Assembly: GCA_016841625.1 (NCBI GenBank)
Contig: JAENYU010000033.1
Location: forward strand, 1 to 37,469
Reading direction: 5' to 3'
Origin: Methanobacteriota archaeon
Lineage (GTDB): Archaea > Halobacteriota > Methanosarcinia > Methanosarcinales > Methanosarcinaceae
Length of the DNA stretch: 37,469 nt
Shown here piece after piece: positions 1-37,469 of the stretch. The notes under the pieces are model-generated. The model searched no databases, was not told the origin of the DNA, and saw nothing but the letters and a program-made list of their open reading frames with translations. The position numbers and the translations under genes are program-made. Each line of letters starts with the position of its first letter. The stretch's first letter is position 1.

Positions 1-1698
1 ACCCACATCTGATTGGTAGCCCACGTTATCCGGATCTGTGTTGAGCAAGGTTTCATAGATCTCAAGGGCGCCTTCATACCTCTGCTTTGCTTCTCCTATT
101 CTTCCCATTTTTGAAAGCAAGGTTCCGAGATTGAGCAAAATATGTGAAAAAACGGGGTGTTTACTTCCAAGTTCTTTTCCAGTTAGTTGTAATATATCAT
201 TATATAGTGGTAATAAAAAACTCCATAATGAAGCTTCATAAAAAGGACTGGATTTCTCAATGAACCACTTAAATAAATCCTTTGTTTCCATGGAGATTTT
301 TCCATGATATAATGCTTCAGAAAGTGCAATCTGATGCTCTTTTACTATATTTCCGTTTTCTATGCCTTCCAATTTTTTATCGTAATAATTGAAAAGGAGT
401 TGATGAACTTTATTAATATCACTTTGGTTCTGGGTCTTGATGAGACTCTTCCTCATCAGCTGATGCATTCTCCATTTTCCTTGATCGTCCGTAAACATAA
501 ATGAGAATACGTGGAGTTCTGAAAGTTCGTTGAGGGGATATTGAGTGCCAATTCCTACGATTATTGCTTCCAAAATATCCCGGTCCCAGAAATTAGGAAC
601 AGCGAGGGCCATTATGGTAGGTTTTTCTCTATCCAGATATTTTATAAACTTGGCAGGAATTTCACTCCTAATTGGGGCAAAATCTTCGAGAACCGGTTCC
701 CTTTCACTTCTTATTTTTCTGTAAGTATCAATCGAGAGTTCGAGGTAGTAGGGAACTCCTTCACTGCCTTTGACTATTACCTTCTGGATCTCTTCTTCAA
801 CTACCCCACATTGACTTAACAAATCAATAGCATCTTCCTCAGGCAGGTCCCCTATCTCACGCTGGTCAAGGTAGTTTGTCCATTCAGCTTCCTCTTCTTC
901 CCACCGAAGCAGGTCTTTTCCGCAGATCACAAATAAAACACGGTCAGGCAGGTTCGCCACAAGGGTTCTTATCCATTTATCTCTTTCATTGAAGCTTCCT
1001 CTGTGTCTTTCCTCGCTCCACATAGCTTCATAGCTATCCATGAAAATAACAGCTTTTTCCGAAGTGTGGTTCAGATGGTCGCAAAGGTCTTTAGCCCAGT
1101 ATACGGGAAGGAACTCCTCAATTTCGGGGGCTTCCATGGCAGGCAGTTCTGCGATATCCTCTCTTCTTTGCAGGAACCAGTTATGATATCGCCCAGGAAA
1201 TTTGCTGACAAGCTTCAAGAGTTTTGGTGCCAGGCTGGTCGGGTCGAGTTCTCCTGCGATGCCGGAATTTATAAAATCCACGATTATTCCGTCACTGGAA
1301 AAGTCTTCCTTGCTAAGAGGAGCACGCGGATCTATCTTTTTTAGGTGAACAGCACGCGCAATTTCAAAAGAGTGGAATTTTATTCCATATTTGTCGTGAA
1401 GCTGAGTGGCCAGGACTTCAAGAAACTTGTAAGGCACCTGATGTATTGTTTCTACAAAGTCCATTGATCCCCAGAGTATCTGTATACTTCTCTGGGGTTC
1501 GTTATGGTTTTCAATTATTTTTGGCAACTCTTTTCTCAGGCTGGTTTTTCCTATTCCCCCTACGCCATAGTATACCAGAACGCTGTACTTTTTTGTTCCA
1601 AGAGTTTCAATGGAGTCCTGAAAGACCTTGATAAATTCCCTTCTATCAACAAAGGGGCATTTCACTCGATCTGCTATATTATTGGGTTGAATAGTCAC
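1..1698 (-). CDS. STAND-type NTPase with TPR repeats, 3' end off the left edge
   Basis: The reading frame is open from a GTG at 1698-1696 to the window edge, so 566 codons are visible and the C-terminus is missing. The GTG has an AGGTGG ribosome-binding site 5 nt upstream. A Walker A motif GVGGIGKT lies at about residues 45-52. A hydrophobic strand ending in acidic residues (VIFMDS) is a likely Walker B, and RVLFVICGKD fits the following sensor strand. The last visible ~50 residues (HILLNLGTLLSKMGRIGEA and onward) match a TPR helix pair. This is the NB-ARC/STAND architecture: an NTP-driven oligomerising switch with a C-terminal repeat sensor. There is almost no room for an N-terminal effector domain before the P-loop. 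STAND proteins beside restriction systems are often antiviral, but that role is inferred here. It could equally be one of the many STAND/TPR signalling proteins of methanosarcinas. Confidence 0.85.
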   Translation of the reverse strand, partial: MTIQPNNIADRVKCPFVDRREFIKVFQDSIETLGTKKYSVLVYYGVGGIGKTSLRKELPKIIENHNEPQRSIQILWGSMDFVETIHQVPYKFLEVLATQLHDKYGIKFHSFEIARAVHLKKIDPRAPLSKEDFSSDGIIVDFINSGIAGELDPTSLAPKLLKLVSKFPGRYHNWFLQRREDIAELPAMEAPEIEEFLPVYWAKDLCDHLNHTSEKAVIFMDSYEAMWSEERHRGSFNERDKWIRTLVANLPDRVLFVICGKDLLRWEEEEAEWTNYLDQREIGDLPEEDAIDLLSQCGVVEEEIQKVIVKGSEGVPYYLELSIDTYRKIRSEREPVLEDFAPIRSEIPAKFIKYLDREKPTIMALAVPNFWDRDILEAIIVGIGTQYPLNELSELHVFSFMFTDDQGKWRMHQLMRKSLIKTQNQSDINKVHQLLFNYYDKKLEGIENGNIVKEHQIALSEALYHGKISMETKDLFKWFIEKSSPFYEASLWSFLLPLYNDILQLTGKELGSKHPVFSHILLNLGTLLSKMGRIGEAKQRYEGALEIYETLLNTDPDNVGYQSDVG

Positions 1699-1724
1699 GT
1701 TTACCACCTGCGGCAATAAGTCAC

Positions 1725-2227
1725 TCAATAACTCTTCACTTTGATAAGTGAACTAGTTATCTCAAAGGCAGGCAATTCTTTAAGTAGAACATAGCCTTTA
1801 GGTCCAAGTGACTGGATCTCATCAAGGTTTCCCACGTTTAATTTTGTGTGGCCGTTTTTTGATTTCAGCGGCAAGTTAGCTGCCCTAGGAAGCACATTTC
1901 TTCTACAATGCCGTTGATAGCGCAGATGATTGAATCTACTTCATCATCGTTCAGAGTCAGACCTTCACAGGCGGTCAGTTTGAACGCTTCTGCGATTTAA
2001 GCAAGCTCTTCACTTCCCTCATCGCCCTTTTTCCAGTCCCAGTGAATGGTTGCAGGAAAAGCCCATTTGTAGGCTGTAGAGGATTTAGAAAGTGGGAAAG
2101 AAGGGTTATGCCAGGAAGTAAAAAAGTAATAGTCGAAGGAGGCTGGCTTTATATTTTCGTCGCCTCTAAAATAAGACGAAACTCCCTGTTTTTCCGATCT
2201 GAAAAGGCATTCTTGCTGATACTGCAT
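1725..2227 (-). pseudogene. Decayed gene of unknown function
   Basis: Protein-like sequence continues through stops and a frame change. A frame from 2227 ends at a TAA (1997-1999, after SEELA), yet the same frame continues as IAEAFKLTACEGLTLNDDEV and about 20 further residues before another stop. The neighbouring frame then gives NVGNLDEIQSLGPKGYVLLK and ends at a TGA at 1725-1727. That TGA lies in the leader of the STAND gene, which shares the same strand. I do not recognise the family. The interpretation as a gene with one nonsense change and one frameshift is an inference. The first ~45 codons may not be part of the original gene. Confidence 0.4.
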
Positions 2228-2256
2228 AACTTTATTTAGTAGTAACGAGTATCTAT

Positions 2257-2319
2257 CTGTAGACTAGTTTCATATATTATATTCATATCCGCCACACTAA
2301 TTATGAAACTGGTTTACAG
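2257..2319. repeat. Imperfect inverted repeat downstream of the integrase
   Basis: Two 18-nt arms (2257-2274 and 2302-2319) share the core CAGTTTCATA in opposite orientation, with two mismatches across the arms, separated by a 27-nt AT-rich spacer. It lies about 40 nt past the stop of the integrase gene at 2360. It could be a bidirectional terminator or a recombination-site remnant. The sequence alone does not decide. Confidence 0.5.
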
Positions 2320-2359
2320 CATACTGAAAGGGGGTTTATTTGGTCAAACCCTCCATCAC

Positions 2360-3004
2360 TCAAAACCCTCTTTTTTGCCTCAGGGTTCCCCATTCTTGAA
2401 GTTTTGCTTCAATCTCTCCTTTTTCCCGGGCGTTGAATGTGTTGCGGCGGTAGTGTCTCATTGAGGTTAAGCTGTCATGTCCCTGCCTCTCGCAGATGTC
2501 CATAGTAGGGATCTGAGCGGCATACATCCAGGATTCAATAGTTTTCCTTGTTGTCTTCGCACTCACGCCGTAAGGGCTTATCCCGACCTTCTGGATCCAT
2601 CTCTGAAGGTTCTTATTCCAGGTCGCTTCCTGCGGTGGCCTGGGTCCCTGGGTGAACGCCTTAAAAGTATCTTCAAACATGGAAGGTAATGGAGTGAGGG
2701 TCCTTTCCCTCATGGTCCGTTTTCCCTTCTTCTGTGCTTCCTCGGGCAGATGAATCAGATTTTCTTTCCGGTTGTACCACTCCGGATGATCGTATAACCT
2801 CAAAAATTCGATATATCGCAGCCCGGTTATTGTCAGGATCTTAAAATTCGTTACATGATGCTCTTTTGGGATCACGTCTTTGAGCTGATCCCACTCCTGA
2901 GGAGTTAATATCCGAATATTGTTAACGTACCTGTGGAGGGCCTGAGGGTCCTTCTCGAAGCCTGATTTAGGGTACTTCTTGTTTTCCATGAGATTTCCTT
3001 GCAC
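2360..3004 (-). CDS. Tyrosine recombinase (phage/plasmid integrase), intact
   Basis: The 214-residue protein carries the tyrosine-recombinase signature in its C-terminal half. The first catalytic arginine is in TGLRYIEFLRL (about residue 63). The second-box arginine is in KTTRKTIESWM, where Lys replaces the usual His of HxxR. The motif RQGHDSLTSMRHYRR supplies His and the nucleophilic Tyr. The protein is short, with little or no separate arm-binding domain, like other small archaeal integrases. An alternative start is the Met six codons in (MENKKYPKSG). Its leader is very AT-rich and contains two inverted repeats. Three further homologues, all on the same strand, lie at 20.3, 23.7 and 34.6 kb, and all are degraded or frameshifted. 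This copy is therefore the only integrase in the window that looks functional. No tRNA attachment site is visible nearby. Confidence 0.85.
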   Translation of the reverse strand: MQGNLMENKKYPKSGFEKDPQALHRYVNNIRILTPQEWDQLKDVIPKEHHVTNFKILTITGLRYIEFLRLYDHPEWYNRKENLIHLPEEAQKKGKRTMRERTLTPLPSMFEDTFKAFTQGPRPPQEATWNKNLQRWIQKVGISPYGVSAKTTRKTIESWMYAAQIPTMDICERQGHDSLTSMRHYRRNTFNAREKGEIEAKLQEWGTLRQKRGF

Positions 3005-3016
3005 ATTTCATTTTTT

Positions 3017-3140
3017 TACATAGTATTGTACATAGATTTTATTTAAAGCTATGTATAAGATGATAAAGAAGTCAAAAATAATTAAAAAAGAAATCAAGAA
3101 TCAGTAAAAATGCATAGATTTTGTTGTAAAACCTATGCAT
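3017..3140. repeat. AT-rich integrase leader with TACATAG repeats and two dyads
   Basis: TACATAG occurs at 3017-3023 and 3029-3035, the latter paired with CTATGTA at 3049-3055. A second dyad pairs ATGCATAG (3110-3117) with CTATGCAT (3133-3140). The two dyads share the core CATAGATTTT. They sit directly upstream of the integrase start, where regulator operators or integrase arm sites would be expected. Which protein binds is unknown. Confidence 0.5.
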
Positions 3141-3194
3141 AAAAAAAGTCTAATGATCCTTGCACAAAAGACGGATTTCCAGAAAAAGTTCAAA

Positions 3195-3500
3195 ATCACC
3201 GACGATAATCAGACCGCCACACACGCTCCTTTTCACCAATGAGGTGCAGAGAGTTACCAAAGATGCCATGCCGAGTTTTGCTCCAGATTTTGAGACATCA
3301 AAAGCCAGTAACTGGACAGCAAATTCATGCTACTGTGGGTCTTTGTCCCCGACAAGTTGCATGAATCGGGCATAGAGGTTTTGTTCTGTATAGCTAACGC
3401 TTTCACGGAAGGCAGGAGGAATTGGTTTGGTGAGAATTTTGACACCGGATCACGGATCTTCTTTTACTTCAATGCGGTACAGTCCAGTGGTGTCCTTATT
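3195..3500 (-). pseudogene. Fragment of a second brxL (Lon-like C-terminal region)
   Basis: This stretch aligns with the intact brxL gene at about 4230-4510 at high identity (roughly 85% by eye), in the same orientation. It corresponds to about residues 520-615 of BrxL. In frame it has a TGA (GAT CCG TGA, where the intact gene reads through) and a TAG (CAG TAG CAT, where the intact gene has CGA CAC CAT), so it cannot encode a functional domain. The ~520 upstream codons and the last ~65 codons are absent. It is either debris of an earlier BREX locus or a diverged partial duplication. Confidence 0.85.
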
Positions 3501-3560
3501 TCATTCTTAATAGTTGCTTGGAAAAACTGGCTCTATACTGCTACTTTTGTTAACCACAGT

Positions 3561-4013
3561 TTATCTATACTGCCTCTTCTGAGCCTGCAAAACATCTTGC
3601 TCTATCTGTTCAGGTACATCTACCACCATGACCTCAATACCGAATCTCCTTAAACATTCCCCATGCCATCCATTATTAACAAATTTACTTGCAGCTTCCT
3701 CATCAACAAAAGCCAGTATTTTCCTGAATCCCCCCCCCAAATGCTGTTCAAGAAAAAGCATTTTGAGAGCATTGTTCATGATTTTATGAACCTGTGCCGA
3801 TCTCATTTTCCCTATCCTTGCCGAGGCTTCACAAATGATATCGGGGTCTCTTGAAAAGCCGGTAACAATAACATATGAGTCACCCACTGAGATCCTTTTC
3901 TCAGGAAACTTGTCCGGATCCAGGCCAAGTTCACGTGCGATTTCTTCCCTTATGTATTCGTGAGCACGAATCTGCTCCCTGGAATCTCCATCTTTTTTGG
4001 TGTTGCTGGACAT
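3561..4013 (-). CDS. Unassigned protein at the end of the BREX operon
   Basis: The 150-residue protein starts 14 nt after the brxL stop, with a TTGAGGT ribosome-binding site overlapping the gap, so it is probably co-transcribed with the BREX genes. It is charged and mixed alpha/beta in appearance. The segment RDPDIICEASARIGKM (about residues 55-70) and the later strand-like ILAFVDEEAA and IEVMVVDVP loosely recall a nuclease-like fold of the PD-(D/E)XK type, but no convincing catalytic set can be named. It has no signal peptide or membrane segment. A run of nine G in the coding strand (plus-strand C at 3730-3738) encodes the glycines of HLGGGF. Slippage there would truncate the protein. I do not recognise it as a standard BREX component. 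Confidence 0.75.
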   Translation of the reverse strand: MSSNTKKDGDSREQIRAHEYIREEIARELGLDPDKFPEKRISVGDSYVIVTGFSRDPDIICEASARIGKMRSAQVHKIMNNALKMLFLEQHLGGGFRKILAFVDEEAASKFVNNGWHGECLRRFGIEVMVVDVPEQIEQDVLQAQKRQYR

Positions 4014-4027
4014 ATAAATACCTCAAG

Positions 4028-6076
4028 TCAATCTACCATAGCTTTCACTAAAGCATCTCGAATATCTGAGTAAAACTGAATATCAATCTTTGTTGCCATC
4101 TCATCGGAGAGGTCGATAAGTTGACGGCGACAAGATACAGGAATGAGAAGAGCGGCTGCACCTTTTTCTACAGCAATTTCGGCTATATTCACCGGGTTAT
4201 GGATAGGCTCAATGGAACCTCCCAGAGCAATTTCTCCGACTATGATCAAGCCGCCGCGAACACTTCTCCTTAGCAATGATGTACAAAGAGCGACCAAAGA
4301 TGCCATTCCAAGCTTTGCTCCAGATTTTGAGACGTCAAAAGCGCGTAACTGGACTGTAAATTCATGGTGTCGTGGGTCTTTGTCCCCCACAAGTTGCATG
4401 AACCGGGAATAGAGGTTCTGTTCTGCATAGCTAACGCTTTCACGGAAGGCAGGAGGAACCGGTTTATTGAGAATTTTGACACCAGATCCCGGACCTTCGT
4501 TAACTTCAATGCGGTACAACCCTGGATGTTCATCCATTCCACCGGGACTGATGGCCCAAACCTGCCCCGGCTCCAAAGGATCTCCTCCAATGCTGTTTTC
4601 ACTTTGCAACTCAGGAGTTGAAACGAACTTTTCGATGCCATCGGTTCCCAGGACATAGCTAAAATGAGTGTTCCGGAACTCTGCTGCTCCGATCCTCTTT
4701 TGCTGCTCCTTGACACGGCGTCTGGCTTCCATTGCAATCCGAATAGCCCATTCAAGATCTTCCTCAGGAATGTCGGTTTCGCCTCCAGGATAGAGCAGTT
4801 TCAAAAGCCCGCTAACAGTCTTGTTTACAGCATTAGTGTCCCGGCCGCTGAGTGCACCTCCGTAGAACACGCGGTTATGGAGCAGGGATACCCGGCTTTG
4901 ATTGCGAAGCTGGCTCCAACACTCCGAGAGAAAATCGCTGACCAGGCCGAAGTGATCGGTAAGCAACTCCTTGTTGATCTTGGGCACATCCCAGCCCGGC
5001 AGATAAGCATGAATACGGTCCATGAAAGCAGTATCATCCCGGATTTCCGGAGGCATGGGGCCAAAGAGGTGGCTTATGCGCTGCTGGTGCTCAATATCAA
5101 CTTCAAAATTACCGACTAGGACCATGCTTCCATCGGCGCGGATACTTTCCTTGCCCCGGCTGAATTCCCCGGATTCCATGTATCCTTTCATGATGTTGAC
5201 ACCATCCTTCTGGTCGAAGGTGATGCCAGAAATCTCATCAAAACAGACTACATCATACTGGCAGACAAGCCCACGCTGGCCAGTGGAGTTATTTACAAAC
5301 ATCCTTGCTACTGTGGCCTTGCCCCCAGAGATTAGATGGGCATAAGGTGAAACCTGCTGGAATAGATGACTTTTCCCGGTACCACGAGGTCCTAATTCCA
5401 CAACGTTGTAATTACGCTCGACGAAGGGTACCATTCTTAGGAGGAATGCATTCCTGGCTCGTTCAGAGAGGGTAGTTGGCTCAATACCTATGCTCCGCAG
5501 TAAAAAGGTCTTCCATTCTTCTGTGGAAAAGTTATTCCTGGCTTCGGATAGAACATCAAGGACATCTCGCTTAGAGAGCTGAATCTCCCGAAGGCTCTCA
5601 ACTCCAAAAGGCCGTCCCTTACTTTCCTGGGCAATGGCTGCATCATAGTTGAGAGAAATCTCGGCATAAAACCCTCCTGTCAGCATCCTTTCGTGTTCAC
5701 TTACAAGTTCAGCACTGATCCGGGCATCTGTTAACTGAAGGCTGGGAAGTGTTGCTACATAGGAGTCAGTTTTGGCGTCCAGGCGGGCAGTGATGAGATC
5801 GATGATCTTAACCTCACCGTTTTCCCTTGTTCTGGACTTGAAAAGTTCTTCTTCTCCAGCCCTTACAGTGCGAGATCTTAGCTGACGCTGGACGATCTCA
5901 AGCCCTTCTTCAATCTCATCATTATCGATGCTCGCACAGTAACGTCCCAGAAGGAACTCTACAACGTAGGTAGGTACCGGGAATTGCCGGCTGAAAGTCC
6001 GGACAAGGTCTTTCCGGACCAGATATCCATCAAGAGATGAGGCTGCTAGCTTGTCTATCTGATCCAATTCGTTCAT
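4028..6076 (-). CDS. brxL: BREX protein BrxL (AAA+ ATPase with Lon-like C-terminal domain)
   Basis: The 682-residue length is usual for BrxL. Walker A is GPRGTGKS at residues 229-236, Walker B is VVCFDE at 276-281, and a sensor-like VLVGNF follows near 319-324. The C-terminal ~110 residues are related to the Lon protease domain (DVSKSGAKLGMASLVAL, then GGLIIVGEIALGGSIEPI). The position where Lon has its PSAG serine appears to be Gly/Ala, so proteolysis is doubtful. Published work on bacterial BrxL describes a DNA-binding AAA+ assembly related to MCM helicases. Its ATG overlaps the pglZ stop (ATGA) and has GGAGGT five nt upstream, so translation is coupled. BrxL is required for phage exclusion in characterised type 1 BREX systems. 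Confidence 0.95.
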   Translation of the reverse strand: MNELDQIDKLAASSLDGYLVRKDLVRTFSRQFPVPTYVVEFLLGRYCASIDNDEIEEGLEIVQRQLRSRTVRAGEEELFKSRTRENGEVKIIDLITARLDAKTDSYVATLPSLQLTDARISAELVSEHERMLTGGFYAEISLNYDAAIAQESKGRPFGVESLREIQLSKRDVLDVLSEARNNFSTEEWKTFLLRSIGIEPTTLSERARNAFLLRMVPFVERNYNVVELGPRGTGKSHLFQQVSPYAHLISGGKATVARMFVNNSTGQRGLVCQYDVVCFDEISGITFDQKDGVNIMKGYMESGEFSRGKESIRADGSMVLVGNFEVDIEHQQRISHLFGPMPPEIRDDTAFMDRIHAYLPGWDVPKINKELLTDHFGLVSDFLSECWSQLRNQSRVSLLHNRVFYGGALSGRDTNAVNKTVSGLLKLLYPGGETDIPEEDLEWAIRIAMEARRRVKEQQKRIGAAEFRNTHFSYVLGTDGIEKFVSTPELQSENSIGGDPLEPGQVWAISPGGMDEHPGLYRIEVNEGPGSGVKILNKPVPPAFRESVSYAEQNLYSRFMQLVGDKDPRHHEFTVQLRAFDVSKSGAKLGMASLVALCTSLLRRSVRGGLIIVGEIALGGSIEPIHNPVNIAEIAVEKGAAALLIPVSCRRQLIDLSDEMATKIDIQFYSDIRDALVKAMVD

Positions 6077-8430
6077 TCTGTACCTCCACCGATGACCGTA
6101 TCATTTTGAGCCACAAGCTCACCATTAGAATTGAGTAGAACAATGGTAGCATCAGAACCTTCCAGGCCATCATTTTCCACAACAACAGAGCCTGTTCCGT
6201 TATCTTTTAAAGGTTTTATACTCACTACCACACTGGATGACGAATTACCGGGTTGCGTACGAATATCAAGTAATAATTCGGAGAATTCACCATCAAGTGT
6301 GACATAGCAACGTAAACCCTTCCAAACTACATCCGTAAATTCCACGGAAACAGCTGAAGCTTTTGATATTCCAGATGAAACGTTTAGCTCTAATGTCAGG
6401 CATTCCTGAAGGCTCAGGCCTCCATGGGTATATTCCAGACCATTGCGGAAGCAACTAATGCCATCTGCAAGAGCGAAATGCTGATTGGTGTTCCAATACC
6501 AGGGATAGAGCCGTTCGTCCGTTGTGGCACCGGGTTTGATTGAGGCACAGCGGCTCCATTTGCTATCTACAAGTACGCTGGGTAAATCGATTTTAGGCAA
6601 GCCACCTGGCAGTAGGAGCCATCCGTGATCGGTAACTATACGAACGTTTTTCCACCCATTTTCAAGAAGGCGAATTACCCGATCCTGAATCTCACTTAGA
6701 ATGCTCTCAATATGCTTGGATAGATTCCAGCCTCTCTCATGACCTTCATGGTCGATGTTACCGAATTCGCACCAGGCATGGGCCTTTCCATTCTCATTTC
6801 CATTCGATGAACTTTTAAGAATTTCCCATCTGGCATCGGTTAACAACTTTGTCAGGTGATAACCACCTTTGAGGGACTGGCCTGTTTCAGCAACGCAGGG
6901 CTCGAAGTCCGTGTTGGCATCTTCCCCTGTTATTTTATCCCTCACCGGGGTCACAGCAGGCTTGCCAGTTGCTGTAACGCTGGGGAGAGCTGCCCATGCT
7001 GTTTTTTCGTCTACCTTGTATCCCTGGGAAGTGAGCATCTCCACAAGCCTTTTAGCGGCATCAAATCGAAGTCCGTCCACAAATAGGACGCATTCTCCAT
7101 CCTTGTAATGAGGTGGTTTGCAGCTGGATGCATTGCCACCCGGATATCCGGATTTTTCCACAAGCTTTTGCAGGTATCTGGCAGATTCTTCGGCCCACGG
7201 GGTGTAGACGGACTGAATAACCTTCTTGACCACATCAAAGTCTTCTTTTTCCACGCAGGCAAGAGCCTTCATCACGGCATCGTCTGCTCTCCAACCGGCA
7301 TTCGTATAACCGGCCATAAGGTCATCAATAGTGCCTGCAGCCAGGGCAGTAGTTGTAGAGGGGGCAAGAACAGAAAGGTGTTCCATGGCAAGTGCAAGAG
7401 GGGCTTCACCCAACTCAGCCCATACCATAATACGCCGAGATTTGTGCTTTTTTTCGAGCTCGACAAGCTTTTTACGAGCCTCGTGAGGTGGTAAGCTTTC
7501 AAGAGCGATTAGATCTGCACGAAGTTTACCTTCGTGATTTTCATTCCACTGTGGCCAGCCATCGAATTTACCTTCACCTATGTGCCAGTCGATTCTTTCA
7601 TTGGGGGGATTGCATTTGCGGATTTGTGCAGGTATATTAGGATAACGATTTGGAGCTTCCAAATACCGGTCCCATACCGGATTCCAGGGTCCTTCATGAT
7701 AAGCCAGTTTGGCTGCTCCAACAAGAATTCCATCCTTTTCCGGATTAAAGGCGAACTGAGATTTACAAACTTCCACGAAAGCCTTCCATTCGTTGTCACC
7801 ACGTTCAGCGCGGAAGGTGTCTCCATGGTCGAACCATTGAAGCAGGTCACGAACAGGGTCACCCCCAGTAAGCAGGGTATTGAAATAGTCCTTGTCCAGC
7901 CGTTTACCCTTGAGGTGTTTGATTTCTTCATCCAGCATGGGGTAAAGAGCCATTTGCATGGCGTTTTTGGTGTCATTGTCCAGAGCGACATCCAGACCCA
8001 AACCACCCTGGTCAGACTTGAGGAAAGCGAGGATGGTCCAGTCCTTGGCATTGACCTGCGACCAGATCACTCCAAGGTATTGGAGAGAGACCAGGGGCTT
8101 TAGCTGGTCAGGACAACTTTCCACAGCCCGCAAGTCCTGACGGCTGAAGCCCGGTATGTAGAAAATAGGGGTCCTGCCACTCGGCAGATCAACATCATCA
8201 ACTTTGCCTGCAACCACACAGCGTAGCCAGATAGCCGGTCCCATTCGTTTTTCCGGATCGTAGTCGCCGAGGACAAAGAGCTCAGGCAGCTCATTCTGCA
8301 GTTGGGGTATCACAGCCTCCCACTGCCGGTCACTGTCCGTCCATAGGATACAGGCAGGAGCTACCTGCACATCCGAATTGTACACGGCAGCCTGGCGAAT
8401 TTCTTTGATAAAATGTTCTATGACACGCAT
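6073..8430 (-). CDS. pglZ: BREX phosphatase-domain protein PglZ
   Basis: The protein has 785 residues. The C-terminal half carries the PglZ alkaline-phosphatase-superfamily motifs: LFVDGLRFDAAKRL at about 449-462, ALPSVTATGKPAVTP at 481-495, an IDHEGHE stretch near 559-565 and TDHGWLLLPGG at 600-610. The Asp and His residues of these motifs are the expected metal ligands. The start ATG has an AAGGAG site a few nucleotides upstream, directly at the end of the DUF262 gene, and the stop overlaps the brxL start. PglZ is the family-defining BREX protein and is needed for both methylation and exclusion in characterised systems. Its enzymatic activity in the complex is not settled. Confidence 0.95.
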   Translation of the reverse strand: MRVIEHFIKEIRQAAVYNSDVQVAPACILWTDSDRQWEAVIPQLQNELPELFVLGDYDPEKRMGPAIWLRCVVAGKVDDVDLPSGRTPIFYIPGFSRQDLRAVESCPDQLKPLVSLQYLGVIWSQVNAKDWTILAFLKSDQGGLGLDVALDNDTKNAMQMALYPMLDEEIKHLKGKRLDKDYFNTLLTGGDPVRDLLQWFDHGDTFRAERGDNEWKAFVEVCKSQFAFNPEKDGILVGAAKLAYHEGPWNPVWDRYLEAPNRYPNIPAQIRKCNPPNERIDWHIGEGKFDGWPQWNENHEGKLRADLIALESLPPHEARKKLVELEKKHKSRRIMVWAELGEAPLALAMEHLSVLAPSTTTALAAGTIDDLMAGYTNAGWRADDAVMKALACVEKEDFDVVKKVIQSVYTPWAEESARYLQKLVEKSGYPGGNASSCKPPHYKDGECVLFVDGLRFDAAKRLVEMLTSQGYKVDEKTAWAALPSVTATGKPAVTPVRDKITGEDANTDFEPCVAETGQSLKGGYHLTKLLTDARWEILKSSSNGNENGKAHAWCEFGNIDHEGHERGWNLSKHIESILSEIQDRVIRLLENGWKNVRIVTDHGWLLLPGGLPKIDLPSVLVDSKWSRCASIKPGATTDERLYPWYWNTNQHFALADGISCFRNGLEYTHGGLSLQECLTLELNVSSGISKASAVSVEFTDVVWKGLRCYVTLDGEFSELLLDIRTQPGNSSSSVVVSIKPLKDNGTGSVVVENDGLEGSDATIVLLNSNGELVAQNDTVIGGGTE

Positions 8431-10236
8431 TTATTCCTTCTCCTTCAAGGCAAAAAGGTTTAGTGTCTCTCCGACGAGTTTGGAAGTTCTTGAATCGATA
8501 CTTTCGATATTCCATTTGTCAGTTTTTGCAAGGTCCTCATTCAGATAGAGGCCGTTTAGGTATCCGAGACAACGCCCCTGTCTATCTTTCCGGTCTCTTT
8601 TTTCTTCGAAACTTTTGTTTCCCAGATTACTGTTATAGCCTGAAATAGTCAGATTTCCAAGGCGATGGACATGCTGTTCCTGTAATTCTTTGGCGTTGTT
8701 TGCGTCCCCCTCAGCAATCATATCAATCCATGGCTGGGGGATGTTTTCACCCTGAGGGAAGATGTGTTCTATGGTCCAGACGTATCTTTTTCCTTCCATA
8801 GCCCAAAGGTCCACCATACTCTCCCGTGTCCTGGCTTTTTCTTCCAATGCACAAAGAATGAAACGGACAGCTCCGGAGTTTTCGGAATAAACATGTCCTT
8901 CCAGCTTTTTCCGGAATTCTTCATCGCTAGAGGAAACACCTGTCAGTTCCTGCTGGACTGCCTTTACAACGTCATCGCCTGTTAACCCCTCGATTTTATT
9001 GACGATATGCATGAACAGGAGGGTCAGATCTCTTGTAGGAGGTAGGTCTGTCAGGTTTCTCCTCACAAAGAAGCGGACAAGCAACCGGATGAGTTTGTCC
9101 AGGTGTTTTTCTTCCAGAAGGAAGCGTTCCTTTTCGACCAGTACGAATAGAAGGAATAGATATGAAGGAGCACCCTGGATGCGTTCAAGATCTTTTAATG
9201 GCCTGGAAAGAGAGGTATACTGTTCATCTTCCGTTCGGCCAAGGATGAAAGAATAACATCGACCTGCCTGAAGAATCCTTTCAAAAAAACCACTGGCATC
9301 GTTCACTATGAGTTTTTCATAAATCCGGATGAGGTTAGAACGTGTAGCTACCGAAACATTCTGGACATTCTTAAGAATTGGTTTAAATTCGTTGTTGAAG
9401 GCATTGTAATACTGCCGGAAAAATCTTTCCTGAACTGTATAATCGTCTCCCAGGTAATTCAAAAGAGAATTCCAGTCATTGAAATGCTGGTCAATATGTC
9501 CGCGGTCCATCTTCTCCAATTTAGCCAATAATTTATTTTTAATAAGATCGATAGCTGTTAGCGGCACACCTCTGTTGTTCAAGGATTCAAACAGTATGTA
9601 GGCGTCGGAGTGGCTTTCTACTTCGATCTTTACCAATGTGGCTTGACTAACTTTATCCCTAAATTCCATGATAGATGCCACCTTTTCCTCTGGCATCTCG
9701 GAGAGAGCGTTCAATCTTTCTTGGAAGTATCGGTAAGCCTTGAAGATCTTTCGGTTTCCGGCATAAGGAGGGGCATTAAAGGATTTGGCTACCTTAGCTT
9801 CTCCCAGAATGGAACGATAATCCTGCTGGTTACGGTTCTGGACCTGAGGAATCACACGGATCTGATCGGCATCTCTCTTGAGAACCAGCTTTCTTTTGAG
9901 ATTGAGCAAGTCTGTCTGCTGGTCCTCGGTAAGCGAGTCCCTGTGCGCATTCAGGCGTGAATAAACGGCAGCGAAAAGCAATGACAGCGTAGTTATCCGC
10001 TGCTGACCGTCGACCACCTCAAGTTTCTGGGTTGAGAGGGTATCAGGGCTTTGATTGATGCAAATGATGGAACCGAGGAAGTAACCACCATCATTCTCGA
10101 AAATATCGTCAAAGAGCTTTTCCCATTCCCATTTTCCCCAGGTATATTCCCGCTGGTACCGAGGAATAGCATACACAACGTTAGCTTCAATATCAAAAAG
10201 CTGAGAAATGGGATAGTTATTTACGGATTTGATCAT
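8431..10236 (-). CDS. GmrSD-like protein (DUF262 + DUF1524 HNH) embedded in the BREX operon
   Basis: The protein has 601 residues. The N-terminus has the DUF262/ParB-like motifs IPRYQREYTWG (24-34) and DGQQR (76-80), associated with NTP use. The C-terminal region has an HNH-type DUF1524 signature: EHIFPQ, then HRLGNLTISGYNSNLGNKSF and EEKRD. This is the domain order of single-chain GmrSD type IV enzymes, which cut modified DNA. The BREX-associated BrxU of enterobacteria belongs to the same family. Here the gene is not at the edge of the cluster. It sits between pglX and pglZ, its ATG overlaps the pglX stop (ATGA), and pglZ starts at the next base after its stop, so it is translated as part of the core operon. 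A likely role is restriction of phage DNA whose modification evades PglX-based recognition. Confidence 0.9.
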   Translation of the reverse strand: MIKSVNNYPISQLFDIEANVVYAIPRYQREYTWGKWEWEKLFDDIFENDGGYFLGSIICINQSPDTLSTQKLEVVDGQQRITTLSLLFAAVYSRLNAHRDSLTEDQQTDLLNLKRKLVLKRDADQIRVIPQVQNRNQQDYRSILGEAKVAKSFNAPPYAGNRKIFKAYRYFQERLNALSEMPEEKVASIMEFRDKVSQATLVKIEVESHSDAYILFESLNNRGVPLTAIDLIKNKLLAKLEKMDRGHIDQHFNDWNSLLNYLGDDYTVQERFFRQYYNAFNNEFKPILKNVQNVSVATRSNLIRIYEKLIVNDASGFFERILQAGRCYSFILGRTEDEQYTSLSRPLKDLERIQGAPSYLFLLFVLVEKERFLLEEKHLDKLIRLLVRFFVRRNLTDLPPTRDLTLLFMHIVNKIEGLTGDDVVKAVQQELTGVSSSDEEFRKKLEGHVYSENSGAVRFILCALEEKARTRESMVDLWAMEGKRYVWTIEHIFPQGENIPQPWIDMIAEGDANNAKELQEQHVHRLGNLTISGYNSNLGNKSFEEKRDRKDRQGRCLGYLNGLYLNEDLAKTDKWNIESIDSRTSKLVGETLNLFALKEKE

Positions 10237-13200
10237 TTTGCCACTTCCCTTGCCTCTCTCTTTTGTTTCAGGCTCAGATGATAGTCATTGATGCGTTCAC
10301 CTTCTTTGCCTTTATAATTGGGATGCTTTTTAGGGTCGGGATTATACCAGGGAGCAGACACAACATCCTTTCCTCTATCTTTGTTCCAGTTGATATTTGG
10401 CTTATCCCGCAAAACTCCTGCACCTTTTTTTCTCACATCAGGCACACTCATAAAAGGCCGGATATTGAGGCGTACGCCATCATTGAGGTCAGGATCCCAT
10501 CCAATAGGCTGCTTTTCAATTTGCTTCCAGCGGATGAAAATGTCGTAAGGAGCTTCACCTTCCAGAATAAGTTCAAGTTTTTTCTTCAAGTTTTCAGCTG
10601 CTGCGAGTTTTTCTTCTGCACCGTCTATGCCATTATCAATGTCTCGTTTCTGGCGGCTGATCCAGTCTCCCAAGTAGGTGTAAATCAACGTTTCGAGCAG
10701 CTTTTTGTCCAATTTGTGGTAGTTAACTAATGCCGCGAAACCATCTCTCAAGCCATCCCATATGTGCCAGATAAACGGACGATTCTGGAAAATCTTACAA
10801 TGCTGGGTAAAGAACTTCTCACGCAGCCAACTTTCCAGAGTCTTACCTGCATGGTCAGCCTGTTTCAATAGTTCAGAGAGTTTGTCGTTGCTCCATGAAT
10901 CTCCATATGCAGCAGCCAACAGGTTAAGCAACTGGTCGGCGGCTGGAGCTTCACCCCGAACAGGAGGGATACAGACGATACCATCTTCATCCGCGTAGGA
11001 AATAAGCTCATCGCACTTTTTCACCCAGGCCCGAGCTTCATCGGAGAGTTCCATCTCTGCATCCAGTTCGGCGGGCCAACGATAGCCAAGGAGACGGGCT
11101 ACAGTGACTTGCAGTGTTTCATCACTTATAGTTGGGTGGCCATGGAAGAGCCATTGTGTTGGATCTTCGGAACAGGGCTTTGGGAGGCCGTTTGGATATT
11201 TCTCTGCAGCTATTCTTGTCCAGTGGTCTAGGTCGAAGGGAATTTTTAAGAAAGAACCGACGGATTTATATAAAGAGGGATTAATATTCTCAATGTTATG
11301 CTTAAAAAGTGAAGAGTTGCAGTAACACCATATTGCTGGCAATTCATCATCACAAAATGGTATAAGGGTTCCACCTGTCTTCCCGAAAATCTCCCCCGTG
11401 TATATTGTGCAAGCACTACCCATAAGATTTATTCTGATTCCTTTATTTCCAAGTACCTTAATATCATTCATATATTCCTGCGGAAAGTTGTGTGTAGAAG
11501 GATTCCTGTGAAGTCTTCCCGCTGCTTGTTCCCACAATAATATGTCAGTCCTTCCACTATAATAGTCACTTTCACTAACACTTTGTATAAATAACTCCCA
11601 AGAAGAATATTTCTCCGATATTTCCCAAAATTTCATAACGTATTGCGGCATATCACCGGTTGATAAACCTTCAATGCAAGTCGCATGCTTACCTAACATA
11701 GGTAAATTATCTAAATCATCAAGTAGTATCCTGCTGTCTGGATTTGTAAGCTGTGCTTTTTGTATGATAGGAATTTGTTTTCCGGAGCAAAGAAAGGTTG
11801 CTTTTTCATTGGCTTTTGAAAAAACATCGGCTTTAAAACCATAAAATTTATGTCTCGAAGTAGGGACATTTAGTGAAATCGAAAGCAAGATCGCTTTTAC
11901 TACTTCTCCTGAAATAGTCTCAAATGCACCTGGCCCTAGTCGTGCTAACAAGTTCCAATTTGTTTCCTTAAGCAGCCTCTTTCTAAAAAGTTCATACCTT
12001 GGCATAAATAGCCAATTTTGTGGCAGAACAACAGTTAGTGTGCCACAATTCAAACTAAATTCCATACAGCGATGAAAAAAAACTGTAGCTAAATCATTCT
12101 TGGCGGCACTATATTTATATTCACAGAACTCACGTAGCTCTTCATTTTGATTTCCACGAGCCAAGTAAGGAACATTAGTGACCACCCATTGATATTTCCC
12201 TGCCAGGAGTGATGCAGCTTTTACAATTCCATGGGCTACTACACCCATTTCTGCCTTTTCATCATCTTTTTCACCGGAGAGCGCTCTGGCAAGGAGGGGG
12301 AATATATCTTCCCATTTCATTTCTATGAGTGTGCCTCTTAAAAGGCCAGCCTCAGGGTTGACCAGGCTTCCAAGGACGGGGGCATTTTTGAACTGTTTGT
12401 ACAATTCATCAAGGGCTGTCCGCAGGTTGTTATTATCGCCTGCCAGTGACAACCAGTCTTCCTTTTTGGTGCTTATAGAGAGGCCTGAACAGGCAACATG
12501 CAGCTCTGGCAAAGCCCGATACCCCCCTCCTCTGGGATAGCTCCAAGCTGTAAGGGCAAGAGCAAAAGCTGCCAGTTCCACGCATCGCTGGTCAATCTCC
12601 AGTCCATGAAGGTTATCATGCAAGACTGCATCCACTGCATCTTGGCCAGAGAGGCCTTCCAGTTCCACGCGCATTGGAACGAGCATAAGGAAAGCAGCAA
12701 CAAGGAAGTGACCTGAGCCGCAGCAGGGATCCAGAGTCTTTAGTTCACTAAGATTTTCTGGCCATCCATCAAAAGTCCCAGCAGCCGGTGTCCACGCCCC
12801 ATCCTCTGTCTTGACGAATCGCAGATACTCTAACGGCACACCAAGTAAAGACACTTTTTTTCGAAGTTCCTCTTCACTTGAAGCGTTTTTCAGATCTTCC
12901 TCACTCAATCTACGTGCTGCCCACCAAGCCCCTAGAGAATTATCCAAAAGGAAGCTAACCATGTAAGGTTCTGTGAAGAGCTGTGTGACAGCAGGTAGTT
13001 CACGAGCACCTATTTTCACCTCAGATTTATTGACTTCATCTTTTTTCTTAGCCTGCCAGAACTGGTAAACCCATCCCAGGGAGTCGGAAGCTGTGAATAT
13101 TTCGGGAGGCAGATCGGCCAATAACCTTTCCAGCTTCTGCTGATGTTCCGGTGGGAGTATGAGTTGAAATACAGGGGAATCTGGTCGGAAGATCTGTGGA

Positions 13201-13628
13201 AGCATACATGCAGCGTAACGGGAAGCTAATTCCCACCCGTTCTTTGCACCTTCATCGGCTGCCAGATCTTCGCACTCTTCGAGGGTCACAGATACCGGAT
13301 CAACTGGGTCTGGATACATGAGTAAGTTATTTTCTGCCAGGAAACGGGCAAAGAGCATACGGTGCCAGTGTTCGTATGCTACCTCTTCGATGAGACGGTC
13401 GATTTTTTGTGTTTCAGCTTTAGTATCCCGCTGGTCCCCAAACTGCCGGCCATGAGCACGAAGCTTCCGGCGAAGTTCTTTCTGTTCATCATTAAGATGC
13501 TTAAAAGGAGAAGCTTCACCAACGCCTAGCTGTCCCAATGATACGAGAGCAGCGGCTTCGGCAATATCCCTGGCTTCTTTTACCGTTTTTTCGAGTTTAT
13601 TTCTCAGTGTTTTTTCAAGAGGTTGCAT
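10233..13628 (-). CDS. pglX: BREX adenine-specific DNA methyltransferase PglX
   Basis: The protein has 1131 residues from the ATG at 13628, which has AGGGG 8 nt upstream. A TTG two codons earlier is possible but less likely. SAM-binding motif I is LDPCCGSGHFL at about residue 300, followed by the acidic-loop motif GLEIDQRCVELAA. The catalytic motif IV reads NVPY (about residue 485-488) rather than the usual NPPY. The C-terminal half is a large specificity-type region with a final basic segment. PglX performs N6-adenine methylation at a non-palindromic site, which marks host DNA in BREX. Its stop overlaps the start of the GmrSD-like gene. It lies 14-20 nt after brxC. Confidence 0.95.
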   Translation of the reverse strand: MQPLEKTLRNKLEKTVKEARDIAEAAALVSLGQLGVGEASPFKHLNDEQKELRRKLRAHGRQFGDQRDTKAETQKIDRLIEEVAYEHWHRMLFARFLAENNLLMYPDPVDPVSVTLEECEDLAADEGAKNGWELASRYAACMLPQIFRPDSPVFQLILPPEHQQKLERLLADLPPEIFTASDSLGWVYQFWQAKKKDEVNKSEVKIGARELPAVTQLFTEPYMVSFLLDNSLGAWWAARRLSEEDLKNASSEEELRKKVSLLGVPLEYLRFVKTEDGAWTPAAGTFDGWPENLSELKTLDPCCGSGHFLVAAFLMLVPMRVELEGLSGQDAVDAVLHDNLHGLEIDQRCVELAAFALALTAWSYPRGGGYRALPELHVACSGLSISTKKEDWLSLAGDNNNLRTALDELYKQFKNAPVLGSLVNPEAGLLRGTLIEMKWEDIFPLLARALSGEKDDEKAEMGVVAHGIVKAASLLAGKYQWVVTNVPYLARGNQNEELREFCEYKYSAAKNDLATVFFHRCMEFSLNCGTLTVVLPQNWLFMPRYELFRKRLLKETNWNLLARLGPGAFETISGEVVKAILLSISLNVPTSRHKFYGFKADVFSKANEKATFLCSGKQIPIIQKAQLTNPDSRILLDDLDNLPMLGKHATCIEGLSTGDMPQYVMKFWEISEKYSSWELFIQSVSESDYYSGRTDILLWEQAAGRLHRNPSTHNFPQEYMNDIKVLGNKGIRINLMGSACTIYTGEIFGKTGGTLIPFCDDELPAIWCYCNSSLFKHNIENINPSLYKSVGSFLKIPFDLDHWTRIAAEKYPNGLPKPCSEDPTQWLFHGHPTISDETLQVTVARLLGYRWPAELDAEMELSDEARAWVKKCDELISYADEDGIVCIPPVRGEAPAADQLLNLLAAAYGDSWSNDKLSELLKQADHAGKTLESWLREKFFTQHCKIFQNRPFIWHIWDGLRDGFAALVNYHKLDKKLLETLIYTYLGDWISRQKRDIDNGIDGAEEKLAAAENLKKKLELILEGEAPYDIFIRWKQIEKQPIGWDPDLNDGVRLNIRPFMSVPDVRKKGAGVLRDKPNINWNKDRGKDVVSAPWYNPDPKKHPNYKGKEGERINDYHLSLKQKREAREVAK

Positions 13629-13648
13629 TTTCAAATCCCCTGAATCAA

Positions 13649-16600
13649 TTACCGAATCACAACTGGTCCCTTGCCCAGAGCTGTCTTAATCTGTTCTTTT
13701 ACTTCCTGAACCCATACCTCAATGTCATCTTCGGTTTTGAAGGTACGGCGCGGGAGATCGATGGTTTGGGTTTTTGGTTCAATTGCTTTGGCTGCCACTT
13801 CTCGTGTTCGAGAAAAACGGCTACTTAGAGCATCAATACGGTCGCTCCAGGAATTAATTGGGTACTGTTTCAATGCCTTCAACAGCTCATCGTGTGTCCC
13901 GACAGTAATTACCGGAGCATCTGTAATGTCACACTTAACCAGCAGTCGCTCGTGTTCATCTTCAGGAAGTTCTTTCCAAGAGGAGTCTGTTTCTAGTTGC
14001 TGTTTCTGTTTGGCCAGTTCATCTGAATAGCGCTTTTGTTGAGCCGTCAGCTCCTTGCGCAATGTATCTTCAAGAGACTTAACAAGAGGTTGAATCGGGT
14101 CAGGGTCATCCAGAAGCATGCGTCGATGTTCGATAGCTTCAGCCTGCTGGCGTGCTTCCTGAGCCGCTTTCATTTCTCCTGTGTACCGAAGCAGTTCCTG
14201 AAGGCGGACCCAGGACGGCCAGAGCCTTTCGACACGTTCAGCCAGCTTTTTCCAATCGTCGATAGCTTGTGCGAGTTCGTCTTTAAGATTATAGAGAGAA
14301 AGAATCTGTTCGTTTCCGACTGCTAGGCGAATCTCGTCCAGTGATGAGGTATCCGGCAGCTCGGGCTTGGGAGCTTCACCCCCGGCGCGGTTGGCCAATT
14401 CCTTCATTTTATGAAGAAATTCAGGGATAGCCACTAGTTCTTCACCTTGTTTGAACTGGCAACCCAACTTTTGCAGGAGTCTGCGGACCTGAATCCTCTG
14501 AGGAGTCGTCACTATGGCCGACTCAATATTGAACATAGCCTTTCCTATGGCTTTTCGTTCCAGTTCCCTTGGATCAATACTCTGACCATGTTCGTCCTGC
14601 GCACGGATGAGACCTGCTACAAGAAGAACTTGGAGTCCACCATCTATTGCATCTCCAGACCACCCGAAATTTTCATCTTCAAAATAGCTGCGGATATCTG
14701 TCCCTTTCTTGCCCCCCGCAATAAATCCCAGAATAGTCTTGCATACCGGGTTTGTAGCTGGTTCACCCACGTAACCTACTGCTTTGAGGGCATCCGGGGA
14801 GCCTTTTTTGGCATTGGAGTATACTTTTTCCCACCCATTATGGTCAGCGATATGGAACTGGGGGTACAGGCGCTGGAGTGAATTTTCAGCGGCTTCAAGT
14901 ATCATACCCTGCAAGTCGTTTCCGAGAATCTCGTTCCCTCCTGCCTGAAATACACGGGCACCAGAGAAAGCTTCATTCAGCAGTTCATTTATCTTACCTT
15001 CAGCGCTCTGCTTTGTGGTTTCCATAGCAGCACGAGCTTCGGTTCCTTCGGGTGTATTGGGAACTCCCTTCTTGTCTAAGGTGGCGCTGGCAGCCTTGTA
15101 CTCGATGAGATGATGATGCAAATAGTCAGCTGAACGTTTAGGGATGAAGACAAAAACAGTAGGAGACTGGTTTCCCGCCTGCAATGCATCCGCGTGGACG
15201 GATTTGTGATCTATACCCCAATCTCGGATCCATACACAGATTTTCTTGTTGCTGTCCGAAGGCAACTGTGTATCAAAGATTGGATAAATATCACGTGAAA
15301 CCTTAGAGGTGCCCTGTTTAAGAGAAAGCTTTTTGACAATATCACCGAACTTGCGGTGAATACGATCATCGCGCTCCGTTTCAATGCGATGAGCTTCATT
15401 TGCTAGCTGGCTCCGCTGACTGGAGAATTCATCGTTCCAAGCGGCACTTTCCTTGGTCTGGATACGATATTCATCCCCTACTCTCATTAGCAGCTCGCAT
15501 TCTTTAAGGAGACTCGGTAATTTGCTCCTCAAGTAACTGCTACCCTCGGAAAGGTCTTCCACCATCAAATCCGCAAGAGTATCAATATTCGCTTTGATCC
15601 CAATTTCGTTATTACTCCCAGCAAGCCTATTGATAAGGAATACTAGGCCGCATGCCCTGGCCATAAGCTGTTCATCCTCAGAGCCCTTAATCCAGCTCAT
15701 GGTTTTCTCATGCACATTCCTGGGGATGATACGAGATTGCAACAACTTGTCAGCTGAATCAAAGTAGAGATAATCAGCCGTGACAACGTGTCCCAGTGAA
15801 TCATCAAGCCTGGTCTGGATGACTTTGTGGGCCATGCTGAGCTGGTTACGAAGCTGGCTGTCCGTACCTGTCTGGTCAAGCACTCTCAAGATGTTTTCCC
15901 AGAAGCGACGTCGAACCGGAAGGATTGGATAGTCCTGAGAAAAATACTGAATATCCTCCTGTCGATGCCCAATAGTTGTTCCCGCAAGATGCCTGGAGAT
16001 TTCCCCCAGATTGGTTTGCATCACTTGCTCAATCGTAGAAATGGCTTGGGGCTTCTTGGCCAAAATAACCTTGCGGATGACTGCATCTACATCGGAATCT
16101 GAAAGCTCAACACGAACCGTAAACCGACCTTCCAGCTTTTTCAGATTTGATGTTCCAGTTACTGCTGTCTGCCCGGTACCAATGAACAGGAGTTTACCGC
16201 CAATGTTCTTACAGCAAGCTTCGACGGCTTCCTGAACATCCATAGAACGCTGACTGTTTTCGCCTATATACTGCTGAACCTCATCAAGTATAATAAGAGT
16301 AAGTGGGAACTTCCCCTCATTTGTCAGAGCTTGACGGATAGTTTTGATCAAGTCATCGCTACTGATGTCCTTGACATAAGGATAAAGATTATTGAGAGTT
16401 TCTGCGCAGGTCTCAGGCGATGAGAATAAATTAGGCTTGGCTTGGATCAGTGCTTCATGAAGACCTTCAGCCACATATAAATTATCCAGTTCCTCTTGCC
16501 AATCGTACCCATTTTGTTCCACGTATCCCCGTACCCTCTCATATATCTCTTCATTCTTCAGCCACATCACGAAGCGGGCTACAGGATACTGCTCTGGAAG

Positions 16601-17077
16601 ATCAACTGACTTAAAGATGATGCGGAGGAGTGCCAGACGGACGCTTTCACTTGAACCGGCTCCTAAGGTCCCGGAAGCTGCATGAAGTCCACCATGCCTC
16701 TTTGATTGGGTGCTAAGTTCTTTTAGCAGGTCATTTATGTTCTTTGGGAGATTGGCAATGCCGCGTGCAGTGGCTCCATCCTCAAAGGTCACATCCGCCC
16801 ACAGGGAACGAAGCATTTTCACCAGGTGAGACTTCCCTGATCCATAGAAGCCACTGACCCAAACTCCTGGTTGCTGTGCTTCACTGATATTTTTCAGGTA
16901 GGTTTCCAGAATGTGCTCCATGCCTTTCTCATACTGTCCGTCACAAACAAAAGTCTCCAGCTCGTAGCGGAGCACCTCCATAGCCTGGCGGGTCTTATCA
17001 TCATTTACGGACGCTACACCCTCGTTTACGAGCTTTATAGTGGCCGGATCTTTCTGGTATATTTCCCTATTTTTCAT
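13649..17077 (-). CDS. brxC: BREX ATPase BrxC
   Basis: The protein has 1142 residues. Walker A is GFYGSGKSH at residues 76-84, Walker B is LIILDEVQQYIG at about 261-272, and a sensor strand reads LLFIGTGQ near 295. The C-terminal half contains long charged helices (around residues 950-1060, rich in Glu, Lys and Gln) likely to form coiled coil. This matches BrxC (DUF6079/PglY-related), the largest ATPase of type 1 BREX. The start ATG is preceded by GAGGGG at 7 nt. Unlike the tight spacing downstream, a 257-nt AT-rich gap separates it from brxB, so brxC-pglX-GmrSD-pglZ-brxL-orf150 may have their own promoter. Confidence 0.95.
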   Translation of the reverse strand: MKNREIYQKDPATIKLVNEGVASVNDDKTRQAMEVLRYELETFVCDGQYEKGMEHILETYLKNISEAQQPGVWVSGFYGSGKSHLVKMLRSLWADVTFEDGATARGIANLPKNINDLLKELSTQSKRHGGLHAASGTLGAGSSESVRLALLRIIFKSVDLPEQYPVARFVMWLKNEEIYERVRGYVEQNGYDWQEELDNLYVAEGLHEALIQAKPNLFSSPETCAETLNNLYPYVKDISSDDLIKTIRQALTNEGKFPLTLIILDEVQQYIGENSQRSMDVQEAVEACCKNIGGKLLFIGTGQTAVTGTSNLKKLEGRFTVRVELSDSDVDAVIRKVILAKKPQAISTIEQVMQTNLGEISRHLAGTTIGHRQEDIQYFSQDYPILPVRRRFWENILRVLDQTGTDSQLRNQLSMAHKVIQTRLDDSLGHVVTADYLYFDSADKLLQSRIIPRNVHEKTMSWIKGSEDEQLMARACGLVFLINRLAGSNNEIGIKANIDTLADLMVEDLSEGSSYLRSKLPSLLKECELLMRVGDEYRIQTKESAAWNDEFSSQRSQLANEAHRIETERDDRIHRKFGDIVKKLSLKQGTSKVSRDIYPIFDTQLPSDSNKKICVWIRDWGIDHKSVHADALQAGNQSPTVFVFIPKRSADYLHHHLIEYKAASATLDKKGVPNTPEGTEARAAMETTKQSAEGKINELLNEAFSGARVFQAGGNEILGNDLQGMILEAAENSLQRLYPQFHIADHNGWEKVYSNAKKGSPDALKAVGYVGEPATNPVCKTILGFIAGGKKGTDIRSYFEDENFGWSGDAIDGGLQVLLVAGLIRAQDEHGQSIDPRELERKAIGKAMFNIESAIVTTPQRIQVRRLLQKLGCQFKQGEELVAIPEFLHKMKELANRAGGEAPKPELPDTSSLDEIRLAVGNEQILSLYNLKDELAQAIDDWKKLAERVERLWPSWVRLQELLRYTGEMKAAQEARQQAEAIEHRRMLLDDPDPIQPLVKSLEDTLRKELTAQQKRYSDELAKQKQQLETDSSWKELPEDEHERLLVKCDITDAPVITVGTHDELLKALKQYPINSWSDRIDALSSRFSRTREVAAKAIEPKTQTIDLPRRTFKTEDDIEVWVQEVKEQIKTALGKGPVVIR

Positions 17078-17334
17078 CTATAACCCCTCTGAGGACTTCC
17101 ACGAACTCTCTATTTTTTTCAATAACTGATTGAGTATGCGATAATTTCATTAATTTGTTATCACATTCCAATTTTTTCACACTTCAATTACGATGAGTTT
17201 GAACTAAAGTAACTTAAATTATCCACATCATGGTTTTCATTTTCCAGATAAACGATTATTTAACCAAAATGAAGAAAGAAAAAAATAAAATTTGCAAATG
17301 AAATTTCATTTTAAAAGTTTTTTAATCTCCTCAC
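17078..17334. promoter_or_regulatory. brxB-brxC spacer with 16-bp palindrome
   Basis: This is the only long gap inside the BREX operon (257 nt). It is strongly AT-rich and contains no gene. A perfect palindrome AAATGAAATTTCATTT lies at 17296-17311, 24 nt past the brxB stop. It could be an operator or part of a terminator. Several AT-rich tracts could act as TATA boxes for brxC, and I cannot single one out. Confidence 0.45.
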
Positions 17335-17886
17335 TCAAAATTCCTTGTCTGCAGTAATCAGAACTGCGAGGTAGTCCCATCCATCGTGTCCATTCAGTAG
17401 ATAATAGTTGTTGTTTTCATAATTACCTGGGTAGAAAATCAATAACCTACCTGGTACAAGTGGCGCAATTTCAGCTACAACATCTCTTACATTCAGAAAT
17501 CCAAAAAGTGAACCGACCCCTTTCAAAGCAAAGACCGAGCCAGCATTAATGTCATTAACCTGAAGAAATGTCTCAAACTCCTGTTTTATATAGGCAAGAT
17601 ACCGGTGCATCAACCCGTCAACTAATTCTGGTTTCTGGAAGTATTTTTTTGCATAACGCTGTTTAGCAAACCAATCGGCAAAGGTATCTGTTAGATCAAA
17701 TAAGGCCCATCCATGTTTGACATTACGAGTCGCAATTTGAAACTCATCAATAGATGCCCGCAGGCGAAGTTCATCATTTTCATTGTACACACAGAAAATG
17801 ACACGTTGAGCCGCAGCCGCGTCACTCCGCCAGGGGATCGAAATATATCTGCTGTATGATTGTAAGAGTCTTTTAATTTTGCTCAC
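17335..17886 (-). CDS. brxB: BREX protein BrxB (DUF1788)
   Basis: The protein has 183 residues and begins at a GTG that overlaps the last 14 nt of brxA, with GGGAGTGG upstream of the start. The sequence (LFDLTDTFADWFAKQRY, then GSLFGFLNVRDVVAEIAPLV and GRLLIFYPGNYENNNYYLLN) fits DUF1788: a small alpha/beta protein with a buried C-terminal strand pair of the LLIFYPG type. BrxB is a small core component of type 1 BREX with unclear biochemistry. The family call rests on these motifs and on the position between brxA and brxC. Confidence 0.9.
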   Translation of the reverse strand: MSKIKRLLQSYSRYISIPWRSDAAAAQRVIFCVYNENDELRLRASIDEFQIATRNVKHGWALFDLTDTFADWFAKQRYAKKYFQKPELVDGLMHRYLAYIKQEFETFLQVNDINAGSVFALKGVGSLFGFLNVRDVVAEIAPLVPGRLLIFYPGNYENNNYYLLNGHDGWDYLAVLITADKEF

Positions 17887-18667
17887 GAATCCACTCCCTT
17901 TCCTGTTCTGCTAGATGGTTCGGGAATAAAACTTCCATAACATCTCCTACCCGCTTGAATACAATCCATCCTCGACGAGAGGCTTCTTCAGCCAGTTCAA
18001 TAGAACGGTCTATGGAACAATCAAGGAGGCGAGCATACTCTGTCCTGAACAGCCCTTCTCCTCGAACCCCGGTCAAGTATCCCAGAAACAGAGCATAAGA
18101 AACGGATCCTGGAGTTGCACTTGCTCTGTCACGAATCTTTTTTGCTTTTCCGATCAGATGACCGGACTTTGTCCATGTAGAATTGAGGTTCTGAGCCGTT
18201 GATTTCAGGGTTGCTTTGCTGAAACGGTCAGGAAACTTGTCCTCGATGTACTCTTCCAGGGATTCACGACTGACTCTCTCTCCTTCCGAATGGTGCATAA
18301 TGAAAGGAACGCTCATTCTGAGAATGGAATCTCGTGAATACGCACAGAGTAAAGTTAGAAGAGGTTGCCCATCGGGATCTCGCTCCCAGAAATACCTTAG
18401 GGCTCGAAAGATAGTAATTGAAGGGTCAAGTGAATATAGTTCTACAAGATGACTACCGGTGAGCTTTCTGGTTTTTCCTGAGCGTTTACCGAGGCAATTG
18501 TCTTCTTCAATAGCTTGGAGATAATCACTTTTGGAAGCAGATGGACTGCTAACATATGATAGTAAAAGTTTTATATCTTCCAACATCATTGTCCGGGAGG
18601 TATGTACACCACCTTTCTCAAACCGAAACCCAAAGCGGGATAATGTTTCAATTTTAGATTGATCCAT
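17873..18667 (-). CDS. brxA: BREX protein BrxA (DUF1819)
   Basis: The 264-residue protein is the first gene of the BREX operon. The N-terminus has GGVHTSRTMMLEDIKLLLSY and later GKRSGKTRKLTGSHLVELY. These resemble the DUF1819 arrangement of an N-terminal helical domain followed by an R/T-rich linker and a conserved leucine-rich helix. The C-terminus looks like a winged helix (LDCSIDRSIELAEEASRRGW, then IVFKRVGDVMEVLFP). BrxA from bacteria binds DNA and is small and all-helical. The start ATG has no strong Shine-Dalgarno. A candidate TATA box lies about 45 nt upstream. Confidence 0.88.
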   Translation of the reverse strand: MDQSKIETLSRFGFRFEKGGVHTSRTMMLEDIKLLLSYVSSPSASKSDYLQAIEEDNCLGKRSGKTRKLTGSHLVELYSLDPSITIFRALRYFWERDPDGQPLLTLLCAYSRDSILRMSVPFIMHHSEGERVSRESLEEYIEDKFPDRFSKATLKSTAQNLNSTWTKSGHLIGKAKKIRDRASATPGSVSYALFLGYLTGVRGEGLFRTEYARLLDCSIDRSIELAEEASRRGWIVFKRVGDVMEVLFPNHLAEQEREWIREQN

Positions 18668-19136
18668 ATTTACACATACTTTGTTGTTTTTTGCTTGGGG
18701 AACTCATAGATTATATTAATAAGTACATTTCTATTGCCGGAAGATCTCATACACAGGAATTATTTTTTAGTTAATCAGCCTGGTACCTTATTTCGTATAC
18801 AAGATACGAAAATATGCACCTTTACTTTGCAGACACTGATTTTATCATAAATTGTGTGCTTATATTATGATTCGAAATACATTTCGAATTAATATGTACA
18901 GTATGACTGTGTTGCTATATTTAGAACTTATGATTTTGCATGAGAATAGTTCAGTATTGGAAGATGAGTTATTGACCAAATCAGACAAAAGGAACATATT
19001 TTTCGTTTTCATGCAAACTTCTTATTTTCATGTATACGGTTCTCAGTAATCTACTTCCACTGCCAAAATTTATATCAACATCAAATTCATACAAATGTAT
19101 AAAATAATTGAAACTTTTCAATAAGAGGCAAACAAA
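18668..19136. promoter_or_regulatory. Divergent promoter region between BREX and the Mrr-like gene
   Basis: This 469-nt AT-rich region contains no convincing gene. For the minus strand, ATTAATATAA (plus 18711-18720) is a TATA-like box for brxA. For the plus strand, TATAAAATA at 19098-19106 lies about 31 nt before the ATG at 19137. Two perfect dyads sit in between: TTTCGTAT-acaag-ATACGAAA (18791-18811) and ATTCGAA-atacat-TTCGAAT (18870-18889). They share the TTCG half-site core and would suit a dimeric regulator. No regulator gene lies next to them, so the binding protein is unknown. Confidence 0.55.
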
Positions 19137-20138
19137 ATGAGTCTTTGGCTGGTAAGAGCAGGAAGTCATGGCGCTCAGGAACAGGTAGCTCTGGAAGAAA
19201 ACGTAATCACCATCGCCTGGAATGAGTTCCCCGACCTTTCAAACTTAAAAGTAAAGAAAGACCTGGCAGAAATCTACAGAAAAGAGTATCCTGATGCCAG
19301 TAAGAACAAGGCTGGTAATGAAATAGGGCAGGTCTGGAGATTTGTCCATGATATCAGGATCGGTGATCTGGTTGCTCTCCCGCTCAAAACAGAGTCATCC
19401 ATAGCCCTGGGTGAAGTTGTTGGCGATTATGAATACAAAGAACTGTCCAATGACGTCAGGCATATAAGGCGTGTGAAGTGGCTAAAAACACTTCCAAGAT
19501 CTGCTTTTGACCAGGACCTGCTCTACTCTCTCGGGGCTTTCATGACCGTGTGCCAGATCCAGAGAAACGGTGCCGAAGAACGTATTTTAAAATTGTTAAA
19601 AGGGAATGCAAAGCAAATTGAGAGAGAAGAAACAGAGGAAGAGCTCAAGGAAGAGAGTATCGATATCGAGGAATATTCCCAGGATCAGATAGTGAAATAT
19701 ATCGAAGCAAAATTCAAGGGGCATGGGCTTGCAAGGCTGACTGATGCGATACTTAAAGCCCAGGGTTATGTTACCAGAGTTTCTCCTCCAGGCAAGGACG
19801 GAGGTATCGATATCCTTGCTGCACCCGGTCCTCTGGGTTTTGAAACGCCAAGGATTTGCATTCAGGTAAAATCCTCAAATACGCCTGCAGATGTAAAGGT
19901 CCTGAGAGAGCTCCAGGGTGTGATGTCAAAGGTAAGAGCGGAACAGGGGCTTTTCGTTTCATGGGGGGGCTATAATTCGGAAGCCAGGAAAGAAGCAAAG
20001 GACGCATTTTTCACTATACGCTTATGGGACCAGGGGAATATACTTCATGAAATATTCAAATATTACGAAAAGTTTGATGATGAGTTGAAGGCGGAGTTGC
20101 CGTTGAAGAGGATCTGGAGTCTGGTTGTTGAAGAATGA
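19137..20138 (+). CDS. Mrr-type endonuclease with N-terminal EVE/PUA-like domain
   Basis: The protein has 333 residues. The N-terminal ~150 residues (SLWLVRAGSHGAQEQVALEE, then ITIAWNEFPDLS and GDLVALPLKTESSIALGEV) look like an EVE/PUA-like fold that reads modified bases. An acidic linker follows (about 160-180). The C-terminal domain has the Mrr_cat pattern: a helix with LTDAILKAQGY, then GKDGGIDIL with catalytic Asp near 225, and QVK at 243-245. This is the D...QxK variant of the PD-(D/E)XK nuclease. Such architecture is typical of type IV restriction of methylated or hypermodified DNA. The gene is divergent from brxA. How it avoids cutting PglX-methylated host DNA is an open question. Confidence 0.88.
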   Translation: MSLWLVRAGSHGAQEQVALEENVITIAWNEFPDLSNLKVKKDLAEIYRKEYPDASKNKAGNEIGQVWRFVHDIRIGDLVALPLKTESSIALGEVVGDYEYKELSNDVRHIRRVKWLKTLPRSAFDQDLLYSLGAFMTVCQIQRNGAEERILKLLKGNAKQIEREETEEELKEESIDIEEYSQDQIVKYIEAKFKGHGLARLTDAILKAQGYVTRVSPPGKDGGIDILAAPGPLGFETPRICIQVKSSNTPADVKVLRELQGVMSKVRAEQGLFVSWGGYNSEARKEAKDAFFTIRLWDQGNILHEIFKYYEKFDDELKAELPLKRIWSLVVEE

Positions 20139-20960
20139 AAAGAATAGCATCGAAATGTGAAAATATCGTTACATAATGAATATTTAAACCCCCTTATTTT
20201 CATTTCACCAAAAAACGGAGTCGTCAAAGCCCACATGATCCACTTTCATAACCACCTGCTTACATTTCCCCCTGCCTCCCAAAAAACAGCTTAGAGAGCT
20301 TCCTACAAAGCCATTTTCCCGTACACCCCCACAGACCTTAGATCAATCAGTCCACTCGGCCAACCTGCGCTTAATCTTAGCCTTCTTTCCCTTTGTCAAA
20401 ACTAAAACCTGATAATGCCACATAGAAAGGGGGACTTGACCCTGCCTCTGATAAACCTCATATTCCGGAATGCCTGCAGTAAGCATCCAGGACTCCACAC
20501 TTTTCCGGGTCATCCTGGCATTGAAGCCATAGGGGTTCATGTCCGCTTTGACGGCCCAGCTTTTCAGGTTCTTGTCCCATACCTGCAGGGTTGGGGGTCG
20601 AGGTTCGTCAATTAATTGTTTTTTCTTTCATAATTCTAACAGCAATGTCCTTTCTTGAGTTAAGTGTGCCTAAAGAAAACAGACGGCCTTTAAAGTTAAT
20701 CAGGCAAGGGAACAGTTCATCTAGGGAGAGATCTCCATAGAAAACCCTGTAGACTATCCAAGTTCCTGAATTCACTTACTTTTCAGATCTTCATTAGCTT
20801 TTTATTATGAACTCATTCTTCTAAAATGAGTGCACTTACTAATACAAATGCTATTAGTAATATGTGCTATGTTATAATTGATGGCAAAAAGTAGTAATGG
20901 TAAACAGATAATAAACAAAACAGTTCAACCTACTGATATCTATAAGGGAAGAGTCTAACA
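20139..20960. other. Gene-poor stretch around an integrase relic
   Basis: Outside the integrase relic (20343-20612) I see no coding sequence. The segment 20270-20345, just past the relic, resembles the segment 23575-23660 past the second relic (shared CTTC-CAAAGCCATTTT and CACTCGGCCAA-type matches), so the two relic loci are related over more than the gene. The part before the TBP gene is AT-rich and probably carries its promoter. Confidence 0.5.
20343..20612 (-). pseudogene. Tyrosine-recombinase relic 1 (C-terminal part)
   Basis: An open segment of 89 codons matches the C-terminal half of the integrase family: PRPPTLQVWDKNLKSW, then NPYGFNARMTRKSVESWMLT and YQRQGQVPLSMWHYQ. The N-terminal half with the first catalytic arginine is missing, a TGA precedes the segment in frame, and the usual GH of the third box is GQ. 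It is therefore a remnant. It is closest in style to the relic at 23.7 kb and the frameshifted copy at 34.6 kb. Confidence 0.85.
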
Positions 20961-21473
20961 ATGAAAATTGTCAATATCGTTGCAACTGTGACATTACCCG
21001 GTCCTTTAGATCTTCAAAAATTACGACTTAATCTTCCAGGGATCGATTCATCATCTAGAACCCATTGGTTGAAAATGAGACTACCGCCAGAAGGCACATA
21101 TATTGCATTTTACAAGTCTGGAAAATTTCTAGTTACTGGACCATCATTAGAGCAACTAAATAATACTGCAAACAGAGTAATAGCCCTTTTAAAAGAGGTT
21201 GATGTAACAGCCAATCCTTGGAAACTAAAAGTTCACAACATGGTTTTTTCTGACAAGATTGAGATGGATACTAGTATTGAAAATCTAATGTACTCTCTTG
21301 ATCCTAAAAAAGCAAGCTATGAACCTGAGCAATTCCCTGCACTTATTTACAAAGATTGGGGAGCAAGTATTCTTCTTTTCAATAGTGGGAAATCCATAAT
21401 CTCAGGTGTAAAAGACGAAACAAATGCACAAGAAGCGATGAATAAATTCCGCAATCTAGTTACTGTACAGTAA
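20961..21473 (+). CDS. Divergent TATA-box-binding protein (TBP) paralogue
   Basis: The 170-residue protein shows the two direct repeats of the TBP saddle. Repeat 1 (about 2-80) has IVNIVATVTLPGPLDLQKL and YIAFYKSGKFLVTGP. Repeat 2 (about 88-168) has VHNMVFSDKIEMD, YEPEQFPALIY and ILLFNSGKSIISGVK. The second repeat keeps the conserved EPEQFPxLIY block. In repeat 1 the corresponding block is rewritten as RTHWLKMRLPPEG, with Trp apparently at the position of one of the four DNA-intercalating phenylalanines. The other three appear kept. The length is close to that of archaeal TBPs (~180), without an acidic tail. It may serve specific promoters or come from a mobile element. A weak AGGGA lies ~12 nt before the ATG. 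Confidence 0.9.
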   Translation: MKIVNIVATVTLPGPLDLQKLRLNLPGIDSSSRTHWLKMRLPPEGTYIAFYKSGKFLVTGPSLEQLNNTANRVIALLKEVDVTANPWKLKVHNMVFSDKIEMDTSIENLMYSLDPKKASYEPEQFPALIYKDWGASILLFNSGKSIISGVKDETNAQEAMNKFRNLVTVQ

Positions 21474-21506
21474 TGAGCTTTTTGCTTTGTTAAGTCTGCG
21501 GGAGTT

Positions 21507-23344
21507 AGTATTGATAGTGTCGTAAAAGTCAAGAACTGATAAATTTATTATAAAAAGTTGCACATCTCTTTTCCCTTTTTTTCTTCATGGATCAACTAAT
21601 TTATATATGATTCTGTCTAATAATTATATCACAGAAAATACATACTTTTTGAGTGATAATATGTATTCCCCCATAAAAGGAAAGCAATCCACTTTCGTTT
21701 GTAGTCATGATGTTTACGAAAAACTTGTATCCACAAACCATAGGCTATACAAGATTAATGAGTTAGTAGATTTCACTTTCATAAACGAAGTGTGTTGCAA
21801 TCTCTACTCAAAAAATATGGGAAGACCTGTAACAAACACTCCTGAAATTATGTTCAGATCAGCTGTTGTTCAGTACTTCTATGACTACTCAGATCGAGAA
21901 ATGGAAGAGGCAGCACGCTATAACATAATGGTAAAATGGTTTATTGGTTTGAATATTGACGATTCTTCCTATGACCATAGTGCACTTGGACGTTTCAGAG
22001 ATCTTCTTGGGGAAGAAAGATGGAAAAACGTATTCTTCCGCCTATTAAAGCAAATCGAAAATGCTGGATTTGTTAAAGGTAAAGAGTATGTGGATGCTAC
22101 TCATGTAATAGCAAACATTGCAATTCCAGGTACAATAGACCTATTAAGACAGGGAATTAAGGATGTAATGAAAGCTATTCAGAAGATAGATTCAGATCTC
22201 TATGAGGAACTCGGTGGAGAAAAAACTGCCAATGATGATAAAAAAGTATACAAGATGAACTCTGAAGAAAAAGAAAGCAAACTGGTTGAAATGGTTGAAA
22301 AAGCCAGAGAGATAAACCAAAAATCCGAATATATTGGGGGAATAGTAAGCGAAAAAACTCAGCAGTTGAGACGTATTCTTAATGAGAATACAGAAGAAAA
22401 TGAGGGTAAAATCGTAAGAAAAAAAGATAAAACCAAAGACAGACTCGTAAGCATTGTTGACAAAAATGCTAGACATGGAGCTAAATCAAAGACAAAGAAG
22501 TTCATAGGTTACAAAGTAAACTCAATAATGTCTGAAGATGGATTTATAAAAAATATCAATGCAATTCCAGGTAATATCAATGATGGAGATGCACTCATCC
22601 CGCTTATTGATGAAAAGACAGAAAATGGATTTACTGCAAGTGAAGTGGTAGGTGATGCTGCTTATGGAGATGCTAATAACAGGAGTAAGTTGGTGTTGAA
22701 AAAGGTCACTGTAATAGCTCCCTTTAAAAAAGAGCTTAACAATCAGGGACTTTTTACACAAAGTAAATTCACCATCGAGAAAACTGGGATTGTATGTCCT
22801 GCAGGATGCAGGACAATGGTGTATACCCACGATAAGAATAATGAAAAAATTAAATTCCGTTTTAATAAAAAAGATTGTGGAAACTGCAAATTGAAGCCAA
22901 AATGTACTATTCAGGAAAGAAGAACATTTGAGATAAGTGAACATTATGAGCTACTGAAGAAAGCAAAAGAATACAATGGCACTGATCTTTTTAAGGAGGA
23001 TATGAAACAAAGATCACATATCGAACCAAAACAAGGAGAAATGAAAAGACATCATGGATTGCAGAGGGCAAAATATTGGGGACTTAAGAAAATGAATATA
23101 CAGGCAATATTAAGTGGAATTGTAGTCAATATAAAAAGACTGGTGACAGTGAATAGCTGTGGCTATCAAAATAGTTCATAAAAATATAGAGGAAGAATGA
23201 AAAATAGAAGAAAAGGACGAAAAGAATGAACCATTTTGATGAAAAATTCTTCAAAAATTGGTGGATATTTACAAAGTTCAAATTTTTGCGCTGAAATTTT
23301 TATGATGGCTAATAATTCGCTACTTTTACGACTCTATCAGTATT
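21507..23344. mobile_element. Complete IS1182-like insertion sequence with target duplication
   Basis: The element proper is 21513-23338 (1826 bp). Its ends are inverted repeats starting GATAGTGTCGTAAAAGT on the left and GATAGAGTCGTAAAAGT when the right end is read inward, 16 of 17 identical. It is flanked by a direct 6-bp duplication AGTATT at 21507-21512 and 23339-23344, which shows a clean, fairly recent insertion. It encodes one transposase. It landed 33 nt after the TBP stop. Confidence 0.92.
21661..23181 (+). CDS. Transposase, IS1182-like (DDE)
   Basis: The start at 21661 gives 506 residues beginning MYSPIKGKQSTF. An in-frame ATG at 21607 lies inside a TATA-like stretch (TTTATATATG), which makes it a less likely start. 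Typical family blocks are GRPVTNTPEIMFRSAVVQYF, YDHSALGRFRDLLG, the first acidic motif YVDATHVIANI, the second GDAAYGDANNRSKL, a cysteine cluster CPAGC...CGNCKLKPKC, and a C-terminal HIEPKQGEMKRHHGLQRAKY block with the third acidic residue. All catalytic blocks are present and the frame is intact, so the element may be active. Confidence 0.92.
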   Translation: MYSPIKGKQSTFVCSHDVYEKLVSTNHRLYKINELVDFTFINEVCCNLYSKNMGRPVTNTPEIMFRSAVVQYFYDYSDREMEEAARYNIMVKWFIGLNIDDSSYDHSALGRFRDLLGEERWKNVFFRLLKQIENAGFVKGKEYVDATHVIANIAIPGTIDLLRQGIKDVMKAIQKIDSDLYEELGGEKTANDDKKVYKMNSEEKESKLVEMVEKAREINQKSEYIGGIVSEKTQQLRRILNENTEENEGKIVRKKDKTKDRLVSIVDKNARHGAKSKTKKFIGYKVNSIMSEDGFIKNINAIPGNINDGDALIPLIDEKTENGFTASEVVGDAAYGDANNRSKLVLKKVTVIAPFKKELNNQGLFTQSKFTIEKTGIVCPAGCRTMVYTHDKNNEKIKFRFNKKDCGNCKLKPKCTIQERRTFEISEHYELLKKAKEYNGTDLFKEDMKQRSHIEPKQGEMKRHHGLQRAKYWGLKKMNIQAILSGIVVNIKRLVTVNSCGYQNSS

Positions 23345-23370
23345 ATATCAATATCACTATATCAGCCTAT

Positions 23371-23507
23371 TAAGAGCCTATCCGAAAAGTTAGTAATACA
23401 TTTCGAACAGTCATAATAGGTCTATAATAACAAAGTATCCATTCCGGTTTTGCATATTGTATAGTATAAAAGTTACATTAGGTAACCACTTTTCGGATAG
23501 GCTCTAA
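23371..23507. mobile_element. 131-bp MITE with 17-bp perfect terminal repeats
   Basis: The element spans 23374-23504. Both ends read inward as GAGCCTATCCGAAAAGT, a perfect 17-bp match, and are flanked by a TAA direct repeat (23371-23373, 23505-23507). There is no internal coding sequence. The ends and the 3-bp duplication resemble IS5-type elements, so a full-length IS5-like relative elsewhere in the genome would be its parent. It lies 29 bp from the end of the IS1182-like element but is separate from it. Confidence 0.88.
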
Positions 23508-23656
23508 ATAAAAAAGCTACCATAATTTTTTGCCCTCTCGCTAAAAAGCAGAGTTCTCACTAATGGTTACCCGCCTTTTTCCTGTCCCTCCTCCAAAAAG
23601 CCGCTCAGAAAGCTTCTCACAAAGCCATTTTTCCTGCACTCCCCAAAATCCTCAAA

Positions 23657-23820
23657 TCACTCCGTCCACCCGGCCAATCTTCTTTTAATCTCCCCTTTCT
23701 CTTCCTTCGTGAAAGCCAACCCTTAATAATTCCGCATAGAAGTAAGCGGAGCATGCCCCTGCCTCTGGTAGACCTCATACCCAGGAACACTTGCCATAAG
23801 CACCCATGACTCCAAAGGTT
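23657..23820 (-). pseudogene. Tyrosine-recombinase relic 2 (C-terminal part)
   Basis: The segment reads LESWVLMASVPGYEVYQRQG, then HAPLTSMRNY, a TAA stop, and GLAFTKEEKGEIKRRLAGW before a final TGA. It corresponds to the last ~55 residues of the integrase family. The stop directly after the catalytic-tyrosine motif and the loss of everything upstream show it is dead. The 3' flank resembles that of relic 1. Confidence 0.82.
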
Positions 23821-23866
23821 AAGGTATGCATTCATGCCTTAAAAGGAGGGGAGAGCCCTCAAAGAG

Positions 23867-24466
23867 TCACCTCCCAGCATCTATTTTTGTTTTAAACTCC
23901 CTTTCAAATTCGTCCCATGTCACAACCCCAACTTCCATGCCCCAGCAGTCCGGATGAATCCAGAAATTGCATACCTGATTACGATCTGCTTCCCCGGTTT
24001 CCGGATCTCTAGGGAAATGCTTGCAATCTGCAAAACAGGGCGTCTCAAAGCCGGATTCACCCAACCATTGATCCTGAGCATAGCAGTTTAAACCCCTGAC
24101 CCTCTGCTTCAGCCCTCCCCAGGCCAGGGTCCATTTGATTTTGTCAACCAGGTCAGAGAGTTCCTTCATGGCAGTCTCTCTCTCGGCTCCTGTAGCCCGA
24201 GAGCACTTCTCGATCTGTACCCGGAATTTTTTGAGAAGCGGCCTGTCTTTTGATTCCCGAAGTTTCAATCTTAGCCCTGAATCACTTTTTGCAATCTCGA
24301 TGACCTTCCTGAGCAGGTGCAGAGCTCCGAAATCGCCATAGAGTAGCTCATCTTTATCTGTGTCGTTCCCCCAGTCATACTCCTGCAGGTTTACCGCAAG
24401 AATTTCAGCTAACGTTTCAAGTTCAATGTCATTGGTATCGATTTCCAGTACATCTTGAAATCCCAT
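23867..24466 (-). CDS. Hypothetical protein with C-terminal Cys/His cluster
   Basis: The 199-residue protein is not recognised. The middle is helical and charged (LRKVIEIAKSDSGLRLKLRE, then ERETAMKELSDLVDKIKWTL). The C-terminal third holds Cys and His residues (CFADCKHFP, then CNFWIHPDCW) spaced so that they could bind one zinc. The start ATG has a GGCGG-like stretch ~8 nt upstream. It is transcribed away from the ribbon-helix-helix gene and shares its promoter region, so both are probably controlled by the same repressor. Similar zinc-cluster proteins occur in archaeal plasmids and viruses, but I cannot name a family. Confidence 0.7.
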   Translation of the reverse strand: MGFQDVLEIDTNDIELETLAEILAVNLQEYDWGNDTDKDELLYGDFGALHLLRKVIEIAKSDSGLRLKLRESKDRPLLKKFRVQIEKCSRATGAERETAMKELSDLVDKIKWTLAWGGLKQRVRGLNCYAQDQWLGESGFETPCFADCKHFPRDPETGEADRNQVCNFWIHPDCWGMEVGVVTWDEFEREFKTKIDAGR

Positions 24467-24597
24467 ATTTATTCCGCCGTTCTTATATTAATGATACTTT
24501 CAACCTTTTTGGATAAATGCTTACTATTCACTTACCATAATATGTAAGTAAGTAGGACACTAAACTATTAATAGATTTTCATACTATAGTAAGCATA
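24467..24597. promoter_or_regulatory. Shared promoter with repeated CTTAC/GTAAG boxes
   Basis: CTTAC occurs at 24520-24524 and 24531-24535, and its complement GTAAG at 24544-24548, 24548-24552 and 24589-24593. The first four form a near-symmetric array of two boxes facing two boxes. A TATA-like TATTAATAG (24566-24574) lies about 27 nt before the ATG at 24598, which has no Shine-Dalgarno, so a leaderless transcript is likely. Ribbon-helix-helix repressors typically bind such short paired boxes in their own promoter. Confidence 0.6.
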
Positions 24598-24792
24598 ATG
24601 GGCGAAGGCGGAAAAGACAGGATCACGGTCACAGTGAGTCCCTACATAAAGGAAAAGATGCAAAAATACGTAGGGAAAGGAAAAAAGTTCTCTAGTGTTT
24701 CCGATGCAACAAACACGGCCCTTATCGAGTTATTTTTCAGGATTGAGGTTCTGGAGACGGGCGATTCCAAAGAAAGCAAAGGTGAGGAATAG
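24598..24792 (+). CDS. Small ribbon-helix-helix (CopG/Arc-type) DNA-binding protein
   Basis: The 64-residue protein has the RHH layout: a beta strand DRITVTVSPYIKEKMQKYV, a turn, helix SVSDATNTALIELFFRI, and a short acidic tail. Such proteins act as dimers and repress their own operon in plasmids, viruses and toxin-antitoxin loci. The gene is probably leaderless. The next gene starts two bases after its stop, so the two are an operon. The upstream region holds repeated CTTAC/GTAAG boxes that are good operator candidates. Confidence 0.78.
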   Translation: MGEGGKDRITVTVSPYIKEKMQKYVGKGKKFSSVSDATNTALIELFFRIEVLETGDSKESKGEE

Positions 24793-24794
24793 AT

Positions 24795-25484
24795 ATGGAT
24801 TTGGACCTGAAACCTCTTAAAACCCCGTTCATACACCCGTTTCCAAAGGGAGATAACTTTTTGACTGCTCCTGCCAGCGTTTCTTTCAAAAAACGCGGAG
24901 CACCAGGATACATGAGTAGTAGCGTGAACTGTAAAGGCTATGCACATCTTGGCTTTGATAAGAAGGGAAGAATCTTTTTCTCAATTACCGGAAACACCTA
25001 TGCCGATGATTTCAGGGTCGTGGTCTCGAAATGGTATCTCCTGCAAATGCTGAAATTTCACCTGGCATTAAGACCCATCAGGAAAGTCAATGACTCGAAA
25101 CTCTGGCTGAATGAACGGCAGTTGAGCAGGTCCGAAATGGAAAAGATCGACCTGGAATCCATATCGTTCAAAGAGCTCTCCGAAGCGCACGAGGAAGTTA
25201 AGGAGAAGCTGGAGAGCTACATCACGAGAGCTTCCCCGGAAGGAAAAAGGAAAGCTGAAAGACAGCTTCAGGAGCTGGTAGAACTCCAGTGCAAAATAGA
25301 GGTCCTGGCAGGAATAGAAAAAGCCAGGGGAATTTTAGAACAGGATTCCGAAAGCGAAATAAAGAAAGGAACAGATCGGCAGAAAGAAATCAAATTACCA
25401 GAGCTTCCGAAACTGCCTGAATACCCTGAGTTAATGGAAATCACAGGGAAATGGAAAAGAAGAGAGAAGGAAAAGCCTATTTAA
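24795..25484 (+). CDS. Hypothetical protein, operon partner of the RHH protein
   Basis: The 229-residue protein is not recognised. The N-terminal ~110 residues look globular (GYAHLGFDKKGRIFFSITGN, then RVVVSKWYLLQMLKFHLAL). Residues about 125-195 form a charged, probably coiled-coil helix. The C-terminus is proline-rich (KLPELPKLPEYPELMEITGK) and basic. The ATG follows a GGTGAGG site inside the end of the RHH gene. A toxin role is conceivable from the pairing but nothing in the sequence supports it. The gene converges with the next one, with a 6-nt gap between stops. Confidence 0.7.
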   Translation: MDLDLKPLKTPFIHPFPKGDNFLTAPASVSFKKRGAPGYMSSSVNCKGYAHLGFDKKGRIFFSITGNTYADDFRVVVSKWYLLQMLKFHLALRPIRKVNDSKLWLNERQLSRSEMEKIDLESISFKELSEAHEEVKEKLESYITRASPEGKRKAERQLQELVELQCKIEVLAGIEKARGILEQDSESEIKKGTDRQKEIKLPELPKLPEYPELMEITGKWKRREKEKPI

Positions 25485-25490
25485 AAGTTA

Positions 25491-25988
25491 TTAGCCCTTT
25501 ATCAGATCTAATTTTCCTAGAAGATCCCCTGAACCCTGGGAGCCGGAAGCATTCTCCTTGCCATGTTTTCTCTTTTCTGACCTGGGCACGGGATCAGGGT
25601 TTGATGCCGTTGCTCTTCTGCTGGTTTTCGATGAAGGAATAAGCTCATGCCTGCGGAGGACTTCTACGATTTTATTTTGGACTTGCGTGTTTGATTGGCA
25701 ACTTTCCTGAAGCACCCTTTGGTTAACATAGAGTTCATTCTGCTGCTCGGATATTATTTTCTGATCAGTTTCAAACGATTTCAAAGCCTCACATACCTCC
25801 CCCACGACCACACGGAGGCTGTGGAGCTCGGACTTATCCCCCATCTTTGAATAATCGACAACCTTTCTGGATCGGCATTTTGAGCATACAGGCCGCTGTG
25901 CCCTGCTAAGATATACTCGCCCGCAGTTCAAACAATACACCGGACGGGTTTCGATTTCATTCTCTGGATCAGGTCTTTGTCCTGGCAT
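25491..25988 (-). CDS. Hypothetical protein with N-terminal zinc ribbon
   Basis: I chose the ATG at 25988 (MPGQRPDPEN), which has CGGGA 6 nt upstream. The same frame is open to 26198, but those extra ~70 residues are hydrophobic and atypical. The protein has 165 residues. CLNCGRVYL and CSKCRSRKV form a four-cysteine zinc ribbon at about residues 18-42. A helical segment follows (VGEVCEALKSFETDQKIISE and onward), then a basic, low-complexity tail (SKTSRRATASNPDPVPRSEK). It may bind nucleic acid. Function unknown. Confidence 0.65.
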   Translation of the reverse strand: MPGQRPDPENEIETRPVYCLNCGRVYLSRAQRPVCSKCRSRKVVDYSKMGDKSELHSLRVVVGEVCEALKSFETDQKIISEQQNELYVNQRVLQESCQSNTQVQNKIVEVLRRHELIPSSKTSRRATASNPDPVPRSEKRKHGKENASGSQGSGDLLGKLDLIKG

Positions 25989-26198
25989 GAGCATTCCCGT
26001 TGATATCTTTCTAATAATATATTGACTGAGAATGATATATAACTTTGGGTAATAACTGATAATGTCTCTTAACGTCCTTGAATAACCGGGAACAATTGAG
26101 ACTAACTTATGTATTTGGAGATTTGCTGCGAACAACTGGTAACATCTATGAACTAAGGCAGGGAACAAAATCAAATAAATGCGAACTGGAAAAATCAC

Positions 26199-26950
26199 CT
26201 GCGACGCTATATATATTTATATATGCTTCTTTTGAGCTATACTGTCAGGACGGCTGCTCGGCGGCGGAAAATTTCTCAGCTCCGAGAAGAGAAGGGTGAA
26301 TAGCTGGAAATTTCGGATTTTACGGGGTTTTCCTCGTTTTTATGGAAGTGGCGCTGTACCTTTCCGCCGCTGTCCTTAAAACACTCATTTGATCTCGTTT
26401 TGGAATAATAACTCAAAAATTTGAAATTATGATCTTGATCGTTCCCATCATGAAATAGGAATTGAAAACATCAGGATCAGTCTCATTATCATTTTCTGTT
26501 TTTATTTTCAACGTACTCCCCCGGCAGCCGATATCCAAAAGAGTTGAAAGTGAACGAAACTGAAGCGACCGAATAAATGAACCTCAAAAACCCAAAGAAC
26601 GACATCCCAAATCAGAAGCCCTTGAAAGTAATCCCGCTACCGCCTTCGAGACTTAACATTTAGCCCTACCAGAGGCAGCGGGAAGATTCCTCTTCGTCCG
26701 GTAAACACCGGCGCACTTCCTTATCAGCCAGAAAATCAGACATCTGCTGGTCAGGAAAATTTTCAGTTTTTCCTAATATCTTACAGTAAATATTTTCAGC
26801 ATTAGTTACCCCATCTCCACTCCATTTTGCTCCCAAAATCCCTCGCGCGGGCTCAGCACCTCAGTCCCGGCGGCTTCGCACGCTTCGGGTCTTCGGGCTT
26901 CACCGGAGTTCATTCCAACTTACGGCTTAAAGTGGTAAAGTGGAAAGTAA
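26199..26950. other. Long non-coding stretch before the DGR-like cluster
   Basis: No supportable gene is seen in this ~750-nt stretch. From about 26847 to the stop codon at 26951 it is a near copy of 28465-28577, the sequence past the other variable gene. It includes a run of CTTCG-type motifs (GGCTTCGCACGCTTCGGG). I checked it by eye for a template repeat resembling the variable regions and for reverse-transcriptase motifs and found neither. Confidence 0.5.
26847..26950. repeat. 3'-flank repeat copy A (partner at 28465-28576)
   Basis: This follows the stop of the 273-codon gene and is nearly identical to the segment past the 617-codon gene. Differences are a few substitutions and an 8-nt insertion in the other copy (an extra GTAAAGTA unit). 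In DGR systems conserved sequence just past the variable region marks the IMH and adjacent structure, so this conservation matters for the DGR reading. Confidence 0.8.
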
Positions 26951-27772
26951 TTACAATTTCCTCAGGACGCGGAAACCGAGGAACCTGCGGCGGTAGACAG
27001 GGACGTAGTAGCTGCGACTCGCTGACCGGCAGCGCCAGGCGTCGCCGTTCCAGCCGCCGCCCCGCAAGACACGGTCGGAGCTACTTCCACTTTCCCATGC
27101 ACCCCCATAGGAAGGAGCGCCGTAATAATATGAATGATAACGATCCTGACACAATTCCCAGACATTGCCATGCATGTCATAAAGACCCCAGGGATTGGGC
27201 TTCTTCTGACCAACAAGATGAGTCTTCTGATCTGAATTATCCCTATACCATGCATAATCCCCAAGTTTTGATTCACCATCTCCAAAGTAATACCTTGTTG
27301 TTGTCCCGGCACGACAGGCATATTCCCATTCAGCTTCGGAAGGAAGGCGGTATTTGTTTGTGCCTTCCTTTTCATTGAGCTTTTCGATGAACTCCTGAGC
27401 ATCATTCCAGGATACCTGTTCCACAGGAAGATCATCACCCTTGAAATATGAAGGGTTGCTGCCCATCACTTCACGCCACTGTTCCTGGGTAACTTCAAAT
27501 TTGGCAAGGTAATATGACTCTTCAATAGTGACTTTATGGACAGGGCCTTCGCGATCCATTTTCCCTTCTTCATCTGAGGGAGAACCCATCATAAATTCCC
27601 CTGCAGGGATCTCAACGAATTCCATGCCGATGGAGTTTTTGTAGTCAGTTTCTGGTCCAATTGAATCTTTGTAGTCATCTCCAGATTCTCCGGTTCCAGT
27701 GCAACCCAACACCCCGCAAAAGAGGAGCATAATTAACACGATACTAACTATTTTATTCACTTTTTCAACCAT
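26951..27772 (-). CDS. Surface lipoprotein with FGE/C-type-lectin domain, likely DGR-diversified
   Basis: The protein has 273 residues. The N-terminus is a lipoprotein signal peptide (hydrophobic stretch 8-19, lipobox VLGC with Cys 24). The rest is a formylglycine-generating-enzyme/SUMF1-type domain: FVEIPAGEFMMGS, EVTQEQWREVMGSNPSYF, YRLPSEAEWEYACRAGTTTR, NPWGLYDMHGNVWELCQD. The cysteine pair used by true FGE enzymes is not seen near the C-terminus, so catalysis is doubtful. Such domains are also the scaffold of DGR variable proteins. The C-terminal 25 codons before GFRVLRKL differ from the paralogue at 28577 almost only at codon positions 1 and 2. A secreted, anchored binding protein with a diversifiable ligand site is the likely role. 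Confidence 0.85.
   Translation of the reverse strand: MVEKVNKIVSIVLIMLLFCGVLGCTGTGESGDDYKDSIGPETDYKNSIGMEFVEIPAGEFMMGSPSDEEGKMDREGPVHKVTIEESYYLAKFEVTQEQWREVMGSNPSYFKGDDLPVEQVSWNDAQEFIEKLNEKEGTNKYRLPSEAEWEYACRAGTTTRYYFGDGESKLGDYAWYRDNSDQKTHLVGQKKPNPWGLYDMHGNVWELCQDRYHSYYYGAPSYGGAWESGSSSDRVLRGGGWNGDAWRCRSASRSYYVPVYRRRFLGFRVLRKL
26978..27052 (-). other. Candidate DGR variable region A
   Basis: These 25 codons run from the Trp of RGGGW to the residue before GFRV. Compared with 28604-28678, 13 codons differ and all 13 changes alter the amino acid. Of 21 differing nucleotides 20 are at codon positions 1 or 2. The 12 remaining codons are identical to the base. Nearly all variable codon pairs can be derived from AAC, AAT, AGG or ATC by changing only adenines. 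The residue pattern fits the known FGE-type variable region (W-N-x-N-A-R-N-C-R-S-A-N-R). Confidence 0.75.
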
Positions 27773-27817
27773 TATATCACCATCTAAAGATCTGCGTTAA
27801 AGCCCAAGTTAGAAAAC

Positions 27818-28354
27818 TTAGCACCGCAGGTTCGGTGGCTGACGCACGTCGTGCTTTTCCACGACTTCGCGAGCGATTGAGGCGAGCTTGCTTACGTCGA
27901 AACTGTGATGGATTTCGTAGACCTTGCTGTCCTTGCTCGGGAGCTTTTCTATGAACTCCTTGAGCCTCCCCACGTTGATGTCCATCTCGGTCTTGATGAT
28001 CGGGCAGACCACGCTGATAAGTTTTGGCTCCATATAAACAGAGCTGCGATTGCCCCCTGCATCCCTGTAATTTAGCTGGCATTCGATTTCCGTGCCCCTG
28101 GAACACATCAGGGGGTCAAAATAAACAGCTATGGACTTGGAAGTGCCTCCGCTTATGTTGCCCAGCCGGATTTTGCCGTTCCTGACTTCGTAGGGCGGTT
28201 CGTAATGGTCTATCCGTAAGAGGTCATCTTCAAAAAGAAAGTCGAGAGTGACGTCTGTTATTACAGAAGGAGCTTTGTTTGAAACAGACATCTTTAAGCG
28301 TATAAAACCCTGGTAGAATTCGGTTTCACGCTTAATCTCAATTTGAGAGTCCAA
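27818..28354 (-). CDS. Truncated paralogue of the 617-residue protein's N-terminal domain
   Basis: The 178-residue protein matches residues 1-171 of the protein at 28577-30430 throughout (ETEFYQGFIRLKMSVSN, RGTEIECQLNYRDAGG, INVGRLKEFIEKLPSKDSKV, AREVVEKHDVR). It then changes abruptly to an unrelated seven-residue end, QPPNLRC. The shared part looks like a beta-sandwich domain, perhaps Ig- or adaptin-ear-like, but I do not recognise a named family. The remainder of the ancestral protein is gone, and the lipoprotein gene begins just beyond. This suggests that a tandem duplication of a 617-type gene was followed by a deletion. Whether the short form is functional is unknown. Confidence 0.7.
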   Translation of the reverse strand: MDSQIEIKRETEFYQGFIRLKMSVSNKAPSVITDVTLDFLFEDDLLRIDHYEPPYEVRNGKIRLGNISGGTSKSIAVYFDPLMCSRGTEIECQLNYRDAGGNRSSVYMEPKLISVVCPIIKTEMDINVGRLKEFIEKLPSKDSKVYEIHHSFDVSKLASIAREVVEKHDVRQPPNLRC

Positions 28355-28464
28355 CCTGTTTTACCTCTCGACTTCAATTTTCACTATTTTCCGAGTACTT
28401 GATGGTGAATACTTTCAACATTTTTCTCCAGCTTCAATAGTATTAATTTTTGGAAGATTCCGGT

Positions 28465-28576
28465 GCGGGCTCAGCACCTCAGTCCCGGCGGCTTCGCACG
28501 CTTCGGGCCTTCGGGCTTCACCGGGGTTCATCACAACTTACGGCGTAAAGTGGTAAAGTAGTAAAGTAGAAAGTAA
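28465..28576. repeat. 3'-flank repeat copy B (partner at 26847-26950)
   Basis: This follows the stop of the 617-codon gene and is nearly identical to the flank of the 273-codon gene, including the CTTCG-rich part. Together with the gene similarity it shows that an original unit was duplicated in tandem. Confidence 0.8.
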
Positions 28577-30430
28577 TTACAATTTCCTCAGGACGCGGAA
28601 ACCGAAGCTGTAGCTGCGGATGACAGGGACGCCGCTGCAGCGATTCGCTGACCGGCAGTACCCGGCGATGCCGTACCAGCCACCGCCCCGCGAGACCCGG
28701 AGAGAGCCACTTCCACTTTCCCATGCATTTCCATCAGATGGTGCACCATTATAGTTATCATGCCACCTGTCCTGACACCATTCAAAGACATTCCCATGCA
28801 TATCATAAAGGCCCCAGGGATTGGGCTTCTTCTGACCAACTGGATGAGTACTACCTGAATTCCAGTCTTCATCATACCATGCGTAAACACCAAGTTTCGA
28901 TTCATCGTCGCCAAAGTAATACCTTGTTGTTGTCCCCGCCCTGCAAGCATATTCCCATTCAGCTTCAGATGGCAAACGGTACTTATCTGCCCCCTCCATC
29001 TGATTGAGTTTTCTAATGAACGCCTGAACATCATTCCAGGATACATGTTCAACAGGGCGATCATCACCCTTGAATTCTGAAGGATTGCTACCCATTACAG
29101 CCTTCCACTGCTTCTGAGTAATCGGATATTTCCCCAGGTAGAACGAATTTTTAATCGTGACTTTGTGAACCGGCCGCTCAGCACCACCATCCTCTGACCC
29201 CATCATAAACTCCCCGACAGGAATTTGCACAAACTCAATACCTTGGCAGGTCAGGGCCTTCGGAGCCCCGGACTTCCTGGCTTCTCTTTGTTTCCGGAGC
29301 TTTTCTGCCTCTTCTTCCTTCTGTTTCCTTAACCGTTCAAGTTCCTGCCTTAACTTTTCCTCTTCTTCTTTTTGCTTTTCCTGATGCTCTCTTTCCTGGC
29401 GCAAGCGATCTTCCTTTTCCCTCTGCCTCTGAAGCTCTTCAATCTCCTTCCTCAAGCGATCCAGTTCTTCCTGCTGCTTACGAAGAGCTTCAGACTCTCT
29501 ACCTTCGGTTCTGACGCCCGTTTCCACCCCCAGAGGTACTTCCCCTGCTCTTCCGGACGAGATGCTGGAACGCTGAATCACGCTATCCTCGACAATGATA
29601 TTCGTTGAACACATCCCACTCATATCGCAGTGGTCCAGAAGGCTGCTCCGCTGGATCACAGAATCCTTTATGGTTAGGTTGGTGACGTTCCCTCTCCCGG
29701 CAGCCCGGGCTTCAAGGCTGTTTTTCATGTTGCGCCCGACTTCAGCCAGAAAGCCGGCAAGGGATTTGGCACGTTCAGTTGCTGCAAAGAGTTCCAGGCT
29801 CTCCGTTTCGGACCTGAGGGAGATTTTTATTACAAGGTTTTCCTGATGGACTTTGGTTTTCCCGTAATACCAGACCTCACACTCTTTTTTGTCCTTCGTA
29901 TGGAGGGTGCGAATATGCCTGACATCGTGCTTTTCGACAACTTCCCTTGCGATGTGCACAAGTCTGGAGATGTCGAAGCCACTCTGGATTTCATAGACCT
30001 TGCTGTCCCTGTTCGGAAGCACTTCGATGAACTCCTTTAGCCTGCCTATGTTAATGTCGGAATCGGTGTTCAGGATCGGGCAGACAACACTGACCATCTT
30101 CGGTTCCATGAACGCCGAACCAAGCATTCCACCTGCGTCCCTGTACGTGACCTGGCAGTTGATCTCGGCGCCCCGTGAACACATGAGTGGGTCGAAATAG
30201 ACGGCAACGGACTTGGACTCCCCGCTGTGGATGTTCCCGAGGAAAATCTTGCCGTTCTTCAGCTGGAAATCCGGCTCGTGCCTGTCGATTCGGAGGAGGG
30301 CTTCTTCAAAATAAAAGTCAAGGATGACATCTGCCATTATTGAAGGTGATTCATTGGTGATAGACATCTTGAAGCGGATGAAGCCCTGGTAGAATTCGGT
30401 TTCTCGGAGAATCTGAAGCGTTGGATTCAA
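28577..30430 (-). CDS. Multidomain FGE/C-type-lectin protein, likely DGR-diversified
   Basis: The protein has 617 residues in four parts. Residues 1-171 are the beta-rich domain shared with the 178-residue paralogue. Residues 172-300 include a repeated motif DSVIQRSS (about 256 and 282). Residues 312-387 are a very charged coiled coil of Glu/Arg/Lys/Gln heptads. Residues 397-617 are an FGE/SUMF1-type domain (FVQIPVGEFMMGSEDGG, KYPITQKQWKAVMGSNPS, YRLPSEAEWEYACRAGTTTR, NPWGLYDMHGNVFEWCQD). No signal peptide is visible, so unlike its paralogue it is probably cytoplasmic. The C-terminal segment is the candidate variable region. The coiled coil suggests multimeric display of the lectin-fold domain. 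The ligand is unknown. Confidence 0.85.
   Translation of the reverse strand: MNPTLQILRETEFYQGFIRFKMSITNESPSIMADVILDFYFEEALLRIDRHEPDFQLKNGKIFLGNIHSGESKSVAVYFDPLMCSRGAEINCQVTYRDAGGMLGSAFMEPKMVSVVCPILNTDSDINIGRLKEFIEVLPNRDSKVYEIQSGFDISRLVHIAREVVEKHDVRHIRTLHTKDKKECEVWYYGKTKVHQENLVIKISLRSETESLELFAATERAKSLAGFLAEVGRNMKNSLEARAAGRGNVTNLTIKDSVIQRSSLLDHCDMSGMCSTNIIVEDSVIQRSSISSGRAGEVPLGVETGVRTEGRESEALRKQQEELDRLRKEIEELQRQREKEDRLRQEREHQEKQKEEEEKLRQELERLRKQKEEEAEKLRKQREARKSGAPKALTCQGIEFVQIPVGEFMMGSEDGGAERPVHKVTIKNSFYLGKYPITQKQWKAVMGSNPSEFKGDDRPVEHVSWNDVQAFIRKLNQMEGADKYRLPSEAEWEYACRAGTTTRYYFGDDESKLGVYAWYDEDWNSGSTHPVGQKKPNPWGLYDMHGNVFEWCQDRWHDNYNGAPSDGNAWESGSGSLRVSRGGGWYGIAGYCRSANRCSGVPVIRSYSFGFRVLRKL
28604..28678 (-). 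other. Candidate DGR variable region B
   Basis: This is the partner of 26978-27052, with the same 25-codon frame between RGGGW and GFRV. It encodes Tyr, Ile, Gly, Tyr, Asn, Cys, Ser, Gly, Ile, Ser, Tyr, Ser and Phe at the 13 variable positions, where copy A has Asn, Asp, Trp, Arg, Ser, Ser, Tyr, Tyr, Tyr, Arg, Arg, Phe and Leu. The codons between them and the 27 bases after them are identical in the two genes. Confidence 0.75.
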
Positions 30431-30649
30431 TGATAGTTCCCCCTTGACATTGGAATTGAAGCTTGATTACAAACTGAAAGTCAGGGTACTATCTGCTCAA
30501 TCTTATAAAGTAATTTTCGTTTTGAGTTTGGGGCAATTTCAGGGGGGAGTATACACAAAAATAGGGGGATTAATAAAACGAAATATATGAACTCAATTAT
30601 CGTTTACAGTTGCCGGGGAAGTAACTATTCTTGCAGCCAGTGTTACACA

Positions 30650-30994
30650 TTATTTGTCCAAACCCTGCTCAGTATCAGTCTGTAACTTCTTATCCTTATT
30701 GTCGAATAAAATTGACACCCGAGGAGCTTTTCCCACTCCCCTTTTTGCTTCAATCAAGCCTGCTTTTTCAAGTTCAACAAGACTTCGAGCAAAAGACCTC
30801 TTACCTATATGAAATTCCTCAGCCCTTTTGATAGTTACCACTATATCCTCTTCAGTACGAGAGATCCCTCCCAGATACCAGATCATCAGAGCAGTTTTAG
30901 TGGCACTTCCAGAAATTCCCATTGCCTTGTTTATCCACTCCAAAGGTATCGCTCTTATGAATCTGCCTTTGATTCTACGATATTTTTTCCCCAT
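30650..30994 (-). CDS. Winged-helix DNA-binding protein, possible replication/copy control
   Basis: The 114-residue protein has a winged-helix layout: ATKTALMIWYLGGISR, then HIGKRSFARSLVELEKAGLI as the recognition helix region, and EAKRGVGKAPRVSILF as the wing. The N-terminus is basic. It is the last gene after the family A polymerase. The 150-nt spacer before it holds 21-bp iteron-like repeats, so it could bind them as an initiator or autoregulator. It is shorter than most Rep proteins and no catalytic motif is seen, so a regulator is the safer call. Confidence 0.75.
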   Translation of the reverse strand: MGKKYRRIKGRFIRAIPLEWINKAMGISGSATKTALMIWYLGGISRTEEDIVVTIKRAEEFHIGKRSFARSLVELEKAGLIEAKRGVGKAPRVSILFDNKDKKLQTDTEQGLDK

Positions 30995-31062
30995 ACTTTA
31001 CCTTCTTTATTAATCTATAATTAAAAGAATAAATAATAAAATAAAATATGGGCAGGGTGATC

Positions 31063-31117
31063 TTTTTGGCACAATATTATGCCATTTTGGCACAACATTA
31101 TGCCATATTGACACAAC
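31063..31117. repeat. 21-bp iteron-like direct repeats
   Basis: TTTTGGCACAAYATTATGCCA occurs twice (unit cores GGCACAA at 31068 and 31089) and a third partial unit begins GACACAA at 31110, exactly 21 bp apart each time. Each full unit is itself nearly palindromic (GGCA...TGCC). A 21-bp period puts the sites on the same face of the helix. Lying between the polymerase and winged-helix genes, this array is a good candidate for a plasmid or viral origin or an operator. Confidence 0.8.
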
Positions 31118-31143
31118 CCTGACCCTCTCAACGTAGTTGTTTT

Positions 31144-32895
31144 TTACACCTGAGTTTCCGTATCACAAGACTGGTTTTCGATTTCCTCCAGAATTTTCAT
31201 TACCCGCTGCCAGGTTTCTACGCCTCTTTCGTCCGAATACCGGTCAGGGTGTCGGATCACATAAGCCTCAGTATTGATCCTGTGCCCCCGTCCTAACACA
31301 ATTTCCGAGGCCTCTTCCATGAGCTCCTGGGCACGCCGAACAGTGTCTTCCACGTCCGTATCATCGCATTCGACGAGCAAAGCGTCATGCACCGGTGCGG
31401 CAATTTTGATTCCGTCCTCTGACAGCAGAATGCAGGCCACCCTGAGGATTTCCGCTCCCGTGGCCTGACACGGGAAGTTCTTGATGGTTCTCGCTTCTTT
31501 TTGGCTCCTCCCCACGGGGATGTATTGCCAGCCGTAGCAGGTTGTGATTTTCCCCAGTACAAGGGCCGAGTTCAGGACATGCTCACTCCAGTCCCAGTAT
31601 TTCCGGTAGACTCGCTTATGGTGGTGGATTAATTCTCCTGCGTATGGGGTCGGTTTCCCCAGCTGGAGTGACAGAGAATCCTTTGCCATTCCGTACTGAA
31701 CTCCCAGAGCGCACAATTTAAAACAGTCCCTGATGGCTCGATGAGTTTGTTTCGTTGCGTCGGGGGGCGCTGCTCCAGCCTGTTTTGCAAAAGACAGGTA
31801 CGGGTCCCCGGATTCATAGGCCACCTGCATTGCCTTGTCCCCGGAGAGGACGGCTGCGACTTCAAACTCCTGCTGGGAATAATCGATGGATATCAGTGCT
31901 TTTCCTGGTTCAGGTTGAATCAGACTTCGCAACCAAACTGCAGGCCCGAAGATGAATTTTGAGTTGCTGGGGGAGTTCCGCCCTGTTTTTGTGCCGAGGG
32001 GGGATAATAGAACCCTGTTCCTCCAATCCTGACCGACTGCCAGGTTTGAAAGTTTGAATTTCGACAATATGAAGCGCAGGTCGCGAAGGGCCTGGAGTTG
32101 CGGATAAGTCTTCGACATGTCCTTGAAAGTCTGGTCTTTGAGGTCCAGATTCCCGGCTTCAGTCCTGGGCCACGGAATTCCGTTCGAGCCGAGATATTTT
32201 TCGAATCTCGCGGCTTTGAAGGTTGTCCCCTCGTATACCCGATACTGGGGGTCCGTTTCCAAAATTAACCTCCTTTGAATTTCCACCCAGTTCCTTTTTA
32301 AGCGGTCAAGTGTTTTGCAGTCAATCGGCACCCCGTTATGTTCGATCTCGGCAATCACTTTCATATACTCTCCCCGGAATAGGGCCCGTGGGAAGTCGAT
32401 ATAAGGGGACATGCGCTTAAATAGTTCTGAAGTCTCCTTTACATCGCTTTCACAGTAGTCCAGGATTTTTTCCTTCTCCTCCGCAGAGTATGGGGCTCCT
32501 TTGAGGATTCTCAGCCTCATATCGTCTTTTTCCTGACTTTGTATTGTGGGAACTTCGAAGTATTCACAGGCATTCAAAAGCCCATTCTTAATACCAGGGA
32601 GCCCGTTTGTTAAGCACCTATATTCTGCATACAGGTCGATAACGTAAGCCGGAAAAGGCCAATTTAAGGCTAGGTGGCATGACCACTCCGCAGAACTGTA
32701 GTAGGCCACGTACAGGGTCGATTGGTCAAGAGGATAAGGGGGGACCATGGAAGACAGATTAGAGTCCTCCAGCCAGACCCTTTTGATTTCCCCTGAATTC
32801 AACTCCTTAAACACGACGCAAACAGGCCTCGGAACTCCTCCGGGGGAGGACTGAAACTCAAAGTCGACGACAACGACTTTAAAAAAGGGGAGCAT
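31144..32895 (-). CDS. Family A DNA polymerase with 3'-5' exonuclease domain
   Basis: The protein has 583 residues. The N-terminus is a DnaQ-like exonuclease: DFEF at 11-14 and YCESDVKET at about 147-155 (ExoI and ExoIII). The ExoII region (AYYSSAEW) shows Glu where Asp is usual. The polymerase domain has TKTGRNSPSN (about 302-311), motif A SIDYSQQEFEVAAVLSGD (336-353, catalytic Asp 338), motif B as RDCFKLCALGVQYGM (389-403), NFPCQATGAEILR (473-485), and motif C PVHDALLVE (501-509). There is no 5' nuclease domain. The layout is phage-like. Cellular archaea replicate with PolB and PolD, so a family A enzyme marks this region as a mobile replicon. Its ATG shares a base with the stop of the preceding gene (TAATG). 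Confidence 0.93.
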   Translation of the reverse strand: MLPFFKVVVVDFEFQSSPGGVPRPVCVVFKELNSGEIKRVWLEDSNLSSMVPPYPLDQSTLYVAYYSSAEWSCHLALNWPFPAYVIDLYAEYRCLTNGLPGIKNGLLNACEYFEVPTIQSQEKDDMRLRILKGAPYSAEEKEKILDYCESDVKETSELFKRMSPYIDFPRALFRGEYMKVIAEIEHNGVPIDCKTLDRLKRNWVEIQRRLILETDPQYRVYEGTTFKAARFEKYLGSNGIPWPRTEAGNLDLKDQTFKDMSKTYPQLQALRDLRFILSKFKLSNLAVGQDWRNRVLLSPLGTKTGRNSPSNSKFIFGPAVWLRSLIQPEPGKALISIDYSQQEFEVAAVLSGDKAMQVAYESGDPYLSFAKQAGAAPPDATKQTHRAIRDCFKLCALGVQYGMAKDSLSLQLGKPTPYAGELIHHHKRVYRKYWDWSEHVLNSALVLGKITTCYGWQYIPVGRSQKEARTIKNFPCQATGAEILRVACILLSEDGIKIAAPVHDALLVECDDTDVEDTVRRAQELMEEASEIVLGRGHRINTEAYVIRHPDRYSDERGVETWQRVMKILEEIENQSCDTETQV

Positions 32896-33464
32896 TAGAT
32901 CTCCCCCCTCAGTCTCTTCAGAACCGGGTGATCTAGACTGTCAATTAACCGGTCTTTGAACGCGATTTCGATGGCATCCTGGATCGTTTCAGGCTTTTCA
33001 GGCCATTCCGGTTCCTCGTACTGACTGACGGCTTCAGACATCTCGTAAGCGCCCAGATCGAGGTTGGCCCGGATTTTGATCCATCTCGTTTTCGCCTTTT
33101 CATAAGAGGCCCTCCGGGATTTATTGAACGGGTTATCATTTCCGTCGGCGTCCGGGAGGGGGACATCCGATAGGAAAAATACCCCTGTACCCCAAACAAT
33201 GGCCATGTAAATCGTTACAGGTCGGAGTTTCCCGGTCTCCAGAAGTTCCGGGATAAATGGGGGGAGAACAAGATACTTTTCATCATCTCCCTCCTTCAAG
33301 TCGAGAATATATATCTGGAATTCCCACTCAGGTCCCGGTCGGATACGGAAAAATTCAACTCCAGATTTAGGCTTCCTGCACGGAATTACCGTGACCAGCT
33401 TTTTTGCAGCAGGCCCCTTTCCAAAGGTAGGAGGAAGCCGCAATTCATCGAAATCAAACCCCAT
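32895..33464 (-). CDS. Hypothetical protein coupled to the family A polymerase
   Basis: I chose the ATG at 33464 (MGFDFDELRLPP), which has GGAGGAGGGA just upstream. The frame is open 15 codons further. The protein has 189 residues. It is soluble, acidic and has no motif I recognise. The N-terminus is FDFDELRLPPTFGKGPAAKK, the middle EWEFQIYILDLKEGDDEKYL, the C-terminus EKPETIQDAIEIAFKDRLID. Its stop overlaps the polymerase start, so the two are made together. A processivity or single-strand-binding partner role is possible but unsupported. Confidence 0.78.
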   Translation of the reverse strand: MGFDFDELRLPPTFGKGPAAKKLVTVIPCRKPKSGVEFFRIRPGPEWEFQIYILDLKEGDDEKYLVLPPFIPELLETGKLRPVTIYMAIVWGTGVFFLSDVPLPDADGNDNPFNKSRRASYEKAKTRWIKIRANLDLGAYEMSEAVSQYEEPEWPEKPETIQDAIEIAFKDRLIDSLDHPVLKRLRGEI

Positions 33465-33550
33465 GAAATTCCCTCCTCCATAGCCCTGCTTTACTCGAAT
33501 GGAGGCCACATTCTGCGTCTCTACGTGAGCTCGTTCTCATACCTATAACC

Positions 33551-33588
33551 CCCCAGAAACCATGTTCCCAGAGGAACATAGCCTGGGG
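33551..33588. promoter_or_regulatory. Strong stem-loop in the leader of the polymerase operon
   Basis: An inner 7-bp stem ATGTTCC-caga-GGAACAT (33562-33579) is enclosed by an outer 6-bp stem CCCCAG/CTGGGG (33551-33556 and 33583-33588) across a small internal loop. It lies about 90-125 nt upstream of the 33464 start, in an otherwise gene-free spacer. It could be an attenuator, a processing site or a protein-binding hairpin. Confidence 0.55.
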
Positions 33589-33736
33589 TTTGGGTTCCAG
33601 GCAGGCAATTCTCCCAGGAAAAGATATAACAGATGAGGGATATTTTATATGTTGGGGGTTCTTGTTACTCTGTCCCCTCCGCCTCTTGATCTGCATGCCG
33701 GTATTTACCGACATGCGAGGACTTCTGGCGCTAACT

Positions 33737-33913
33737 TCAGCGTTCATCAGGAGATTCCTCCTGACGTGCCGCCTTGAGGATTGTAGCAGCTAGCGCTCTG
33801 TCGAATATGTCTGTCCCCTCCCCCCAGTTTTCAATGAACTTGTGGTATTTTTCACAAATTTCCTTCGCTTTTATCGGAAGGGATTTATTCTTTGCTTGTT
33901 TATTATTGTCCAT
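33737..33913 (-). CDS. Small hypothetical protein after the AbrB-type gene
   Basis: The ATG at 33913 has GAGGTG 6 nt upstream, a better start than the GTG at 33922. The protein has 58 residues, is soluble and mostly helical (PIKAKEICEKYHKFIENWGE, then RALAATILKAARQEE). It overlaps the end of the AbrB-like gene, so the two form a pair. The pairing recalls toxin-antitoxin modules, but this protein has no recognisable toxin motif. Confidence 0.6.
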   Translation of the reverse strand: MDNNKQAKNKSLPIKAKEICEKYHKFIENWGEGTDIFDRALAATILKAARQEESPDER

Positions 33914-34121
33914 CGACGACACCTCTTATTGAGTAAGTCGGTACCCCGGCGTCTTTGGATGTTTTGTCGACCTCCTTTGCCGGGGTTAGAATTATTCTCT
34001 CATTTTTGAGGGTTATTTCAAGATCTGTGCCTTTTTTCAGTCCTATTGCCAAAATTAAGGCTTTAGGAAGCGTTAAAATATACGTGTCATTGATTGTTTT
34101 TTGTAGCTTTCTTTTTAGCAT
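33903..34121 (-). CDS. AbrB/SpoVT (MazE-like) DNA-binding protein
   Basis: The 72-residue protein has the swapped-hairpin AbrB pattern at the N-terminus: LQKTINDTYILTLPKALILA, then GLKKGTDLEITLKNERIILT. Such proteins are dimeric transition-state regulators or antitoxins. The ATG has an AAGGAGG site 5 nt upstream. TATA-like boxes lie at 34179-34187 (CTTTATAAG) and 34209-34217 (TTTATATAA). It is the first gene of the minus-strand set that leads to the polymerase, so it may control that module. Confidence 0.82.
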   Translation of the reverse strand: MLKRKLQKTINDTYILTLPKALILAIGLKKGTDLEITLKNERIILTPAKEVDKTSKDAGVPTYSIRGVVDGQ

Positions 34122-34544
34122 ATTATCCTCCTTAGAATTTTTAGGCTAAAATGCCTCCGAATTTTTAAAGCTGTCATACTTTATAAGAATTGCCTTGTGT
34201 TATTGTGATTTATATAACCGACATACTTTGAGACATTGAATATATAATTAAAATTGAATAAAACGTTTGACACGAAAATTTCGGGATAAACAGCTGACCA
34301 AAAGAACAGTGTCCTATAAACAGCTCAAAGAGCTAATTTTAAAAATCTTCAGAGTGGATAATCATTAACCATACAATTATCTTAATGTTTGTATAAATAT
34401 GGATTGTGTGCACACTGGAGGAAAGGGATCGTAGGTACTAGTTAGAAGATCGTCTCCCAAATTGAGTTTCAGGCAAGAATTTTAAAATTTTTATTATCAC
34501 TAATAAAATATTCAACACTCAATATACTATGACAGCTCTTTTCA
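34122..34544. promoter_or_regulatory. AT-rich promoter region upstream of the AbrB-type gene
   Basis: I see no gene in this stretch. It holds the two TATA-like boxes described for the AbrB-type gene (34179-34187 and 34209-34217) and otherwise AT-rich, unstructured sequence up to the repeat at 34545. Confidence 0.5.
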
Positions 34545-34576
34545 GACTCAGTTCCAAAATCCAGTGATTGGTGTAA
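34545..34576. repeat. 32-nt repeat shared with the palindrome at 37.1 kb
   Basis: The 32 bases from GACTCAGTTCCAAAATCC to GGTGTAA are identical to 37082-37113. Only one arm is present here. It sits 10 nt past the stop of the frameshifted integrase. A shorter, slightly changed piece (TTCAAAATCCAGTGATT) occurs at 36845-36861. It looks like the end of a small mobile repeat. Confidence 0.85.
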
Positions 34577-34585
34577 GCTAACCTT

Positions 34586-35166
34586 TTACTCAATCCAGGG
34601 GGCCACTCTCCGCTTAATCTCGGCATCTTCTTCCCTGGTAAATGCTAATCCCTGGTAATGTCGGAGACTCGTTGCGGGTGAGTGGCCTTGCATCAGGTAT
34701 ACCTTTATCTCAGGCACTCCTGCGGTCAATAGATAGCTTTCCTTAATCTTCCTGGTCCTGCGTGAATTAAAGCCGTAGGGGTTAAATCCTGCCTTCTCAG
34801 CCCATGCCTTGAGGGTCTTACCCCAGGCCTGAACGGTGGGCGGCCTTTTCCCTTCAAAAAAGTAATCAATTGTATCTGCTAAAACCCCTTTAACCGGGAT
34901 ATGCCGGACCTTAATTTTCTGCTTAACCTTTTTTGTGCTTCTTTTGGAAGGTGGATAGTCTGGCGTTCCTGAATATAGTATTCTGGATGGTCGTGGATCC
35001 TCTGGCCTTCAATATATCGTACTCCGGACCAAAGAAAAAATTTAAAGATTGTCCTGTGAGTCAGCTTTGGAATTGCAGAAATGAATTTATCCATCTCGAA
35101 GGGTCCTAAAATCCTGGACCCTTCCACATAGACGGCTTTCGGGTCCAGTGTGAGTTCACTTTTCAT
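34586..35166 (-). pseudogene. Frameshifted tyrosine recombinase with all catalytic motifs
   Basis: From the ATG at 35166 (MKSELTLDPKAVYVEG) the frame holds the first arginine (SGVRYIEGQRI) and continues to about 34930. There a CAAAAAAGG run shifts it: reading on in frame gives a stop at 34879, while a -1 shift restores VKQKIKVRHIPVKGVLADTI, then NPYGFNSRRTRKIKES, MQGHSPATSLRHYQG and the end at 34586. The only lesion in the frame is one missing A in a six-A tract. It may be true decay, a sequencing indel or recoding. A MITE is inserted at its start codon, separating it from any original promoter. Confidence 0.85.
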
Positions 35167-35323
35167 AGAGAGTGTCGGAAAAGTCGATAATTGCCAACTT
35201 TCGGCACATTTGAGCATTGGCAATAAATTTCAAAAGGCCGCATGACCCATATTTTTTGATTGGATTTCTCGGTACTGTGTGAACTTAGGTGTGAACTTCC
35301 GACTTTTCCGACGCTCTCTCATA
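35163..35323. mobile_element. 151-bp MITE inserted at the integrase start codon
   Basis: The element proper is 35168-35318. Its ends read inward as GAGAGTGTCGGAAAAGTC and GAGAGCGTCGGAAAAGTC (17 of 18 identical) and it is flanked by TCATA direct repeats (35163-35167, 35319-35323). The duplication contains the complement of the integrase ATG. The ends are close to those of the IS1182-like element at 21.5 kb (GATAGTGTCGTAAAAGTC), so a relative of that IS probably mobilised it. There is no coding content. Confidence 0.82.
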
Positions 35324-35329
35324 TTAAAG

Positions 35330-35354
35330 GTTTAAGTTATCAAATAACTTAAAC
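35330..35354. terminator. Perfect 10-bp stem-loop
   Basis: GTTTAAGTTA and TAACTTAAAC form a perfect 10-bp stem around a 5-nt loop, followed on the plus strand by TTTCTTTCC. It lies ~150 nt past the end of the membrane-protein gene and next to the MITE. It may act as a terminator. An operator of the displaced integrase promoter is the alternative. Confidence 0.5.
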
Positions 35355-35400
35355 TTTCTTTCCTGCTATTCCCTTTTTTGGTCTTCCTCCCTGGTAGAAG

Positions 35401-35442
35401 TGGATCAAAAAAGTTTCACTTTTTAACAAAAACTGAAACCTT
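35401..35442. repeat. Short repeat copy (partner at 36940-36985)
   Basis: The segment AAGTTTCACTTTTTAACA followed by AAAACTGAAACCTT recurs with small changes at 36940-36985. Each copy also contains facing GTTTCA and TGAAAC, so it can form a weak hairpin. The two copies flank the membrane-protein gene in the same orientation. Confidence 0.65.
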
Positions 35443-35506
35443 CCGGCAGGGTGAAAAGTTGAAAAAAAAGGGATTTTTTCAGAAATACGTTTATTAACTA
35501 ACTCGA

Positions 35507-36541
35507 CTAACTTGTCTGCAATATAATATCAAGCCAATACGAACTGGTCATCAAACTTATTGTGATTGCAATTAAGAAAGCAATAATTTGTCCTGCAATT
35601 GTGTAGATTATTTTAAATACGTATCCATTTCTACTCTTGTTGAAACTCTCTTTCTCAGTGTAGTACTTATCTATCTTATTTTTTGATTCTTTGTAGATGT
35701 CAGGCTCTAATTTTTCTAGGATTTGATTCCACCTTTCAAAAAATTCTGCCATAGCGACTATGTTTATTGTTCTTGCCTTCGGAGTTTGAATGAAAATGTT
35801 CTCAAAGTGGTTTAAAAATTTATATATTGTGCTATAATCTATCTTTTTGATATCCCAAAAGTCGTAATTAAAGGGGTCTGCCTCATCGAATTCTTTCTTT
35901 AGTACTTCAGCGGGGATACAACCCTCATCATCATCTGGCGTTTGCTCATCGTGCTCATCGAGAAAATCCTGATAATCTTCCTTAGGAGTATACGGAAGGT
36001 TCATCACGCGTTCTTTATACAGAATTTGTATTGTTGTGTTGAAAAAAATATCAATATCTCTGAGAATATTTTCATTTTCATACTCATAGTTTTGAAAATT
36101 ATAGTTTAAGTTTTCAATTCGTCTTTTAAGTTTTTTTCTTAATTTATTGTAGTTTATTTGAAATGCTTCCAAATTATTCCCCGAAGTATGCATACCACCT
36201 TTTTTTGGGGGTGAAAGTTTTCCAATAGCATTTTTTGTATCACAGAATGTTCTATAATACGACATATCTGAAAATATAATATAACAAACAATTAATCCAA
36301 ATCCAACTTGAACGCTGATTCCAAAATTTAAAAATATCCCCATGTCATATTTATAAAAATATATTTGTAATACTATCAAATAGGTTAGTCCTATTATCCT
36401 TATTGAAGGTCTATTTAAATTAAGTTCTGTAGGGTTTTTAAATGAATTAATGACCACGAATTGCCACTTTTTGATTCTTTCTTTTACATAGTAGGAAAGA
36501 GTTGATTTCCATCTTTTTGATTTGTCAAAAGTTAATAACAT
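35507..36541 (-). CDS. Membrane protein of unknown function
   Basis: The 344-residue protein is AT-rich in coding sequence compared with its neighbours. Two transmembrane helices near the N-terminus (about 49-65, IGLTYLIVLQIYFYKY, and 76-91, VQVGFGLIVCYIIFSD) and one at the C-terminus (about 311-332, IIYTIAGQIIAFLIAITISL) enclose a ~220-residue soluble domain. That domain holds charged helices and an acidic stretch (FLDEHDEQTPDDDEG). I do not recognise a family. A GGGGA ~10 nt upstream of the ATG may be its ribosome-binding site. The composition suggests foreign origin. Its place in a defence/mobile region makes a membrane-acting effector conceivable but not shown. Confidence 0.72.
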   Translation of the reverse strand: MLLTFDKSKRWKSTLSYYVKERIKKWQFVVINSFKNPTELNLNRPSIRIIGLTYLIVLQIYFYKYDMGIFLNFGISVQVGFGLIVCYIIFSDMSYYRTFCDTKNAIGKLSPPKKGGMHTSGNNLEAFQINYNKLRKKLKRRIENLNYNFQNYEYENENILRDIDIFFNTTIQILYKERVMNLPYTPKEDYQDFLDEHDEQTPDDDEGCIPAEVLKKEFDEADPFNYDFWDIKKIDYSTIYKFLNHFENIFIQTPKARTINIVAMAEFFERWNQILEKLEPDIYKESKNKIDKYYTEKESFNKSRNGYVFKIIYTIAGQIIAFLIAITISLMTSSYWLDIILQTS

Positions 36542-36939
36542 TGTTTGAATTCCCCAAAGAGATTTTCTATAAAAGTTACCACAAATTAAATTGAAAACAG
36601 CAAGAAGAGCTGTTTTTGTTCCTAATTATTGCGTTTCTGCGATCTTTCAATAATCACAGAAAAGCACCGCTAGATAATGTTTTTGTTATTAATTCGTTTC
36701 ATTGAAAAAAATATTATTCGATATGCTACCAGATCAGATAAAAACTTAGACATGCCACTAGATAAATTTTCCTACATTGTTATTCAATCACAACTTTTTC
36801 TGTAGGCATTAATCAAGAGGCCGTGTTCAAAGGATCAAAACCAATTTCAAAATCCAGTGATTTTTGCCCGATCCCGGCATTCTCGCCCCGCCGATTCAAA
36901 CGGCACTATGTTCTTTTTCCCCTGATCCGGAGGACCTGG

Positions 36940-36985
36940 TGGATTTTGAAAAAAAGTTTCATTTTTAACATAAAACTGAAACCTT
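36940..36985. repeat. Short repeat copy (partner at 35401-35442)
   Basis: This is the second copy of the TGGAT...AAGTTTCA...ACTGAAACCTT repeat, with a few substitutions and length differences in the A and T tracts. Confidence 0.65.
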
Positions 36986-37080
36986 TTTTTTAAAAAATGC
37001 TTTAAGTAGGGACGGTACTAAAAGAAAAAATTGTTGTACCGTGTTAAATGATTACTGTTTTTTAAAAAACGCTTTCAGTA

Positions 37081-37146
37081 GGACTCAGTTCCAAAATCCA
37101 GTGATTGGTGTAAACTAAAAAATCACTGGATTTTGGAACTGAGTCC
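37081..37146. repeat. Perfect 26-bp inverted repeat (66-bp hairpin element)
   Basis: Arms 37081-37106 and 37121-37146 are perfect reverse complements (outer end GGACTCAGTTCC) around a 14-nt loop. The left arm plus loop start recurs at 34545-34576. It lies about 85 nt past the stop of the minus-strand TPR gene, so it may act as its terminator. Its structure is that of a minimal palindromic mobile repeat. Confidence 0.88.
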
Positions 37147-37229
37147 ATCCTGCTGCCAAAAAAAGGAAAAGCAAACATCAAACCGAATTTATTTAAGCTA
37201 TTTCTACCCTCAAATTGAAGAACAGAACC

Positions 37230-37469
37230 TTAATCCTCCTTTTTTCCATCCATATCACGAAGTAATTGCTGGAAATTGTTTCCTATTATTTTGGTGGTTG
37301 GGTGGTCTGGTCCCAGTTTTTCTTTGTCTATGCTGAAAGCACGCTGATAAAGTGGGAGTGCTTTTTCGTAATCTCCCATCTGACGATAGAGTTCTGCGAG
37401 ATTGTTTAGTGTTCTTGCAACATCTGGGTGTTGCGGCCCGAGCACCTTTTCAATTATTTCAAGTGCCCG
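37230..37469 (-). CDS. TPR-repeat protein, 5' part off the right edge
   Basis: The frame is open from the right edge (RALEIIEKVLGPQHPDVART) to a stop at 37230. The visible 79 residues show the 42-residue TPR type of LGPQHPDVARTLNNLAELYR, then GDYEKALPLYQRAFSIDKEK and a second LGPDHP repeat start, ending DMDGKKED. This kinesin-light-chain-like TPR variety typically follows an NB-ARC domain, which would lie outside the window. It resembles in type, but is distinct from, the STAND gene at the left edge. Confidence 0.85.
   Translation of the reverse strand, partial: RALEIIEKVLGPQHPDVARTLNNLAELYRQMGDYEKALPLYQRAFSIDKEKLGPDHPTTKIIGNNFQQLLRDMDGKKED

Follow-up and report, generated by a model that had tools for sequence, protein, structure and literature searches.

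Two paralogous genes in this archaeal DNA, here called C28a and C28b, end in short stretches in which every codon difference changes the protein. What wrote these ends, and is the machinery that wrote them still in the genome? An earlier note, made from the letters alone, had proposed that the ends are variable regions (VRs) of a diversity-generating retroelement (DGR). In a DGR, a template repeat is transcribed, a reverse transcriptase (RT) copies it with misread adenines, and the copy replaces the C-terminus of an FGE-fold target.

We analysed the window, a stretch of 37,469 nucleotides that is contig C28 of a 3.76-Mb draft archaeal genome (63 contigs, 99.68% complete). The source genome is placed in the family of Methanolobus and is a relative of known methane producers. 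A BREX defence island is also present in the window. The genus comparison comprised four genomes, and the Avd profile search covered 112 genomes of the family. Three relatives recur below: the sister species G001, which is a single contig of 4,211,468 bases; Methanolobus psychrotolerans YSF-03 (G044, contig NZ_MBKP01000045, cassette locus L076); and the uncultured archaeon LFW-280_2_2 (CABMHZ010000290, cassette locus L195).

Two FGE-domain genes with variable C-termini

The PF03781 (FGE-sulfatase) domain was matched in both C28a and C28b, and the two best hits of C28b in the PDB include Treponema denticola variable protein 1 (TvpA, PDB 2y3c), a DGR target. These matches agree with the FGE-type layout described earlier, and an FGE-type C-type-lectin fold is predicted from sequence at the C-terminus of both targets. 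TvpA resembles C28b as a DGR target of this fold; unlike C28b, it is a bacterial protein, and the best matched stretch covers about 130 residues. C28a starts with a lipobox-like LLFCGVLGC (judged by eye) and is probably an extracellularly anchored protein. C28b displays no obvious membrane segment, and its N-terminus is 42% identical to the N-terminal part of the LFW-280_2_2 target over 353 columns, beginning at C28b residue 1. The LFW-280_2_2 target differs from C28b in two respects: its reading frame is interrupted by a stop codon behind the coiled coil, and a hydrophobic, membrane-like segment lies ahead of the FGE domain; by eye, such a hydrophobic stretch also precedes the FGE domain of C12b in the window's genome. 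The variable face of the targets presumably binds a ligand. Between the two genes lies a truncated paralogue, probably a decayed third target gene, and full-length genes like it are present at the related locus of G001.

A codon-by-codon comparison of the last 34 codons of C28a and C28b identified 13 that differ, none of them synonymously, and the base changes were distributed 12/8/1 over codon positions 1/2/3. This reproduces the earlier count: 13 codons differ, all non-synonymously, and 20 of the 21 base changes sit at positions 1 or 2. In the 41 codons ahead of these 34, synonymous and non-synonymous codon differences were equally frequent (11 each), and the base changes were spread 8/7/16 over the three positions (Fisher, p = 0.0003 for position and p = 0.002 for the synonymous/non-synonymous contrast). 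The variant residues lie in the C-terminal part of the FGE domain. One codon pair, AGG/TAC, had been flagged as a misfit and still is one: it does not fit a template AAC and would fit only if the lost template codon was AAA.

After the VR, a 29-base tail, CGCGTCCTGAGGAAATTGTAATTACTTTC, is identical in C28a and C28b and extends beyond the stop codon. By position only, the tails are assigned as putative initiation of mutagenic homing (IMH) sites. Both C28a and C28b carry this tail and, a little further downstream, an inverted repeat. Among relatives, the stem of the inverted repeat displayed two-sided changes at two pairs, with 90% of cells paired, and its covariation score was higher than that of all shuffles.

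The window's genome contains nine FGE domains. Three more genes in it have DGR-type ends (C36:107293, C12:2350 and C12:1411), and FGE genes at C52 and C61, which lack such an end, were used as controls. Compared with the M. psychrotolerans template, 22/33 adenines and 7/59 non-adenines were changed in the VR of C28a, and 21/33 and 6/59 in that of C28b (p about 1e-7), and the control genes gave p values of 0.005 and 0.014.

Table 1 Features of the DGR-related region, in window positions.
Feature	Position	Strand	Basis or remark
Template-RNA remnant, 3' part	26633..26715	-	two hairpins; 77% to RNA tail of G002
HRDC remnant, 5' end	26711..26802	-	about the first 31 codons; frameshift and stop; tblastn with M. 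psychrotolerans HRDC protein
Inverted repeat 3' of C28a VR	26864..26891	-	at the place of a DGR hairpin/cruciform; 6-bp stem, one mismatch here
Identical tail after C28a VR	26943..26971	-	at the place of an IMH site; position only
C28a target gene	26951..27772	-	273 aa, lipoprotein-like; FGE/C-type-lectin domain, VR at C-terminus; PF03781 E 1.3e-52
VR of C28a, core	26969..27052	-	codon comparison of C28a and C28b
Truncated paralogue of C28b N-terminal domain	27818..28354	-	178 aa; between C28a and C28b
Second scar, HRDC start after C28b	28377..28421	-	first 15 codons of HRDC; weak alone (E 0.17); same order at related G001 locus
Inverted repeat 3' of C28b VR	28482..28509	-	same element as for C28a; stem conservation among relatives
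Identical tail after C28b VR	28569..28597	-	at the place of an IMH site; position only
C28b target gene	28577..30430	-	617 aa; N-terminal domain, coiled coil (by eye), FGE domain, VR
VR of C28b, core	28595..28678	-	codon comparison of C28a and C28b

Template repeats and complete cassettes in related archaea

With a guessed template as query, we located template repeats in the relatives G001, G002, G083 and M. psychrotolerans, all with AAC at the variable codons. In G083 the repeat adjoins a broken target, to which it is joined; the others lie apart from the target genes. When a template was compared with the closest VR of the same genome, the differences fell on template adenines in 20/20 cases in G001, 15/15 in G002, 17/17 in M. 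psychrotolerans and 24/24 in LFW-280_2_2, or 76/76 for the four pairs pooled. A second, older VR in G001 showed 10 adenine and 4 other changes relative to the template. KAP NTPase and caspase modules occur as fusions in two G001 targets.

M. psychrotolerans and LFW-280_2_2 both carry complete cassettes, arranged in the order target, HRDC, Avd, RT, template and RNA tail. HRDC (PF00570) and Avd (PF22296, NF033474) scored above cut-off in LFW-280_2_2, as did the Pfam Avd model (PF22296) in M. psychrotolerans. The two RTs are 68% identical and carry the motifs GNLTSQ (M. psychrotolerans) and GSLTSQ (LFW-280_2_2), whereas group II intron RTs carry QGG.ISP. Over 96% of its length, the enzyme of M. 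psychrotolerans shares 36% identity with brt of Bordetella phage BPP-1. The FGE target, VR frame, downstream repeat, HRDC start and template-RNA tail of M. psychrotolerans are homologous to those of the window, but its HRDC, Avd, RT and template are intact, whereas the window retains scars only. Likewise, the LFW-280_2_2 target shares its N-terminal domain and coiled coil with C28b and the cassette order is the same, but the cassette is intact.

Remnants of a lost cassette

Downstream of C28a, the HRDC remnant is joined directly to the template-RNA tail (26633-26802), and the template body, RT and Avd are gone between them. The two hairpins of the tail are conserved: in a set of 14 sequences, five pairs showed two-sided changes, 95% of cells were paired and covariation exceeded that of all 500 shuffles. 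No Rfam family matched the region. The same HRDC/tail junction is present in G001, G002 and G003, indicating that the deletion probably predates the split between these species and that of the window.

Contig C55 carries a second template-RNA tail that has likewise lost its template body, so that both tails found in the window's genome stand without one. At C36, the 5' part of the target is 93% identical to its G002 orthologue (G002:C63), and the stretch of G002 that holds the template and the tail is missing. Together with the adenine-only differences and the two complete cassettes in relatives, the scar in the window supports the earlier proposal that the two ends are DGR variable regions.

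Search for the enzyme and the template

The earlier note had also suggested a search of the genome for a DGR RT and a matching template. Templates did emerge in the relatives, but targeted searches of the window's own genome recovered neither component, and a working DGR in this genome is not supported. Their absence is the first half of what the note would have taken as refuting its proposal; of the second half, synonymous and non-adenine variation at ordinary rates among strains, the two paralogues themselves give no sign apart from one codon. All its RVT_1 matches were group II intron maturases or fragments. Matches on contig C15 were considered as DGR RTs and rejected, because their QGG.ISP motif and maturase-type ends identify them as group II intron proteins. 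A search with the M. psychrotolerans DGR RT matched only group II intron proteins in the genome. Targeted searches of the assembly found no template repeat, HRDC occurred only as the remnant, and Avd (PF22296) was detected in 1 of the 112 family genomes, which was not the window's. The DGR RT was not found in G001 or G002 either.

Outside these genomes, neither the template pattern nor the template-RNA tail had an exact match in IMG/VR, where the RT search returned only one distant RT (35%). No close RT was present in the viral contigs, plasmids or phages searched. An RT of a Methanosarcinales virus (BK063673, 36%) was rejected as the missing enzyme because its sequence is too distant. For an FGE gene on a plasmid of M. 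hollandica, no RT was annotated in the examined stretch.

Template-VR pairs without a neighbouring RT

In G001 and G002, the template lies 246-372 bases after the VR gene with no RT between them. Three copies share a homologous spacer from VR to template, indicating that this RT-less arrangement is older than the copies. Each VR in G001 and G002 equals its own local template at all non-adenine sites, compared with 8 such mismatches against the template of the other species. This match to the local template suggests that writing continued after the cis-encoded RT was lost, and hence that the RT acted from another place. C28a and C28b point the same way: they differ at 1 of 31 third positions, whereas their two G001 counterparts differ at 15 of 31.

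We infer that the RT acted in trans and that the system is inactive at present. The enzyme was probably lost after acting in trans, or lies off the chromosome; a recent loss and an off-chromosome origin are both possible. Independent deletions with similar ends, instead of an RT acting in trans, offer a weaker account. It is also conceivable, though we hold this only tentatively, that the sister species carry a non-autonomous DGR: a template and VR without a genomic RT, copied to different places and served by the RT of a plasmid or virus, with the window's genes as the end stage.

Discussion

Our results make it very probable that a host-encoded DGR wrote both VRs and that its core has since been deleted from the window's genome, leaving the diversified targets and a scar. 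Since RT, Avd and template are absent from this genome, the mechanism proposed here rests on the relatives. The ancestral cassette would have comprised target, HRDC, Avd, RT, template repeat and template-RNA tail, in that order, and its RT would have randomised the residues of about 13 codons within a fixed frame. Deletion of the core would then have spared targets whose ends were already diversified, together with the scar. Both VRs probably owe their latest writing to a single shared template, after G001 had split off and at a locus already devoid of a cis-encoded RT. The enzyme would thus have come from elsewhere, and its source was later lost or lies outside the assembly.

Whether writing continues today is the only point on which the closest alternative differs, and we regard it as a variant of the deletion account. 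According to this alternative, RT, Avd and template reside on a plasmid, a virus or an unassembled contig and diversify the targets in trans. The genome is a 63-contig draft, and a small unassembled element could hold the DGR core. The C28a and C28b VRs agree at all third positions but one, which points to fairly recent writing, and G001 and G002 retain clean template/VR pairs without an RT. Nevertheless, the genome is 99.68% complete without any of the three components, the single-contig G001 also lacks the RT, template bodies have been lost at two other loci (C55 and C36), and no close RT turned up in viral contigs, plasmids or phages. An active DGR outside the assembly is possible but rather unlikely.

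Two explanations that dispense with DGR writing were rejected as full accounts. Gene conversion among FGE paralogues would shuffle variable ends without new mutation; nine FGE domains are available for it, and the identical C28a/C28b tail could be a conversion tract. However, the combinations of variant codons are not common to the paralogues, and the relatives show mutation from a template, which makes gene conversion alone improbable; it may have acted in addition to DGR writing. Less probable still is that positive selection drove ordinary rapid change of a ligand-binding face, with no reverse transcription; the template repeats of the relatives already contradict this reading. It would account for 13 of 13 codon differences being non-synonymous and located in the C-terminal part of the FGE domain, but it leaves unexplained why 76/76 changes in four genomes fall on adenines of a separate, non-coding repeat, why synonymous changes are absent beside a flank with 11, and why a cassette scar is present. 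Returning to the deleted host-encoded DGR, it is this writing on adenines in the relatives, together with their complete cassettes, the scar, the template gap at C36 and the lack of RT, Avd and template in the assembly, that we observed directly.

Archaeal DGRs, partial DGRs without an RT and diversification in trans have been published before (PMC4372165, PMC10907252). The partial DGRs of Nanoarchaeota DUSEL4 resemble the window in having a target, VR and cis elements without an RT, along with traces of adenine mutagenesis, and were interpreted in the original study as fossils or remote targets; in contrast to the window, intact DGRs are present in the same genomes and the targets are unrelated orphan genes (PMC4372165). 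Thiohalocapsa PB-PSB1 similarly has incomplete loci and targets best explained by activity in trans, but it is a bacterium with intact RTs, and its diversification was seen in population data (PMC10907252). Its FGE/C-type-lectin targets are fused to NTPase modules (PMC10907252), and such DGR targets have been described in a conflict-system setting (PMC7159879, PMC10907252), which the KAP NTPase and caspase fusions of the G001 targets match. Our literature search found no paper linking Methanolobus with diversity-generating retroelements; it covered DGR surveys in part, and we make no claim of priority. What we did not find described in the literature searched is the lineage, its graded decay and its RT-less template/VR cassettes.

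DGRs rank with the most powerful systems known in microbes for targeted protein diversification, and their cellular role is largely open. The family of Methanolobus harbours a host-encoded DGR lineage. One named strain, M. psychrotolerans YSF-03, has an intact cassette, and related archaea form a graded series that begins with an intact cassette and ends with a scar. The caspase and KAP-NTPase fusions of targets in G001 point to conflict or self-recognition, and these archaea make it possible to test whether an RT whose gene lies elsewhere can serve a template.

Variable regions and template repeat

The sister species G001 carries two adjacent targets with variable regions (VRs), both FGE fusions. 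At locus L079 of a relative with a template repeat (G083:C1:2563334), the template repeat is fused to the last part of an FGE gene, behind a broken KAP-NTPase-type target, and this joint looks like a recombination between VR and template. At another locus, L013 (G000, contig C58:39268), the coiled coil of a gene is directly joined to the final VR codons (ENERLRKL*), and the repeat normally found downstream comes next; the arrangement looks like that left by a deletion of the FGE domain.

Plasmid and viral relatives, and neighbouring genes

The FGE domain of C28b, one of the two VR genes of the window, shares 69% DNA identity with an FGE gene on a Methanomethylovorans hollandica plasmid, and the reverse transcriptase (RT) of the Methanolobus psychrotolerans DGR is 36% identical to that of a virus of Methanosarcinales. 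Within the window, one protein of the BREX defence island matched the PADLOC models Orf5/HEC-06. Family A DNA polymerase genes are unusual in archaeal chromosomes, and the one found here suggests an integrated element.

Coordinates of VR targets, relatives of DGR parts and window genes
Feature	Location	Strand	Remarks
Two adjacent VR targets	L053:5616-10721 (G001)		One KAP-NTPase-FGE fusion, one caspase-FGE fusion
Plasmid-borne FGE gene	NC_019972.1 (pMETHO01) 159628-160473		IS elements nearby
RT gene	BK063673.1 (vir525) 38309-39328		Adjoins tail protein gene
BREX defence island	window 4028-18667	-	BrxA, BrxB, BrxC, PglX, Orf5/HEC-06-like protein, PglZ, BrxL
PDC-S02 candidate defence protein	window 19137-20138	+	Comes after BREX island
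IS transposase	window 21607-23181	+	
Family A DNA polymerase gene	window 31144-32895	-
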